Shown here: piece after piece, positions 1 through 64,000 of the stretch | Numbering within the stretch: position 1 is the stretch's first letter | How the letters are laid out: every line of letters starts with the position of its first letter | Assembly (NCBI RefSeq): GCF_034087045.1 | Contig: NZ_CP139247.1 | Coordinates: 3,436,001 to 3,500,000 of the forward strand | Reading direction: 5' to 3' | From: Chitinophaga sancti | GTDB lineage: Bacteria > Bacteroidota > Bacteroidia > Chitinophagales > Chitinophagaceae | Length of the DNA stretch: 64,000 nucleotides | The notes under the pieces: model-generated | What the model was told of the DNA's origin: nothing | Databases searched by the model: none | Seen by the model: only the letters and a program-made list of their open reading frames with translations | Position numbers and translations under genes: made by a program

Positions 1-57
1 GGCAAAAGATAGGGTACTGCATAGTAATGCAGCGACGAATAGTAAAACTTGTCTCAT
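1..57 (-). CDS. N-terminus of an exported protein (partial, runs off the window)
   Basis: Only the first 19 codons are present, read leftwards from an ATG at 57. They begin MRQVLLFVAALLCSTLSFA, a textbook Sec signal peptide with one Arg, a hydrophobic core and a small-residue SFA cleavage site. The protein is therefore exported to the periplasm or outer membrane. Nothing of the mature part is visible, so no function can be given. The open frame continues to base 1 without a stop. Confidence 0.6.
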   Translation of the reverse strand, partial: MRQVLLFVAALLCSTLSFA

Positions 58-229
58 GCGTAGGGTTTTTTGGTCAATAATTTGCTCTATTATGAATGTA
101 GTGCAATTCGCTGCAGCCTCGGGTGTATTGAAGGTTTGAAAAAGCTGTTTTTTGAGTGGGGGTTTTATTTGGGTGTATGGAGTTTTTTATGGGGGCCGTT
201 TTGCGGAGAGAGGAGGCAGTGGTTGGCGA

Positions 230-436
230 GTTTTGCGAAGGAAGTTTTACGGGGTTTGCGCAGAGAGTTTTACGGATTTAGCGCAGCGCATTTTGCGAAG
301 AGGGAGCATAAATTGCGAAGGGTGAGTATAAATTGTGAAGGGGATGTATTATTTGCAAGGGAAGGAGCATTAATCGCAAAGAAAGGAGCATTAATTCCAA
401 AGAAAGATTTATTAGTTGTAAGGAAAGATGTAATAA
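230..436. repeat. Degenerate tandem repeat, unit about 20-21 bp
   Basis: Between the partial exported gene and the VF530-type gene the core TTGCGAAG or a close variant recurs at 233, 293, 313, 333, 353, 374, 395 and 416. Spacing from 293 on is 20 to 21 bases. Each core is followed by a purine-rich stretch and an AT-rich end such as GAGCATAAA. The units drift steadily from left to right. A long plus-strand frame runs through them, but its product is low-complexity and I do not consider it a gene. Confidence 0.6.
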
Positions 437-661
437 TTATTTCACCTTCCCGCTTTTCAGCGCATCTTTATAAAACTCTTCTACCTTTGTTCTTGCCCAC
501 GGTGTTTTGCGAAGAAACTTGAGTGAAGATTGAATGGAAGGATTACTAATAAAGCAATTGATCCTGATCTGGTAACCCAACTCATCCCACCCATAAGCAT
601 CTACCAGTTGGGTAAGCAATTTCTCAAGCGTAATACCGTGTAAAGGATCTTTTGATTCCAT
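437..661 (-). CDS. VF530-family (DUF2132) small protein
   Basis: This is a 74-residue protein matching the VF530/DUF2132 family along its whole length. It opens with [15 protein letters not shown], has YGWDELG in the middle, and carries the family signature [18 protein letters not shown] near residues 40-57, followed by a short basic tail. Members are compact helical proteins reported as DNA-binding-like, with no defined cellular role. I chose the ATG at 661 because it gives the family's normal N-terminus. Longer upstream codons would run into the divergent promoter of the ABC transporter gene that starts at 735. Confidence 0.85.
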
Positions 662-704
662 TTCATATTGTTTGTGCCGCAAATATACAGCACAATATTT
701 TTTA

Positions 705-712
705 TATCTTTG
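705..712 (+). promoter_or_regulatory. Bacteroidota -7 promoter box (TATCTTTG)
   Basis: TATCTTTG fits the TAnnTTTG consensus of the Bacteroidota primary sigma factor and lies 22 bases before the ATG at 735. I do not see a correctly spaced -33 TTG, so only the -7 box is claimed. Confidence 0.45.
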
Positions 713-734
713 CATCTTATCTAATTTTATCGCT

Positions 735-2513
735 ATGGCTAACCCATATATCTCCCTGCTGCGCACTGCCTGGCATTACGCACGAAAGGAGAGGAGGAGA
801 TATGTACTGGTGTATGCCATGTTTACAGTTTCTGCCATTATTAATGCATTATACCCAATGCTACTGGGATGGTTTATCAACAAGATCCAACAGGATACCC
901 AGCAGGTATTACACTTTGCCTTCCTTTATGCTGCCAGTTATTTCGGACTCAAAGTGCTGGAATGGTGCTTTCATGGCCCTGCCCGTGTAATGGAACGGGA
1001 ACTTGCTTTTAACCTGAGCCGTAACTTTCTCCAAACCCGGTATCACCAGGTACTGCACCTGCCCGTAAAATGGCACCAGGACCACCATAGTGGTGCCACC
1101 ATCAATCGTATCCGTAAGGCATACGAAGCCCTGAAAACCTTTTTCGATCATGGCTTTATGTATTTAAGAGCATTAGGAAAACTGATCTTTTCTGTCATTG
1201 CCATCGTTTATTTCTCACCATTATTCGGTACCATCGGTGTTGTGCTCGGTGCCATCACCATCTGGGTGATCTTTAAATTTGACAAGCCTTTTATCCGTAC
1301 ACTGGATGAGGTGAATGAAAGAGAGCATGTGGTGTCTTCAACCCTGTTCGATAGTCTTTCCAATATCATGACGGTAATTACCCTGCGGCTGGAAAAGAGC
1401 ATGGAAACTGGCTTATTATCAAAAGTAGCCCTGATACTACATCCATTTAAAAAGAATGTCCGGATCAATGAATGGAAATGGTTTGTGGCTGATATGTTGA
1501 TCACCCTTATTTATTGCGTAATAGCGGTAGGATACGTATTGCAAAACTGGAAACAGGGATCGGTATTTTATGTAGCCGGCCTTGTTACGCTGTTGGGATA
1601 TGTGAACCAATTCACCAGCGTGTTCTATGATTTTGCCTGGCAGTATACTGATATTACACAATACAATACCTCCGTACAAACTGCCGCCAATATTGATAGC
1701 GCATTCAACGAACAGCACCGCCCTGATGCACATACAGACCTGCCGCATACCTGGCAGGAGATTCAGATAAAAGACCTGAGCTTTTCTCACAGGGAACAAT
1801 ACGATGCCGAACATGGACCACAAAGTCTGCATGGCCTGCACCTCCGTATACCCCGTGGTAAACGGATTGCACTGATAGGAGAAAGTGGTAGTGGTAAAAG
1901 TACGCTCCTGTCATTATTGAGAGGACTATATGAGCCGCGCCCGGGTATGCAGCTGACAGTAGATGAAAAGACATACGACCTGGATACACTCAATGAAACA
2001 GTGACCCTCTTTCCACAGGAACCTGAGATCTTTGAGAATACCATTGCCTACAATGTGACCCTGGGCCTGCCTTTCAGCGAAGCAGATATCAAAGAAGTAT
2101 GTGAAAGTGCGCATTTTACAGATGTGATCAGCCAGTTGCCTATGGGCCTGGAATCGGATATCCGTGAAAAAGGGGTGAACCTATCCGGTGGACAAAAACA
2201 ACGACTGGCGCTGGCCAGAGGTATACTCGCGGCACGCGAGAGTGAAGTGGTATTGTTGGATGAACCTACCAGTAGTGTGGATCCTAAGACGGAAGTCATG
2301 ATTTACAATAAGCTGTTTGCGGCATTTGCAGATAAGGCGGTGATCTCTTCTATTCATCGCCTGCACCTGTTGCCACAATTTGACTATGTGTATGTGTTAC
2401 ATCAGGGGCGTATTGCAGATGAAGGGACATTTGAACATCTTCGGAATAATAGTCCGATCTTTCAGGAGTTATGGAAACACCAGAAGGATACGATGGGGAA
2501 GCATTTTCAGTAA
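735..2513 (+). CDS. ABC transporter, fused permease and ATPase (exporter type)
   Basis: This 592-residue half-transporter has an N-terminal six-helix membrane domain (about 15-310) and a C-terminal nucleotide-binding domain (about 345-585). The ATPase has Walker [10 protein letters not shown] near residue 382, signature LSGGQKQR near 483, Walker [10 protein letters not shown] and an H-loop SSIHR. It would act as a homodimer exporting an unknown substrate, possibly lipid or peptide, across the inner membrane. I used the ATG at 735 (MANPYISLL). A longer frame from 672 would cover the promoter box at 705-712. The gene stands alone, with 680 bases free downstream. Confidence 0.9.
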
Positions 2514-2704
2514 ATTGAAATACCGGTTGCTATTGTGGTTAATCGTTGCATATACTCCTGTTTAGCATCCACAGGGGTTCTATTTGGATGTGAAGTAGTT
2601 TCATAAAAGAACATCCAGAAAAATAAAGACATTCATGAAGGCGGAAATTCACAAACGGGGATGAAAACCATTTTCAGAAACAAAGACCACCTACTATAAA
2701 ATAT

Positions 2705-2730
2705 CCCCAAAAGTTCAGACACTTTTGGGG
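2705..2730. terminator. Hairpin CCCCAAAAGT / ACTTTTGGGG
   Basis: Perfect 10-bp arms flank the loop TCAGAC. It lies 190 bases after the ABC transporter stop with no clear T-run, so it may be a weak terminator, a repeat end or a mobile-element terminus. Confidence 0.35.
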
Positions 2731-2829
2731 CCAGCCCACTAATTTAACCAGAACGCTTGACTAAAAAAACATTCGCCGCCACATCCCAAGTTTCTACCCG
2801 TATTTGCATTGAAACGGATATTGCAGCTG

Positions 2830-2985
2830 ATGTATTCTACTTATAGACGGCCACCAGTGAGCATTGAAATAATAACAAGACTGAAAGGAGAAGAAATTGA
2901 TGAAGCGTTTCCAATGGCGCAAATAATTATTGAAGAGGGATTAGAATTGAGATTTCAACATATAAATAACCTGATCGAAGCTTAA
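2830..2985 (+). CDS. Short hypothetical ORF, 51 residues
   Basis: An ATG-to-TAA frame starts MYSTYRRPPVSIEI and ends HINNLIEA. The composition (many Glu, Ile, Leu, Arg) looks protein-like and the C-terminal half could form an amphipathic helix. There is no recognisable domain, no clear ribosome binding site and no partner gene. It may be a small gene or the remains of a larger one, and its existence is uncertain. Confidence 0.25.
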   Translation: MYSTYRRPPVSIEIITRLKGEEIDEAFPMAQIIIEEGLELRFQHINNLIEA

Positions 2986-3041
2986 AAAGCAGCAGGCTGG
3001 CATAAGGATCTATTCATTTCCCGTTCCCAAAATCGAAATTC

Positions 3042-3079
3042 CATAATTCACACATTATGATTCAAATGTGTGAATTATG
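3042..3079. other. 15-bp perfect inverted repeat upstream of the stomatin-like gene
   Basis: Arms CATAATTCACACATT (3042-3056) and its exact complement (3065-3079) flank an 8-base loop. There is no T-run, so an RNA hairpin or protein-binding palindrome is as likely as a terminator. It sits about 115 bases before the start of the SPFH gene. Confidence 0.4.
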
Positions 3080-3193
3080 TAAATATTTACCAGAATGCTG
3101 TAATACTTCCCTGATTAATTTAAGCCAACTTCACAACTAAAAGCTGGGCATTTAAATTAATATAAATTCTTTAATCAACACTATATAACAAAA

Positions 3194-4075
3194 ATGATGA
3201 TTACACAAATATTATTAATAACGATCGGGGCAATATTATTACTGTTCTTTTCAGGAGTGAAAATCGTAAGACCAACGCACAGAGGTTTAATAGAAAGGCT
3301 TGGCAAATATACTAGATTCGCGCATCCTGGTTTTAATTGGGTAATTCCTATCATAGATAGAATATTTATAGTCAATATTACAGAACAAATGGTCGATGCA
3401 CAGCCACAGGAAATTATCACAAACGATAATCTGAATGCCAGTGTAGATGCTCAAATATATTTCAGGGTGCTTGAAGAAGAAGAAAATGTAAAAAGTTCAC
3501 TGTATAATGTAAACGATTATAAATTACAAATTGTAAACCTTGCCCGTACTACTTTGCGAAACATTATAGGCACACTTACGTTAAGGTCAGCTAATAGCGA
3601 GAGAGGGAAAATAAATGCGGAGTTGCACACCACTCTTAAAAATGAAACTGCCAGCTGGGGAATTGTGATTGTTAGAACTGAATTAAAACAAATTGATCCA
3701 CCTTCAGACGTACAGGAAACTATGAATAAAGTGGTAAAAGCAGAAAATGAAAAGATTGCCGCCATTGACTATGCAACTGCTGCTGAAACTGTAGCAGATG
3801 GAGTAAAACGGGCTAAAATAAAAGAAGCTGAAGGTTATAAACGATCAAAGGTTTTACATGCTGAAGGCGAAGCCGAAGCCATTAAACTGGTGAATGTAGC
3901 TGCTGATGAATTCTTTACAGGGAACGCCCAGTTGTTACGAAAGTTAGAAGCAGTTGAAAACTCTCTAATGTCTAATGCGAAAATCGTTATTCCGTCTGGA
4001 ACTGAATTGATAAATATTATTAGTGAAATGGCTGGAATGTTACCCGTTCCACAAAGGAAGAACCTTAATGGTTAA
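3194..4075 (+). CDS. SPFH/stomatin-like membrane protein
   Basis: The 293-residue protein starts with one membrane helix (about 4-21) followed by a band-7/SPFH domain (about 24-190) with the stomatin-type GLIERLGKYTRFAHPGFNW segment, QEIITNDNLNASVDAQIYFRV and TLRNIIGTLTL. An Ala/Glu-rich coiled coil (about 180-245) follows. Such proteins form large oligomers in membrane microdomains and often act with NfeD-type partners or FtsH, but no partner is present here. The stop is followed directly, in the same frame, by the truncated baeRF fragment. ATGs at 3194 and 3197 are both possible starts. Confidence 0.88.
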   Translation: MMITQILLITIGAILLLFFSGVKIVRPTHRGLIERLGKYTRFAHPGFNWVIPIIDRIFIVNITEQMVDAQPQEIITNDNLNASVDAQIYFRVLEEEENVKSSLYNVNDYKLQIVNLARTTLRNIIGTLTLRSANSERGKINAELHTTLKNETASWGIVIVRTELKQIDPPSDVQETMNKVVKAENEKIAAIDYATAAETVADGVKRAKIKEAEGYKRSKVLHAEGEAEAIKLVNVAADEFFTGNAQLLRKLEAVENSLMSNAKIVIPSGTELINIISEMAGMLPVPQRKNLNG

Positions 4076-4405
4076 GAATAATCATCGGTTTTTACGTCTT
4101 CAAAAATATATTTTGCTCACCCGATTCTTTCAGGATATAGACAAGCACTTTTCAGGCAGGTGATATTTAGAACAACGACCAATGTGGATACTTTGCTCTT
4201 TCTGGAGGATTTTATAATTGCAGGTAATATAACCGACAGTACTACCGGTGCTATTCATATAGGAACTTTGAGCGACCCTCAAACAGACGACCTGCTGGAT
4301 GACATTGGTGAACTGGTAACCAAAATGGGTGGACAAGTAATAGTTATGCCTCCTGAAAATATGCCAACAACACGTACGGGACTAGCTGCTATATTCAGGT
4401 ATTGA
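4076..4405 (+). pseudogene. C-terminal remnant of a bacterial eRF1-like (baeRF) protein
   Basis: The frame open from the stomatin-like stop to 4405 encodes about 109 residues. Its centre reads FRTTTNVDTLL and it ends VMPPENMP..GLAAIFRY. That ending, with an invariant-looking last stretch after a Met-Pro motif, is the pattern of the C-terminal domain of bacterial archaeo-eukaryotic release-factor-like proteins. The two N-terminal domains are missing and no start codon with a binding site is present (a GTG at 4160 is the only candidate). It is best read as a 5'-truncated gene left by a deletion that also set the 3' border of the stomatin-like gene. Confidence 0.5.
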
Positions 4406-4570
4406 CCCGATTAAAGATTCCGGGATTATTGGCCCTTGCAATTGCAGCGAATCTTAATAAAATCAGAAATCATACTTGATAGCTGGAAGATGTTCGGACG
4501 GCCTTTAAATAAATGTAATTTTGTGATTTGTTCTGATACATGAGGATGTATAGATAAATTAGGTTTACAA
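4406..4570. other. Non-coding stretch between gene remnants
   Basis: I see no gene, hairpin or promoter here. The stretch separates the baeRF remnant from the transposase remnant. Confidence 0.4.
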
Positions 4571-4999
4571 CTACTCAGTCATTGAATATGCCAGGTGATC
4601 CCTATGAATGTCTGGCACAAACAGTACTTCCATATTATCCAATTCTTTTCTGACCTGGTGATTGTTGCCATATAGTCCATCTGCTCCTACAAAAATCAAA
4701 GCTGGTGCCTATCTCTATCTGGTACTTTACAATATCTATTACCAGTTCAAATTTAGTTTTATGTTTATACCTTTCTTTGGGTACTCCCGTGACTTTACAG
4801 CGCTTAGGGTAAGATGTCCGGCTTTCCGGAAGGTTATCTGTTAAACCGTAATAATTTTCTGCACTTACCCCCGCATAGACCGCCACATGGCAGTTATCAA
4901 CCTTCCCAATTGTACTACAATATTGGCGCGTTACGCCTACAGAATAATCTCCTTTCTTTAGATTGGAACTTTCATCTGTGCGGAGTACTACCAAATCAA
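4571..4999 (-). pseudogene. Frameshifted remnant of an IS701-like DDE transposase
   Basis: Read leftwards from 4999, the first frame gives RTDESSNLKKGDYSVGVTRQY, then GKVDNCHVAVYAGVS, then LPESRTSYPKRC and KTKFELVIDIV. This is the central catalytic part of IS701/IS4-type transposases around the first Asp (TDES). After FDF an extra T in a T-run shifts the frame. The alternative frame resumes as VGADGLYGNNHQVRKELD and continues to HRDHLAYSMTE before a stop at 4571, carrying the second catalytic Asp (GADGLYG). The N-terminus and the part with the last Glu are absent. It is a dead fragment. Confidence 0.75.
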
Positions 5000-5042
5000 A
5001 TACAATATAACATAACTATATTTCTATAAGGACATTATAAGG

Positions 5043-5095
5043 TCATTATAAGGTCACCTCAATATCGATTTGATATTGAAGTGACCTTATAATGA
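5043..5095. repeat. Large inverted repeat: two 24-base arms, 5-base loop
   Basis: Arms 5043-5066 and 5072-5095 are complementary at 23 of 24 positions and flank GATTT. The outer part ATTATAAGGTC is also directly repeated at 5034-5044 and 5045-5055. It lies next to the 5' border of the transposase remnant, which fits an insertion-sequence end or a MITE-like hairpin. There is no T-run typical of a terminator. Confidence 0.6.
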
Positions 5096-5182
5096 TATTT
5101 TAGTATTGGTATAGTGATAAAGATTCACTATATTAGCATACCTATATTTATTATTGATTTTATAACCTCAAAACTGTTTGTT

Positions 5183-5722
5183 ATGGCTCTTGTAAAAGAC
5201 AACATACTCCTCCAATGCATCCGAGGCTCCCTCGGTGATCAACTCACGATTTACGAAAGGAACGGGCAGATTATTATTGCCAAAAAACGCGGTCCGTCGA
5301 AGAATAAGCCGACAATAAAGCAGCTGGAAGCCAGGTATAAGATGAAGATAGCGGCGGCTTATGCGCTGGCGATCCTGAAAGATCCGGACCTGAAGGCTTA
5401 TTATAAGTCGCTGGCTGGGCCTGGGCAGAATGCTTATAATATGGCGGTGAAGGATGCTTATAAGTCCCCGGAGATTCAGAATATCAGATTCGAAGAAGAG
5501 ACTGTGGTAGTGACTGCGAAGGATGAATTTAGGGTAGCAGCAGTGGAAGTACGGGTGGTAGATGCTGATGGTGTTATCGTGGATAGAGGCGCCGCTGTTT
5601 TAGGCAGGAATGGCGTGGATTGGTATTATAAGGTAGCCAGTCAGCCACCGGGTGGTAAGATAATAGTGGTGGCGGTGGATTTGCCGGGGAATGAAACGGT
5701 CAGGGAAGTGAGATTGGAGTAA
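5183..5722 (+). CDS. Conserved Bacteroidota hypothetical protein
   Basis: The product has 179 residues and starts MALVKDNILLQCIRGSLGDQ. This opening resembles small proteins common in Bacteroidota whose first residues are MALVK.N.LLQ..RGSLG, and I know no function for them. The N-terminal part is Lys-rich and helical (PSKNKPTIKQLEARYKMK), and the C-terminal half (about 100-179) is Val-rich and looks like a beta domain. There is no signal peptide. I chose the ATG at 5183, since upstream codons from 5114 translate to a hydrophobic, AT-rich run with no family resemblance. Confidence 0.6.
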   Translation: MALVKDNILLQCIRGSLGDQLTIYERNGQIIIAKKRGPSKNKPTIKQLEARYKMKIAAAYALAILKDPDLKAYYKSLAGPGQNAYNMAVKDAYKSPEIQNIRFEEETVVVTAKDEFRVAAVEVRVVDADGVIVDRGAAVLGRNGVDWYYKVASQPPGGKIIVVAVDLPGNETVREVRLE

Positions 5723-5780
5723 ATAAGGGGAACATTTGTCCCTGTAATCTTAGAAAACAGAAACAAATGTTTGTGGAGGG

Positions 5781-5924
5781 TGTGTGTGAATGCTTATGTT
5801 GAATTGGACAACGCTATCTGGGTGAATGTTTGTGTTGAACCAGCCAGCACAGTCTGGGTGAATGCTTGTGTTGAACCAGCCAGCGCAGTCTGCTCGACTG
5901 CTTGTGAATTGGACACCTGTCTGA
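5781..5924. repeat. Four tandem 36-bp repeats
   Basis: Units start at 5781, 5817, 5853 and 5889. The second and third are nearly identical (start TCTGGGTGAATG, end CAGCCAGC.CAG); the first and fourth are diverged. The unit length is a multiple of 12 and 3, and the plus strand stays open as a 12-residue repeat, but no start, signal or domain supports a gene. Confidence 0.7.
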
Positions 5925-5959
5925 GTAATTACTTGTGTCGAATCATAAAGCTACCTACA

Positions 5960-6598
5960 TTAACTCTTTGCCGCCGCTGCCGTCCCTTCCGGTGCTGCTT
6001 CCAGATTCGTGACCAGATTCACATGTTGTATATTTTTCTCTTTAAAAGTTTCCAGTACTCTCCTCACTACCGGATAAGGTGTTTCATTATCCGCCTTGAT
6101 ACAATATTTCAATTGCTTAATATTACTGGTCTGAGCGGCCCTGCCGTATTCAATCCAGGTTACTAATTCATTATTGGTTGAATCAGTTGGAATCCCTTTT
6201 TCCAACGGTGATTTTTTCCTGTCATTTGATTTTAAGGAAAGATATTCTTTCAGATGGTTAAAATCTGTTCCTACTGATGCCCCCATTGTAAAGTTAATGA
6301 TCTGCGCATCTGATAATCCCAGTTTAAACTGATCATTGATATCCTGAATTAACTTTTGCCGTTGGCCCTGGCCCTGCATGTCGAAAAATACACGTCCGTT
6401 TTTATCGATACTGACTAAAATTACATCCGCATCAGGTAAGAGCGATGTATTTATAGAGGAAGGTGTAACGATTGCAACAGGTTCATCCGGTTTAAAGGTG
6501 GTCGTCATAATAAAGAAATTCAGGAGAAGGAACACCACGTCACACATCGCTGTCATATCAACTGATGTAGATTTCCTTGCTAATTTAGCTCTGGCCAT
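5960..6598 (-). CDS. ExbD/TolR-type biopolymer transport protein
   Basis: This 212-residue protein begins MARAKLARKSTSVDMTAMCDVVFLLLNFFIM. That matches the ExbD N-terminus: a short cytosolic basic tail, the conserved Asp at the start of one transmembrane helix (about 14-34), then a periplasmic domain. ExbD works with ExbB and TonB to use the proton gradient for outer-membrane transport. Neither partner is encoded nearby, so this is an orphan copy. The periplasmic part (to 212) is longer than a plain ExbD, as in many Bacteroidota. The ATG at 6598 gives the family start; an upstream start at 6628 adds ten atypical residues. Confidence 0.85.
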   Translation of the reverse strand: MARAKLARKSTSVDMTAMCDVVFLLLNFFIMTTTFKPDEPVAIVTPSSINTSLLPDADVILVSIDKNGRVFFDMQGQGQRQKLIQDINDQFKLGLSDAQIINFTMGASVGTDFNHLKEYLSLKSNDRKKSPLEKGIPTDSTNNELVTWIEYGRAAQTSNIKQLKYCIKADNETPYPVVRRVLETFKEKNIQHVNLVTNLEAAPEGTAAAAKS

Positions 6599-6693
6599 AA
6601 CATTGCTTTTTTCTATTGCAAGTTGCAATTTGCAGTGGTGTCAACAAATGGCCATATTGCTCCAGTATATGTCTATTTCACTCCTTGGGGTAA

Positions 6694-7593
6694 TTAAACC
6701 GACACCAGGCTTCTATATTCACTGGGACTGATACCGGTGGCTCTTTTAAAGAATTTACTAAAGAAGAACTGGTCACTGAATGCTAGCCTTTCTGCGATTT
6801 TACTGATAGGGTCTGAGAGGTCGCTTAACATAAATTTGGCTTCTACAATGACCATTTGGGTAATGACCTCGCTGGTTGATTTACCAAACATCTCTTTCAC
6901 ACATTTAGTGAGGTATTTGGGTGTGACGTTTAATCTTTCAGCATAGAATTCAACATCCCTTCTTTTTTTAAAATTGGATGTCAGCTCTGCGTAGAATTTT
7001 TTGACCAGTACCTCTTTACCGTTTAACTGAATTTGTTGGGCCGCTATTTTATCATGCAGTACTGAGGCAACTTCGAAAAATAATACCCTGAATAGATTAA
7101 GGAGCAGTTCACTGATAAAAGGGTGTTCTTTGGGCAATTTATTTTTGATGGCGAGAAGGTCCATAATAGCTTTAATACTGCGGACTTCTGTAGGACTAAG
7201 ACAATGAACGGGTATATGTTGTCTTGTGTAAATACCAAATCCATCCATGTATTTTTTATTCAACGCAGTTTCTGCCAATAGCGTTGTGCTAAAATCAGCG
7301 GCGATGAAAGCGCATTGATGCATGTCGCTTAAGAACTCAAAAATTATATTGGGGTTGCAGATGATAAGGGAATTAGCAGGGATGTCGTATTCAACAAGAT
7401 TTAAGCGCATTTTCAATTTTCCACTTGTGACAAGGATAATTGTATAATGGTCTAAAAGAAATGGAATGGATATTTCCGGTTCTATTACAAGTTCGCCGTT
7501 GTTAAAAATATTGAATTCTTTGCCATGTTTAGTGCCGGCAGCAGCCATGATTTCCTGTATGGTGAGTAGCCTTACTGATGTGCCTTTTTTCAT
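6694..7593 (-). CDS. AraC-family transcriptional regulator
   Basis: The protein has 299 residues. An N-terminal cupin-like sensing domain (about 30-110, with VTSGKLKMRLN and PANSLIICNPN) is followed by a linker and a C-terminal double helix-turn-helix (about 205-297). The latter includes YAERLNVTPKYLTKCVKEMFGKS and the family ending DPISKIAERLAFSDQFFFSKFFKRATGISPSEYR. It binds DNA as a one-component regulator of an unknown ligand. ExbD follows 95 bases downstream on the same strand, but co-regulation is only a guess. Confidence 0.9.
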   Translation of the reverse strand: MKKGTSVRLLTIQEIMAAAGTKHGKEFNIFNNGELVIEPEISIPFLLDHYTIILVTSGKLKMRLNLVEYDIPANSLIICNPNIIFEFLSDMHQCAFIAADFSTTLLAETALNKKYMDGFGIYTRQHIPVHCLSPTEVRSIKAIMDLLAIKNKLPKEHPFISELLLNLFRVLFFEVASVLHDKIAAQQIQLNGKEVLVKKFYAELTSNFKKRRDVEFYAERLNVTPKYLTKCVKEMFGKSTSEVITQMVIVEAKFMLSDLSDPISKIAERLAFSDQFFFSKFFKRATGISPSEYRSLVSV

Positions 7594-7742
7594 GTTGCGT
7601 TAATTCCAATTGTCTGATGTTTCCATATGGCAATTACATTTGTATTTGCATGGTCTTCGCCTGGATTATTTTCATACAGTCTATCACTTATATCCATGGC
7701 TTTTTCATAGTGATCGATTAAGCCAAAGTTGTTGGTGGAGTG

Positions 7743-7754
7743 TAATATTAAACA
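7743..7754 (+). promoter_or_regulatory. Operator-like repeat TAATATTAAACA, copy 1
   Basis: First of three identical 12-mers upstream of hipB. It lies 104 bases before copy 2, so it may be an auxiliary site or act on the divergent AraC gene. Confidence 0.4.
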
Positions 7755-7846
7755 TTTTCTCCTTTAATCTATATGAGCAAGGATATTTACAAGCTTCTCA
7801 AAAGGATCACGTACGTAAAAGCGGCGTACCCAAATTATAATGTTTA

Positions 7847-7858
7847 TAATATTAAACA
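7847..7858 (+). promoter_or_regulatory. Operator-like repeat TAATATTAAACA, copy 2
   Basis: It forms one arm of the imperfect palindrome TGTTTATAATATTAAACA (7841-7858). Copy 3 follows 31 bases on, about three helical turns, so dimers bound at the two sites would share one DNA face. Confidence 0.5.
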
Positions 7859-7877
7859 AAAACGCTTATTTTGTCAA

Positions 7878-7889
7878 TAATATTAAACA
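7878..7889 (+). promoter_or_regulatory. Operator-like repeat TAATATTAAACA, copy 3
   Basis: It ends three bases before the hipB ATG at 7892, a position where bound repressor would block transcription or early elongation. HipB autorepression is established for the family; the assignment of this sequence is inference. Confidence 0.5.
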
Positions 7890-7891
7890 TT

Positions 7892-8209
7892 ATGAAAGAA
7901 TCCTCCCCCTTGTTACCACGAGCTCGCCGAGTGATGGAGCAAATGGGACAGAACATTCACCTTGCACGAAGAAGGCGAAAAATAAGCGCTCAGCAAGTAG
8001 CTGATAGGGCCGGACTGAGCCGGGCTACTCTATGGCAAATTGAAAAAGGATCACCTTCTGTAACGATCGGCAATTACTTTATGGTTTTGTTCGTATTAGG
8101 CTTAGAGAAAGATTTTCTTAAACTTGCTGAAGATGATCAGCTTGGCCGGAAGTTACAGGATGCCGGGTTGGTAACTCCTCAAAGAGCTCCTAAACGAAAT
8201 ACAAAGTAA
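7892..8209 (+). CDS. hipB: HipB-like antitoxin / XRE repressor
   Basis: This 105-residue protein has one XRE helix-turn-helix (about 25-80: MGQNIHLARRRRKISAQQVADRAGLSRATLWQIEKG) and a short basic C-terminal tail. HipB-type proteins neutralise the HipA kinase and repress their own operon. The stop lies 10 bases before the hipA start with AGGAGA between them, so the two genes form a bicistronic unit. I used the ATG at 7892; an internal ATG at 7934 (MEQMGQN) is also plausible and would leave more room for the leader. Three repeated 12-mers upstream are the likely operators. Confidence 0.85.
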   Translation: MKESSPLLPRARRVMEQMGQNIHLARRRRKISAQQVADRAGLSRATLWQIEKGSPSVTIGNYFMVLFVLGLEKDFLKLAEDDQLGRKLQDAGLVTPQRAPKRNTK

Positions 8210-8219
8210 ACAGGAGATC

Positions 8220-9485
8220 ATGCAAAATGAAAAGACAATATATGTATACGCAGATTGGGATGGGCTGAATGGAGCGCCATTACTTATGGGCACCTTAAAT
8301 AGTGTACATAACAAGGGTAAAGAAATTTTTTCTTTCGAATATGAACAAAAATGGCTTTCATCTGGCAATGGTCAGGTGTTAGACCCCGATCTTCAATTTT
8401 ATGCAGGACGTCAGTATGGAGGTGGCGGGAAACTAAATTTCGGTTTATTTCTCGATTCTTCACCAGACAGATGGGGCCAGGTATTAATGAAAAGATGTGA
8501 AGCTATCATAGCAAGGAAAGAGAATCGTAAGCAAGCAACTTTGTTCGAATCCGACTATTTATTAGGCGTATACGATGAACATCGCATAGGTGCATTACGG
8601 TTTAAATTAAACCCGGATGGTGGTTTTGTTAGTGGGGAACAAGAATTAGCGGCACCGCCCTGGACGTCATTGCGAGAACTTGAAAAAGCTAGTCTTCAAT
8701 TAGAACAAGATGACTTTGATGATGATGAAGCATTAAAATGGTTGAATATGCTGATGGCGCCAGGATCCTCACTGGGTGGTGCACGCCCTAAAGCAAGTGT
8801 AAAAGATCCAAATGGCCAATTATGGATTGCTAAATTTCCAAGTGGCGGTGATATAGTTGACATTGGTGGGTGGGAAGCTGTCGCAATGGAAATAGCTATG
8901 AATGCAGGGGTAAAAGTGGCACCATGTAAAGCTCAGAAATTTTCCAATAAGTATCATACTTTTTTAAGTCAACGCTTTGATCGCAATCCGAATGGGGAAA
9001 GAACTCATTTTGCATCAGCAATGACCATGCTTGGTTATACTGATGGTGCGGACTATACTACTGGTGTAAGTTACCTGGAATTGGCTGCGTTTCTTATAAG
9101 AAATGGCGCAAATGTAAACGAAGATCTTGAAGAGCTTTGGCGTAGAATTGTATTGAATGTTTGTATGAAAAATACAGATGACCATTTGCGTAATCATGGC
9201 TTCCTCCTAACGGAACAAGGGTGGATACTTTCTCCGGTATATGACGTGAACCCATTTCCGGATGGAACTGGCCTGACGCTGAATATTTCAGATGACGATA
9301 ATTCTTTGGACCTGGATTTAGTACGATCAGTGATTACATATTTTCGGGTATCCAATCATAAGGCTGAAGCAATAATTGAGCAGGTATTAAATGCAGTTTG
9401 TAATTGGCGAAGAATTGCGGTGAAAAAAGGGTTGCCTAAGCGGGAACAGGATTTGATGGAAAGAGCATTTACTGACCAGTTTTAA
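8220..9485 (+). CDS. hipA: HipA-like serine/threonine kinase toxin
   Basis: The product has 421 residues. It has the HipA N-terminal subdomain (about 5-105) and the kinase-like HipA_C part (about 180-400). The ATP-binding loop GSSLGGARPKA is at 182-192, the Lys in WIAKFP at 205, the catalytic NTDDHLRNHG at 318-327 and the metal-binding YDVNP at 341-345, so all key residues are intact. Family members phosphorylate a tRNA synthetase (GltX in E. coli) and slow growth. Together with HipB this is a complete type II toxin-antitoxin pair. AGGAGA lies just upstream of the ATG. Confidence 0.92.
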   Translation: MQNEKTIYVYADWDGLNGAPLLMGTLNSVHNKGKEIFSFEYEQKWLSSGNGQVLDPDLQFYAGRQYGGGGKLNFGLFLDSSPDRWGQVLMKRCEAIIARKENRKQATLFESDYLLGVYDEHRIGALRFKLNPDGGFVSGEQELAAPPWTSLRELEKASLQLEQDDFDDDEALKWLNMLMAPGSSLGGARPKASVKDPNGQLWIAKFPSGGDIVDIGGWEAVAMEIAMNAGVKVAPCKAQKFSNKYHTFLSQRFDRNPNGERTHFASAMTMLGYTDGADYTTGVSYLELAAFLIRNGANVNEDLEELWRRIVLNVCMKNTDDHLRNHGFLLTEQGWILSPVYDVNPFPDGTGLTLNISDDDNSLDLDLVRSVITYFRVSNHKAEAIIEQVLNAVCNWRRIAVKKGLPKREQDLMERAFTDQF

Positions 9486-9591
9486 ATCCAATTTCTAATC
9501 CTTAGGCATTCATTATACGCCATCTGCTTAAAAAATAATAGTTCTGAATAAGCCCCCACGAGCTGGCACAGGAGCGTAAGCTTTAATACTG

Positions 9592-9620
9592 AAAAGCCCC
9601 CGAATATTCCGGGGGCTTTT
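9592..9620. terminator. Bidirectional terminator between hipA and the GH92 gene
   Basis: AAAAGCCCCCG and CGGGGGCTTTT form a perfect 11-bp stem around a 7-base loop. The stem has A-tract and T-tract ends on both sides, so it can end transcription from either convergent gene. Confidence 0.85.
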
Positions 9621-9630
9621 CAATAGTCTT

Positions 9631-11904
9631 TTATTTTGATGGTGGCCTCACCTGTGTACCCCATGTAGAAGGTTTATCTCCCATTTCCAGTACCAGTTCT
9701 CCTCCATTTACAATATCCTGGTGCTCTAACCAGGACTTATCATAATCCTGCCCATTCAGTTTTACCGACCTGATATAACTATTCTTTTTTGAAAGATGAT
9801 GTGCGATGATGGCAAAATCCTTTCCATTTTCCTGATGAATTACCGTCTTACTAAAATACGGTGCATTGATCAGGTAATAAGACTGTCCTGCATTTGGGAA
9901 GAGCCCCATCATATGAAAATCCAGCCAGGAAGACATCGCGCCGGAATCATCATTACCGGGCAAACCGGCAGCAGATGTATTATAACTGCTGTCTATAATG
10001 TGATGGATTCTTATAGAGCTCAGATCCGGTCTGCCTATCCAGTGATATAAATTGGGCGTGAGGAAGGAGGGTTCATTGGATACATTGTAGTACTTGTTGT
10101 TAAAGAATATATCCAGTCTTTTTCTGAATGCTTCTTCTCCGCCACTTTTGCTGATCAGCGTTTTCACATCGTGTGGTACATACAAAGAATATTCCCATGA
10201 GCTGGCCTCATAAAAAAATGCACACCACCAACATACACACATCGGATAATCTACTGCCAGCGGATTGTATTCCATCTTTTTGACAGGCGCATTCAGCACA
10301 TTACAGTCAATGGTGTCCACCCATCTTCCATCGGAATTCCGGGGGAGTATAAACCCGGTAGCACCATTGTTCTCATAGGGTCTCCATAGATTCTGCCAGT
10401 TATCAGATTGTTTTAGAAAACGGTTGTACAGTCTATCCTGTTGCAGCCCTTTTGCAACGGTGGCGATACAATAGTCGTTGTATGCATATTCTACCGTACG
10501 TGTGCCTGCTCTTACAAAGCGTGTAGATACATAGCCCAGGGTATTATAATCCGTCAATCCACCACGGCCTTCTTTTTCTTCAATTCCTCCCGGGGGCACG
10601 TCGGCGTTTTTCAGCATCGCCTGCAGGCCCTGGTTGTAGTCAATGCCCTGAAGTCCTTTTACATAGGCATCGGCAATCAGCACATCGGCATTGGAACCTC
10701 CCTGTGTACGGCCATTGTAATTACCACTGCGTGCGTCAGGCATGTAACCATCACGATGGTAGATGTTCAGCAGGGAATTGACAATACTGACTTCCCTGGA
10801 AGGCGTAATGAGGGTGAGTAATGGATTGGAAGAACGGAAGGTATCCCATATGGCATAGAAATCGTCATAATAAGGCTCATTAGAGATCCATAAAGGATTT
10901 TCTCCGGTTCTGTCCACAGGCATCAGCATGGTGTGATACAGGCCGGTATAAAACATAATGCGCTGCTCCTGTGTAGCGGATTGGTCGATCTCTACTTTGT
11001 TAAGTAGCTTTTCCCATTTTTGCTGGGTGGCTGCCAGTACTTTGTTAAACTGCCAGTCAGGAATTTCCTGATCCAGGTTATAGCGGGCTTTCTCTGCGCT
11101 GATGTAGGAGATGCCAATTTTTACCTGTATCGTATCTCCGGCTGCGCCATCAAAATAGGCGATAGCCCCGGTCTTTTCGCCGGAGTCAAACTGGGTGTTT
11201 TTCCCGGGGTATAATTGTTTGTTCTTCCAGGTGGAGAAGGTATTGAAAGGATGGTCGAACAACAGGGTGAAATAAACTGTATAGGCTGAACCGTTATTCC
11301 ATCCTCCCCTGATGCGGGTGTAGCCCCTTATCTCGTTATTGCCCGTTACTGTTACTTCAGCGCCTACGAACTGCTGTGCCTCGCGTGCATCCGGATCGGG
11401 GGTAGACGGTTCACCGAGGAAGAAACCGGCATCCAGTTTTATGGCTTTCTTTCCTTTTTTGTCAAATACAAAACGATAGAAGGAGGCTCTGTCGGCGGTG
11501 GTCAGTTCTGCTTTGATCTTCCACTTTTCCAGTAGTATGCTGTAATAGCCGGCTTTGGCGATCTCCTCACCCCTGGGGGATTCCTGGTAGATGGAATCAA
11601 AATCGCCGGAGAAAGGCATGATCTGGATGTTCCCGTATTTGGGACCGCCACCGGTACCACTTACATGGGTCTGGCTAAAGCCCAGGAGGGGGGCTTTCTT
11701 ATCCGCAATATATCCGCTGTTGCTATGGCCTTTACAATCCGGGCCTGGTTTTACCATGCCAAAGGGGGTAGATGGGCCTACAAAGATATGTCCATCTCCA
11801 CCGGAGCCGATGAAAGGATCTACGGAGGTATATAAGGGGGATTGTGCTGCTGTATATTGAAAAAATACAGAGACCGCTGCGAATGATAGAATAATCCGTT
11901 TCAT
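9631..11904 (-). CDS. GH92 alpha-mannosidase, secreted
   Basis: This 757-residue enzyme has a signal peptide (1-20, ending TAAQ). It shows the glycoside hydrolase 92 pattern from the start: VDPFIGSGGDGH, the beta-sandwich N-domain to about 260, then an alpha/alpha-barrel with PLWISNEPYYDDFYAIWDTFRSSNPL and the catalytic GNDDSGAMSSW near 645-656. GH92 enzymes are calcium-dependent inverting exo-alpha-mannosidases that trim N-glycans or yeast mannan. No SusC/SusD pair is adjacent, so it is not part of a classic polysaccharide utilisation locus in this window. A terminator lies just after its stop. Confidence 0.93.
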   Translation of the reverse strand: MKRIILSFAAVSVFFQYTAAQSPLYTSVDPFIGSGGDGHIFVGPSTPFGMVKPGPDCKGHSNSGYIADKKAPLLGFSQTHVSGTGGGPKYGNIQIMPFSGDFDSIYQESPRGEEIAKAGYYSILLEKWKIKAELTTADRASFYRFVFDKKGKKAIKLDAGFFLGEPSTPDPDAREAQQFVGAEVTVTGNNEIRGYTRIRGGWNNGSAYTVYFTLLFDHPFNTFSTWKNKQLYPGKNTQFDSGEKTGAIAYFDGAAGDTIQVKIGISYISAEKARYNLDQEIPDWQFNKVLAATQQKWEKLLNKVEIDQSATQEQRIMFYTGLYHTMLMPVDRTGENPLWISNEPYYDDFYAIWDTFRSSNPLLTLITPSREVSIVNSLLNIYHRDGYMPDARSGNYNGRTQGGSNADVLIADAYVKGLQGIDYNQGLQAMLKNADVPPGGIEEKEGRGGLTDYNTLGYVSTRFVRAGTRTVEYAYNDYCIATVAKGLQQDRLYNRFLKQSDNWQNLWRPYENNGATGFILPRNSDGRWVDTIDCNVLNAPVKKMEYNPLAVDYPMCVCWWCAFFYEASSWEYSLYVPHDVKTLISKSGGEEAFRKRLDIFFNNKYYNVSNEPSFLTPNLYHWIGRPDLSSIRIHHIIDSSYNTSAAGLPGNDDSGAMSSWLDFHMMGLFPNAGQSYYLINAPYFSKTVIHQENGKDFAIIAHHLSKKNSYIRSVKLNGQDYDKSWLEHQDIVNGGELVLEMGDKPSTWGTQVRPPSK

Positions 11905-12146
11905 AACGTTTGTGTTTTGTCTGACGACCGATGTCGTTTACAAGATAGGGCGGTCTTTTGTTTTTTTCATCAGGGTGGGGAATAAATTTGCCAGCTGGTT
12001 AGGGGGCAATTTCCCGGGTTAACAATTTCTATCAATTCAAGCGTGCATTTTCGCTTTCCTTACAAAATCAACTCCCGGACTGACGAGAAACATAGTTATT
12101 GCCAATTATTACTCTTACGTTAGTGACTAATTAACATTAAAGAACT

Positions 12147-12701
12147 ATGAAATTATTCTATTATTTCGCCCTCTCCACGTTATGTTTTACTGCCTGCACC
12201 AGCATTCAGAGTAAGAAACATGTAAATACAGAGGGACTTGTCATCACAGACAAGCTTTTAGGGACTACTTCCTTATGTAGTATCAGCGATGTCATTAAAA
12301 CACTAGCCCCTGCAAGGGTTGATACTACCAATACGGATTATGAGAAGGGGAAATGGTATTATGTAAAGGCTACATTGAAAGATAGCTCCTACCTGCTGAT
12401 GGAAACTTCAGATATCAATGGAGGTAAGGTACAGCGGTTGTCAACAAATTCTGCTAAATTGATTACAACATCAGGATATGGAGCCGGGACCACCATAGGG
12501 GAACTGTTTGACAAGAATGAGGAGGTGGCTGTGACAAAAGAGTGGAGTAAGATATTTTTCAAGATCAAGAAGGATAATGTGTTTTTGCAGGCCGATGAAA
12601 GGTTCTTCCAGGATTTACCTGCTGAATTGAATTTTGATGTGTTTAAGAAATATCGCCAGGTACCGTTGACATTGCTGGTGGTAACGCCGGTGTGTCAGTA
12701 A
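12147..12701 (+). CDS. Small lipoprotein of unknown function
   Basis: This 184-residue protein has a lipoprotein signal (MKLFYYFALSTLCFTAC, Cys at 17). The mature part is rich in beta-type segments and Lys, with WYYVKATLKDSSYLLMETSD and IFFKIKKDNVFLQADERF. I recognise no family. It is monocistronic, with a hairpin of AACGCCG/CGGCGTT about 50 bases after the stop. The likely location is the outer membrane, facing the periplasm. Confidence 0.7.
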   Translation: MKLFYYFALSTLCFTACTSIQSKKHVNTEGLVITDKLLGTTSLCSISDVIKTLAPARVDTTNTDYEKGKWYYVKATLKDSSYLLMETSDINGGKVQRLSTNSAKLITTSGYGAGTTIGELFDKNEEVAVTKEWSKIFFKIKKDNVFLQADERFFQDLPAELNFDVFKKYRQVPLTLLVVTPVCQ

Positions 12702-12753
12702 GAGGGGGAACCTGGATAAATGGGTATTGTTCAGATGAAGATAATTGAATACT

Positions 12754-12780
12754 AACGCCGGAGATTAATTCTTCGGCGTT
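12754..12780 (+). terminator. Terminator-like hairpin after the lipoprotein gene
   Basis: AACGCCG and CGGCGTT form a 7-bp stem around a 13-base loop, followed by ATTTAGTAT. It is moderately strong. Confidence 0.5.
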
Positions 12781-13057
12781 ATTTAGTATACCGTTTATGA
12801 TCACGTTGGCGCATTGTTTTGTGATGATGAGTCCTAAACCAGGGTGGTGTGTAAGGATATAGAAACTTTCTTGACGAGTAGTTAATTTGCCTTTATAAAA
12901 TGTAAGTTTAGTTTTAAAATCGTACGGATATAGCCGATATGATAGCAGGAGAGGGGTAGTAAGTGTGTATTATAAATTCGGGAAGAAGGTAATGCCGGCG
13001 AGGGAAAGGAGTGGTGCTACGGAGACAGCGCAAGGGCGGTTGAATTTGTAGAAGAAG
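12781..13057. other. Non-coding stretch between two hairpins
   Basis: Apart from the flanking hairpins I see no gene or regulatory motif. Short open frames here have no start context or protein-like composition. Confidence 0.4.
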
Positions 13058-13086
13058 GAAAGCCGGAGGGGGGATGTCCGGCTTTC
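13058..13086 (-). terminator. Terminator hairpin after the PRC-barrel gene
   Basis: GAAAGCCGGA and TCCGGCTTTC form a perfect 10-bp stem around 9 bases, about 65 bases past the PRC-barrel stop. Confidence 0.55.
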
Positions 13087-13149
13087 GGTAACTGGTCGGA
13101 TAGGTCTATGGTCTGTTATGATTATTTTATTTTTCATCAGTGCTCTTTA

Positions 13150-13857
13150 CTATTGGGTGAATTCCGCTATATCAAATAACCTGCTTTGTTTAACTTCCTC
13201 CAGTGTAATATTTATTATCACTTTGGAGTCCTTCCATTGTATCGCCTGGATATTACTGACAGGTAACAATACTTTTTTTCCGGGGAAAAAGTTATGTGTA
13301 TCCACTACAAAGAATATTACTTTCCAGGTATGATCCTCTATTATAAAGTCTTTTACATGGCCGATATCGCCATCTGTAGCATGAATATCATACCCTGCAA
13401 CAACCTTTGTACTATGTAAGTGCGTATTGCTATCGGCTGAAGAAAGAGGATGGTGTGTATCTGTCTCAAAGGTAATATTCGTTGAAGAAGTAGGGGCGAG
13501 TATCCCCCAAACACCACTGGCAGAAAATCCACCCTCCCAGTAATTTGGCCAGGGGTAATGGTTGAATAATTCAACTTCCTGATCCTGCGATACCGGTTTC
13601 TCTGTATCAATAGCCGGACTGTTGCTTACCTGCGATTTTGTAAGATTTACACTGAATAAGCCGGTTTTGCCGGACTCTTTAAGGATGGTATCGGGAGATA
13701 TCAATACTTTTCGGCCAGACAACCAATTGCCGGTTTCAACAACCAGGTAACGAATCGTCCAGGTGACATCATCGAAATAAAACGCTGTTACTTTTCCCAT
13801 TTCACCATCTGTGGCTTCCAGGTGATAGCCTATCAGACTACTTATATTGATTTGCAT
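13150..13857 (-). CDS. Double PRC-barrel domain protein
   Basis: In its 235 residues two PRC-barrel-like domains occur: residues about 3-80 (SLIGYHLEATDGEMGKVTAFYFDD) and about 150-230 (VVAGYDIHATDGDIGHVKDFIIED). The two are clearly homologous, including the -NWLSGRKVLIS- / -NFFPGKKVLLP- segments. The linker is rich in Ser/Thr/His/Pro. PRC barrels occur in photosynthetic reaction centres, RimM and many stress-related proteins of unknown role. There is no signal peptide, so it is cytosolic. Nearby cupin, SHOCT and AraC genes on the same strand suggest a stress-type neighbourhood, but each has its own spacing. Confidence 0.85.
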   Translation of the reverse strand: MQINISSLIGYHLEATDGEMGKVTAFYFDDVTWTIRYLVVETGNWLSGRKVLISPDTILKESGKTGLFSVNLTKSQVSNSPAIDTEKPVSQDQEVELFNHYPWPNYWEGGFSASGVWGILAPTSSTNITFETDTHHPLSSADSNTHLHSTKVVAGYDIHATDGDIGHVKDFIIEDHTWKVIFFVVDTHNFFPGKKVLLPVSNIQAIQWKDSKVIINITLEEVKQSRLFDIAEFTQ

Positions 13858-14108
13858 GATTGTAATTTTTTGATATCAGTGTACAGCTCCCTTTCAATTT
13901 TGAATGTGGGACCGTACCATTTTTGCTACTTCCTTTATTCAGTTTATCCTATCCGATACCCATTGTTAATGCAGTTATGCCTGCCATGGTTCCTTATTAG
14001 TAAAGGTCACCTAATTGTGTTCCTTATAATTATACTATTATAGAATTAACTTGTATAATTCACAGGTCCGGGCATTAACTTATGCTGTACTGATAGCTGG
14101 AAAATCTT

Positions 14109-14669
14109 TTATAAATTTTCGAGTAGGTTAAGCTTTTTATTTTTCAGGGTTTTGAAATAGGTAGGGGTTAAACCTGTTATTTTTTTAAACTGATGGGATA
14201 GGTGTGAGACACTACTATAATGGAGTTTGTAAGCTATTTCAGAGAGGTTAAGTTCGTCGTAAATAATCAGTTCTTTTACTCTTTCTATTTTATGCATTAT
14301 TATGAAATGCTCGATAGTGGTTCCTTGTGTTTCAGAGAAAATATTTGCCAGGTAGGTATAGTTATAGCCTAATTTTTTACTTAAATAATCAGAGAAATTT
14401 GTTTTAGGCAGGTCATCAGCATAGTGAACCATTTCGATAATCACATTTTTTATACTTTCAATCAGAATAGCTTTTTTGTCGTCTATCAGTTCGAGCTTTG
14501 ATCTTAGCAGAATTACCTTTAATTTTTCTCTTTGCTTTGGAGTGATTTCTTCCAATACATTTACTTCTCCTAAGTTTACAGTTACATAGTGAAGACCTAA
14601 TTCTTTAAATGCTTCTTTAACAACCATCTTACAACGGATGCTAACCATGTATTTGATGTATAATCTCAA
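14109..14669 (-). CDS. AraC-type HTH regulator without a large sensor domain
   Basis: This 186-residue protein carries a C-terminal AraC DNA-binding domain (about 88-182), with KKLGYNYTYLANIFSETQGTTIEHFIIMHKIERVKELI and SEIAYKLHYSSVSHLSHQFKKITGLTPTYFK. The N-terminal 85 residues are too short for a cupin sensor. They contain LHYVTVNLGEVNVLEEITPKQ, a segment typical of Bacteroidota AraC proteins of this size. Later in-frame Met codons (residues 8 and 15) are possible starts. The target is unknown; the cupin gene lies just upstream. Confidence 0.85.
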   Translation of the reverse strand: MRLYIKYMVSIRCKMVVKEAFKELGLHYVTVNLGEVNVLEEITPKQREKLKVILLRSKLELIDDKKAILIESIKNVIIEMVHYADDLPKTNFSDYLSKKLGYNYTYLANIFSETQGTTIEHFIIMHKIERVKELIIYDELNLSEIAYKLHYSSVSHLSHQFKKITGLTPTYFKTLKNKKLNLLENL

Positions 14670-14797
14670 TGTTTATAAGTTATGTTGGCTTATTGACACT
14701 TATAGGTCACAAATGACAGGCCAAATTCTTATAAGAATACCTACCCACGGTAGTCCTGATGCTTGAATTTTAAAGCATACTTGCGGCGAACAGGGGT

Positions 14798-15160
14798 TTA
14801 GTCTTCATAACCGCTTTTAATAATTGTCGAAATCATTTTAAATTGTTCATCAGCACTAAAGCAATGTGTGGAGTGCGCGGGTATAATAATTCCCTGTCCC
14901 TGGGCTAATTTGTATAGTTTATTATCAATGGTAATTGTAGCAACGCCATCTATTATTTGAATATAGTTATCAAAAGGAAGTGTTTTTTCTACCAATTCTT
15001 CTCCTGCTGCAAAGGCAGAGACTGTTATATTGCCAGTATCTTTCTTTAAAATAATTCTGTTTAGTACCGAGTTGGGCATATACTCAATGATTTCAACAAT
15101 GAAATGAATTTCCTTTTTATTCATTTCGCTGGCATCAGGTATATTTTTGTGTTTATCCAT
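14798..15160 (-). CDS. Single-domain cupin
   Basis: The protein has 120 residues with a small cupin barrel spanning about 35-115. It has a PFDNYIQIIDGVATITIDNKLY segment and an AHSTHCFSADEQF segment. The usual metal ligands of motif 1 are largely missing, while the second motif keeps one or two His, so it may sense or bind a ligand rather than catalyse. No signal peptide is present. It lies between the AraC gene and the SHOCT gene, on the same strand. Confidence 0.8.
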   Translation of the reverse strand: MDKHKNIPDASEMNKKEIHFIVEIIEYMPNSVLNRIILKKDTGNITVSAFAAGEELVEKTLPFDNYIQIIDGVATITIDNKLYKLAQGQGIIIPAHSTHCFSADEQFKMISTIIKSGYED

Positions 15161-15280
15161 TTATTTGACAATTTGTTATCAGGCATATGGCCTGTTATTT
15201 AACAATATTTGTACAGTAAACAATTCCTGGCAGTGCTATGGTTATAAATAGTGGGTTGCTGATTTATATTTAATAATTTT

Positions 15281-15511
15281 TCAGGACAAATTGGAAGAAT
15301 CATTTTCCAGTATTTTCTTCTTTTCCTGGTACTCAGTATTAGTGATTTGACCAAGTGCAAACCGCCTTTTTAGAATATCGAGTGGCGCCTCTCTCTTTCT
15401 TCGCTGCCCGGGAATATCGTAAGGGATAGCGAATATCCAGAAGATGAAAATCATCCACACAAACCACCATACCAGGTGCATTCCCCAAAAATGATAACCG
15501 TCGTAAAACAT
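15281..15511 (-). CDS. Small SHOCT-domain membrane protein
   Basis: This 76-residue protein has an aromatic-rich transmembrane helix (about 8-31: FWGMHLVWWFVWMIFIFWIF). It is followed by a C-terminal SHOCT motif (about 42-70: APLDILKRRFALGQITNTEYQEKKKILE). SHOCT is a short oligomerisation helix pair seen in many small membrane proteins of unknown function. Confidence 0.85.
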   Translation of the reverse strand: MFYDGYHFWGMHLVWWFVWMIFIFWIFAIPYDIPGQRRKREAPLDILKRRFALGQITNTEYQEKKKILENDSSNLS

Positions 15512-15549
15512 AGTATTTATTTAAAAATGTGAATATGAGAACTGTAATA

Positions 15550-15735
15550 TTAAGTTATGGCAACAACTGGTTTCTTACTGGTTTTTATTTTCTTTTTAGT
15601 TTTACTTACAATCTGGTTGATGGATTTTTCAACGGCCTTTGTAATTTCACTAATAAGAGAAACATTATAAGCTATTAATACTTTCTTTACAGCATTAGTA
15701 AGCTTTTCCTTTAATAAGCGCTTTTTTTTACCCAT
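15550..15735 (-). CDS. Small basic hypothetical protein
   Basis: The 61-residue product is very Lys-rich at both ends (MGKKKRLLKEK; KTKKKIKTSKK) with an amphipathic helical centre (VLIAYNVSLISEITKAVEKSINQIV). It could be a small histone-like or membrane-associated peptide, but I recognise no family. The frame sits in line with the SHOCT, cupin and AraC genes on the minus strand. Confidence 0.5.
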   Translation of the reverse strand: MGKKKRLLKEKLTNAVKKVLIAYNVSLISEITKAVEKSINQIVSKTKKKIKTSKKPVVAIT

Positions 15736-16357
15736 GATCTGGTAGATTTAATTTGATATTTTATTTTAGAAGAAATTAACACTGCTATTACATATTAATT
15801 GTTCAAGGGCTGGTTAACATCTTCTGTGGATTATACTGAACCCAGGTAAAGGTCAATGATTGTTTAATTGAAAGTGTTACGTAATAATGTAAAATCGTTG
15901 TATCATTCACACATTCCTGGAATGTAATGATTCGATGATAGCCTTCTCTTGAATAGATTGCGATCACCTGAAAAAGGAATTACTAAGGAGATCCTGCCAG
16001 GTTAAATCACAACTTCTTCATGATGCATTATTTCCTGCATGTAAGTTTTGCAGGCAAGAAAAAATTGAAATTTGTCCGATATGATTGATTTATTGTTTTA
16101 TTGAAAGGTTCCGTTTATGATCCCCGATCATTGGCTAACAATATGCAATATTTATCAAATCCTGGTTAGTGAAGGACGGAGGCGGGCATCATATATCTTA
16201 TAGCTCAAAGGGTGGAAAGTTTTACCTGCTTTTGTCAATTTAAAGGGAAAGCTAAAACCATTAAAATTTTAGCAAAAATAAATAGCGATTTCACCACCTT
16301 TAAATGGAAAGGTAATTTGGCATATTTTATTTTACTTTTGCAAATAATTGACCAGGT
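15736..16357. other. 622-base AT-rich intergenic region before purL
   Basis: I find no gene. It holds a short palindrome, ACATTCCTGGAATGT at 15911-15925, and the purL -7 box at 16333-16340. No purine riboswitch pattern is recognisable by eye. Confidence 0.5.
16333..16340 (+). promoter_or_regulatory. purL -7 promoter box (TACTTTTG)
   Basis: TACTTTTG fits TAnnTTTG and lies 17 bases before the purL ATG. A TTTG at 16316-16319 is closer than the usual -33 spacing. Confidence 0.45.
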
Positions 16358-19300
16358 ATGATCCATTTTTTTTCAAATAGTTTTAATACAATTTTTGGGG
16401 TTCAGAAAGCACAGGAGCTAACACCCTCGGATATTTCAAAGCTGTGCTGGCTGTTCGGGAATGCACAATTACACCAGGAAAAAGTACTGAAAGATTATTA
16501 TGTGGGGCCCCGTGCGGCTATGGTTACACCCTGGAGTACGAATGCGGTGGAAATCACCCAGAATATGGAAATTCAAGGGATCACACGTATTGAAACCTAC
16601 AGTAGGGTAGATCCTGACTTTAACGATTTTGACCCTATGCTGTTGCAGAAATATGCTGAATTGAACCAGGATATCTTCACCATCAGCATTGTACCAGAAC
16701 CAATTATCGAAATTGAGGATATTGCCGCCTATAACCGAAAGGAAGGCTTATCATTAAGTGAGGAAGAAGTTGATTATTTAAATAATCTGTCCCTGAAAAT
16801 GGGGCGTAAACTGACGGATTCTGAAGTATTTGGTTTTTCGCAGGTAAATTCTGAGCACTGCCGCCATAAAATATTTAACGGAAAATTTGTGATAGATGGG
16901 CAGGAACAACCATTATCCCTGTTTAAGCTTATTCGTAAAACATCCGAAACCAATCCAAACAGTATTGTATCTGCCTATAAGGACAATGTGGCTTTTGTAA
17001 AAGGCCCTATGGTGCAGCAATTTGCACCAAAACGTCCGGATGTGCCTGATTTCTATGAGGTTAAAGAATTCGAATCGGTTATTTCATTAAAAGCCGAAAC
17101 ACATAACTTCCCGACTACCGTAGAACCTTTTAACGGGGCAGCCACAGGTGCTGGCGGTGAGATCAGAGACAGGCTGGCAGGTGGTCAGGGATCTATTCCG
17201 TTGGCAGGAACAGCAGTGTACATGACGGCGCTTTCCCGTCTTACTACAGGCAGAGATTGGGAAAACCAGGTAGCGGAACGTAAATGGCTGTACCAGACCC
17301 CTGTTGATATCCTGATCAAGGCGTCAAACGGGGCATCTGATTTCGGAAATAAGTTCGGACAGCCCCTGATCACTGGTTCTCTGCTCACTTTTGAGCATGA
17401 AGAGCATGGGATGACCCTTGGCTACGATAAAGTGATAATGCAGGCAGGTGGTATTGGCTATGCCAAAGCGAGTCAGGCTACTAAACTGAAGCCATCCGTT
17501 CATGACAAGGTGGTGATCCTGGGTGGTGACAATTACCGTATTGGTATGGGCGGAGCTGCCGTTTCATCTGCAGATACAGGTGCATTTGATTCAGCAATAG
17601 AGTTAAATGCCGTACAGCGTTCTAACCCTGAAATGCAGAAGCGTGTAGCGAATGTAGTGCGTGGCCTGGTAGAAAGTGATCATAATACAATTATATCTAT
17701 ACACGACCATGGTGCGGGAGGACACCTGAACTGCCTGTCAGAACTGGTAGAAGAAACGGGTGGGCTGATTGACCTCGATAAACTGCCAGTAGGCGATCCG
17801 ACCCTCTCTGCCAGGGAAATTATTGGCAACGAATCACAGGAGCGTATGGGTATCGTGATCGGCCAGGAGAATATTGAAACCATGCAGCGTATTGCTGAAC
17901 GTGAACGTTCTCCTATGTATGTAGTAGGGGAGGTCACCGGCGACCATCGTTTTACATTTAAGTCTGCCACTACAGGGGCGAAGCCAATGGACCTGGACAT
18001 GGCTGACATGTTTGGCAGTTCTCCGAAAATATACATGCGGGATAAAACCATTACCCGCAGCTACCAGCCGGTAACCTACGATGTACAAAAATTACAGCAA
18101 TACCTGGAACAGGTGCTGCAACTGGAAGCTGTAGCCAGTAAAGACTGGTTAGTGAATAAAGTGGACCGTTGTGTGAGTGGCCGTGTAGCTAAACAGCAAT
18201 GTGCCGGCCCGCTACAGTTACCATTGAACAACTGTGGGGTAATGGCCCTGGATTTTCAGGGGCAGCACGGTATTGCTACTTCAATTGGGCATGCCCCGCT
18301 GTCAGCACTGATCAACCCAGCTGCAGGTAGCCGTAATGCGATTGCAGAAGCGTTGTCCAACATCGTTTGGGCACCTTTGAAGGATGGCATTACCAGTGTA
18401 TCATTATCGGCCAACTGGATGTGGCCATGTAAGAACGAAGGTGAAGATGCAAGATTATATGAAGCGGTAGAAGCGTGTTCCGACTTTGCTATCGCATTAG
18501 GCATCAACATCCCTACAGGGAAAGATTCATTATCCATGAAGCAGAAATACCCTGATAAGGAAGTGATTGCACCTGGCACTGTGATTATATCAGCAACGGG
18601 CCATTGCGATGACATTAAGGCTGTCGTGGAGCCTGTATTAAGAAAAAGTGGTGGCAGTATCTATTACATCAATCTTTCAGGAGATAAATATAAATTAGGA
18701 GGGTCCTCTTTTGCGCAGATCGTAAATAAGATTGGAGACCAGACACCTGATGTGGTGAATGCCGCTACTTTTAAGCAGGCATTCGACACCCTGCAACAGC
18801 TGATCAAAGCCGGAAGTATACAGGCAGGTCATGACATAGGCAGTGGTGGTTTGATTGTGACGCTGCTGGAGCTTTGCTTTGCAGATCGTGACCTGGGTGC
18901 CAATATTGACCTGAGCGGATTGGGAGAGGAGGATATTATTAAGATCTTATTTGCAGAGAATAATGGGGTGGTTTTCCAGGCAGACGCTTCGGTAGAAGCA
19001 TTACTTGAAAAAGCTGGCATTGCTTATCATAAGATAGGGGAAGTGACTGCAACAGCTGCATTAACGGTGAAGCATGCAACGGGCGACTGGAAATTTGACA
19101 TCAACCACCTGCGGGATGTATGGTCTACGACATCCTACCTGTTGGACCAAAAGCAATGTGGTACCGTAAAAGCAAAAGAGCGTTTTGAAAATTATAAGAA
19201 CCAGCCGCTGAAATTTACGTTCCCAGCTGGATTTACGGGAAAGAGACCTGTCATTGATGGTACAAAACCCCGTATCAAGGCCGCAGTATTGCGTGAAAAG

Positions 19301-20014
19301 GGGAGTAACTCTGAGAGGGAGATGGCGAATGCGATGTACATGGCTGGGTTTGATGTAAAGGATGTGCATATGACCGACCTTATATCAGGGCGTGAAACGC
19401 TGGAAGATATTCAGTTCTTAGGAGCTGTAGGTGGTTTCTCCAATTCTGATGTGTTGGGATCTGCAAAAGGTTGGGCGGGAGCATTCCTTTATAACCCGAA
19501 GGCAAAGGAGGCAATCGAAAAATTCTTTAGTCGTAAAGATACCCTTTCATTGGGCATCTGTAACGGTTGTCAGTTGTTTGTAGAACTGGGATTAATCAAC
19601 CTGGATCATGGAGAAAAGCCACGTATGTTGCATAATGACAGCCATAAACATGAGAGCATCTTTACATCGGTGACAATCCAGGAGAATAAATCGGTACTGT
19701 TGTCAAATCTTGTGGGTAGTACTTTAGGTGTGTGGGTTTCACATGGAGAGGGGAAATTTGACTTCCCATATGAAGAAGATAAATACAACATCGTCGGTAA
19801 ATATGGTTATGACGGTTATCCGGCTAATCCAAATGGATCTGGTTTTAACGCGGCTATGCTGTGTGATGTAACAGGCAGGCACCTGGTAATGATGCCGCAT
19901 ATAGAACGTTCCATATTTCAGTGGAACTGGGCGCATTATCCTGACGGACGTAAGGATGAAGTATCTCCTTGGTTGACAGCGTTTGTAAATGCAAGGGAAT
20001 GGCTGGAGAAGTAA
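16358..20014 (+). CDS. purL: Phosphoribosylformylglycinamidine synthase
   Basis: At 1218 residues this is the large single-chain FGAM synthase, as in proteobacteria, rather than the PurSLQ complex. It converts FGAR, glutamine and ATP to FGAM in step four of purine synthesis. Visible motifs include SQVNSEHCRHKIFNGKF, KAETHNFPT (glycinamide site), GATGAGGEIRDR, ISIHDHGAGGHLNC and a C-terminal glutaminase domain. In that domain the nucleophile is in LGICNGCQLF near residue 1066 and the His/Glu pair in MPHIERS near 1179. It stands alone with a terminator 30 bases after the stop. Confidence 0.97.
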   Translation: MIHFFSNSFNTIFGVQKAQELTPSDISKLCWLFGNAQLHQEKVLKDYYVGPRAAMVTPWSTNAVEITQNMEIQGITRIETYSRVDPDFNDFDPMLLQKYAELNQDIFTISIVPEPIIEIEDIAAYNRKEGLSLSEEEVDYLNNLSLKMGRKLTDSEVFGFSQVNSEHCRHKIFNGKFVIDGQEQPLSLFKLIRKTSETNPNSIVSAYKDNVAFVKGPMVQQFAPKRPDVPDFYEVKEFESVISLKAETHNFPTTVEPFNGAATGAGGEIRDRLAGGQGSIPLAGTAVYMTALSRLTTGRDWENQVAERKWLYQTPVDILIKASNGASDFGNKFGQPLITGSLLTFEHEEHGMTLGYDKVIMQAGGIGYAKASQATKLKPSVHDKVVILGGDNYRIGMGGAAVSSADTGAFDSAIELNAVQRSNPEMQKRVANVVRGLVESDHNTIISIHDHGAGGHLNCLSELVEETGGLIDLDKLPVGDPTLSAREIIGNESQERMGIVIGQENIETMQRIAERERSPMYVVGEVTGDHRFTFKSATTGAKPMDLDMADMFGSSPKIYMRDKTITRSYQPVTYDVQKLQQYLEQVLQLEAVASKDWLVNKVDRCVSGRVAKQQCAGPLQLPLNNCGVMALDFQGQHGIATSIGHAPLSALINPAAGSRNAIAEALSNIVWAPLKDGITSVSLSANWMWPCKNEGEDARLYEAVEACSDFAIALGINIPTGKDSLSMKQKYPDKEVIAPGTVIISATGHCDDIKAVVEPVLRKSGGSIYYINLSGDKYKLGGSSFAQIVNKIGDQTPDVVNAATFKQAFDTLQQLIKAGSIQAGHDIGSGGLIVTLLELCFADRDLGANIDLSGLGEEDIIKILFAENNGVVFQADASVEALLEKAGIAYHKIGEVTATAALTVKHATGDWKFDINHLRDVWSTTSYLLDQKQCGTVKAKERFENYKNQPLKFTFPAGFTGKRPVIDGTKPRIKAAVLREKGSNSEREMANAMYMAGFDVKDVHMTDLISGRETLEDIQFLGAVGGFSNSDVLGSAKGWAGAFLYNPKAKEAIEKFFSRKDTLSLGICNGCQLFVELGLINLDHGEKPRMLHNDSHKHESIFTSVTIQENKSVLLSNLVGSTLGVWVSHGEGKFDFPYEEDKYNIVGKYGYDGYPANPNGSGFNAAMLCDVTGRHLVMMPHIERSIFQWNWAHYPDGRKDEVSPWLTAFVNAREWLEK

Positions 20015-20042
20015 GTATCTGACTAAGTTTGTTTATTATAAG

Positions 20043-20076
20043 AAGAGGTCGTATCATTAATAAGATACGGCCTCTT
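20043..20076. terminator. Terminator between purL and the RNase HI gene
   Basis: AAGAGGTCGTATC pairs with GATACGGCCTCTT (13 bp, one G-U) and is followed by TTTT. Its sequence resembles the hairpin at 24138-24173. Confidence 0.8.
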
Positions 20077-20107
20077 TTAATTCGGGTAGCTTGATGGAGG
20101 TAGTCCA

Positions 20108-20581
20108 TTAAAAGCCTTTTCTGCGTAGCTCTTCTCTCATGATCTTTCTGACCAGTTTATCTGCATCAATATTATAATTGATATCAATACCCTGTTTTTG
20201 ATGCGCTTTTACCTTGGTAAATATCAATTGAATCTGTGCCCCCAGGATATAGAGTTCCTGTACCAAGTCAGCATTACGTATTAAAGTCCCCTTACTGGTG
20301 GTGAAGTTTGCATTGCTAAGTTTATATTGTCGCTCCATCAATCCTGTTACATACTGGCTATCAGAGTAAATGTACAGGTATTGGATGCCTTTAAAATTGT
20401 TTTGAGCATATTTTATACCTTCTATAACAGCGGATAATTCCATCCTGTTATGTGTAGTGTCTTGTACGCTGCCGGACAAAACCACTTTCTCCCCGTCAGT
20501 CAATATGATGGCAACCCATGCTCCCTGGCCACTTTGGGTGTGACAGCTTCCATCTGTATATATAGCCGCTCTATTGATCAT
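20108..20581 (-). CDS. rnhA: Ribonuclease HI
   Basis: Using the ATG at 20581, the protein has 157 residues and starts MINRAAIYTDGSC. It cleaves the RNA strand of RNA-DNA hybrids. The catalytic residues are present: D10 in YTDGS, E48 in NRMEL, D74 in YSDSQY, and the final acidic pair in YNIDADKLV near 139-141, with H127 in KAHQK. A longer frame to 20635 would add 18 residues not seen in the family. It converges on purL through a shared terminator. Confidence 0.9.
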   Translation of the reverse strand: MINRAAIYTDGSCHTQSGQGAWVAIILTDGEKVVLSGSVQDTTHNRMELSAVIEGIKYAQNNFKGIQYLYIYSDSQYVTGLMERQYKLSNANFTTSKGTLIRNADLVQELYILGAQIQLIFTKVKAHQKQGIDINYNIDADKLVRKIMREELRRKGF

Positions 20582-21123
20582 GTTTACAAAGGTAAGATGA
20601 ATTTCGTCGGTTGACATACAGGTTGTTATGTGCAAGCCAATGTTTGTGCATCAATATTTGATAAAATAGGGCGGGATCATACTAAGTTGGATATTGGGCG
20701 AAGATGAAAGGTGCGGGTATTGAAGTGGTTGTTTTTCGGGAAATATTTTCAGGGAATGTTTTGGTGAATGTTTCAGGGAATGTTTCGGTGAATGTTTTTT
20801 CGGGAAAGTTTTCAGGGAATGTTTTTTGGAAATGTTAGAAATTTAGGCAACCAGCGGATGATCTGGGAATGCTCCAATTAGAACTTATGAAAGAGGTTCG
20901 GTATCAACTAAAAATCACCATTCTATCGGAACAAGCCGATTGTGCAGACCGATCATTAAATCCTGAAATTTGGAACCCGAACTGCAAGGGATTTTGTAAA
21001 GTTAGCAGGTAGTTGGTATTTTTACAACTTCGGGGATTAAGTGCTTGTCAAAAGTAAAACACCAGATGCTACTATTGGGTCTGCATATACCGCACTTATT
21101 TAATTCCTTTTTAACTAAATCTT
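20582..21123. other. Intergenic region with short tandem repeats
   Basis: This 540-base gap contains the 12-bp degenerate repeat at 20731-20835 and otherwise no gene-like sequence. The right end should hold the promoter for the small secreted protein at 21124, but no clear -7 box is present. Confidence 0.45.
20731..20835. repeat. Degenerate 12-bp tandem repeat (TTTCAGGGAATG-like)
   Basis: Units at 20747, 20759, 20771, 20783 and 20810 read TTTCAGGGAATG, TTTTGGTGAATG, TTTCAGGGAATG, TTTCGGTGAATG and TTTCAGGGAATG, with slightly longer diverged units between and around them. The GGTGAATG core also occurs in the 36-bp repeat near 5.8 kb. Confidence 0.65.
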
Positions 21124-21489
21124 ATGAAAATGTACAAACTATTATGTGGATTTCTGCTGCTTTTCTGCCTGCAAACCAAAGCGCAATCTAAAGATTCATT
21201 GAATGTAAAGCTGGCTGACGCCAAACGTGAGATATTGGCGAATGTCGTTATTAACGACAACGCGAATAAGGCATTTGATGCGTTAACACAGAAAGCAACA
21301 GAGGCGTACCAGCACGATGGATCAAGTAAAAACCTGGCTAAGATCCTGGAACGCTACCGGACATTGTTAACAGAAATCAAAGGTGCACAGACACCTAAAG
21401 CCAACAATACCGAAGAGTTTGAAGTTAGCTACGAATCTATAAAGAAAGCGAAGTTGAAACTTTGTCCGCTTTATCCTTTTTGCGATTAA
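21124..21489 (+). CDS. Small secreted hypothetical protein
   Basis: The 121-residue product has a signal peptide (about 1-21, MKMYKLLCGFLLLFCLQTKAQ). The mature part is Lys/Glu/Ala-rich and mostly helical. The C-terminal piece KKAKLKLCPLYPFCD has two cysteines that could form a small disulfide loop. No family is recognised. It is monocistronic and followed by a strong hairpin at 21621. Confidence 0.6.
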   Translation: MKMYKLLCGFLLLFCLQTKAQSKDSLNVKLADAKREILANVVINDNANKAFDALTQKATEAYQHDGSSKNLAKILERYRTLLTEIKGAQTPKANNTEEFEVSYESIKKAKLKLCPLYPFCD

Positions 21490-21620
21490 GTGGAAATAGC
21501 TCCGATGTGCGTCGCCAATCAGTTCATACAATAGTGATGAAAAATAAATTGGTTTACTGACCATTGAGCGAACCAATATAGATTGGAAAATGAGAAGCTT
21601 ACAATAAAGTAAATAGCTAA

Positions 21621-21672
21621 AAAATGCAAAATCCGCTTTTAGAGCGGATTTTGCATTTTTTGTGCCTGGTAG
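21621..21672 (+). terminator. 17-bp perfect hairpin plus GTGCCTGGTAG tail (dispersed element)
   Basis: Arms 21621-21637 and 21643-21659 pair perfectly around TTTAG and end in a T-run, a very strong terminator. It is followed at once by GTGCCTGGTAG (21662-21672) and then GTTTTTGAACCAGG, a layout repeated near 57.5 and 61.4 kb. Confidence 0.75.
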
Positions 21673-21838
21673 GGTAAGTTTTTGAACCAGGCTATGAAAT
21701 CAAGGACCTGGTATTGTAGAAGATGTGTTTTATGGATAAGTTGATCGGATCACAGATTGTTTTCTACGAATTGTTTGCCAGGGAAAGATGGATATCTGAA
21801 TGCCGGCAACCTACCCATTCCTGACTTTTTTAAATTTA

Positions 21839-23251
21839 TCAGGTTGTTGCTATTTTTCGGAGCATGCCGCGGAATATGAAATAATGAAATGGGAGCATCA
21901 GGTACCAGTAAAAACGTCCGGTAAGCCCTACAGGTCTGAAAGTGGCTTCCTGGCGAATTATTCCTGCATCGGAGACACTAAATTCTAACCATGCTTCACC
22001 TGGTAATTTCATTTCTGCATATAGCAATAACCTGTTTCGGGTATGATCCGCATACAGCACCCTCCAAAAATCAAGACTATCTCCTATTGCCAGACGTGTT
22101 GCATGTTTTCTTCCACGTTTAAGTCCGACGCCGCCAAATAATTTATCTATAAACCCTCTGATTTCCCAAAGCCAATCTGCGTAGTACCATCCAACGTTTC
22201 CTCCTATAGAAAAAATTTTATCAATTGAACTTTGGATGTTTTCAGCTTTGAGGTATCGGCAATCTTTAAAACAACCATATTGAGGCACCTGGATATGATA
22301 TGGCAGGCTATGAAGATTGTTGCCAGAGCTGAGGGCATCTTTCCAGGTAGATAATACCATATCCTGTTCTATTTTATCAAAGGCCATCCTGATAGCCATG
22401 CGGTAGTTGATAAGGGAGATTCCTAATGTTTCTGCCAGGTTATTGGGGCGTGCAACAGTTTCTACCTTCATACTATCGACAAGGTTTCTGGCAAGCATGT
22501 AGGAGGTAGACGTTACGAAATATAGCCAATAAGACGAAAGTCTTGGTGTCATTACGGGCACTGTTAAGATGTATCTTTTCAATCCTCTTTCTTCAGCAAA
22601 GATCTGGAGCATTTCTTTATATGTTAACTTATCCGCACCATACAAGTCGTAAGTTTTTCCGAAAGTTTCTTCTTTCAGGAGTACACCTGTCAGGAATTCA
22701 ATTACGTTTCGGATGGCAATGGGTTGTGTATGTATATTGAGCCATGCAGGAGCGATCATAACGGGTAGTTTTTCTGTCAGGTCGCGGATTATTTCAAAGG
22801 ATGCACTTCCTGAGCCAACTACAATTCCAGCGCGTAATACTGTAATGCTTGCCTTGCAATCTGCGAGTATTTCTTCCACCTGCTTTCTGGAATGCAGGTG
22901 TGTGGAAAGGTTATCTGCATTTACAATTCCGCCGAGGTAGATGATTTGTCTGGCGGAAGTGTAATTCATAGCGGATACAAAATTCATTGCAGAGCGTTTT
23001 TCCATTTCAGTAAAATCCCCTTTTTTACTCATGGAATGTACCAGGTAATATGCAGCGTCTATATCACGAGGGATCAACCCGGGGGATATGGGTTTCAGCA
23101 GGTCTGCTTCAATAATATGCGGTGTATATAATTCCTGGTTTACCCTGTTGCGATCTCTTACCAGGCAGTACACTTCATGACCTTGCTCAAGGAGTACGGA
23201 GAGTAATCTTTTGCCAATATAACCTGTGCTACCGGTTAGTAAAATTTTCAT
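21839..23251 (-). CDS. NAD(P)-binding SDR protein with DUF2867 C-terminal domain
   Basis: This 470-residue protein has an atypical/extended SDR N-terminal domain (1 to about 290) with TGSTGYIG at 6-13 and YYLVHSM where the active-site segment lies. Its C-terminal DUF2867 domain (about 325-470) contains GGNVGWYYADWLW and ends RFYWYLMLPFHYFIF. Such fusions are found in many bacteria and are annotated as nucleoside-diphosphate-sugar epimerase-like; the reaction is unknown. It has no obvious partner gene. A small response regulator is divergent from it. Confidence 0.85.
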   Translation of the reverse strand: MKILLTGSTGYIGKRLLSVLLEQGHEVYCLVRDRNRVNQELYTPHIIEADLLKPISPGLIPRDIDAAYYLVHSMSKKGDFTEMEKRSAMNFVSAMNYTSARQIIYLGGIVNADNLSTHLHSRKQVEEILADCKASITVLRAGIVVGSGSASFEIIRDLTEKLPVMIAPAWLNIHTQPIAIRNVIEFLTGVLLKEETFGKTYDLYGADKLTYKEMLQIFAEERGLKRYILTVPVMTPRLSSYWLYFVTSTSYMLARNLVDSMKVETVARPNNLAETLGISLINYRMAIRMAFDKIEQDMVLSTWKDALSSGNNLHSLPYHIQVPQYGCFKDCRYLKAENIQSSIDKIFSIGGNVGWYYADWLWEIRGFIDKLFGGVGLKRGRKHATRLAIGDSLDFWRVLYADHTRNRLLLYAEMKLPGEAWLEFSVSDAGIIRQEATFRPVGLTGRFYWYLMLPFHYFIFRGMLRKIATT

Positions 23252-23521
23252 AAATAATATCTATTGTCAGTATTAATCTTAATACAGCATATAGGGAGCT
23301 TCTTTGCAGATAATAAATAGGAGGTCAGGAGGAAAAGGACTGCATCTATTGACAGTTTTAAAAGAGTATATAAGTAAATATACTGGAAATTTGTTGTTTA
23401 ATGAATGATTCGGTAAATAAACATGATAGCGGTTTTGATATTTTATTATGTACCGATAAGTCACAAGATATATATGGTCTATTGTGCTTGATATTCACAT
23501 TGGCTGTTTCATAGGTTTATT

Positions 23522-23956
23522 ATGTTTTTGTTTAATTTACTAATGTGCTATATAAACAAATTGTCGAACCTTACTCAGGCTGTAAAAAGAAGTCTGCTTG
23601 CTGATGATGATCTGGACGATAATGTTGTTTTCATGGATGTTGTTAATGAGATTGACAATCAAATAAATGTTAGCATAGTAAATGATGGGGAGGAGCTGAT
23701 CCGAACGATAGTGGAAAATGCTCCTAACATATTATTTTTGGATGTGTTTTTACCATTTAAAGATGGTAGGTCTTGTTTACGGGAGATCCGCGCAATGTCG
23801 GAGTTAAAAGGGCTTCCGATAATTATGTTTAGTGCATTACAAAGCGATGAGGTGATTGAAAGTTTTTACAGGGATGGGGCCAATGCTTACCTTGTAAAAC
23901 CGGATACTGTCAGGGAATTAAGTTTCATTGGAACAATTACTGAATATTTTGCCTAA
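23522..23956 (+). CDS. Single-domain response regulator
   Basis: The 144-residue frame holds one receiver domain: acidic pocket D28/D29 (LADDD), phosphoacceptor D74 (LFLDVF), S104 and K126 (YLVKP). There is no output domain, so it would act as a CheY/Spo0F-like relay. No histidine kinase is adjacent. The first 20 residues (MFLFNLLMCYINK) are not typical of receivers and the true start is unclear; an ATG also occurs at 23543. The loop after D74 (LPFKDGR) is normal for Bacteroidota receivers. Confidence 0.8.
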   Translation: MFLFNLLMCYINKLSNLTQAVKRSLLADDDLDDNVVFMDVVNEIDNQINVSIVNDGEELIRTIVENAPNILFLDVFLPFKDGRSCLREIRAMSELKGLPIIMFSALQSDEVIESFYRDGANAYLVKPDTVRELSFIGTITEYFA

Positions 23957-24360
23957 TAATTTAGGGTGAATCTTTCAGATAGATGGCAGGTGATTATCGG
24001 ATACCGAATCAACCACGAACAGCCTGATGCCTATAATCTCCCAGGTTTTTAACTTAATCACTTCGACGTTTAGAACTAAAAGTAATATTTAGAGATAACA
24101 AGCAGGCCCGGCAAAGATCTGGCAGACCTAATACTAGAACGAGGCCGTATCAGGAGTAAGATGCGGCCTCGTTGTATTTGGGTACCTAATGGAGATAAGT
24201 AGTCCTTTATGTAATTCTGAAGAGGTTTATTTATTTTGGATACATCCATTTTCGCCAAGTACCCGGTAACGGCAGGTTTTTGAGCCAAATGCTATTGATC
24301 ACTAGCCGGTTATATCACTTATTTACAATAATGTAATTTTTGCGTCTTGTTGAAATGGCA
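23957..24360. other. Intergenic region with a hairpin element
   Basis: It contains the hairpin at 24138-24173 and, at 24252-24300, a diverged copy of the GTGCCTGGTAG...GAACCAAATG tail seen elsewhere in the window. No gene is visible. Confidence 0.5.
24138..24173. terminator. Hairpin AACGAGGCCGTATC / GATGCGGCCTCGTT
   Basis: A 14-bp stem with one mismatch around AGGAGTAA. The flanking sequence, including GGGTA..TAATGGAG and GTAGTCC, resembles that after the purL terminator, pointing to a dispersed repeat. Confidence 0.6.
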
Positions 24361-26295
<1,935 letters not shown>

Positions 26296-26454
26296 TTAAA
26301 CAGTTTAATACTACGTTCATACAGACGTGCGTAAACAGTGGCGGGTGGAATTTATTTTTACCAAACAATAGTAAGGTATTTTCCGAAGAAATCAGTGCTG
26401 TTTTGAAAGATTGAAGTCAATGGAAGGATATGATGTTATCAACTGCGGAGATAC

Positions 26455-26835
26455 TCATTCCTTATCATTTAACGATGTTTTTTCGTGTGATCTCAGTATC
26501 AGGTTTCTCAGCCGGTCTTCATTTTCATCACCCCAATGGCCTAAAGCGGAGATGATGGGAATTAAAGTCTTCCCAAAATCGGTAAGATAGTATTCAACCT
26601 TGGGAGGTACTACCGGGTGTATTATTTTTGAAACAAGTTCATGTTGCTCAAGCTCGTTCAACTGCATATTTAAGACTCTCCGGGAAGCATCCGGAATTTT
26701 CCGTTGGAGTTCACTTGGCCGCCGGTGCCCTTCGTTGATAAACCATAATAACCTTATCTTCCACTTTCCATACAAGACCTCCGCAATTAGATCGAGTCCG
26801 CAATTCAGGTTCGGTAAAATTTTTCTTTCATACAT
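26455..26835 (-). CDS. HxlR-family transcriptional regulator
   Basis: This 126-residue protein is a MarR-like winged helix of the HxlR type: LIAEVLYGKWKIRLLWFINEGHRRPSELQRKIPDASRRVLNMQLNELEQHELV, then PPKVEYYLTDFGKTLIPII. A Cys near position 10 (NLNCGLDL) fits the redox-sensing Cys of YodB/HypR-type members. It is divergent from the SDR gene at 26955, which it probably controls. I used the ATG at 26835, since the upstream extension overlaps the operator region. Confidence 0.88.
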   Translation of the reverse strand: MYERKILPNLNCGLDLIAEVLYGKWKIRLLWFINEGHRRPSELQRKIPDASRRVLNMQLNELEQHELVSKIIHPVVPPKVEYYLTDFGKTLIPIISALGHWGDENEDRLRNLILRSHEKTSLNDKE

Positions 26836-26869
26836 AATAACAAAAATAACTGATGTTCCGCATTCATAC

Positions 26870-26887
26870 AGGGATAAATTTATCCCT
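26870..26887. promoter_or_regulatory. Perfect 18-bp palindrome AGGGATAAATTTATCCCT
   Basis: It is fully self-complementary and located in the divergent HxlR/SDR intergenic region, so a strong candidate for a regulator-binding site, probably HxlR itself. Confidence 0.5.
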
Positions 26888-26928
26888 ATATGAATTCTAT
26901 TTCCGTACTTGTTTATAGTGATACGATG

Positions 26929-26942
26929 GTACAATTTTGTAC
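26929..26942. promoter_or_regulatory. GTACAA-TT-TTGTAC palindrome before the SDR gene
   Basis: TAC...GTA half-sites are typical of HxlR/YodB-type operators, and the site ends 12 bases before the SDR ATG. Confidence 0.45.
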
Positions 26943-26954
26943 AAATGTTAAGAT

Positions 26955-27749
26955 ATGCAAAACGGATTCCATTTCAATAACGAATTATCAGGTAAGATCG
27001 CATTGGTAACAGGTGGCACAAAAGGGGCGGGGAAAGCCATCGCTGAAAGATTGCTAAATGCGGGTGCTAAAGTAATTACTACAGCAAGAAAAGCCCCGGA
27101 AGAGCCGAATGTGCAAATTCATTTTATTGCAGCAGATCTCAGTAAATCCGAAGGAGCAAAGAAAGTGACAGAGGAGGTTTTGTCAACATATGGCAGGCTT
27201 GACATACTTGTAAACAATCTTGGTGGCGCTGAAACCCCTGGTGGTGGATTTGCGGTGTTGAGCGATGAAGATTGGGAACATACGCTTCAAACGAATTTGC
27301 TGGCGCCAGTGCGTTTAGACAGGGCATTTTTACCACAAATGCTGGCACAGAAAAGCGGCGTAATTATCCATATTGCATCCATCCAGGGGAAATTACCTTT
27401 GTTCGATTCCACCTTACCTTATGCGGCGGCAAAAGCAGGGCTCATCAATTACAGCAAAGGGTTGTCGAAAGAAGTATCTCCCAAAGGCATACGGGTGTTG
27501 ACCGTATCACCAGGTTGGATCATGACCACAGCTGCCACCCGCATGGTAGAACGGATAGCAGAAAGCTCAAACACCACTATGCAGCAAGCCACGCAAAGCA
27601 TTATGGACGCGTTAGGAGGAATACCTTACGGCAGACCGGCACAGCCTGAGGAAGTGGCCGAGTTGGTTGGCTTTTTGGTTTCATCCAGGGCGAATTATCT
27701 AACCGGAACAGAATTCATCATTGACGGAGGAACAATCCCTACGATTTAA
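26955..27749 (+). CDS. Short-chain dehydrogenase/reductase
   Basis: This 264-residue classical SDR has TGGTKGAG at 19-26 for the cofactor, NNLGG at 87-91 and the catalytic triad S142, Y156 and K160 (YAAAK). It ends with the usual SPGWI and TEFIIDGG motifs. It is an NAD(P)-dependent alcohol/carbonyl oxidoreductase of unknown substrate. The gene is divergent from the HxlR regulator and followed 19 bases later by a SnoaL-like gene, so the three form a stress or detoxification module. Confidence 0.93.
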   Translation: MQNGFHFNNELSGKIALVTGGTKGAGKAIAERLLNAGAKVITTARKAPEEPNVQIHFIAADLSKSEGAKKVTEEVLSTYGRLDILVNNLGGAETPGGGFAVLSDEDWEHTLQTNLLAPVRLDRAFLPQMLAQKSGVIIHIASIQGKLPLFDSTLPYAAAKAGLINYSKGLSKEVSPKGIRVLTVSPGWIMTTAATRMVERIAESSNTTMQQATQSIMDALGGIPYGRPAQPEEVAELVGFLVSSRANYLTGTEFIIDGGTIPTI

Positions 27750-27768
27750 TAATTATCATATTGATACA

Positions 27769-28092
27769 ATGAATTTACCAAAAGTAATAGCAGATTTAGT
27801 TCATGCACAGGACAGTTTTGATAGTATCGCTTACGCCAATTGTTTTTCTGAAACAGCGGTGGTATATGACGAAGGCAAAATGCATACAGGAAAAAAAGAA
27901 ATACAGCAATGGATTACCGAAGCAAACAGGAAATATAAAACAACGATGAATCCAATAGCCTATGAGGAAAAAGGCGCTACATCTTTACTAACAGCAGAAT
28001 TGTCAGGAACATTTCCGGGTAGCCCGATTGTGCTGTATTATCATTGTGAAATTACCGAAGGATTGATCAGTTCTTTGAGGATAACATCGTAA
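27769..28092 (+). CDS. SnoaL-like / NTF2-fold protein
   Basis: Its 107 residues have the cone-shaped NTF2-like layout: an N-terminal helix with AQDSFDSIAYANCFSETAVVYDEGKMHTGKKEIQQWI, then a beta-rich half with SLLTAELSGTFPGSPIVLYYHCEIT. SnoaL-like proteins may isomerise, hydrolyse or just bind small molecules. The ATG at 27769 fits the family; the longer frame overlaps the SDR end. It is probably cotranscribed with the SDR gene. Confidence 0.82.
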   Translation: MNLPKVIADLVHAQDSFDSIAYANCFSETAVVYDEGKMHTGKKEIQQWITEANRKYKTTMNPIAYEEKGATSLLTAELSGTFPGSPIVLYYHCEITEGLISSLRITS

Positions 28093-28222
28093 TGAGTTTG
28101 ATGTATAATCCCGGTATTGTATTAAGGCGGATGGTAGGTGTTAGCAAGAAATGCAACAGATTAGCAACCGGACCAGGCAAGGTAAAGACAGCGATTAAAA
28201 TGAAGGATTGGTTTATAATATG

Positions 28223-28259
28223 AAATGCTCCTAAAAACTAACAGTTTTTAGGAGCATTT
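28223..28259. terminator. Bidirectional terminator, 17-bp perfect stem
   Basis: AAATGCTCCTAAAAACT (28223-28239) pairs exactly with 28243-28259 around AAC and ends in TTTTT. It separates the convergent SnoaL and CxxCH-lipoprotein genes. Confidence 0.85.
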
Positions 28260-28307
28260 TTATGATGGAAAAGGAGGTGGAGTTGTTCAGGCTCCTGATG
28301 TTTGCCG

Positions 28308-30101
28308 TTATTTCATTTTCTTCAATATGTTTTTAACTGGATTAATAGAATCAAAAATATGGCTTAGGGCGCCAGGTGCCAGGGAATTGTTGTTGTTATG
28401 ACATGTGAAACAGCTGAAAGTAGTTCCTTGCAGATAAGTTTCCATGGTACTGTTTGCCAGCAGACTGGTACCTATTGCGCTGCCTTTGGAGGTATCAGAG
28501 GAATAGACGTTTCCATTAGGAGCAGTGCCGCTATTCGTCCATGTGGCACCAATAAATACATAGTTTTTGCGAATATCATTGCCGGGGATCATACCCATAA
28601 TATTATTGTTGATTGATATTACTTCAGTATTAGAAGCGGAAGCGCTGGTATCCTGTTGGTTGGGAACAAGGTTAAAAGCTGCACCGAAAGGGAAAAGACG
28701 CAGTGTATTGCTAGCGCTGATAGTTGTATAAGGTGCTTCAGCAAACAGTGTATTAACGCTGTCAGCAGTCATGTGAGGGTTATTGAAGGAGTCCGCCGGC
28801 AGAGAAGTATTGCCGTTAAAGAGCCAGTTGCCTTTGTCTGCTGGAACAGTTTTTACCACTTTGTTGGTATTGATATATTGATAAGACGGATTAGGTGTAT
28901 TGCTATTATGTTCAAATGTAGCCCATATCATTTCCGGGTGACCAGCCACACTGCCTACTACGTGCATGCCTACCAATGCAAGTTTTACCTTTTGTTGACC
29001 GGTGACAGGCCATTGTGAAGGGGAGCTGGTATTGTAAGTAGGGATGATCGCGTCTATTGTGACAAAACCACTTGCGTCGCTGAGGCTATCTGCAATGATC
29101 CACGAAGTTTTTAATTCAATGGCCAGTGCATTGGAATCAGGAGGCAGACTGTAGCCTTGTTGTTTTGCGTAAGTCATAATGCTATCCAGGTCAGAGGGGG
29201 TAGTTGGGAACTGGTAACCTGACATATATTTAGCCTGCACGGCGGCCAGGAAATAAGCATACACGTCATTGACAAATGTTATATAATATACGAGCGAGCC
29301 ATTTTGTGCCATTAGTGCATCTTGTGTAGCCTGTGCCAATTCTGTTTCTACCTGGTTGCCATTCATATCAAAGAAAACATTTCCATTGGGGGTAGCCAAT
29401 GCATGGATGACGTTTTGGGGCTTTGTAAGCTTAGTAACGAATTGCGGTTTTTCAATGACTGCCCCTTGTTTATCTTTTAAAAGAATAATCCCATTTGCAT
29501 CTTTCCCGACAGGGCCTAGTTCAATTATTTTGCCTGAACTGTTTTTTACCAGCACTTTTTCCCCGGCTTTGTGGAACAACACTTCAAATAGATGGCCTTT
29601 CCTGTCAGAGAATAAGGGCAGTCTGTTGGGACCATTTTTTCTGAGAGCAGGGACTACCGGTAGGATGGTACCCGGAAGATGTTTAATCAGTGTCATACCT
29701 CCGGAAGTATCAGGAGCGACCGTATAAAATACCGGTGATTCCAGTACTCTTCCAGTAGATCCATACTCGCCGGTGTTAGGAGACGTGACCCATAAGAACA
29801 TGCGTTCGGACCATTGGTAGAAGTCGCAATTGTTTTGATGACCGAACGTGATACTATTGGCGGGAGTAACATGTCCGTTTTCTGTTGCTTTGCCTGTCAG
29901 GAACCATGTGTTAAATGTGTCTTGTGGGACGGTACAGGAAGATAATGCGTCTTGTGGTAATTGAATGGTGGAATAGGCGGTCTTGTTTTGTGAAAGTACA
30001 GTAGGCTTCTTGCTATTGTCTTTACATGCGCTCCATAGTAGGACGGCGCCTGTAACCGTAAGGAAAAGGAGTGCAATAATAGTGTTTTTCATCGTGTTCA
30101 T
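28308..30101 (-). CDS. Large lipoprotein with one C-terminal CxxCH heme motif
   Basis: The 597-residue product has a lipoprotein-type signal (hydrophobic to LLWSAC near 26) and no recognised catalytic domain. It contains several segments typical of secreted cytochrome-like proteins. Near residue 566 there is a single CFTCH, a c-type heme-binding motif in the context TTFSCFTCHNNN. Early parts include CDFYQWSERMFLWVTSP, and the middle has VYYITFVNDVYAYFLAAVQAKY and EMIWATFEHN. It might be a periplasmic electron-transfer or oxidase-like protein, but that is inferred from one motif. Monocistronic. Confidence 0.65.
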   Translation of the reverse strand: MNTMKNTIIALLFLTVTGAVLLWSACKDNSKKPTVLSQNKTAYSTIQLPQDALSSCTVPQDTFNTWFLTGKATENGHVTPANSITFGHQNNCDFYQWSERMFLWVTSPNTGEYGSTGRVLESPVFYTVAPDTSGGMTLIKHLPGTILPVVPALRKNGPNRLPLFSDRKGHLFEVLFHKAGEKVLVKNSSGKIIELGPVGKDANGIILLKDKQGAVIEKPQFVTKLTKPQNVIHALATPNGNVFFDMNGNQVETELAQATQDALMAQNGSLVYYITFVNDVYAYFLAAVQAKYMSGYQFPTTPSDLDSIMTYAKQQGYSLPPDSNALAIELKTSWIIADSLSDASGFVTIDAIIPTYNTSSPSQWPVTGQQKVKLALVGMHVVGSVAGHPEMIWATFEHNSNTPNPSYQYINTNKVVKTVPADKGNWLFNGNTSLPADSFNNPHMTADSVNTLFAEAPYTTISASNTLRLFPFGAAFNLVPNQQDTSASASNTEVISINNNIMGMIPGNDIRKNYVFIGATWTNSGTAPNGNVYSSDTSKGSAIGTSLLANSTMETYLQGTTFSCFTCHNNNNSLAPGALSHIFDSINPVKNILKKMK

Positions 30102-30420
30102 TTTGGTTTTGAGGAAATAATTAGAAATCGTGTCCTTTGAAGATGTCGTATAGGTTATGATTATTACTAAAGATAGGGGAATGTGAGCAATTTGAAGTTT
30201 CTTCTTTTCCCCTTTTGGGAAGTTGAGAAAATATTGGTTTATATAATAGTCAAATTTAAGTTTCAGATCCTGAGGGAAAAAAGGAAACCCGGGAAGAAAG
30301 TAGGGAAATCGGTGGTAAAATACATAAAGATCCCTGCCGGTAAGTTAAACCAGGTGTTATTGATTTTGAAAAACTGATGCAATCTGAGTACTGCTTTAAC
30401 ATCAGATCCGGTCAGCCATG
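30102..30420. other. Intergenic stretch before the importer genes end
   Basis: No gene or strong hairpin is visible. A Lys-rich short frame at 30183 has no start context or domain. The terminator of the long minus-strand operon should lie here, but I cannot point to one. Confidence 0.4.
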
Positions 30421-31437
30421 TTACTTATTCATCACAATGTTCGCAGGCAAAACATGATCAGGAATAAATTCCGTAGTGAACATTTCTTTAACAGGCAGGT
30501 CCTTTTTCAGCAACCCAATTCTTTGGGCTACATTATAAATTTCCTGCAGTTCTTTTTCATCTGGCGTCAGGCGAACATATGATACGCGTCTGGGTGTGGA
30601 TGTCAAAATATAATTCAGCAGTGAGGAATCCTGCCTATTATATCTTGAAATGATTTTTGCAGCATCGGCACGATGGATCTCCGCCCAGGCCCCTGACTCT
30701 GCTATACCCCGCACAAGTTCTTTTACTACTTCTGGTTGATTGTTAATGAGATCTTCATGTACGACCAAGACACATGATATGAAATTAGGCCAGATATCCC
30801 TGGCGTAATAGAGCACCTTCCCTATTCCCTCTTTCTCCGCTTTTGCGCAAAAAGGCTCACCTACAAAATATCCGTCTATGGCCTTGGCGGCTAACGCTGT
30901 AGGCATATCAGGTGGTGGTAATGGTACAAATTGCAGATCATCTGGTGATAGGCCCTGCTTCTCCAGCAGCTTCAATAATACAAAATGCTGATTGCTGTAA
31001 AGACTGGGAATAGCGATCTTTTTTCCTTTGAGATCATGCAGGTTTTTAGCACTGCTATTGATAGGTATTACAAGTTCTGAGCCATCCCGGTGACCGAGGT
31101 AGCAGATCTTTACCGGCACGCCGTCTTCTCTGAGTTTCATAGCCAGCGGGGCTAACATAAAGGTAACCTGTAATTTTTTAGATTGTATAGCACTTGCAAT
31201 GGTAGGGAAGTCGGAGAACTTCTGAGACTTGAAATGAATGGCTGCGCCGGAAGTTTTGGTGGCATAGTCTACCACCGGGCAGGTCAGATGACAGGTAACA
31301 GGCAGATAGCCTAACTGTAATTCCTGCGGCAGTTTCTTGGCAGTGCCGGAAGCTGTCTTTTCCAATGGCAGGACACGGAAGCGCAGGATAGCCAGCAGGG
31401 CCACTACCAGTCCTATACCCAATAGTATCTTTTTCAT
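30421..31437 (-). CDS. ABC importer substrate-binding protein (NMT1/THI5, nitrate/sulfonate type)
   Basis: The product has 338 residues: an N-terminal membrane anchor (about 1-20) and a periplasmic binding protein fold. LQLGYLPVTCHLTCPVVDYAT opens the mature part, followed by KNLHDLKGKKIAIPSLYSNQHFVLLKLLEKQGLSPDDL and AKAIDGYFVGEPFCAKAEKEG. This is the pattern of NrtA/SsuA/TauA/ThiY relatives. The CHLTCP pair of Cys near the start is unusual. It is the last gene of the run and lies 17 bases after the ATPase gene; the ligand is unknown. Confidence 0.85.
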   Translation of the reverse strand: MKKILLGIGLVVALLAILRFRVLPLEKTASGTAKKLPQELQLGYLPVTCHLTCPVVDYATKTSGAAIHFKSQKFSDFPTIASAIQSKKLQVTFMLAPLAMKLREDGVPVKICYLGHRDGSELVIPINSSAKNLHDLKGKKIAIPSLYSNQHFVLLKLLEKQGLSPDDLQFVPLPPPDMPTALAAKAIDGYFVGEPFCAKAEKEGIGKVLYYARDIWPNFISCVLVVHEDLINNQPEVVKELVRGIAESGAWAEIHRADAAKIISRYNRQDSSLLNYILTSTPRRVSYVRLTPDEKELQEIYNVAQRIGLLKKDLPVKEMFTTEFIPDHVLPANIVMNK

Positions 31438-31454
31438 AATTTATATTTCAGGGG

Positions 31455-32174
31455 TTATACAAGAATTTTCTCCATTACATGGGCAGCTACTTCCAGCAGC
31501 TCGGGCTGGGTATTATGCCTTGGATGGGCTACATTTACATACATTTCATGACAAACACTGGTAGGGCGGCTTGTCAAAATGATGATCCGGTCCGCAATCT
31601 GCACTGCCTCATCAATATCGTGGGTCACCATGACGAGTGTCTTGGGTCGCTTATCCAATAATCGGATAAGTTCCTTCCTGATTTCCATGCGGGACAGATA
31701 ATCCAGGGAAGAGAAAGGTTCATCCAAGAAAATGATATCTGAAGTACCTGCCAATACCCTGGCAAGTTCCACCCGCTGCTTCATCCCGCCGGACAACTCA
31801 TGGGGATAATATTTTTCAAAGCCCTTCAGATTGACCAGATTGATCAGGTCCTGTATTTCTGCATCCCGACGTACAATATCTTTCATGTGACGCAGGCCAA
31901 TACCCACGTTTTCAGCCACCGTCAGCCAGGGAAACAGACCGCCCTGTTGGAAGACCGTACGTACGGAACTAGTAACCTTTACCCGACCGCTGGCAGGTTG
32001 CAGATACCCCGTTAACAGGTTGAGCAAAGTCGTTTTTCCACACCCGGAAGGGCCTACAATCACTACCCTTTCCCCACGCCTGACCTCGATAGTGATATTG
32101 TCCAGTACTTTCATGTTGCCGTATGTAAAAGAAACCTTCTCCAGTAAAATATGTGCGTGATCATTGTTTACCAT
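31455..32174 (-). CDS. ABC importer ATP-binding protein (SsuB/NrtD type)
   Basis: This 239-residue ATPase has Walker A GPSGCGKT at 41-48, Q-loop VFQQGGLFPWLTVAENV, signature LSGGMKQR at 127-134, Walker B IIFLDEP near 147-153 and H-loop VTHDIDEA. It energises the adjacent permease. Its start overlaps the permease gene by 14 bases, so the two are translationally coupled. Confidence 0.93.
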   Translation of the reverse strand: MVNNDHAHILLEKVSFTYGNMKVLDNITIEVRRGERVVIVGPSGCGKTTLLNLLTGYLQPASGRVKVTSSVRTVFQQGGLFPWLTVAENVGIGLRHMKDIVRRDAEIQDLINLVNLKGFEKYYPHELSGGMKQRVELARVLAGTSDIIFLDEPFSSLDYLSRMEIRKELIRLLDKRPKTLVMVTHDIDEAVQIADRIIILTSRPTSVCHEMYVNVAHPRHNTQPELLEVAAHVMEKILV

Positions 32175-32919
32175 AACCCCATTTTAAATTATCAGCTTTT
32201 GTAAATCTTTGGAATAATTTGTCGATGCCCATACCGATGGTCCCGATCGTAATCATATAACAGACGGCTGTATCCAGTCGTAAGCCGTTTCTGGCATCCC
32301 ATATCCCATATCCCAATCCATCCTGACAACCGACCATTTCAGCGGCTACAATGACCACCCAGCTGATACCATAGCAAATTCTCATGGAAGTCAGTAATTG
32401 CGGCATAATAGCCGGCAACGTGACCTTAAACAGCAATTCGGTACTGTTAAAGTCATGATCTCTGGCCACGCGGAAATAAATATCAGGGATCGTAGCAACA
32501 GCTGATATTACTGATAAGGTAAGCGGGAAAAAAGTGGCCAGGAATATCAGGAAGATAGCTGGCTTGTCACCGATATGGAACCATAATATTGCAAAGGGGA
32601 TCCATGCCAGTGGAGATAAGGAACGGAAGAAATTGAGTATCGGAAGTATGGCCGTATTCCAGTTTCGGTTCCTTCCCAACCACAACCCGATAGGGATAGC
32701 CAGGCATGCTGACGATAAAAATCCGATGGCGACTCTCCATAAAGAGGCAACAATATCATTCAATAAGCGAGCGGAGGAGAGCTCCTCCTGGAAACTTTTC
32801 ACCACGGACAGGGGAGAGGGGAATGCATATTCAGGGAAGATCTTTAATAAAGAAATCACCTGCCAGCAGACTAAGATAAACAGGATAGCCAGCGGTGCCA
32901 GCCAATTTTTATGTATCAT
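32161..32919 (-). CDS. ABC importer permease (SsuC/NrtB type)
   Basis: Six predicted membrane helices are spread over 252 residues. The cytoplasmic EAA-type loop region reads LAWIPFAILWFHIGDKPAIFLIFLATFFPLTLSV, and GLGYGIWDARNGLRLDTA follows, as usual for the BPD_transp_1 family. It transports small anions, sulfonates or thiamine precursors in relatives. The gene follows the SnoaL-like gene by 82 bases, the largest gap in the run, so an internal promoter is possible. Confidence 0.9.
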   Translation of the reverse strand: MIHKNWLAPLAILFILVCWQVISLLKIFPEYAFPSPLSVVKSFQEELSSARLLNDIVASLWRVAIGFLSSACLAIPIGLWLGRNRNWNTAILPILNFFRSLSPLAWIPFAILWFHIGDKPAIFLIFLATFFPLTLSVISAVATIPDIYFRVARDHDFNSTELLFKVTLPAIMPQLLTSMRICYGISWVVIVAAEMVGCQDGLGYGIWDARNGLRLDTAVCYMITIGTIGMGIDKLFQRFTKADNLKWGYGKQ

Positions 32920-33001
32920 ATTGCGCGTGTTTTTGGGGCAAGAATTGCCTGGACCGCATTGCTGCGATCTTTTTTCTGTAGATGTCAGGCGGAAATACTA
33001 T

Positions 33002-33448
33002 TTATTCTTCACCGAAGTTATCGTAATAGGTATAATCTCCTGAAATTTTGCCGTCCTGGAATGTAAAAATTGTACAGATAGGTAATTCAAACGTGGTACT
33101 GTCCGGGGCAGTGCCTTTGGATACAAACTCTACGATGACATGCTGATCACCTGATGGGTACATTTTTACTATCTCATCCCTGACATCCGGGAATGCCTGC
33201 TGCAAGCCACTGTACTTTTCAATAACCTGGGCGATGGTCTGTTTCACTAATCCATTTCCTAATGAGGGATCCTTGAATTCAGCTGTGGGCGTGTACATTT
33301 CGGCCATCTTCTTCCAGTCGTGGTTGTTAAAATGCTCGAAATACTGTTTTACCAGGGCCTCATTGTCGTTACTCATAGTTGTCGATTTTTGGTTGTTACA
33401 TGAAATGAATATCCACATTAATAAAAACAATCCTGATACTTTCTTCAT
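33002..33448 (-). CDS. SnoaL-like lipoprotein
   Basis: The protein has 148 residues with a lipoprotein signal (MKKVSGLFLLMWIFISC, Cys 17) and an NTF2/SnoaL-like domain (about 29-145). The domain holds NEALVKQYFEHFNNHDWKKMAEMYTPTAEFKDPSLG and ends ICTIFTFQDGKISGDYTYYDNFGEE. In polyketide clusters, SnoaL-like proteins can act as cyclases or hydroxylases, but others are simple binding proteins. A lipid-anchored form is uncommon. It starts 15 bases after the TonB receptor stop. Confidence 0.85.
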   Translation of the reverse strand: MKKVSGLFLLMWIFISCNNQKSTTMSNDNEALVKQYFEHFNNHDWKKMAEMYTPTAEFKDPSLGNGLVKQTIAQVIEKYSGLQQAFPDVRDEIVKMYPSGDQHVIVEFVSKGTAPDSTTFELPICTIFTFQDGKISGDYTYYDNFGEE

Positions 33449-33463
33449 ATTTAAACAGATGGT

Positions 33464-35866
33464 TTATTTCATACGTGTTTTTTCGTCATTGCTGATCCAT
33501 GCGGGCTTCTTCACTTTTACTTTGCCTTTGTTGATGAAGTTATATTTTAACGTCAGTATAAGTTGCCGGTTGTCTGCTTTCTCCTGGTAATTGGATTTCC
33601 AGTAGACGCCCTGCAACGTTCCTACATACTTTAAGGTTTTCAGGAAATCGCTCACACTCAGTTTTAGCTCAATCTTATCTTTCAATATAGTCTTTTTGGC
33701 GCCGGCTGAAAATGAACAGATTGTTGAAAACTTAAACTGGCCTTGAACGGATGGTGTTATTAATGTATTACTGAATTCCAGTGATAATCCTTTGGGCAAA
33801 GCAAAAGAGTGTTGGGTGAACAACTGGAGGGTAACACGTGAGTTGTCCGGATAGCCCAGTACTTTCGCTCCGGTTTCAGCAAATTTCTGGTAAGCTAAAT
33901 TTACATCAAAATAGCTTTCCCACCACTTTGTAATATCTAATGGTACCGAAATATTCAAATCTATATTAGTAAGGTCCCCGATATTGGCCGGTTTCAGCTT
34001 CTGTTCTTTGGTATCTACATTTTGAAATTGTGCGGTAGTAAAGTAATTGGTCGTACGGAATACGGTGAGGGCTGCTGTATACATTTGCTTCCACTGTGCA
34101 TTCACGGTGATTTTGTTTGTAAATGCCGGTAATAGCGAAGGATTTCCTTCCAATGCCACGTAAGGATTTACATAGTAAACAAAAGGATTGATATCCACAT
34201 AATTAGGGCGGGCAATTCTTCTAGCATAGGCAGCCCCGACTTCCCAGGTTTTGTTGAGCGGGTAAATTAAAGAAAGACTGGGGAAAAGTCCGGACATATC
34301 CCGCGAAACACGAAACTGATTGACCGTTGAATTCCCATTTACCTTGTCATCCTCATATCTCAAACCAGCCTTTATCTCCAGCTTTTTGATATGTGTGTTA
34401 ACTTCAACATAAGCTGCTATAAGATTTTCCTTATACCTGAAAGCATTTGATTTCAGGCTATCCATTTTAAACTCATTGTTGATATAGTCACTATATTCCA
34501 CATTGTTCTTTGTAGCCACATGACTGTATTTAAGTCCTGCATCTAACTTTGTCCCTTTTTTCAGATTTACTGCATAATCCAGCTGGGTAGCCCATATCAT
34601 GATATTCGTAAAAGAATTGTTACGTACCAGCTCCTGCCAGTTATTTCCTTTTGTATATTCATTGTAGTAATCCCCCAGATTATTTTTGTGACTGGACAGG
34701 TAATCTGAACTAAATGTAATAGTGTTCGCAGAATCTATACTATTGCGATATACCAGATTCACAGCATTCTGCCCGGAACTATAATGCTCGATAGCAGTAG
34801 AGCTGACGTCGGTAATTGTATCATTGGTTTTCAGCCGGATCGCATTGACCTGATCGACTTTTTTGCTGTTATTACTACCACTGTAAAAGAGGCTAATGGA
34901 TTGCCTGGCTGTAGGTTTTATATCTATGCCCGCTGAATAGTTATGTACCTTATCCGGGATGTTCTCAAAAAATACACTTTGCTCCAGTGAGGAGTTCTGG
35001 TAGAATGATAGCTTTTCATGAATGTCACCCAGCGACTCCTTATAATTTACGCTATAGTTGGCATACAATGAATACCATTGCTGTCCTAATGAAAGGTTGA
35101 CACCAGCATTGTGTTTGGGATAATATTTATCATATCCCAAAGATGACCCTGTTCCTACACTCAGGTTTCCTGCCAGACCGGTAGCGATCTTACTTTTTGT
35201 CCTGATATTGATAACTGCCGTACCTTCAGCATCGTACTTTGCGGAAGGATGTGCGATCACCTCTATGCTTTTAACAATATTGACAGGAATTGTCTTCAGG
35301 TACTGCATCAGGTCACCTCTTTTCATATATACAGATCTGTCATTGACGGTTACCAGCACTTTCTCCTGACCATTTAACAAGATGTTTTGTTGATTGTCTA
35401 TAAATATGCCTGGCAAGTTACGAATCAAGGAAATTAAATCTGATTGGGATGAGCTGATAATGCCGTTCTCCACGTTGAATATAAGCCGGTCTTTTTCTTT
35501 TACAAACAGTGGTTTGCGTGCATGATGAGCAACTTCAGATAATTGAGCAGAACTTTTTCCCAATAGCACATTGATGCTTACTCCCGGTGTGACAACCATT
35601 TCTTTTTTTTCAAAAGAGAGATGGGTGATACGGATAAAATAGTCTTTCTCTTTTAAATCCTTAAATGAAAAAGCACCATTTGTATCTGACACCGCCACAG
35701 CAATATAGCTGCTATCTGTCGTTTTCAACAGGGTGATCGTTGCCAGCTCAATGGGACTGCCACTTTCATCCAACACCTTCCCACTCAGGATGGATTGGGC
35801 CCTGACTTGTTGTAAAGTTATTAATAGTAAACAGGTAAATATGATTTTCATAGTGCTAATTTTCAT
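33464..35866 (-). CDS. TonB-dependent outer-membrane receptor
   Basis: The 800-residue protein has a signal peptide (about 1-23, ending VRAQ) and a CarboxypepD-regulatory-like domain (about 25-105, SGKVLDESGSPIELATITLLKT). A plug domain follows (about 125-230, LIRNLPGIFIDNQQNILLNG) and then an outer-membrane beta-barrel of the OMP_b-brl_3 type to the end. It imports or exports a ligand across the outer membrane with TonB-ExbBD energy. Its ATG overlaps the stop of the thioesterase gene in an ATGA, so it is translated together with the biosynthetic genes. It is not paired with a SusD. Confidence 0.92.
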   Translation of the reverse strand: MKISTMKIIFTCLLLITLQQVRAQSILSGKVLDESGSPIELATITLLKTTDSSYIAVAVSDTNGAFSFKDLKEKDYFIRITHLSFEKKEMVVTPGVSINVLLGKSSAQLSEVAHHARKPLFVKEKDRLIFNVENGIISSSQSDLISLIRNLPGIFIDNQQNILLNGQEKVLVTVNDRSVYMKRGDLMQYLKTIPVNIVKSIEVIAHPSAKYDAEGTAVINIRTKSKIATGLAGNLSVGTGSSLGYDKYYPKHNAGVNLSLGQQWYSLYANYSVNYKESLGDIHEKLSFYQNSSLEQSVFFENIPDKVHNYSAGIDIKPTARQSISLFYSGSNNSKKVDQVNAIRLKTNDTITDVSSTAIEHYSSGQNAVNLVYRNSIDSANTITFSSDYLSSHKNNLGDYYNEYTKGNNWQELVRNNSFTNIMIWATQLDYAVNLKKGTKLDAGLKYSHVATKNNVEYSDYINNEFKMDSLKSNAFRYKENLIAAYVEVNTHIKKLEIKAGLRYEDDKVNGNSTVNQFRVSRDMSGLFPSLSLIYPLNKTWEVGAAYARRIARPNYVDINPFVYYVNPYVALEGNPSLLPAFTNKITVNAQWKQMYTAALTVFRTTNYFTTAQFQNVDTKEQKLKPANIGDLTNIDLNISVPLDITKWWESYFDVNLAYQKFAETGAKVLGYPDNSRVTLQLFTQHSFALPKGLSLEFSNTLITPSVQGQFKFSTICSFSAGAKKTILKDKIELKLSVSDFLKTLKYVGTLQGVYWKSNYQEKADNRQLILTLKYNFINKGKVKVKKPAWISNDEKTRMK

Positions 35867-36303
35867 TCAGCAAGGGTATAAAATGACAGCTCAGATACAA
35901 TGTATTCGGGTATATGGGCCGGGTATAAGCGTTCTTCTTTTCTGGTAAAGAAACCTATTTCATGTGTACCCTGCGCGACAATGTTTTCTCCTCTGAAATA
36001 TTCAAATTTTAGCTTTAGCTTATTTTGAGATATACTGATGAGATACATTGCGATCAGGACCTTGTCGAACGCATGTAACTCTCCCACATAGTTACAGCTA
36101 CAGCTCAGGGTAACAAGCGCAAGACCGTTCTCCATATCCTGTAGGACCTGTGGTGTTTTTTCCAGCAGAAAATGTTCCCGACAGGTACCCTGCCATTTGA
36201 CATAATTAGAAAAATAAACGTTCCCGACTACATTTGTTTCTTCAAAGGTGACAGTATGGAAGTATTCAAATCTTTTCACTATAGACGTTTTTATGGATAT
36301 CAC
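35863..36303 (-). CDS. Enediyne-type thioesterase (TEBC-like, hotdog fold)
   Basis: This 146-residue hotdog protein has the pattern of enediyne thioesterases of the CalE7/DynE7/SgcE10 kind: residues 13-45 read EYFHTVTFEETNVVGNVYFS and then NYVKWQGTCREHF. These enzymes release and decarboxylate the polyene from the PKSE. They lack the usual acidic hotdog catalytic residue, and this one shows ETN.VGN there. The start codon is GTG, either at 36303 (38-base overlap with the PKS) or at 36279 (14-base overlap). Its stop overlaps the receptor start. Confidence 0.9.
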   Translation of the reverse strand: MISIKTSIVKRFEYFHTVTFEETNVVGNVYFSNYVKWQGTCREHFLLEKTPQVLQDMENGLALVTLSCSCNYVGELHAFDKVLIAMYLISISQNKLKLKFEYFRGENIVAQGTHEIGFFTRKEERLYPAHIPEYIVSELSFYTLAE

Positions 36304-39300
36304 CTAATACTGCTGTGAATACGGCTTTTCCCTCCACCTCCTTTAATTTGAAAGCGATAGACAGGATGGAGGATTGGCCACATTTGTAATAATGTATAGC
36401 AGATGATTCTTCTTTTTCAAACAGGATTGTTTCCAGCAGATTAAGCCCCGCTTTCTTAATGCTCTCCATGATTCCCCAGATGCGGGTTCCGGCTACGGAA
36501 AGCTCTTCTCCGGTATGGGTACTGACAAACCGGGCCAGCTCATAACGTTCTTTCCCCAGCAATGTTTCTTTAAAAGAAGTTACTTTTTCAAGATCACAAC
36601 CTATTTTATAATCAGCTTGTAGCTGCAGGGTCAGGTCTTGCAGGTGGGTCCTGGAAACAAAGCTATTTTTGAGAGAGGGCTTGCCATCATAGCGCCGGAG
36701 AATGTAGTCCTGTCGACGCCAGTCCGTGCTATCCTGCTGACCGCTGATTTCATCCATACGTCGCTGGGCAATGACTTCAATCAGTACCAAAGGAAGTACA
36801 GGATCTTTTTGTGGTGTGAAAGATTGGAAGGTTACCTGGTCCCAATATTCCACGGGCTGCCCCTCTTCATCCAGCAGCAATAGGTCATAAGTGTATAGAT
36901 TGCCTGATTTTGATATTTCTTTTGCTTCGATGCGGTGAACCGTTTTTGTACTGACCGTATATATTCTTTTCACACCTGTTGGCAATAATCTGTAATCAGG
37001 TACACAGGCCTGTATACAATGTAACGCAGCATCTCTTGCTACAGGAGAAGTGGAGAGTATTTCCGGAGAAAGAAACTCGCCAAAGTAGTTGACGTTGGTA
37101 GACGGTTGTAAGGTTACCCCGCATTGATAAGGAGATAAAGCATCATAATGATCAATCACCTGGAAAATGCCCCGGTGGAAAAGCAACTGACCATAGAGGT
37201 CTTCAGCGACATTCAGATCCGGCATATTACTGTCGGTAAGAATAAATGGCTTGATCGCGGCCGGTTTTACAGTGATATATGTTTCAAAATGATCTTTGCC
37301 GTAACCGGTGGCGCTGCTTCTAAGTACAATTTTTATCACATCTGGCGATAAGCGTAAAGCGATCACTCTAATAGTTTGTGTCTCGCCTTCTTCCAATATG
37401 ATCGGGTAACTGAAACTTGTATCAAGGAAGATATAATTGCTCTCTGCAGGGAAAAAAGCAGCAGCTACCTGCCGCATACACTCCAACCCCATGACGGCAG
37501 GAAACACATATCCCCCGTTGAGCATGTGGTCTTTCAGGTACAAATCATTGATAGCAGACAGTTCAAACTCAGTTATTAGTTCAATACCGGGATATAACAG
37601 TCGCACATGTCCCAGAAAACGATATAAGGGCAACGTAAGCGGTGGTGTCTTCAGCGTCTCCATTTTACCGTAACGCCCGGAGATAATGAGGTTATGTCCG
37701 GAAGGGAAATTTTCCATCCACGACATAAATATATCGACGCCTTTTTCCAGGCTGATTGGTTGAATGCCTTGTTGCATCAGGTTTTCCATCACTCCCAGAT
37801 GTTCTCCCATACCAGCACCGCTCCACACAGACCATTCCGCATTCAAAGAGAAACATGCTGGATGAGTAGAAGCATAATTAGCAACTTCTTCTCTCAGCCA
37901 TTCATTGGCCAGTGCATAGTCGGCATTACCATTCATCCCACTTTCTGCTATCACTGATCCAAAAGTGATCAGTAATTTAAGGTCACTGTTTACCAGGTTT
38001 CGGAACCCATCTATCTTCACATTAACAGTGGCATGCAAATCATTAGCAGTTAATTTGAACCATGGAGTAGGTATGTTCCTGCCTGCGCCATGTATAACGC
38101 CTGTGACCGGGCCCAATCTAACACTAGCTGTCTGTATCACTTTGCTGATCGCTTTTTCGTCGCAGATATCCACACTGTGGTATTCATAAGTGATACCCGC
38201 TGCATCAAATCGTTCCAGGCTTTGGCTAAGGCGATCGTCATTGGTTGCACGACCTATCAATAATAACTTTACACCATATTTGGTAGCTAATGATAAAGCA
38301 CATTCCGCTGTAATACCCTTTGCGCCACCGCTGACTAATATGACATCCTTCTCTGTGAGCGGCACCTGGCCACGGGAAGGATAATTAAATACAGGACAGA
38401 ACATGGGTGTATAGCGAACACCTTCTATATACTTTACTTCCGTAAAGCCTTTATTGGCATTTACTTCACTGTTGATAAGAGTTGCGTCTGGTACTACATC
38501 AGTATTGATAACCACACAGCGTAGTCCTTTTTTATCAAGGAAAAGGCTTTTGACAAATCCGGTTACCAATGGGCGATCCTGTACAATAACCAGCAGATCC
38601 TTCTCCTGCAGAGATGTTAAAACGGCTGGCAGCATGTCCAACACATCGCTATGTGAACAACCAATAAGATTTAGGAATATACCATCAGCCGCAGGCTGGG
38701 AGTCCACTTTAAGTGGTGTGTTGATATATGATGTATGAAAGAAATGTACCCATGGCTCAATGCCCGGCAACTGATCTGTTCGCGGTGCATCATTCATTTG
38801 GGATACAGACAATACAGCTACCACTTCCGCAATACTGGCATTGGCATATTCGGTTGGAATGCCTTGCATGACAATTTTCTGGCTGGAAGCAAATCCAGCA
38901 ATCAATTGGCCAACCTGTAAGGAATTCAAATGGAGGTCATCCAGAAAGCGGGCATTGATATCAATCTCTGCTACTGGTAATTCCAGCTTTTGTGCGATCA
39001 ATGCGCTGAAAGATGCCAGTAGTCCGGTATCCTGTTGAGGCGCTTCTACTGGCATATTACCGACAGTGATGGAAGTATCGTCCTCACAGGGATTGGCTAT
39101 GAACCTGGCCTGCCAGTTGATGTCAAATTGCTTAATTGGCCGGTCTTTGATGAAGATATCAAGCTGTATATCTGTACCGGCAGTCCAGATCAGGCCTGCT
39201 GTTTCACACAATCCCTGTGTGGTTTGACCATCCATCGTAATGGCAGCCACAGGTTTCTTCGTAAGATCTCTGGCAATTGGTGTAAGCGTTTTATCTCCTC

Positions 39301-41701
39301 CTACCTCCACCCATAGATCCACCAAATCATCAGCCTGTTGAAAAGCAGGCATAAATAAAACAGGATTGCTCAGCTGTCGTATCAGGTTTTCTTTCATATC
39401 ATCTGAGGAGCTGACAGTAGAGATCATCTTCCGGGAAGGCTTTTGCATGGACAGTTCGCTGACCACTTCACGTAAGCGATCTTCTACCTTTTTCATCCTG
39501 CTGTTGTGAAATGCATAACGGACAGGTAATAACATCGAAGGGACCTTTTGTGACAGCAGGTAGGCTTTACAGGCATTGATATTATCAGCAGTACCTGATA
39601 AGACTGTTTGTGTAGGTGAATTAACAGCTGCAATTTCCACATTCTTCACTGTAATTCGGTCAGCTGGTAGTGGAACTATGAGCATTAAGCCGTCAATACC
39701 TGGGGTATCTTGCATGATCTCACCCCGTTTTTGGGCCAGCTGTATAGCTTGTTCTTCACGCAGATAACCACTCCAGTGCAATGCTGATATTTCGCCCAGG
39801 CTATGTCCTATGCCCACTTCGGCCTGCACACCTAATTGTTCCAGGATGCGTAATCCAATCATCGATGTACCGACAATGCCAGCCTGGATCATATCCAGCT
39901 GCTGACTGTTTTCGTTGCCGGCAGGATAACTTTCAGGTATAGCTATTTGCTTAAAGCGTCCTGCAGTAGCAAATCGTTTACTTCCCTGACCGGGGAATAA
40001 AAACCCGATACGGGATTTAGTGGTGCCTGCATTGTAGTAAAATCCCTTATTTTCTATAAAATCATGCCCCTGCGTTATGAGGTGTATCAATTTGCCGAGT
40101 TTCATCGAGAGTTCTGCCGGCGAAGCAGCTACTACCGCTGCTCTGAATGAAGCAGGTTGTAATTGTTTCATCAGGTGCGTACTCAGGTCACCCAGTTCTG
40201 CAAAAGACAACGCCCCAACATAAGTGTTGACCATATCCAGTTGCGCCAGCAGTAACTCCGGAGTGGTGGCTGCAAACAGGAATAGCTCGGTGTCCGGGGC
40301 AGCAGGAATCGCTACACGAACCGGCATTGTGGGCTGATATTCTTCTATAGTGATATGTGTATTGATACCACCAAACCCCATTGCACTCACACTTGCTCTC
40401 ATCGCTTCCTTCTCCGCATAAGGGATGGCTTTAAATGGAAGGTTCAGGGCTGTGCCATCCAGTAAGTTATTTTTATTCCGGCAACCGGTCACCGGGGGGA
40501 TGATCCGGTTTTTAACGACATTTATGATTTTAATAAACCCGGCAATACCTGCAGCAGCTTTTGTATGTCCTATATTACCTTTTACAGAACCGATATAATG
40601 CGCGGAAGTTGTGTTTCTAATTTTGCCAAGCAGGGTCTGTAATTCAACCTGGTCACCGACTAGCGTACCTGTTCCATGTCCTTCAAAATAAGCGACTTTA
40701 TCCGGCTGATAACCTGCCTTGGCGTAAGCTCTTTCCATGGCCAGCGTCTGACCATTGACAGAAGGGCGTGTCAAACCTCCCTGTCCATCAGAAGAAATTC
40801 CATATCCTTTGATAAGACCGTGGACCTTTAAATTATTGGAAATCGCAAAAGACAGCGTGGAAAGGACCACAAAACCACATCCTTCACCCGGCCAGAAGCC
40901 ATTGGCATCTTTATCATAGATCAGCATCTCCTTCGAGGCAAGAGCACCAGCTCTTGAAAAGCCTACCAGCTCAAAAGGATCCAGGCTCAGGTCTACGCCT
41001 CCGGCAATACAGACTTCATTATCTCCTGCGGCAATATGCCGGCAGGCATCTATCACCGCCAGCAAAGAAGAGCTGCAGGCTCCATCGACTGTATAACCAC
41101 CACCATGAAAATCGTAGTAATTACATATTCTCCCCGCGATGGTATTGGATAAACCGCCCGCCAACGAATCTTCGAACATTCTGGGGAAAGCAGACTTATA
41201 ATCTGCCTCCATATCCTGCATAAAGGTCGCCAGCATATCCGGGTTCAGATCCAGTTTATGCAGGTTGGCCATGAGCTTTCGTTGTACATAAGGCCAGCGT
41301 AAACGCATTGTATTCGCTCTGGAAAATTCCCCTGTCAGCGTATTCCCTACATACACGCCTACCTGGTCTTTCGGGAGCTGGTTATTTTGCAATAAACCCG
41401 CATCCTCCATAGCTTCAGAGGCTACATCCAGGGCCAACCAATGGGTAAGGTCTGTGCCCCGGAACACTTCTCCTGATATATTATATTTCTTCCTGTCAAA
41501 GGCATAATTACTCAATACGGCTGCCATAACAGTACGTATTTTATCATCATCCTTATCTGAAAAATACGCGGCGTTCAATCTCACATCCGGAATTTTCCGG
41601 AAGGCTCTTCGTTGCGCCAGGATATTTCCCCAAAACTCCTGGTAGCTATTTGCATCAGGATATTTACAGGCCATTCCGATAATCGCTATTTCATTTTTCA
41701 T
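36266..41701 (-). CDS. Enediyne-type iterative polyketide synthase (PKSE)
   Basis: The 1811-residue synthase carries the PKSE domain order. KS (about 3-455): C209 in DGACSSS, H342 in GHGTGT, H379 in KGNIGHT. AT (about 562-820): FPGQGS, S634 in GHSLGE, H732. ACP: S927 in DLHLNSL. KR (about 1115-1300): SGGAKG at 1124, S1249, Y1262. Double-hotdog DH (about 1370-1620): H1392 in DHMLNGG, D1557 and H1561. Integrated phosphopantetheinyl transferase (about 1690-1800): D1703 and E1705 in GCDLE, then WGIMESIKK. All catalytic residues look intact, so it should charge its own ACP and build a polyene iteratively. DLTHWLALDV and NTLTGEFSRAN near residues 84-130 are PKSE hallmarks. It overlaps UNBU by 11 bases. 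Confidence 0.95.
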   Translation of the reverse strand: MKNEIAIIGMACKYPDANSYQEFWGNILAQRRAFRKIPDVRLNAAYFSDKDDDKIRTVMAAVLSNYAFDRKKYNISGEVFRGTDLTHWLALDVASEAMEDAGLLQNNQLPKDQVGVYVGNTLTGEFSRANTMRLRWPYVQRKLMANLHKLDLNPDMLATFMQDMEADYKSAFPRMFEDSLAGGLSNTIAGRICNYYDFHGGGYTVDGACSSSLLAVIDACRHIAAGDNEVCIAGGVDLSLDPFELVGFSRAGALASKEMLIYDKDANGFWPGEGCGFVVLSTLSFAISNNLKVHGLIKGYGISSDGQGGLTRPSVNGQTLAMERAYAKAGYQPDKVAYFEGHGTGTLVGDQVELQTLLGKIRNTTSAHYIGSVKGNIGHTKAAAGIAGFIKIINVVKNRIIPPVTGCRNKNNLLDGTALNLPFKAIPYAEKEAMRASVSAMGFGGINTHITIEEYQPTMPVRVAIPAAPDTELFLFAATTPELLLAQLDMVNTYVGALSFAELGDLSTHLMKQLQPASFRAAVVAASPAELSMKLGKLIHLITQGHDFIENKGFYYNAGTTKSRIGFLFPGQGSKRFATAGRFKQIAIPESYPAGNENSQQLDMIQAGIVGTSMIGLRILEQLGVQAEVGIGHSLGEISALHWSGYLREEQAIQLAQKRGEIMQDTPGIDGLMLIVPLPADRITVKNVEIAAVNSPTQTVLSGTADNINACKAYLLSQKVPSMLLPVRYAFHNSRMKKVEDRLREVVSELSMQKPSRKMISTVSSSDDMKENLIRQLSNPVLFMPAFQQADDLVDLWVEVGGDKTLTPIARDLTKKPVAAITMDGQTTQGLCETAGLIWTAGTDIQLDIFIKDRPIKQFDINWQARFIANPCEDDTSITVGNMPVEAPQQDTGLLASFSALIAQKLELPVAEIDINARFLDDLHLNSLQVGQLIAGFASSQKIVMQGIPTEYANASIAEVVAVLSVSQMNDAPRTDQLPGIEPWVHFFHTSYINTPLKVDSQPAADGIFLNLIGCSHSDVLDMLPAVLTSLQEKDLLVIVQDRPLVTGFVKSLFLDKKGLRCVVINTDVVPDATLINSEVNANKGFTEVKYIEGVRYTPMFCPVFNYPSRGQVPLTEKDVILVSGGAKGITAECALSLATKYGVKLLLIGRATNDDRLSQSLERFDAAGITYEYHSVDICDEKAISKVIQTASVRLGPVTGVIHGAGRNIPTPWFKLTANDLHATVNVKIDGFRNLVNSDLKLLITFGSVIAESGMNGNADYALANEWLREEVANYASTHPACFSLNAEWSVWSGAGMGEHLGVMENLMQQGIQPISLEKGVDIFMSWMENFPSGHNLIISGRYGKMETLKTPPLTLPLYRFLGHVRLLYPGIELITEFELSAINDLYLKDHMLNGGYVFPAVMGLECMRQVAAAFFPAESNYIFLDTSFSYPIILEEGETQTIRVIALRLSPDVIKIVLRSSATGYGKDHFETYITVKPAAIKPFILTDSNMPDLNVAEDLYGQLLFHRGIFQVIDHYDALSPYQCGVTLQPSTNVNYFGEFLSPEILSTSPVARDAALHCIQACVPDYRLLPTGVKRIYTVSTKTVHRIEAKEISKSGNLYTYDLLLLDEEGQPVEYWDQVTFQSFTPQKDPVLPLVLIEVIAQRRMDEISGQQDSTDWRRQDYILRRYDGKPSLKNSFVSRTHLQDLTLQLQADYKIGCDLEKVTSFKETLLGKERYELARFVSTHTGEELSVAGTRIWGIMESIKKAGLNLLETILFEKEESSAIHYYKCGQSSILSIAFKLKEVEGKAVFTAVLGDIHKNVYSEKI

Positions 41702-42608
41702 ATGTTAACCCGCTTGAAGAAATATTTAACCGGGGCGATAATGCGTATTTAGCAGCGCCTACCTTTGGAATACTGAGCAGTATGCCTCTCAGGATACATA
41801 CAATAAACAACGCAAAGAACAACCCGAATACCACATGGAAAATCATCAGCAAACCATACACCATGGCTACAGAAAATGCATACAGCATTTGTTCGATAAT
41901 ACCGGAAGGGGTAGTGGCAGGATCAGAGATCATATAAAATGTGAATAACAGAAACGCCACACCTGTACACGGTAGTAAAGCAGCTGTCAGTGATACATCA
42001 AAGAAGATGCTTCTTAGCACGGCCTGTGCCACAAAGCCTGTGAGCCAGGCAAGGATCAGTGGTATTCTGCCGGTGAATTTGAAATTCAGGAATGTTCCAG
42101 CTGTCACCAGAATAGCAGGAATGATCCAATCTCCCCAGCCAGTCACATTTTCCGTGAACATATATGGGGGTGAAATGCCGACCCATGAAAACATGATCAA
42201 TGTCAGTGCAATGCCTGTATTGGAAGGATTAAGGAAATGTCTTGATTTGCCATTGATGATGATCCTGAAAATCACTTTTGAACTAATAGCTGCTGCAGAT
42301 GCAAATACTATCGGTGATAAATCGCTGTTGGCAAATAACAACATAGAAGTGGCCATCCCTGTAATATGTGCTGGCAACAGGAAGTTGACAAGATTTTTCC
42401 AGCTACCGCTAAAACGGGGGGGCTTATGATTAGCGGTTGCAAAAAGGTATTCATACAACAATTCCAGTGAATAGGTGGTCGCTAATGCTGCCAGCGGATA
42501 TGCCCATGATTGTTCAAAACCAAGGAAGAAATGTCCGGCAATGTTGAGTACAGTGATAGCTAGTGCAAATCTTCTTAACGCGGGAAGCGGGTTATACACT
42601 TTTTCCAT
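41691..42608 (-). CDS. UNBU-like enediyne-cassette membrane protein (RnfD/NQR2-like)
   Basis: This 305-residue protein has about nine hydrophobic segments and resembles the NqrB/RnfD flavin-binding membrane subunit. It keeps the conserved HFLNPSNTGIALTLIMFSWVG, YMISDPATTPSG and AYPLAALATTYSLELLYEYL patterns. UNBU is one of five genes always found with the enediyne PKS; its exact role is unknown, possibly electron transfer or export. It starts 5 bases after UNBV and overlaps the PKS start, which supports translational coupling. Confidence 0.9.
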   Translation of the reverse strand: MEKVYNPLPALRRFALAITVLNIAGHFFLGFEQSWAYPLAALATTYSLELLYEYLFATANHKPPRFSGSWKNLVNFLLPAHITGMATSMLLFANSDLSPIVFASAAAISSKVIFRIIINGKSRHFLNPSNTGIALTLIMFSWVGISPPYMFTENVTGWGDWIIPAILVTAGTFLNFKFTGRIPLILAWLTGFVAQAVLRSIFFDVSLTAALLPCTGVAFLLFTFYMISDPATTPSGIIEQMLYAFSVAMVYGLLMIFHVVFGLFFALFIVCILRGILLSIPKVGAAKYALSPRLNISSSGLTYEK

Positions 42609-42613
42609 GTAGA

Positions 42614-44455
42614 TTAGTTTGATAGGGTGATCGTATTCCAGCCTTCTTTAGCGGCAAATACCTGCTGTTGGCTTTTTCCACTATTGTCCAGGTATTTTAT
42701 TTCGAGATGCATATGCTTTGTGGTGGCATTCTTCAGGCCAAAGAAGATATCAGTTGTGTTTCTGCCTGAATGACCATTGCCACCATCGACAAAGCTGGTT
42801 TGCTTTAACTGGGTGCCTTCATATAAGCGGACAATGGCGCCAATAGCGGGTCTTAAACAGGAATCATTTACCGGTAGCAAAACCCTTAAGCCGATAAAGC
42901 CATTCTTACCTTTGTAGTTGTTCTGGTAGTAATAGGAAGTCTCCCATTGGTTGGCGACTACAAAGTCCAGGTCTCCATCATAATCCAGGTCACCCACTGA
43001 GATGCCACGGGAAATCTGTGTATCATCCATACCCAGTTCAGCAGCGAGATCATAGAATTGACCGGATACGGACCTGACAAAAAAAGGATGGTGATAATGC
43101 CCGGACAGGTCATCTCCCAGTATGAAATTGGGCCATGAAGCCGGGTAGGCCAGCAGATCGTCATTACCTAAAGCCAGCTCCTGCAGCTCCGGCCAGCGAT
43201 CGGCAGTACCTTTCATAAAACCGGTTGCCTGAATGGCTTCGTTGACACCATCATTGTTGAAATCTCCCAATTTCGAATCCCATCCCCAGGAACTTCTTGA
43301 TAAACCCAGTTCTTCACTTTGGTTGACGAAGGGTGCAATACCTCTGTTGAATTTGTCTATCTCACCAGTGTTGATGAAAGCAAAATGCGATTCTTCCAGT
43401 GCATATTCAGCGGCAATATTGCTGACGTAGATATCCAGTAAGCCATCGCTGTTGATATCGCCTATTCCGGCGCCCATTCCTTTATATGAGTCCTTGCCTA
43501 AAACGCTGGAAGCAGTTGTAGTCAGTTTACGTTCACCGTACAGTAGCTTAAATTTTAACCGGCCGGGAACCGACTGGTTAAGCAGGAATTTATCCGGCCC
43601 AAAGTCATTGGCCAGGTATAGTTCGGGTAGCATGTCACCATTAAGGTCTACAGCAGCAACAGCCAGTGTCCAGTCTTCCGGGTTTTTGATACCATCAGAC
43701 CATGTTTTATCTTCAGTAAAGACAGCGTTTTGCAGTTCAACACCTTTACACAGGAAGAAGTGATTTTTTCCGCCATTTGCTGCTCTCGACATGGAGTGCT
43801 GCATGGTCTGGTCCTGGTCAGGTGCTACATTGTCCAGTACACGGGAGCCATCAGGGAAGTAGTTGGTGATGAGGATATCCACTTTGCCATCGCCGTCAAA
43901 ATCAGCGAGTGTAGCTGCATTGGAGAACCATCTTTCACCGCTTGTCACCAGTTCAGTCTCTTTGAAGCCAATGCTGTCGGCGTAGAAAATAACAGGCGTT
44001 CTGCCCCAGTAATAGACGAGTATATCGGTTTTGCCATCAGCATTGAAATCATAAGTGAGGGAGCCCATTGGGGCCATAGTAGCTGAGTCATAAGGCAGGA
44101 GCTTTACATCCAGTCTTACAGGTGGCTCCCTTTTTTTGATAGAAGAGATGAGCACTGCATCAAACCGGGGGTCTACGTGTATGATATCATCACTGCGGCC
44201 ATCATTGTCAAGATCGGCAATCGTCACCGCAGCACCTACGGAAGAGATCCATGCGGCTATATTTTTATATTGCGGGTGTACATTCCGGATTAATTTCGGT
44301 GTTCCTTCTGTCACAGGCAGGTCCATTCTCGAAAAGGAGAAATCAGTGGCCAGCGTTGCTCTTTCTGCTGGTGTAAGCTGCGCTTTTCTGGCAAAAATGA
44401 AACATACACATACGACGATGACGGCCAGTGCTTTGATCAGGTAATTGTTAATCAT
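42614..44455 (-). CDS. UNBV-like protein (FG-GAP repeats with ASPIC/UnbV domain)
   Basis: The 613-residue protein has an N-terminal membrane/signal helix (about 6-22). Repeated Asp-rich FG-GAP/VCBS calcium-binding loops follow: DLDNDGRSD, DFNADGKTD, DFDGDGKVD, DINSDGLLD, DFNNDGVNE, DLDYDGDLD. The C-terminal ASPIC/UnbV domain (about 510-613) includes FVDGGNGHSGRNTTDIFFGL. It is exported and probably forms a beta-propeller. UNBV is part of the conserved enediyne warhead cassette but has no known reaction. One base separates it from the UNBL stop. Confidence 0.9.
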   Translation of the reverse strand: MINNYLIKALAVIVVCVCFIFARKAQLTPAERATLATDFSFSRMDLPVTEGTPKLIRNVHPQYKNIAAWISSVGAAVTIADLDNDGRSDDIIHVDPRFDAVLISSIKKREPPVRLDVKLLPYDSATMAPMGSLTYDFNADGKTDILVYYWGRTPVIFYADSIGFKETELVTSGERWFSNAATLADFDGDGKVDILITNYFPDGSRVLDNVAPDQDQTMQHSMSRAANGGKNHFFLCKGVELQNAVFTEDKTWSDGIKNPEDWTLAVAAVDLNGDMLPELYLANDFGPDKFLLNQSVPGRLKFKLLYGERKLTTTASSVLGKDSYKGMGAGIGDINSDGLLDIYVSNIAAEYALEESHFAFINTGEIDKFNRGIAPFVNQSEELGLSRSSWGWDSKLGDFNNDGVNEAIQATGFMKGTADRWPELQELALGNDDLLAYPASWPNFILGDDLSGHYHHPFFVRSVSGQFYDLAAELGMDDTQISRGISVGDLDYDGDLDFVVANQWETSYYYQNNYKGKNGFIGLRVLLPVNDSCLRPAIGAIVRLYEGTQLKQTSFVDGGNGHSGRNTTDIFFGLKNATTKHMHLEIKYLDNSGKSQQQVFAAKEGWNTITLSN

Positions 44456-44456
44456 A

Positions 44457-45392
44457 TTAAGCGATTAGGGTCTTTGAGTATAATTCTTCAGCGATCATTT
44501 TTCTCCAGGAGTAGTATTGCGTAAAAGCATCCTGTTGCGCATCCACTTTCAGAAGTGCCCGGTCGGTTATTTCGGCTACAGAGGACAGGCTATAACCAGT
44601 GATAGCGGCAATGGCGTTATTAGTATCTGCGGTGACCGTTTCAGCCCTTTCCCTGGCTTTGGCTGCAAATGCTACACCCTGTAAAAGGAAGGGCAGATGG
44701 GGGCCCGTATGGCCTTTTAAGCGCTGTAATTCGGTTGGTTGAGCACCGCCGGCATATACAGCAGCCAGTCCAACACCAGCCCACAGATCGGCATGATAAT
44801 GGGTAGGGAATGCATAGAGCGTTTTTGCCACGTTATCCACCTCTGTACCGCAGATGAACCAAAGAGCACGCCCTACACCCTGATAAAAAACATGTGTGGC
44901 AGCCTGGGAGAGTTTAGGCAATATTTGCTGCCGGATTATTTTTTCAGTTTTAAAATAGGCTTCGTGGAATCCATATCCATCGATGATCAGCCATCTTAAT
45001 AGGGGATCATAACGGGATAATATGTTTTCTACATGAAAAGGCAGTCTGGCATAAGCCCATCCTATACCAACATGCAGCATATATATATGATGGTTGCCTT
45101 TACCACTGAGAAAATCAGGAATGCACTTGTTCTGTTTGGCCTTAAAAGCATCTTTCACAGCCATGCCCATAGCAGCACCTTCATAGGAAAAACCTCTGAA
45201 CAGGTTTGTCTTCTGGTCCAGCGATCGGCATAACACGGCCTGGTCATCAATATCCAGGCAATGATGGTAACCATCCAGGAAAGCAATACCTATATTTTCC
45301 AGTAAGCTGGCAGCATGGGCATCCTTTACAAAAAATCCTCTCTTTTGCAGGGAGGCTTCTTCGTAGGATACCTTGAACAGGTTGTAGATCAT
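44457..45392 (-). CDS. UNBL-like protein (DUF1702)
   Basis: This 311-residue cytosolic protein matches DUF1702/UNBL over its length. Its N-terminus has KRGFFVKDAHAASLLENIGIAFLDGYH, followed by FRGFSYEGAAMGMAV, MLHVGIGWAYARL, DPLLRWLIIDGYGFHEAYFK and VGRALWFICG. The family is restricted largely to enediyne-type and a few other secondary-metabolite clusters, and its chemistry is unresolved. Its start overlaps the DUF1028 gene stop by four bases. Confidence 0.9.
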   Translation of the reverse strand: MIYNLFKVSYEEASLQKRGFFVKDAHAASLLENIGIAFLDGYHHCLDIDDQAVLCRSLDQKTNLFRGFSYEGAAMGMAVKDAFKAKQNKCIPDFLSGKGNHHIYMLHVGIGWAYARLPFHVENILSRYDPLLRWLIIDGYGFHEAYFKTEKIIRQQILPKLSQAATHVFYQGVGRALWFICGTEVDNVAKTLYAFPTHYHADLWAGVGLAAVYAGGAQPTELQRLKGHTGPHLPFLLQGVAFAAKARERAETVTADTNNAIAAITGYSLSSVAEITDRALLKVDAQQDAFTQYYSWRKMIAEELYSKTLIA

Positions 45393-46387
45393 AATTTTTC
45401 AATTCTTTTTAACAGCTCATATGGTACATTCAGTACGCCTGCGTTTACAATACGGGGCAGCATTTTAATTTTCCAGACGGGGTCCTGGCGGAACACTGTT
45501 TTGAACACATCGAGGGCACGATCATCCATTCCTTTATTAGCAAGTTCTACTGCATACCAGAACTTCATCTCGCTATTACCGGGATTTAATTTTTCAGCCT
45601 TATTGAAGGCTTCATCAGCAGCGTCGGGATCGTTTTTTTCCAGGTAGTAGTATCCCAAATTCACAGCATCGTAGGCTGTTTTAATGGTATAGATCCTTTT
45701 CAGTTCTTTGATAGGATCGGGGTTATCTTCCACCCTGATATCAACTTTACGGTCTAACCATATTTTTCCGGTAGGCTTCTTTCTTACAACGAGCAGGCAT
45801 GCTGATTGCTTTCCCCGGATATCACCACCGGCGTCTTGAGCGGCCTCCAAAGCAGCGATCATTCTAGCGGCCAGCGGGCCATCCGTTTGTTCATAAGCAG
45901 CAGCCATCATTTTCCACACGTCTTTACTTTCAGCGGTATTTGCCTGAACGGAGTAAAACCTACCCTGCTGATGACCGGCTTCCGCTACGCACATTTTACC
46001 AGTATTGACAGCGATATTGCCATTGGTATCGAGAATAGCCAACTGTCTTATATCTCTGGCAGGATCTGCCTGCAACAGTTTGTGCAATACACTGTCTGGC
46101 GATATACCCTTTTTCAGCAAGGCCAGGCCATTAGGTCCAAAGCCAATATTCACCACAGCCTGCGTAGCGATAATACCGGCCCCGGCTTCTCCCCATGCTA
46201 CTGTAGTACCTACAGAGAACCAGTGGGACTGAACGGCTATACCCATATCTCCTGTTTCCGGATCAAATGCTACAATCGAGAATGTATGCGCAAAAGGTTC
46301 TTCATTAATGTATTGTCCATGCATCCATTGAGGATGTATGAGCAGGTACATACAGATGAACAACACATGGAATCTGAATTTCACCAT
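45389..46387 (-). CDS. Secreted DUF1028 protein with C-terminal TPR-like repeats
   Basis: The 332-residue protein begins with a signal peptide (about 1-24, ending MHGQ). The DUF1028 domain (about 33-235) is clear: HTFSIVAFDPETGDMGIAVQSHWFSVG, WGEAGAGIIATQAVVNIGFGPNGL and DIRQLAILDTNGNIAVNTG. DUF1028 resembles N-terminal-nucleophile hydrolases. The last 90 residues hold about two TPR-like helix pairs (LGYYYLEKNDPDAADEAFNKAEKLNPGN). Its place directly before UNBL, with an overlapping stop, ties it to the pathway. It may be an amidase-like tailoring or protective enzyme, but that is inference. Confidence 0.82.
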   Translation of the reverse strand: MVKFRFHVLFICMYLLIHPQWMHGQYINEEPFAHTFSIVAFDPETGDMGIAVQSHWFSVGTTVAWGEAGAGIIATQAVVNIGFGPNGLALLKKGISPDSVLHKLLQADPARDIRQLAILDTNGNIAVNTGKMCVAEAGHQQGRFYSVQANTAESKDVWKMMAAAYEQTDGPLAARMIAALEAAQDAGGDIRGKQSACLLVVRKKPTGKIWLDRKVDIRVEDNPDPIKELKRIYTIKTAYDAVNLGYYYLEKNDPDAADEAFNKAEKLNPGNSEMKFWYAVELANKGMDDRALDVFKTVFRQDPVWKIKMLPRIVNAGVLNVPYELLKRIEKL

Positions 46388-46396
46388 AGGAATTAA

Positions 46397-46693
46397 TCAA
46401 GCAAGTAAGGATTTCATTTTAAAGGCCAGTCCCATACTCCCGTCAATGTTGATTTTTCCCTCCATCAATGCCAGTATGGGATTGAGCTTTCCGCTTTTCA
46501 TTTTATAAAAGGTGTTCAGATCCGTTTTAACGACACAGTTAGCCTCAACATCATCCTGGCTAATAATATTTTTATCCCCTGTGCCGTCAATAAGGAAGAT
46601 ATGATCTCCCATTACAAGCTTCATTTTAGCTTGAATGGGATCCATATCTTCTACCTGAACTCTCATCTGGTCGAAGATTTCAGTTAATTCCAT
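46397..46693 (-). CDS. SCP2-type sterol/lipid-carrier domain protein
   Basis: The protein has 98 residues and consists of one SCP2-like domain: KMKLVMGDHIFLIDGTGDKNIIS, CVVKTDLNTFYKMKSGKLNPILALMEGKINIDGSM, ending LAFKMKSLL. SCP2 domains bind hydrophobic molecules in a tunnel, so a polyene or other lipophilic intermediate is a plausible guest here. It is nine bases upstream of the DUF1028 gene and ten bases downstream of the paralogue at 46704. Confidence 0.87.
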   Translation of the reverse strand: MELTEIFDQMRVQVEDMDPIQAKMKLVMGDHIFLIDGTGDKNIISQDDVEANCVVKTDLNTFYKMKSGKLNPILALMEGKINIDGSMGLAFKMKSLLA

Positions 46694-46703
46694 TAAATTT
46701 ATT

Positions 46704-47291
46704 TTATGCTGCGCAAAAGATGATTTCGATATTATTATTTTTTGTAACCAGGTTATTACTTTCTATCTGGTACAGGTTAGCGCTTGTGGCAGAGAATGTG
46801 TTCAGTTGTGAGCAGGCCCTGGCAGATGCATCTTTGATGGCTAACTCACCATCGAAATAAATATTATACTCGAAATTCATTTCCATTGTAGAAGGGAAGT
46901 CCTGGTTGAGGTAGTGGGATTTTACGCCGCTTTTAAGGGTATTGGTTACTTCAAAGCGAACTTCTTTACCTAGTAAATTGCTGTATGCGCTACCGTTCCA
47001 GCTATCGAGTGTGATGTCAATATAGCGGAGGCCATCACGTTTTTTTCCGGGATTTTTAGTTGTGAAGTGGAGCGTGCCATCTAACACCAGTACTTCTGTG
47101 TGTCCATTCTTAGTGATGGCAAAAGTTGGATTTGTATTGGTGTAATAGGCGGCAGTCGTAGGGAATGTCTCCTGGGATTCGCCTATGGTAACTTTCATTT
47201 TTTCCTTTTTGGGGAAGGAGAATGCGCCAGGTACTAATGGGGCACCAGCAAGGAAGATGGCCATGTTTTTACCAAAATCTCTTCTTTTCAT
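46704..47291 (-). CDS. Exported beta-rich protein, paralogue of the gene at 47894
   Basis: This 195-residue protein starts MKRRDFGKN with a hydrophobic stretch to about 25, a twin-arginine-like signal. The mature part aligns with the first gene of the operon: TNTNPTFAITKNGHTEVLVLDG against INSNPIFLITRKGEREILVFDA, and DFPSTMEMNFEYNIYFDG against DFPSKLEFNMEYEVMVNG. It ends IIFCAA. It is probably all-beta. No family is recognised. Two such paralogues flanking the flavoprotein gene suggest a structural or binding role, possibly sequestration of the product, but this is a guess. Confidence 0.72.
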   Translation of the reverse strand: MKRRDFGKNMAIFLAGAPLVPGAFSFPKKEKMKVTIGESQETFPTTAAYYTNTNPTFAITKNGHTEVLVLDGTLHFTTKNPGKKRDGLRYIDITLDSWNGSAYSNLLGKEVRFEVTNTLKSGVKSHYLNQDFPSTMEMNFEYNIYFDGELAIKDASARACSQLNTFSATSANLYQIESNNLVTKNNNIEIIFCAA

Positions 47292-47303
47292 TTGTTTAAG
47301 ATT

Positions 47304-47855
47304 TTAAGGATTAGACATACTCAATACATGATTGATAACGGAGATAACGTCTTTTAATAGTGGCATGACGCCAAACGTTTCTTTCATTCCTTCAATCTCT
47401 ATCCCCCGACGGGGTTCCATGATGTAGTGTCCATCGTTCTGCAGCACTTTGAGGTTGCGCTGAACGGAGCTGGCATACCACATGCTTTCGTTCATAGAGG
47501 GAACAAAAATTACCGGGGCCTTGGCAGCTACGATGGTAGTAGATATGAGGTCATCACAAATGCCATTGGCAGCTTTTGCTATGATGTTAGCAGTAGCAGG
47601 CATTATCATGATGAGATCAGCTTCCTGTGTAAGTTTGATATGAGGCACGAGGGTATCATCACTTACATCGTAAGTGTTGGTAAATACTTCATTACCTGAA
47701 TGTATTTTTAATGCATATGGAGTGACAAACTTTGTAGCATTATCTGATACCATGATGAAGACGCGTGCATTCAATTCTTTCCTTATCTGCAGGACATAAG
47801 AAGGCATTACAACCGCAGCGACAGCCCCGGTAATGCAGACTAAAATGGTCTTCAA
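47304..47855 (-). CDS. HFCD-type flavoprotein (EpiD/Dfp-like cysteine decarboxylase family)
   Basis: The 183-residue protein has the homo-oligomeric flavin-containing Cys decarboxylase fold. The active-site His is H72 in VPHIKL, the flavin-binding PATANIIAK motif is at 86-94 and the substrate-clamp motif PSMNESMW at 119-126. Known members decarboxylate a C-terminal Cys of a lantibiotic precursor (EpiD) or phosphopantothenoylcysteine (Dfp/CoaC). Here no CoaB synthetase domain is fused, and the gene is cotranscribed with two paralogous proteins whose C-termini are CAC and CAA. That makes a peptide C-terminus a candidate substrate. Alternatively it is a UbiX-like or tailoring enzyme. Confidence 0.85.
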   Translation of the reverse strand: MKTILVCITGAVAAVVMPSYVLQIRKELNARVFIMVSDNATKFVTPYALKIHSGNEVFTNTYDVSDDTLVPHIKLTQEADLIMIMPATANIIAKAANGICDDLISTTIVAAKAPVIFVPSMNESMWYASSVQRNLKVLQNDGHYIMEPRRGIEIEGMKETFGVMPLLKDVISVINHVLSMSNP

Positions 47856-47893
47856 AAATTCTGATTTACCTGTAAGAATGATTTTGGACTACA

Positions 47894-48388
47894 TTAACAG
47901 GCACAGGCAACTACATCAACAGTAGTGTCTTCTCCCAGTGTCATGCTTTTCCCGGCTACACGGAACATATCATTGGGCTTTGGCGGGAAGCTGTTGATCT
48001 GACCTTCAGCAGAGCCACTGAGGCCGGATTTGATTACTTCACCATTTACCATTACCTCGTATTCCATGTTGAATTCGAGCTTAGAAGGGAAGTCTTTGTT
48101 TAACTGAAGGGCGGTAACTTTACTATTGTCGCCCAGGTCTGTGATTCTGAATCCGATATCACAACCTAATAATTTACTGGTAGCTTTTGCTTCCCAGTAC
48201 TTAACATCCACGCCCACATGGCGGTTGCCTCCTTCATTTTTTTTAGGGTCAGATGTTTTTACTTCCATTTTAGCATCAAAAACGAGAATTTCACGTTCCC
48301 CTTTACGTGTAATCAGGAAAATTGGATTGGAGTTGATAAGAAAAGTGTTTGCGGAAGGGAACATTACTTCATTTGAAGATGTCGACAT
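47894..48388 (-). CDS. Beta-rich protein ending in Cys-Ala-Cys, paralogue of the gene at 46704
   Basis: With the ATG at 48388 the product has 164 residues and starts MSTSSNEVMF. It has no signal peptide in this form. A longer frame to 48466 adds a hydrophobic MNYLLYNRSYLLSVI stretch that could be a signal, so the start is uncertain. The body is homologous to the gene at 46704 and the last residues read VVACAC, leaving a free C-terminal cysteine. It is the first gene of the long operon. Family unknown. Confidence 0.7.
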   Translation of the reverse strand: MSTSSNEVMFPSANTFLINSNPIFLITRKGEREILVFDAKMEVKTSDPKKNEGGNRHVGVDVKYWEAKATSKLLGCDIGFRITDLGDNSKVTALQLNKDFPSKLEFNMEYEVMVNGEVIKSGLSGSAEGQINSFPPKPNDMFRVAGKSMTLGEDTTVDVVACAC

Positions 48389-48863
48389 ACAATTTGATTT
48401 AAAGTGTAAACAAAAAGGAGTAATTACCGAAAGGAGATAGGATCTATTGTACAGCAAGTAATTCAATGGTTACATGAATTAGGGTACATATAGGTAATTA
48501 TTAAATTAGTTCGCTATGGGTCGTAAATGTAGCTATAGGTTGAATATATCCGGGCAACTTGATAAATCCTTAAAGAATATACCTAAGTTAAATTTTTATT
48601 TTTAATAAAACAAGTTAGAACAACTAATATTTTTTCTGAGTAGATACAGGATGAAGTTATTTCATAAGTGCCAATTAGAGCTTTCCACCTATATGGCGTA
48701 TAGTAGACAAAACTTGACATGATCCGGCATTATTTTCCCCAAATCTGCCCAAAGCAGGAAATGAAATTTTACATGGTCTACCTTTATTCATGCTCAATTA
48801 TATCCTCTTTGATGAATAATGATCAATTTTTGATAATTCAATTTTGAAGGAAAATATATCTTA
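48389..48863. promoter_or_regulatory. Leader/promoter region of the enediyne-type operon
   Basis: This 475-base AT-rich gap separates the AraC gene from the first operon gene. On the minus strand a TACATTTA box (48524-48531) lies 23 bases after a TTG (48555-48557), close to the Bacteroidota layout, about 135 bases before the start. No other gene or strong hairpin is seen. The AraC product upstream is the nearest candidate regulator. Confidence 0.35.
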
Positions 48864-49667
48864 TTACGCTGTAGGAGACTTACCAAACTGTTTTTTAAAA
48901 GAACGAGAGAAATGAGAAAGATTTTCAAACCCTAATTCAATATAGATTTCAGATGGCTTCCTGTTCTTCTTCTCTATAAGATAACGGGCTTCTGTAAGCC
49001 GCTTAACCTGTAGCCAATGCCGGGGAGACATATCAAATATCTTTCGAAAGTCACGTTTGAATCCTGCAAGACTTCTTCCAGTAAGCTGGGCAAATTTTTC
49101 AACAGGGATATTAAAGTGAAAATTATTAAGCATAAATTTTTCCAGGTCCATTTTATACGGCTCAGAAAAATCAAACAGGAATCTCTTGAGTTCAGGCATC
49201 GTATGAAGGAGTAGCAGTACTGCCTCCTTTACCTTCAAAATGCCTACGGCATTGGTTATCTTTTCTTCCGAATGGCGTATATAAGGAATCACGGATTGGA
49301 AAAAGGAATGCAGAAAATCATTCCCTGAAATAGAAATATTAGAAGGCCCGGTATATTTCTCCTTTATTTCTATTTGCTCTTCCAGCGCGATCTGCCTGAG
49401 CAGATCTTCATACAGACAAATAATGATGGTTTGGTAAGCCTCGCCATTCAAGGGTGTTTTAGTGAGTTCTCCCAATTGATTCCTGCGAATAAGCAACATT
49501 TCTCCTGCCCCGATGGAAAATCTTTCGGTAGCTGTTTCCATTCCAAAATGCCCTGACACCTGCAGTACCAAAGTGGTGTGATTCATAAATGTTACTTTCT
49601 CCTTCTTTATGGTAGAGCTATATGAATAAAACAGTATTCCCGGAATTATTTCACTCGGATTTATCAT
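48864..49667 (-). CDS. AraC-family transcriptional regulator
   Basis: This 267-residue protein has an N-terminal cupin-like domain (about 25-110, with VLQVSGHFGMETATERFSIGAGEMLLI) and a C-terminal AraC double HTH (about 170-265). The latter shows FAQLTGRSLAGFKRDFRKIFDMSPRHWLQVKRLTEARYLIE and ELGFENLSHFSRSFKKQFGKSPT. It starts 12 bases after the aldo/keto reductase stop, so it is probably cotranscribed with that gene. Its stop is 475 bases before the enediyne-type operon, so it could also regulate that, without direct proof. Confidence 0.9.
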   Translation of the reverse strand: MINPSEIIPGILFYSYSSTIKKEKVTFMNHTTLVLQVSGHFGMETATERFSIGAGEMLLIRRNQLGELTKTPLNGEAYQTIIICLYEDLLRQIALEEQIEIKEKYTGPSNISISGNDFLHSFFQSVIPYIRHSEEKITNAVGILKVKEAVLLLLHTMPELKRFLFDFSEPYKMDLEKFMLNNFHFNIPVEKFAQLTGRSLAGFKRDFRKIFDMSPRHWLQVKRLTEARYLIEKKNRKPSEIYIELGFENLSHFSRSFKKQFGKSPTA

Positions 49668-49679
49668 TATGCAAAGATA

Positions 49680-50642
49680 TTACCGCTGGAGATATGTATT
49701 GCCAAGTATTGCACCTGGAGAAAATTCATTATTCAAAATATCCAGTTCATCATTACTGAATACAATTTCCATTGCCTGTATATTCTCTGGCAAACGGGAC
49801 CTGCGGCTCATGCTTACTAATGGCATAATATGTTCTCCCTGTGCATTCACCCAGGCAATTGCCAACTGAGCCGGTGTGCATCCTTTTTCTTTAGCCATTT
49901 CTTTCAGTACTTCAACCTTCTCCAGGTTTTTTATCAGATTTTCTCCCTGAAAACGCGGGAAGAATTGCTGATAGGCATTATCTGCAAGTGGGGCCTTCAT
50001 CTCCCCAGTAAGCAGGCCTTCGGCAGTATTGGCAAATGCTACTATGCTTATACCCAACTCTTTTGCGGTAGGAAGCAGATCGCTTTCAATCTGACGATCT
50101 GCCAATGAATAGCCTATTTCCAATGCCGCTGGGGGATGTATCTTGTTAACCCTGCGAAGTTGATCTGCCGTGATTTCAGAAACGCCGAGATAGCGTACCT
50201 TTCCTTCTTTGATAAGGTCAGCCACCGTTCCAATTACATCTTCCAGTGGAACGCTGCCATCTAATCTGCACGGCTGATAAAGATCAATTGTATCGATACC
50301 CAAACGGGTCAATGAATAATTGATGAAGTTCTTAATAGCGATGGGACGCAAATCCATTCCGATTGGATGACCACCGTAGAAAATAGCACCAAACTTAACA
50401 CTTATGAACGCATCCTGCCTCCTGTCTTTGATAGCTTTGCCAACCAGGATTTCGTTGTGTCCGGCACCATAAAAGTCCCCTGTATTCAGGAAATTAATAC
50501 CGTTGTCTAATGCGGATTGAATAGTAGCGATACTTTCACGTTCGTCATTCGCCGGTCTTCCCCAGGTTGAAGACATGCGCATGCAGCCTAATCCCAGTTT
50601 AGAAACAAGCGGGCCATTTATGCCGAGATTTATCATTTTCAT
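49680..50642 (-). CDS. Aldo/keto reductase
   Basis: The 320-residue enzyme is a TIM-barrel NADPH-dependent reductase. It has LGLGCMRMSS near the start, catalytic residues in INFLNTGDFYGAGHNE (D and Y), ISVKFGAIFYGGH (K), and the cofactor-binding C-terminal region VSMSRRSRLPENIQAM. Substrates of relatives are aldehydes and ketones. ATGs at 50642 and 50636 fit the family start, whereas the frame to 50708 is longer than usual. It is cotranscribed with the AraC gene. Confidence 0.93.
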   Translation of the reverse strand: MKMINLGINGPLVSKLGLGCMRMSSTWGRPANDERESIATIQSALDNGINFLNTGDFYGAGHNEILVGKAIKDRRQDAFISVKFGAIFYGGHPIGMDLRPIAIKNFINYSLTRLGIDTIDLYQPCRLDGSVPLEDVIGTVADLIKEGKVRYLGVSEITADQLRRVNKIHPPAALEIGYSLADRQIESDLLPTAKELGISIVAFANTAEGLLTGEMKAPLADNAYQQFFPRFQGENLIKNLEKVEVLKEMAKEKGCTPAQLAIAWVNAQGEHIMPLVSMSRRSRLPENIQAMEIVFSNDELDILNNEFSPGAILGNTYLQR

Positions 50643-51145
50643 TTTAGCTATTTTTAACGATGTAAAGATGAGCTTTTTATGGATAGCCAGATTTTTCCTA
50701 TGGCTCAATTTACTTGCCTGTATGGCTCAATGTGTATGTAGATGATAATTCCTGTGCGCCAGGTGAAATAAGCTATTTATCAGAACCGCTTGTAAAGAAT
50801 TCCTTTTGTATGCACTGAAATCTTGTGCTTGCGAGAAATGATTGCATATGAATAACGCAGGGGGAGATACAATCATTTTCATTACAAATATTTTGAAATA
50901 ATATTTGCCTATTGGAGGTGGAGGCATTACAAAGACCAACTTACGTTTTTTACATTTTCAGATCTTAATCAATGAAATATAGCTCCTTCAAAAACGCTCA
51001 TGAAGGTTTCATAGCATTTCTAAATTCAATCCAACAATTTTTAGACTTATTGCGAGCGCATTATTTTATTTAATGCACGAATATTGTTTGAAGAGTTTGC
51101 TTACCAGGTAGTATTACGGAGTGACGTTGATCAGGCTAGTAGCAA
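50643..51145. other. 503-base intergenic region
   Basis: I see no gene. A 70-codon minus-strand frame at 50727-50939 has no start context or recognisable domain. It lies between two genes read leftwards, so it should hold the aldo/keto reductase promoter, but no clean TAnnTTTG box is visible. Confidence 0.4.
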
Positions 51146-51568
51146 TTAAGTAAAATTCAAATGCGCATTATATAAATTACTTATTTGATTTTCCCAGTCA
51201 ATAGACCATTGCAGCAGTGCTATCAGGGGATCAGCCGTGCTTTCCCCAAATTCAGTTAACTCATATTCAACACGCGGAGGTACCTCTGGATAAACACTTC
51301 GTTTTACCATATTGTATTCCATTAAGGTTTTTAGTGTTTGTGTAAGCATTTTTGGAGAGATCCCTTTGATTTGCCGCAACAACTCGCTGTTGCGTTTAGT
51401 TCCCTGCATCAGTGCCACCAAAATAAGTAATGTCCATTTATTAGCAATCAGCGTTAAAGCCTGATTGAGGATACAACTTTCATCTAAAGTTGATTTTACC
51501 ATCAGCGTTTGCTGCAATTTTAAAAAATTTTCATTTTTCTTAGCTGATGCTTGTGTTGCTGCGCTCAT
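51146..51568 (-). CDS. HxlR-family transcriptional regulator
   Basis: The 140-residue winged-helix protein has CILNQALTLIANKWTLLILVALMQGTKRNSELLRQIKGISPKMLTQTLKTLMEYNMV followed by PPRVEYELTEFGESTADPL, the HxlR signature. One Cys (in ESCILNQ, near residue 32) may sense redox or electrophile stress. It is divergent from the SnoaL/NmrA pair at 51657 and probably controls it. Confidence 0.9.
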   Translation of the reverse strand: MSAATQASAKKNENFLKLQQTLMVKSTLDESCILNQALTLIANKWTLLILVALMQGTKRNSELLRQIKGISPKMLTQTLKTLMEYNMVKRSVYPEVPPRVEYELTEFGESTADPLIALLQWSIDWENQISNLYNAHLNFT

Positions 51569-51572
51569 ATGT

Positions 51573-51634
51573 TACTTTAAAGTTCCTACTATACTTTCAG
51601 GTGCCTACTTTCAAATATATACTTTTGTGCCTAG
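51573..51634. promoter_or_regulatory. Divergent control region: repeated TACTTT and GTGCCTA-like motifs
   Basis: TACTTT occurs at 51573, 51592, 51606 and 51620, and G-T-T/G-CCTA at 51582, 51601 and 51627. The copy at 51620-51627 (TACTTTTG) is also a good TAnnTTTG box 30 bases before the SnoaL start. Confidence 0.5.
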
Positions 51635-51656
51635 CTTTGGATAAATTATCTAGAAT

Positions 51657-52097
51657 ATGGCAAATAATTCTTTGGGATACCAGATATATGAGGCATTATT
51701 GAAAGCTTTTGGAGTAGGGGCAGAGGCTGTTACTGCACTTTTCAATGACGATGCAACAATTGAATTTCCTTATGCCCCATCCATTGGGGCAAAGGGTAAA
51801 CAGAACATGGAGGCATATCGTAATCACCTGGAAGGAGGATTGAAGAACATGCCCCACCTGAAGTTTTCAGATATCAGGGTATATCGTTTACAGGAGGAAG
51901 GTACTTATTGGGCAGAAGCACACGGAGAATGCACTATCCTTTCTACGGGAATATTGTATCAACAGGATTATGTGATGTATTTCAAACTGAAGGGCGGCAA
52001 GTTCAGTTTTTATCGCGAATACTCTAATCCGTTACCTGCACTTAAAGCATTTGGCGGAGCTCAGGCAACCCTGGATATGTTTAACGTTAATAAATAA
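51657..52097 (+). CDS. SnoaL-like / NTF2-fold protein
   Basis: The protein has 146 residues with a clear NTF2-like domain: LLKAFGVGAEAVTALFNDDATIEFPYAPSIGAKGK, then FSDIRVYRLQEEGTYWAEAHGECTI and GKFSFYREYSNPLPALKAFGG. It is a ketosteroid-isomerase-like fold of unknown substrate. The NmrA gene starts three bases after its stop, so the two are coupled, probably under HxlR control. Confidence 0.88.
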   Translation: MANNSLGYQIYEALLKAFGVGAEAVTALFNDDATIEFPYAPSIGAKGKQNMEAYRNHLEGGLKNMPHLKFSDIRVYRLQEEGTYWAEAHGECTILSTGILYQQDYVMYFKLKGGKFSFYREYSNPLPALKAFGGAQATLDMFNVNK

Positions 52098-52100
52098 CTT

Positions 52101-52982
52101 ATGAAAATAGCTATTGCGGGAGCCACAGGAAATATTGGAAGTGCAACTGCCAGACAGGTTGTATTAAATGGCGCTATACCAATACTACTTGGTCAGAATA
52201 TAGATAGATTAAACCAATTAAATATTACCGGGGCAATTGCTAAGGTTGCAGATCTGGGTGATATGGCGGAGATGATTAAGGCTACTCATGATGCCGATGC
52301 CTTGCTTTGGCTTGTACCCCCGGTTGCGGCTGCTCCAAGCCTAAAGGAGTGGTATGATAAAATAACTACAGCAGGTATTGCCGCTGTTCAACAAAATGAC
52401 ATCAAAAGAGTAGTGTTGATTTCTTCTCTTGGGGTGAGCACAAAACCTAACCTGGGCACTATTAGTTATTGCGGTATAATGGAAGAAGCATTTGATAAGT
52501 TGGGGGTAAATGTGCTTGCTTTAAGGCCCGGCTACTTTATGGAAAATTTTCTACTGCAGGCTCAAAGCATAAAAGAAAAGGGAGAATTTAGTTTTACTTA
52601 TGACGCCCTGCATGACATCCCGTTTTTAAGTACAGAGGATGTAGGGAATATAGCAGCAAAATACCTGCTGGATGAGAGCTGGGCAGGGCATTGGAAACTC
52701 AACCTGATGGGACCTGAAAATTTAACCCTTAGCGATGTTGCACGCCGATTATCTTCATTAACAGAAAAACCAGTACGTTACAGACAGGAGTCCTTTGAGG
52801 AAATCGAATCCCGTTTAAACAATTGGGGGGTTGGAGAAACAATACGAAACGAATTAATAGATCTATTTAAGGCCTTGGGTGATCCCAATGGCGCTTATGC
52901 TACTCCACGTACCCCCGAGGCATACACAGCTACCTCATTTGAGCAGTTTGTAATAAATAAGCTAATGCCGGTGTTAATATAA
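52101..52982 (+). CDS. NmrA-like NAD(P)-binding protein
   Basis: The 293-residue protein has a Rossmann fold with GATGNIGSATAR at 7-18 and ALRPGYFMENFL in the middle, matching NmrA/YwnB-type NAD(P)-binding proteins, including QorB-like quinone reductases and redox sensors. The lack of a Tyr-Lys SDR pair favours redox sensing or quinone reduction. A terminator lies 60 bases downstream. The pair with an HxlR regulator is common in quinone-stress modules. Confidence 0.88.
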   Translation: MKIAIAGATGNIGSATARQVVLNGAIPILLGQNIDRLNQLNITGAIAKVADLGDMAEMIKATHDADALLWLVPPVAAAPSLKEWYDKITTAGIAAVQQNDIKRVVLISSLGVSTKPNLGTISYCGIMEEAFDKLGVNVLALRPGYFMENFLLQAQSIKEKGEFSFTYDALHDIPFLSTEDVGNIAAKYLLDESWAGHWKLNLMGPENLTLSDVARRLSSLTEKPVRYRQESFEEIESRLNNWGVGETIRNELIDLFKALGDPNGAYATPRTPEAYTATSFEQFVINKLMPVLI

Positions 52983-53044
52983 TTTTCATAAAAGTTCTTT
53001 TTGTGGGGATTGAATGTACTGCTATTTACTGCGGAGCCAGAAAA

Positions 53045-53080
53045 ATACACACTTGCTGACCCTGTCTCGCAAGTGTGTAT
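53045..53080. terminator. Bidirectional terminator-like hairpin
   Basis: ATACACACTTGC and GCAAGTGTGTAT (12 bp) around a 12-base loop, between the convergent NmrA and tail-collar genes. Confidence 0.6.
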
Positions 53081-53135
53081 GTCGGTGGTATGAACTTGTC
53101 ACTGTCTGAAACAATGGCTATACACATTTTCTGTG

Positions 53136-53717
53136 TTAAGCCGGCTGAGGATATAAACCATTGGTCGCAATAATGAAGTTCACAACGAGGTAAGGCATCA
53201 TGTTCTGGTGTGCCTGACTACCACCGGTATTACCTATAGCACTGGCTCCAAGCGTGGCATTCGGTGTGGTTGTGCCTCCTGCCGGCAAAGGCAAAGTTGT
53301 ATAAAGGTTTACGTCTGGATAAGGAGGAGTCACTGTGCTGTTATTGCCGTTTGAAGCTGCCAGCATATTATTGGCAGGCGAGCTGCTGACAGCAGGAGTG
53401 TTTATACCTGTGAAGGTGTGTGTATGTGGTGGCAGGTTAGCTGCAGTAAGTGTTACCGTGGTAGCACCTCCGCCAGCTGCCAGCACATAGTTGCCCGTGC
53501 CTCCCTGCGTGCTGATGGTGCCTGCACCAACTGGTAATTTCACACGCAGGTCGGGGAGTTTGAAGTTGGTAACACCATCTCCGCCATATGCTACCCCCAG
53601 CAGGGAGTACAATGCTTCATTACCAGCAATGGGCAATGCAGCTCCATTACATAACGCCCAGTTCTCAGGCGCATAATTGCCCGCAAACGCGCGGATCTCT
53701 CCTATATAACAATCCAT
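53136..53717 (-). CDS. Phage tail-collar domain protein (MdpB-like), copy 3
   Basis: This 193-residue protein belongs to the tail-collar/microcystin-dependent-protein family. It opens MDCYIGEIRAFAGNYAPENWALCNGAALPI and has YGGDGVTNFKLPDLR near 45-58, a Gly/Thr/Asn-rich repeat-like centre, LPPHTHTFTG and an ending MPYLVVNFIIATNG. Such proteins resemble phage fibre parts but often occur without phage genes and may be secreted or surface appendage parts. It is the last of three paralogues. Confidence 0.88.
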   Translation of the reverse strand: MDCYIGEIRAFAGNYAPENWALCNGAALPIAGNEALYSLLGVAYGGDGVTNFKLPDLRVKLPVGAGTISTQGGTGNYVLAAGGGATTVTLTAANLPPHTHTFTGINTPAVSSSPANNMLAASNGNNSTVTPPYPDVNLYTTLPLPAGGTTTPNATLGASAIGNTGGSQAHQNMMPYLVVNFIIATNGLYPQPA

Positions 53718-53749
53718 ATGATCAGTTTTTTAACGTTAAATAAAGGCTG

Positions 53750-54304
53750 TTAATCGCGCGAAGGCCAAAGCCCTACAGATGCGATACAATAATTCGTTAC
53801 CAGGTAAGGCATCCTGTTCTCATGCGGGGTTGCGGTTCCTGCGCTGGTGATCACATCCGGGAAATTTACGGTAGGGGTGGCCGGAGGCGCGTAGAGGTTG
53901 ACCTGTGCTGTGTTTTTTGCAGTTTGAGTACTGCTGGCAGGTACATTTGGATTTCCCAGGTAATTGTTGTTAGGCCCGCCAATGTTATATACATTGCTGC
54001 CATACATTGTATGCATGTGTGGCGGTATAGTATTGGGATCAGTAAGGGCTACTTTTTCTGTACCACCGGATTGTCCCAGTTGAAAATTCAGACCTCTTGC
54101 ACTGGCTCCATAACCAACAATCGTGCGACCATTGAGGTTTGGTAATTTGAAGGTAGTAGAGCCATTTCCTCCATATGTTTGTCCCAGTAATGCAGCCAAT
54201 GCCTGATTACCGCTTACCTGTAATTCCTGCCCGTTACAAGGCAGCCATCCCGAAGGAATTCTGGAGTATGGGAAGATGCGGATTTCGCCAAGGTAATTGT
54301 CCAT
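53750..54304 (-). CDS. Phage tail-collar domain protein (MdpB-like), copy 2
   Basis: The 184-residue protein starts MDNYLGEIRIFPYSRIPSGWLPCNGQELQV and has YGGNGSTTFKLPNLNGRTIVG, PPHMHTMYGS and the ending NRMPYLVTNYCIASVGLWP. It is about as similar to its neighbours as they are to each other, and lies 32 bases upstream of copy 3. All three lack a signal peptide. Confidence 0.88.
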   Translation of the reverse strand: MDNYLGEIRIFPYSRIPSGWLPCNGQELQVSGNQALAALLGQTYGGNGSTTFKLPNLNGRTIVGYGASARGLNFQLGQSGGTEKVALTDPNTIPPHMHTMYGSNVYNIGGPNNNYLGNPNVPASSTQTAKNTAQVNLYAPPATPTVNFPDVITSAGTATPHENRMPYLVTNYCIASVGLWPSRD

Positions 54305-54339
54305 AGTAATGTTTTTGAGGTGAGTTTAAACAATGATTT

Positions 54340-54906
54340 TTAATTGCCATTGACTGGGAAATAACCCTCCACACAAATGCAATAGTTGAGTGCAAGATAG
54401 GGAGACACATTTGAGTGAGGCGTAACGGCTGGTGTAAGCCGGTTATAGCTAATCGTTTGCGGCGCAAATGGCACATTCAGGTCAACAGTGTTCGAATAGG
54501 CTATAACGCCTTTACTGGTACCAAGCGCATAAGCATTGGTTAAATAAACGGTAGGGCCTGGTTGTGACTGCGCTGCAGTCGTTTGTCCGTTACCGGTACG
54601 TGTTACACCCTTCAGCTGGTGATTATGTGCAGCCATGGTATTTCCAGTAAGGGTAACCGCATCAACACCACCTGTAGCGCCTACCACATTATACCCGCTT
54701 GCTGCCGGATCCTTTCCCAGCAGTGTTATTCCCCGCAGGTCCGGTACCTTAAAGTTTTGACCCGGCGTGCCACCATAATAGTTACCTATTACTGCATATA
54801 AGGCCTGTTGAGACAGAAGCGTGTAAGTAGTGCCATCACAAGGCACCCAGCCAGAAGGCGTGTAGTTGAGTGCGAAAGCTCTGATTTCGCCGATAAAACC
54901 ATCCAT
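54340..54906 (-). CDS. Phage tail-collar domain protein (MdpB-like), copy 1
   Basis: With the ATG at 54906 this has 188 residues, starting MDGFIGEIRAFALNYTPSGWVPCDG. It has YGGTPGQNFKVPDLRG, a Gly/Thr-rich middle, MAAHNHQLKGV and an end SPYLALNYCICVEGYFP. The start aligns with the other two copies; the frame to 54957 is longer than the family. The order 1-2-3 with short gaps suggests one operon. Confidence 0.88.
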   Translation of the reverse strand: MDGFIGEIRAFALNYTPSGWVPCDGTTYTLLSQQALYAVIGNYYGGTPGQNFKVPDLRGITLLGKDPAASGYNVVGATGGVDAVTLTGNTMAAHNHQLKGVTRTGNGQTTAAQSQPGPTVYLTNAYALGTSKGVIAYSNTVDLNVPFAPQTISYNRLTPAVTPHSNVSPYLALNYCICVEGYFPVNGN

Positions 54907-55570
54907 AATTTTTAATTTTTGTGAATAATAGAATGTGTGTATGGAGTTATAATTCAACCACCATTCCTGTTATCTAGTATAAGGAGGGGGTTAAATGCAA
55001 TTAAAGCTGTGTAGATTTTAAACGTTCACAAAACAGTTTTTGCAATTTATTAACATGGAATAACCTGCCAGGCTAAGCTGGATATTGCTTGCGCCTGCAT
55101 AATTGACAATTAGGATAAGGTGGAATAAATGCTCATGGAACTAATGTTTAATCGTACATAATATAGATAAGGTAACCCTGGGGTAGAAAATATTACTCCT
55201 TCACGAACAACTTCTGGGGCCAATCCTGGGCTACCTTGTTATAGCCAGTTATGTCATTTCAAAGGTTTAATTAAATTATTTATTCTTATAATCCGTTCTC
55301 TTTTTTTCGTTTATACCATTGTGTCTTTGATGTTTCTAAATTAAGGAAAAATTAAATCAAAATCACTTTTCTCTTTAAATGATTAATTTATGTCCTTGAA
55401 AATAGAACAATTATGGGTTCCTTTTATCAACTGCCAGGGTTTTTGGGGCTACGCATTTATCTTTAAAATTTTATCCCTCACAGATAATCTTTCGGATTGA
55501 AGGAATGAGGTCATTTCCTTTTATTGATATCCTACCTTTGCATTTAGTTTTGATAAACTTTTTATTAATC
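54907..55570. other. 664-base intergenic region
   Basis: It contains AT-rich sequence with no gene. It should hold the divergent promoters of the tail-collar operon and the Crp/Fnr gene; for the latter a -7 box is seen at 55533. Confidence 0.45.
55533..55540 (+). promoter_or_regulatory. -7 promoter box TACCTTTG before the Crp/Fnr gene
   Basis: TACCTTTG fits TAnnTTTG and lies 30 bases before the ATG at 55571. It falls inside the longer frame from 55505, which argues for the shorter start. Confidence 0.5.
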
Positions 55571-56170
55571 ATGTCAGAAGAAGAAATTTGCAGCTGGCTC
55601 ACCAAACAACTTCGCCTTTACATTCCGGTCTCCGATCAGGATGCTATCAACATTGCATCTTCCTTCAATTGCCGTATAGTTTACAAGGGGGAATACCTGC
55701 TTAAGGAAGGCCAGTATGGTGATTGGTGGGGATTTGTTTATAAAGGATTATTTCGGTCTTATTCATGTGATGTACGGGGAAACGAATATACCAACTCCTT
55801 TTTGAGAGAAGGTTCATTCACCTGTGAGCTGGTAAGTTTCCACGGCGGAACTGTCAGTCAGACAAACGTGGTAGCATTGGAAGATACTACCCTCCTTTAT
55901 GTAAATAAGAAATCATTGAATCTGTTATTCAAAAATTTTTCTGAATTTGAAAAATTTGGACGATTACTATATGAAAAGGTGCTTGTAAATTACAAACAAC
56001 ACAATCTTTTTAGGGTAAGACTTAACGCAGGGGAGCGGTATCTTCACTTTTTAAAAAGCGAGCCGGAACTGATTAAAAGAGTTCCTTTGAAATATATTGC
56101 CTCTTATTTAAGTGTAACTGATAGCAGCTTGAGCCGGATTCGCCGAAAAACGCGGCAGGCAGATCTGTAA
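55571..56170 (+). CDS. Crp/Fnr-family transcriptional regulator
   Basis: This 199-residue regulator has an N-terminal cyclic-nucleotide-binding-like beta-roll (about 30-120, with YKGEYLLKEGQYGDWWGFVYKG) and a C-terminal HTH (about 150-199). The HTH ends VPLKYIASYLSVTDSSLSRIRRKTR. It has no iron-sulfur cluster cysteines of Fnr type, and Bacteroidota members usually sense unknown signals. It precedes an SDR gene on the same strand by 61 bases. The start at 55571 is supported by the promoter box. Confidence 0.87.
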   Translation: MSEEEICSWLTKQLRLYIPVSDQDAINIASSFNCRIVYKGEYLLKEGQYGDWWGFVYKGLFRSYSCDVRGNEYTNSFLREGSFTCELVSFHGGTVSQTNVVALEDTTLLYVNKKSLNLLFKNFSEFEKFGRLLYEKVLVNYKQHNLFRVRLNAGERYLHFLKSEPELIKRVPLKYIASYLSVTDSSLSRIRRKTRQADL

Positions 56171-56231
56171 TTTCTTGTCATTTGACAAGCGTAAACCACA
56201 TTTGACGGTATTACCTTGCCCAAAAAACAAG

Positions 56232-56984
56232 ATGGAATTACGACAAAAAATAGCTTTGATTACCGGAGCTAACAGGGGACTGGGCTTTGAGATCGCGCGT
56301 CAGTTGGGCAGAAAGCAGATCAAAGTATTAATTGGTGCCAGAAATGCAGCGGCCGGCCAGGCAGCTGCAGAGCGATTAATCGCCGAAGGAATCGATGCAA
56401 TATTTCTTTTGCTTAATATATCAGATCCCAACAGTATTGAGAATGCTGTACAAGTTGTCAAGAGGGAATTTGGGTATTTAGACATTTTGGTCAATAACGC
56501 AGCCATCTTACCTAAAGCAACTGATGAAGACTCTCCAGGTATTGTAACCCAGCAACAATTACAGGCATTTTTAGAAACTAATTTTTTGGCACAGGTAAGT
56601 GTAACGCAATCTTTTTTACTATTAATAAGACAAAGCAAAGCTGGTCGTATTGTTAATATGTCCTCATCAATCGGGTCTGTGACTATATCCAGCGAACACC
56701 TCCACCAGAATGGTCCTAAGCCGGCCCGGATTCCCTATGCTGCATCGAAAGCTGCTCTAAATATGTTCACCGTCTTATTAGCCAGGGAATTGAGACCTGA
56801 AGGGATTAAGGTGAACAGTGCAGATCCCGGTCTTACTCAAACAGATGCAGGTGGCCCGAATGCTCCTTATACCGTAGAACAAGGTGCGAGACCAGCAGTA
56901 TGGTTAGCCTGCCTGGAGGATGATGGCCCCACCGGCTGTTTTTTTACCCATGTAGATGAGCATATAGTTAATAATCCATGGTAA
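56232..56984 (+). CDS. Short-chain dehydrogenase/reductase
   Basis: This 250-residue classical SDR has TGANRGLG at 11-18, NNAAIL near 90, a Ser in MSSSIG near 146 and YAASK near 169-173. It resembles carbonyl reductase-like SDRs with a GTEV-type loop. The reaction is an NADPH-dependent reduction of an unknown substrate. Probably controlled with or by the upstream Crp/Fnr gene. The ATG at 56232 fits the family; the frame from 56175 would add 19 residues. Confidence 0.9.
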   Translation: MELRQKIALITGANRGLGFEIARQLGRKQIKVLIGARNAAAGQAAAERLIAEGIDAIFLLLNISDPNSIENAVQVVKREFGYLDILVNNAAILPKATDEDSPGIVTQQQLQAFLETNFLAQVSVTQSFLLLIRQSKAGRIVNMSSSIGSVTISSEHLHQNGPKPARIPYAASKAALNMFTVLLARELRPEGIKVNSADPGLTQTDAGGPNAPYTVEQGARPAVWLACLEDDGPTGCFFTHVDEHIVNNPW

Positions 56985-57874
56985 ATAATTTCACAGTCCC
57001 TGGTCAAAGGGGATAAAATAAAGTACATGAAGAAGATGATTGAAATAACCCCAGGCACACTGTCTGGAAAGGCAATCATCTATAACAGTCTGGGGGGCTG
57101 GAAGTTATAAAAATTATTGAGTATAGCGTCCTGCCACTGGTATCCAGGTGTAGAGTTGACTGTTGTAAGAGGTTAGGTAACAGGTTTCATTTGATGAAAA
57201 ACGCCATGTATGGTTGTGCATCAGATGGATTGCCCAATAATAGATGATTATTATCGCTGGTGAAGAAACCAGGTCGTTAAAATTCGTGACACGGTGAATT
57301 TGATTCTCAGTATGAGATAAATCTATTAGGATAGTTAGAATCATATGCAGGAGGAAAGATGCTACAAGCGAATGTTTAAATACCAGTAATTGCTGACAGC
57401 AGGGCGATTAAAAATCTACCATAACAGTGTATGTAATTCTCTGACAACCGAAGAAATAAAAACCTGTAAGTTATTGACTTGCAGGTTTTTTAAGTGCCTG
57501 GTAGTGGAGCGTTTTCGAACCAAATGGCTTTAGTTATCAGGAAATTACGTAAAATGTGAGCGCAAATTCCTGGATTGTTTATAGTTAAATTCTTTGACCT
57601 GCGATGAAAATGCATTTATGCAATACTTTTGTTCTGACGTTAGTATAAGGCGATACTGAATATCTGCCGAGATGTTCCTTTGCATTTCAATTGGACTTTC
57701 ACAAAGAGAATACAATGATTTTTGCGCAATCCAAACTTAGTGTATGAAACGCACCAGTTTTGGAATAAAATTCCGTATCAGTATCGGAATATTAGTTTTC
57801 AATTTTTTATAAAGAGCTCACATGACAATTGTAATAAATGTCGTTTATTACAAACTCGTATTAATGAATAGCTT
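56985..57874. other. 890-base intergenic region with a hairpin element
   Basis: The only clear structure is the hairpin plus GTGCCTGGTAG tail at 57458-57504. A minus-strand 76-codon frame at 57114-57344 has some protein-like composition near its end (HNHTWRFSSNETCYL) and might be a gene remnant, but it has no start context. Confidence 0.45.
57458..57504. terminator. 14-bp hairpin plus GTGCCTGGTAG tail (dispersed element)
   Basis: AAAAACCTGTAAGT (57458-57471) pairs with 57477-57490 (one G-U) and is followed by T-rich sequence. GTGCCTGGTAGTGG starts at 57494, and TTTTCGAACCAAATGGC continues to about 57528. Confidence 0.75.
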
Positions 57875-59395
57875 ATGAAAAAGAGAACAATAGTTTTAAT
57901 CGGATTCATAATATTAAAATTCTTATTGCAATATATTCTGATAAGTCCTGAATATGATTTACAACGGGATGAATATTTACATCTTGATCAGGCACACCAC
58001 CTGGCATGGGGCTATTTATCAGTACCTCCCGTGACTTCCTGGATTTCCTTCCTGATCATGCTACTAGGAAATACAATCTTCTGGATTAAGTTCTTTCCTG
58101 CGCTATTCGGAGCCTTGACTATCCTGATAGTATGGAAGGCAATTGAAGAATTAGACGGAGATCTGTTCGCCTTAACTACAGGAGCAACCTGTGTTTTATT
58201 TTCAGCTATTTTAGCTTTAAATACCCTCTATCAGCCTAATTCATTGGATGTTTTGAGCTGGACGGCCTTTTACTACTGCATTATAAGATATATAAATTCC
58301 GAAAAGCAGAAATGGCTGTTGCTTGCCGCCATTGTTTTCGCCGTTGGATTCCTGAATAAATACAACATAGTATTCCTGCTCCTTGGGCTTCTTCCAGCCG
58401 TTGTACTATCACCTCAACGAAAAGTGTTTACCCGTAAGGGATTTTATCTGGCAGCTTTACTTGCATTAGTACTTATTTTTCCGAATCTGCTATGGCAATA
58501 CATCAACGATTTTCCGATTGTTCGCCACATGAAAGAGTTATCGCGCTACCAATTGGTGAATGTAAGCAGGGCGGCCTTTTTAAAATCCCAGGTGCTATTC
58601 TTTTTTGGTGCAGCTGTTGTAATTTTATCTGGATTAGGTGCTTTGGTATTATACAAGCCGTTTCAAAAATATAGGCTCTTCTTCTGGACATTCATCTTCA
58701 CCTTAACTATTTTCATCTACTTTAGGGCAAAAGATTATTATGCCATGGGAGTATATCCGGTTTACATGGCTTTTGGCGCTGTTTTTCTTTCAAGGGCATT
58801 GTCAGGAGACTGGAAAAGATATTTACGCCCTTTTGTAATAATTATCCCACTGGTTGTCTTCTTTCCAATGTACAAGGTTGCTTTCCCAAATAATGGTCCC
58901 GAATATATCTTGAAACACCAGCAACAATATAAAAGATTAGGACGTCTTCGCTGGGAGGATGGTAAAGACCATCCTTTACCGCAGGACTTTGCAGACATGC
59001 TTGGATGGAAGGAACTGGCACACAAAGTGGATAGTATCTATGCGCAGCTTCCCACTCCGAGCAAGACCCTGGTGCTTTGTGATAATTATGGACAGGCAGG
59101 CGCCATAAATTATTATTCAGAAAAAGGTATACAGGCAGTTTCATTTAATGCCGATTATATCAATTGGTTTGTGCTGAATAAGCGGTATGAAAACCTGATC
59201 AGAGTGAAAGACTATTTTGACAGGGATGATGAACTGCAAAAAACAGGTGCTTATTTCCTTACTGGGGTGGCAGCTGATTCTATCACCAATCCGAATGCAA
59301 GAGAATACGGAACAACAATTTTCCTTTTTACGGGCGCCAAAATCGATATAAGGCAGCGAATAAAAGATGAAATTGTAGAAGAAAGAAAGTATTAG
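57875..59395 (+). CDS. Membrane glycosyltransferase, family 39-like (PMT_2/ArnT type)
   Basis: The 506-residue protein has about ten to eleven hydrophobic helices and the first periplasmic loop with an acidic pair (LQRDEYLHLDQAHHL). This is typical of GT-C fold transferases that move a sugar from a polyprenyl-phosphate donor, as in ArnT and PMT. It continues NTLYQPNSLDVLSWTAFYYCI and AKDYYAMGVYPVY. The C-terminal 130 residues are soluble (KTLVLCDNYGQAGAINYYSEKG). The acceptor is unknown and the gene is isolated. Confidence 0.88.
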   Translation: MKKRTIVLIGFIILKFLLQYILISPEYDLQRDEYLHLDQAHHLAWGYLSVPPVTSWISFLIMLLGNTIFWIKFFPALFGALTILIVWKAIEELDGDLFALTTGATCVLFSAILALNTLYQPNSLDVLSWTAFYYCIIRYINSEKQKWLLLAAIVFAVGFLNKYNIVFLLLGLLPAVVLSPQRKVFTRKGFYLAALLALVLIFPNLLWQYINDFPIVRHMKELSRYQLVNVSRAAFLKSQVLFFFGAAVVILSGLGALVLYKPFQKYRLFFWTFIFTLTIFIYFRAKDYYAMGVYPVYMAFGAVFLSRALSGDWKRYLRPFVIIIPLVVFFPMYKVAFPNNGPEYILKHQQQYKRLGRLRWEDGKDHPLPQDFADMLGWKELAHKVDSIYAQLPTPSKTLVLCDNYGQAGAINYYSEKGIQAVSFNADYINWFVLNKRYENLIRVKDYFDRDDELQKTGAYFLTGVAADSITNPNAREYGTTIFLFTGAKIDIRQRIKDEIVEERKY

Positions 59396-59649
59396 CAGAT
59401 TGTTGCGCTTGTTTTTTGGGCATTATCACTTGTAAAAACCAGATAGATGATTTATAAAAAATTCGTCAATTAAAATCCCTTTATATGATTGTAACATTTC
59501 ATTAATATTCTAAATTGGCTTTTCAATACGATACTAAATAGAGTATTAGCTCTTCTATTCCTAGGTACGCACTTTCCTAATGATCAATGAACCCTTTATG
59601 AAATAAACTTCAATGAACCCTATAATTAAGTCTACCAGGCATGTTGTCA

Positions 59650-59901
59650 TTAATTTTCAAACTTATTCAGTTCCTGACATAGATTATACATCAGGGGAAA
59701 AGCAATATTGCCATTAGTAGCAATGTCAATTATAGAAAAGCTCTCATATGGCCACATTATTAGGAAATCATTATTATCATCACTTATTTCGAATTTGCCT
59801 AATTGAGATAATTCTAAAAGGTATGATTTTACATTATCCGGCAGACAATCTTCAAACACCTCCTGTTCATTAATTGTCATTTGCAAATAGATTCCTTCCA
59901 A
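59650..59901 (-). CDS. Small acidic hypothetical protein
   Basis: The 83-residue frame starts MEGIYLQMTINEQEVFEDCL and contains SDDNNDFLIMWPYESFSIIDIATNGNIAFPLMYNLCQELNKF. It is acidic and has a compact alpha/beta look with no recognised family. An ATG at 59880 (MTINEQ) would give a 76-residue product. It resembles many small orphan proteins near toxin or secretion genes, but no partner is seen. Confidence 0.45.
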   Translation of the reverse strand: MEGIYLQMTINEQEVFEDCLPDNVKSYLLELSQLGKFEISDDNNDFLIMWPYESFSIIDIATNGNIAFPLMYNLCQELNKFEN

Positions 59902-60153
59902 GTTGATGCCAATTATAACCGTATTTTATCCGGTATAAAGCTCCTTAATAGGGTATTACACCAATTAGCGGGCTAGTCTCTCTAAACTGATAGATATGCT
60001 GGTGCTGGTTGATAAGGTGCCCTGAGGATTAAGTTTGATGCTTATAAAAAGACGAATAATGCAAAAGTAAAACGTTATAGGCTTATTTATGCTCTGGGGC
60101 ATAATGTTGTTCCCTCCAAAGAAAAGTGAATGGCTTCGGTTAGTGGCGTGCTA

Positions 60154-61290
60154 TCATTTTTTTATGGACCGAAAGCCAATGTCTATTGTTTTGTTTAAAT
60201 TCTCTAAATTAATATCTGGATAACTGCTTTTTTTATATTTAACATTCCCATTAGTGTCAATTAGGTAAATTTCGGGATAACTAATGACCTGATAAAGTAA
60301 ATTGATACTATTATTGTTAACAATATGAGTCCAGTCCAATTGTTGCTCTTTAATTAATTGCCGGACTTTCTCAGGCGGCGATTGAGTGGCAATGGCAATT
60401 ATTTCTAATTGATCTATCGGATACTTTTTTCTTATTGCTCTCAATAAAGGAATCTCATCTATACACGGTTTACACCAGGTGCCCCAAAATACAAGCAATA
60501 CCTGCTTTTTTTTATAAATTTCATTCAATATGATCTTGTTACTATCAATGTCTGTGGCTGTAAATGATAAGGCTTTTTTCTTATCTTCCAAAATAGCTCT
60601 GTTTAATAAATAGTTCTTAACACTGGCCCCCTCTTCACTATTCTTAAATCTGGCTGGAAAAATTGTTGCAAATTGTTGTAAAAGAAGATCCGGAGATAAG
60701 GTACTAATAGAAAACTTTTCAAACAGTGAAAAAGAATAATAAGAATATGAGTGTTTCCTTATGTATTCCAATCGTTTGTTTTCAATTGCTATTTTGGCTT
60801 CTTCAAGCCTTTCAAAAGCAAGGCTATCATGTGGAGCCCATCCAGGTGTAATGGAATCATACATTTGATTATATCGTTCTTGAGGTTCCTTGATATAGGC
60901 TGTCATAGCTGAAATCTCCTGTTTACAATCATGTGCGTTTATTATTTTAGCATTGTTAAACGGATCATCTTCATTAATAGGTGACATGAGCGTTATTGAA
61001 GCCGGTTTCTCAGTAGTAACTATTGACATAAAGGGCCTTCTTTTACCAAAATTATAATCTATGAAAATCTTCGCATATACAGTATTATAGCTATGAGAAA
61101 TAGTTGCCGTGTTATTAGTATAAGTAGCAGAAACAGGAATATATGACCTTTGTATGCAATCATAATAATAAAAATTCATCTTTTTGACATGTGCACTATC
61201 CGGAAGTACAAAGGTTACATTGAACTTTTTCTGACCCAATATTAAAACTGGGCTAACAAGTGTGATCAGTATGCAAAGGATATATTTCAT
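60154..61290 (-). CDS. TlpA-like secreted thioredoxin-fold protein
   Basis: This 378-residue protein has a signal peptide (about 1-19, ending LILGQ). An N-terminal beta-rich region of about 110 residues and a helical middle section precede the C-terminal thioredoxin/AhpC-TSA domain (about 240-378). There the redox motif CKPC appears in VFWGTWCKPCIDEIPLLRAI near 270-276. Like other Bacteroidota TlpA proteins it probably reduces disulfides in the periplasm or assists cytochrome c maturation. The active site is intact. It stands alone. Confidence 0.9.
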   Translation of the reverse strand: MKYILCILITLVSPVLILGQKKFNVTFVLPDSAHVKKMNFYYYDCIQRSYIPVSATYTNNTATISHSYNTVYAKIFIDYNFGKRRPFMSIVTTEKPASITLMSPINEDDPFNNAKIINAHDCKQEISAMTAYIKEPQERYNQMYDSITPGWAPHDSLAFERLEEAKIAIENKRLEYIRKHSYSYYSFSLFEKFSISTLSPDLLLQQFATIFPARFKNSEEGASVKNYLLNRAILEDKKKALSFTATDIDSNKIILNEIYKKKQVLLVFWGTWCKPCIDEIPLLRAIRKKYPIDQLEIIAIATQSPPEKVRQLIKEQQLDWTHIVNNNSINLLYQVISYPEIYLIDTNGNVKYKKSSYPDINLENLNKTIDIGFRSIKK

Positions 61291-61748
61291 AAAAACAATA
61301 ATATTGTAGCATCAAAACTCACGTGTATGCTTATTCTTTAATAACTTCCATTAGCCGGTTAACAATAGTAACGTCTTCTGTAATGTCAAACTTTCTTGCC
61401 CACAATTTATTTGATTCAATCAAACTTTCAAAACCACATAAAATACAAAACCCGCTCTACGAGCGGGTTTTGTATTTTATGTGCCCAGTAGTGGAATGCT
61501 ATCCGTTTGGTTATTAATATCTTACAGTCGCGGGGTGTCAAGTTATTGACACTGTTTTTTAGGCGTTGGAAAAGTGTGCCTATTCGTCACTCTTTTTAAC
61601 CCTTCTTCACCTGTCAGAACAAATATACTAATTTATACAACAATTTTTGCGATTGTTCGCTGTTCAGATAGTGAGATGGTTGATAAATAATAATAAATCC
61701 TCCCTACTCTAATGATGTAGGTTAAGAATAATCTCTTCAAGATTATTC
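61291..61748. other. Intergenic region with a long hairpin element
   Basis: It holds the 23-bp hairpin with tail at 61435-61491 and the left part of the KTSC terminator. Short frames here are not convincing genes. Confidence 0.45.
61435..61491. terminator. 23-bp perfect hairpin plus GTGCCCAGTAG tail (dispersed element)
   Basis: Arms 61435-61457 and 61461-61483 pair perfectly around TAC. The last three bases of the right arm are the start of GTGCCCAGTAGTGG. This is the strongest copy of the element seen at 21621 and 57458. Confidence 0.8.
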
Positions 61749-61757
61749 TTAACCTAC
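61717..61757 (-). terminator. Terminator hairpin at the end of the HerA operon
   Basis: GTAGGTTAAGAATAATC and GATTATTCTTAACCTAC form a perfect 17-bp stem around a 7-base loop. The TAA of the KTSC gene (61749-61751) is inside the stem, so termination is tied to the gene end. Confidence 0.75.
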
Positions 61758-61967
61758 TTTTTCATAAGGATAGGCACCTTTTATATTTCTTGCAAGATAT
61801 GATCCGATAGATGGGGCATCTCTTAGGGCTTCAAATTCCATCAATCCTACACCAGAATAATCATAGATTGATCCATTCAAAAACCAGACTCTTAAAGTTT
61901 GACTATCTTCATGATAACCAATGGCTTCAATATTTGAGGACGATACATGAATTTTTTCAATTTCCAT
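61749..61967 (-). CDS. KTSC-domain small protein
   Basis: This 72-residue protein consists of one KTSC domain: VSSSNIEAIGYHEDSQTLRVWFLNGSIYDYSGV, then FEALRDAPSIGSYLARNIKGAYPYEKV. KTSC domains occur alone or fused to lysyl-tRNA synthetase-like or RNA-processing proteins, with suspected roles in RNA binding. It follows HerA by 16 bases and ends in a terminator, so it is the last gene of the HerA operon. Its role in that operon is unknown. Confidence 0.85.
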   Translation of the reverse strand: MEIEKIHVSSSNIEAIGYHEDSQTLRVWFLNGSIYDYSGVGLMEFEALRDAPSIGSYLARNIKGAYPYEKVG

Positions 61968-61983
61968 TTTATTTATTTTTATG

Positions 61984-63786
61984 TTAATGTAATTTTCTGT
62001 TTCTCCATCTTAGAATTAATTCTTCGTATTCTTTTGAGTCAGGCTTCTCCAAAATCCATCTTTCAGATACCAGTGGATCACTGCTTTTGGGAGCATATGC
62101 TATTTTATCAAACTTTACTCGTGACGGAATCTTAACAGCTTCGCCCATAATTAGCCCTTCACCGGTTCTTAGACTAGGAAGAAGAGAGACCAAATCATTT
62201 AAGTCATCTGGCATAACACTTCCGACATGAGCTCTATCTTTAGAATTTGTCATTCTTAACGCCACTAATGTTCCTAATTGACTTAAAACAGTTTCATCTA
62301 GTTCTGAAGGCCTTTGTGTAATCAATAATAAACCTACTCCATATTTTCTTCCCTCTTTAGCAATAGTTTGTACTGTTCGCGAGGAAATCGAATCCTCTCC
62401 CGCTTTTAAGTAACTATGTGCTTCTTCTAATGCTATAAGAATAGGTTGTTTTCTACCACCAACATTTAACTCCTGGCCCCAAAAAAGAGAATCATATATA
62501 ATTTTAATGATCGTTCCTGAAATCGAAGACATTATTTCGGAAGGAATACCGGATAGGTCTAGTATAGTGATTTGTTTGTCATGATTTAGCCAATCTGCTA
62601 AAAGCATATCCAAGTCTCTTTTTGATTTGCCATTAAGAGACGGCAAATAATCACCTGGGTTAAATAGAAATTTATACCTATCGTCAGTGATCCTATTTCT
62701 CATCCCATTTAAGAATGTAAGTATTCCCAAAGCTCCTTTATTCAAATTTGGATTCCCTCCACCGGGAGCAGGTGATTGATGTTTACTTGAGATCAGCTTA
62801 TCAGGATCTCCTTGTTCTAAACGTTCGACAAGTTGTAGTTCCCAATTTCCAGAGACTTGAACCTTGTTATAAACCTGTTTTTCAAAGTCATCCAACTCAT
62901 ACCACAGGTTATTTATGCTAAAAGGTATAGGACTATCCGCATTAATCGAATGTTCTTTTGGTTTTTTAGTTAATAGCTTCGACGCTGTTATTTTCCTTTC
63001 CTGTATTTCTGAACGAATAATATCCAATGCGTTCTCCTTTAACATTCCGGGAAATATTGAGAATAATTCGTTAAACGGTAGCGCCCAGAACGGAATATAA
63101 AGTTCTGCCTCCAATTTGCATTTATCAGCGTTTATTTTAAATACTTTACTATATCTTTTTAAAGTTTCATTATATTCTCCGTGAGGATCTATTAAAAGAA
63201 TTCTTGAAGATTTATAACGACTATTGGAAGCAATTGCTTCCAAAATAACAGATACTGTATTAGACTTCCCACTTCCTGTGCTGCCAACAATAGCTGCATG
63301 CCTGGATAAAAATTTATTCAGATCAATGTGTGCTGGCAAACTTTCCGAGGCACTGATATGGCCTATTGTTAAGGAACTATCTTCGTTGATTTCACTGTAT
63401 ATAATTCTTAGATCATCAATGGTAACTAAATGCACTTCATCATCGGGCGTAGGATATTGAATTACTCCACGCTCAAATTTGGATCGTACGCGTTCTCCAA
63501 CCAGTACTACAGTTATCCATCGGGAACTCTGATGGTTGCTTTCTGAATTTGAATTTCCTATTAGCTTCTCAGGTATAGCATCAGCCCCTGCTTGTGTAAC
63601 AATACCGTATAAATGTGCATATCCTAAAGGTATTCTTACAAAAGAACCAATTTGTCCTATTCTGTATACTATTCCATTGATAATAGGCATTGACGACTTA
63701 AAATCGTCTGACAGCTTAACGGATAAGCGACTTCCATTCACACTTTTCACATGACCAATTATTGTATAGAATTTTTCTTCCCTCAT
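61984..63786 (-). CDS. HerA-type ATP-dependent translocase/helicase
   Basis: This 600-residue ATPase has an N-terminal beta-barrel (HAS-barrel-like, about 7-100) and a HerA/FtsK-type motor. Walker A GSTGSGKSN is at 168-176, LLIDPHGEY near 197-205, an acidic second motif in ILIALEEAHSYL and the sensor GLLLITQRPSELDE, with an Arg-finger-like region in the last third. HerA forms hexamers that pump DNA. In bacteria, such genes pair with nuclease or SIR2 genes in anti-phage systems. Its ATG overlaps the stop of the upstream gene (ATGA), so the partner is coupled. Confidence 0.92.
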   Translation of the reverse strand: MREEKFYTIIGHVKSVNGSRLSVKLSDDFKSSMPIINGIVYRIGQIGSFVRIPLGYAHLYGIVTQAGADAIPEKLIGNSNSESNHQSSRWITVVLVGERVRSKFERGVIQYPTPDDEVHLVTIDDLRIIYSEINEDSSLTIGHISASESLPAHIDLNKFLSRHAAIVGSTGSGKSNTVSVILEAIASNSRYKSSRILLIDPHGEYNETLKRYSKVFKINADKCKLEAELYIPFWALPFNELFSIFPGMLKENALDIIRSEIQERKITASKLLTKKPKEHSINADSPIPFSINNLWYELDDFEKQVYNKVQVSGNWELQLVERLEQGDPDKLISSKHQSPAPGGGNPNLNKGALGILTFLNGMRNRITDDRYKFLFNPGDYLPSLNGKSKRDLDMLLADWLNHDKQITILDLSGIPSEIMSSISGTIIKIIYDSLFWGQELNVGGRKQPILIALEEAHSYLKAGEDSISSRTVQTIAKEGRKYGVGLLLITQRPSELDETVLSQLGTLVALRMTNSKDRAHVGSVMPDDLNDLVSLLPSLRTGEGLIMGEAVKIPSRVKFDKIAYAPKSSDPLVSERWILEKPDSKEYEELILRWRNRKLH

Positions 63787-64000
63787 GATACCATTTCTTT
63801 AGATGGATAAGATAATTTAATAAGGAATTCGACAAAATCCATAAAATTGACCAGTTTAAGCCTTCCGGTAGCTTTCATTTGCTCATCTCCTTTACCTTTA
63901 TCATTTTCAGGAGTAGGAGCATCACGGTCAAAGAAATGATCTATAAATTCAAAGTCTTCTTTTGCAGGTTCTCTTTTCAATATCCAATCGGCAAATGCGC
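63783..64000 (-). CDS. C-terminus of the HerA partner protein (partial)
   Basis: The last 72 residues are visible: FADWILKREPAKEDFEFIDHFFDRDAPTPE, a flexible GKGDEQ stretch, then LVNFMDFVEFLIKLSYPSKE. The C-terminal part is helical and amphipathic. It overlaps the HerA start by four bases. In known operons this position is held by SIR2-like NADases or DUF4297-type nucleases. The visible fragment holds no catalytic motif, so I cannot tell which. Confidence 0.6.
   Translation of the reverse strand, partial: AFADWILKREPAKEDFEFIDHFFDRDAPTPENDKGKGDEQMKATGRLKLVNFMDFVEFLIKLSYPSKEMVS

What the first reader, a model, noticed from the sequence alone, without database searches (positions are those of the whole stretch)
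35863..45392. Complete five-gene enediyne warhead cassette in a Bacteroidota genome
Seen: five consecutive, overlapping or abutting minus-strand genes match UNBL (DUF1702), UNBV (FG-GAP plus ASPIC/UnbV), UNBU (RnfD-like), a KS-AT-ACP-KR-DH-PPTase synthase and a CalE7-type thioesterase. Known: these five families together define enediyne warhead clusters, best known from actinomycetes. Inferred: this organism may make an enediyne or a related polyene. The usual accessory genes of actinomycete enediyne clusters are not visible in this window, so the pathway may be novel or minimal.
Basis: partly seen in the sequence, partly recalled or inferred. Interest (0 to 1): 0.95.

Follow-up and report, generated by a model that had tools for sequence, protein, structure and literature searches.

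The report
Enediyne-type cluster with own accessories
This Bacteroidota genome carries all five genes that define the cores of the DNA-cutting enediyne antibiotics of actinomycetes, in one run with ten further genes that recur beside the same five in another genus, and the set likely makes an enediyne-like compound in a group of bacteria from which none has been reported.

The parts
44457..45392 (-). E3 / UNBL (DUF1702), 311 aa
   Evidence: PF08012 322 bits; 41% to the C-1027 homologue; tree; confident all-helical model without a PDB fold match
42614..44455 (-). E4 / UNBV, FG-GAP plus UnbV_ASPIC, 613 aa
41691..42608 (-). E5 / UNBU, RnfD-like, 305 aa
   Evidence: 48% to the C-1027 homologue; PF03116 below cut-off
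36266..41701 (-). PKSE, KS-AT-ACP-KR-DH-PPTase, 1811 aa
35863..36303 (-). E10, CalE7-type thioesterase, 146 aa (GTG start as listed; the true start may lie further in)
47894..48388 (-). u190: first gene of the run, unnamed barrel family, 164 aa from the ATG (the ORF tool starts it at a TTG at 48466), no signal peptide seen
   Evidence: 63% to G036
47304..47855 (-). stand-alone flavoprotein of the CoaC/EpiD/MrsD kind (TTG start), 183 aa
   Evidence: PF02441; CoaBC model 155.9 bits, below its 219.7 cut-off; PDB matches to flavoprotein Cys decarboxylases; 53% to G036
46704..47291 (-). u195: second member of the barrel family, 195 aa, twin-arginine-like signal at its N-terminus (read by eye)
   Evidence: model and fold match to DynF; 32% to G036
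46397..46693 (-). SCP2-like lipid-binding protein, 98 aa
   Evidence: PF02036; 42% to G036
45389..46387 (-). DUF1028 plus TPR protein, 332 aa, overlaps E3 by 4 bases
   Evidence: PF06267 224 bits; 47% to G036
33464..35866 (-). TonB-receptor-like outer-membrane protein, 800 aa, overlaps TE by 4 bases
   Evidence: PF14905 and plug; 30% to G036
33002..33448 (-). SnoaL-like protein, 148 aa
   Evidence: PF12680, PF07366; 42% to G036
32161..32919 (-). ABC importer permease
   Evidence: PF00528; 57% G036, 50% Luteibacter, 53% Pyrinomonadaceae MAG
31455..32174 (-). ABC importer ATPase
   Evidence: PF00005; 39%, 47%, 49%
30421..31437 (-). ABC importer binding protein, NMT1/SsuA-like; last gene of the run
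   Evidence: PF13379; SsuA_fam 135.6 bits, below its 163.5 cut-off; 57%, 51%, 57%; 2 of 60 genomes of the genus, the same two that have DUF1702

Best explanation
The window holds a 15-gene, one-strand cluster, predicted to be one operon, in which a complete enediyne-type core (E3, E4, E5, PKSE, TE) and ten accessory genes likely make and handle an enediyne-type polyyne. Shown: gene content and order, aligned catalytic residues, tree positions, and recurrence of all ten accessory genes beside the cassette in a second genus. Inferred from actinomycete enediynes: the PKSE arms its own ACP through its PPTase domain and builds a linear conjugated polyene, the CalE7-type TE releases it, and E3, E4 and the membrane protein E5 convert it to an acetylenic intermediate (a diiodotetrayne in actinomycetes, which I know from a paper's title and recall only). 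Inferred from fold and neighbours: the two barrel proteins and the SCP2 protein would bind the insoluble chain, as proposed for DynF, u195 perhaps outside the cytoplasm; the receptor and ABC importer would take up a small partner or precursor; the flavoprotein and the SnoaL-like protein would tailor the product. C-1027's E2, E6, P450 and GMC oxidoreductase have no counterpart in the window, so ring closure would need other enzymes, or the product stays linear.
For: Intact five-gene core. KS with 42 other cassette KSs at 100/99, apart from PUFA (99/98) and modular (100/100); E3 tree agrees. One-strand run of 15 genes with gaps of at most 82 bases (coordinates). All ten accessory genes beside the cassette in G036, another genus of the family, at 30-63% identity and in a rearranged order. 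Barrel family in 8 of 68 DUF1702-bearing genomes searched, with the cassette in 7 of the 8, against 1 of 274 Gammaproteobacteria, that one being the cassette-bearing Luteibacter. Importer near E3 in Luteibacter and a Pyrinomonadaceae MAG. Barrel model closest to DynF.
Confidence: 0.6

Rival explanations
1. The cassette makes a linear polyene or polyyne (a pigment, membrane component or signal) and never an enediyne ring; E3-E5 act on it in some other way, and the barrels are ordinary outer-membrane proteins.
For: KS and E3 lie outside the actinomycete clade; no E2 and no C-1027 E6, P450 or GMC oxidoreductase counterpart in the window; outer-membrane barrels are the next fold matches; anaerobes carry such KSs too (PMC10308959, passage).
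Against: The five core genes are kept together with full catalytic motifs, and this exact set is what all characterised enediyne clusters share (PMC5181780, passages). The barrel family also occurs in actinobacteria (Virgisporangium; Trebonia, Streptosporangiaceae and Rugosimonospora MAGs), which lack a Gram-negative outer membrane.
Confidence: 0.27
2. The five genes are the whole pathway and the flanking genes are unrelated neighbours; their recurrence in G036 reflects transfer of one large block.
For: Only the window's genus and G036 show the full set among the loci read; G492's flanks differ, and S. clavuligerus carries a five-gene cassette without these neighbours.
Against: In G036 the ten genes are still with the cassette at 30-63% identity after rearrangement, and barrel and importer accompany it in other phyla. 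Unrelated neighbours would not be kept so.
Confidence: 0.1
3. The cluster is silent or decaying and makes nothing.
For: No expression data; rare in the genus (2 of 60).
Against: All 15 frames are open, motifs are intact, and the cluster is kept at 97-99% protein identity in the sister species.
Confidence: 0.03

Closest known systems
C-1027 (sgc) enediyne cluster, Streptomyces globisporus plasmid SGLP1
   Same: Same five core genes (36-48% identity) and aligned PKSE residues
   Different: C-1027 has a second DUF1702 gene (E2), E6, a P450 and a GMC oxidoreductase, and its TE lies apart from the PKSE gene; none of these accessories is in the window
Five-gene cassette of Streptomyces clavuligerus plasmids
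   Same: Same order E3-E4-E5-PKSE-TE, one DUF1702 gene in that record
   Different: Actinomycete clade; none of the window's accessory genes found beside it
Non-actinomycete enediyne KSs (PMC10308959) and the Herpetosiphon aurantiacus locus (PMC3368417)
   Same: Enediyne-type KSs outside Actinobacteria, Bacteroidetes included, no product known (passages)
   Different: The passages I saw describe no accessory set; I did not compare the Herpetosiphon DNA
DynF of the dynemicin cluster (PDB 6ubl)
   Different: No sequence relation found; two paralogs, one with a signal-like N-terminus; ligand unknown

Membership tests
Enediyne PKS cassette (E3/E4/E5/E/E10) | all five genes clustered | tested here: met
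   E5 by 48% identity to the C-1027 homologue, its Pfam match is below cut-off
Enediyne PKS cassette (E3/E4/E5/E/E10) | PKSE with KS, AT, ACP, KR, DH and PPTase and their active residues | tested here: met
   a DH Asp that I guessed was not conserved and is not counted
Enediyne PKS cassette (E3/E4/E5/E/E10) | KS in the cassette clade | tested here: met
   100/99
Enediyne PKS cassette (E3/E4/E5/E/E10) | CalE7-type thioesterase | tested here: met
Actinomycete enediyne lineage (with C-1027) | KS and E3 inside its clade | tested here: not met
Nine-membered enediyne clusters | E2 gene (PMC5181780) | tested here: not met
   one DUF1702 gene in the whole genome, and it is E3 by its tree place
Ten-membered enediyne clusters | R3 gene (PMC5181780) | not tested
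   no R3 sequence was used
PUFA synthase | KS in the PfaA clade; NCBIfam PfaA cut-off | tested here: not met
   410.9 of 1010.1 bits
DynF family (u190/u195) | fold | tested here: inconclusive
   [not shown]
DynF family (u190/u195) | sequence relation | tested here: not met
   profile A3 has no hit in the PDB sequences at E up to 10
Enediyne producer | a product with an enediyne ring that cuts DNA | not testable with these tools
   needs chemistry

The most novel reading that the evidence does not exclude
A second, non-actinomycete enediyne lineage exists that kept the five-gene core but built its own handling system: a transferable module of DynF-like carrier barrels (one exported), an SCP2 protein, a cysteine-decarboxylase-type flavoprotein and a dedicated ABC importer, so that the reactive polyyne is matured and carried outside the cytoplasm and its chemistry differs from both nine- and ten-membered enediynes.
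Probability: 0.3. Interest if true: 0.88.

Novelty: new variant of a known kind. Interest (0 to 1): 0.66.

Why it matters
Enediynes are among the most potent natural DNA-cutting agents and serve as antibody-drug payloads; by PMC10308959 (passage) they had been reported only from Actinobacteria and ascidian extracts. How the PKSE polyene becomes a core is not fully known. A cassette in a Bacteroidota lineage with a deposited strain as near relative ([Flexibacter] sp. ATCC 35208), few extra genes, and a carrier-like protein that travels with the cassette in several phyla give a compact system for testing what E3-E5 do and whether DynF-type carriers are a wider part of this chemistry.

Tried and rejected

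Print: I found no report of the accessory set in searches (open-access library only; listings and passages seen). Seen as passages: PMC10308959, PMC5181780, PMC9248904 (enediyne occurs 0 times in its main text; it cites a monobactam cluster of ATCC 35208), PMC3368417, PMC9464397, and one reference-list entry in PMC12234687 (the title of Gui 2024, the diiodotetrayne work; its content is recall). Read: parts 1 and 2 of 4 of PMC8725005. The Rudolf 2016 and Gui 2024 papers are not held.

Full report
WHAT IS THERE. Against the C-1027 cluster, identities are 41% (E3), 41% (E4), 48% (E5), 36% (PKSE) and 42% (TE). E5 is only a sub-threshold Pfam match, so its assignment rests on that 48% and on its place. 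Twelve PKSE positions were compared with SgcE, the S. clavuligerus synthase and 13 other cassette synthases; eleven, in the KS, AT, ACP, KR, DH and PPTase domains, are kept in the window and SgcE, and the twelfth was my wrong guess. In one relative, L095, the PPTase positions are missing. The thioesterase's six best solved relatives include CalE7 and DynE7 by name.

WHERE IT BELONGS. In a KS tree of 58 rows, all 43 cassette KSs form one clade (100/99), 7 PUFA KSs another (99/98) and 7 modular KSs a third (100/100). Within the cassette clade the window groups with ATCC 35208, another Chitinophagaceae genus (G036) and a further Bacteroidota genome (G492) at 100/99; the 26 actinomycete KSs, C-1027's among them, form their own clade (100/100). 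G077 of the same family falls outside the window's group. The tool flags the make-up of the window, L012, L096 and L099 rows as unusual. The E3 tree agrees (Bacteroidota group 98/93, G077 again outside; actinomycete E3 and E2 together 99/98). In that sample E2, the published marker of nine-membered enediynes (PMC5181780, passage), is an actinomycete-only branch of the E3 family (100/100). The window's genome has one DUF1702 gene, so the marker is absent. PMC10308959 (passages) reports enediyne KSs from Bacteroidetes and other phyla outside the actinomycete lineage, with no product known, and PMC3368417 (passage) a locus in Herpetosiphon, so a cassette outside actinomycetes is not new.

NOT MINIMAL. 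From 48388 down to 30421, fifteen genes lie on one strand with gaps of at most 82 bases; neighbours overlap at DUF1028/E3, E5/PKSE, PKSE/TE, TE/receptor and permease/ATPase (coordinates). Upstream of E3: u190, a CoaC/EpiD-type flavoprotein, u195, an SCP2 protein, a DUF1028-TPR protein. Downstream of TE: a TonB-receptor-like protein, a SnoaL-like protein and an ABC importer. In G036, a different genus, the order is E3-E4-E5-PKSE-TE, a LuxR-type regulator, then u190 (63%), flavoprotein (53%), u195 (32%), SCP2 (42%), DUF1028 (47%), receptor (30%, opposite strand), permease (57%), ATPase (39%) and binding protein (57%); the SnoaL-like gene (42%) lies upstream of E3 on the other strand. All ten accessory genes are thus still with the cassette after a rearrangement. 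The importer trio also lies near E3 in Luteibacter (47-51%) and in a Pyrinomonadaceae MAG (49-57%). In the genus, DUF1702 and the importer's binding protein are each in 2 of 60 genomes, the same two; these are close relatives (97.3% over 15.4 kb), so this is one event. In the second of them, synteny with the window breaks right after u190: the window's AraC, aldo-keto reductase, HxlR and second SnoaL-like genes (48864-52097) are not there. G492, which groups with the window in both trees, has none of the ten accessory genes in the flanks read.

HOW IT LIKELY WORKS. Shown: genes, residues, trees, recurrence. Inferred from actinomycete work: polyene synthesis by the self-armed PKSE, release by TE, conversion by E3-E5 to an acetylenic, probably iodinated, intermediate. 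Inferred here: barrels and SCP2 carry the chain; the flavoprotein and SnoaL-like protein tailor it; the importer, of the sulfonate/taurine/nitrate class but below NCBIfam cut-offs, brings in a small partner. Untested: operon, ligand, product, toxicity. Ten C-1027 neighbour proteins were tested against the window only, not the whole genome; E6, the P450 and the GMC oxidoreductase have no match, so ring closure, if it happens, needs other enzymes. A linear product is the main rival.

VERDICT. A real enediyne-type cluster of a non-actinomycete lineage with its own recurring accessory set: a new variant of a known kind.

Noticed in passing
L014:90-782, L030:233-1183 and 4506-5291, L066:6312-7142, L068:5634-6416, L077:10296-14951, L084:12986-16114: Exported PEP-CTERM-type proteins, up to five in one locus (L077), flank the cassette in cyanobacteria and Pseudomonadota; twelve such neighbours (one, in L034, without the sorting motif) stay linked by similarity after the last 42 residues are removed. 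They may be another exported partner of the pathway.
   Followed up: partly
L099:421-6453 (G492): The PKSE and the thioesterase appear to be fused in one frame in this Bacteroidota genome.
   Followed up: partly
L095:3807-9317 (G077): A PKSE without the PPTase positions, and no E5 clustered with the others in that locus.
   Followed up: no
L029:10774-13395: In an Acidobacteriota MAG, E3 and TE flank a short 874-aa synthase whose KS is only about 33% identical to the window's.
   Followed up: no
[not shown]
   Followed up: partly
48864-52097: AraC, aldo-keto reductase, HxlR and SnoaL-like genes present here but not at the same place in the sister species G1073: a recent insertion or loss at the upstream edge of the cluster.
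   Followed up: no
53136-54304: Two adjacent phage tail-collar-domain proteins.
   Followed up: no
28308-30101: A 597-aa protein without any Pfam or NCBIfam match, just downstream of the importer; 95% identical in G1073, not found in the other cassette loci.
   Followed up: no
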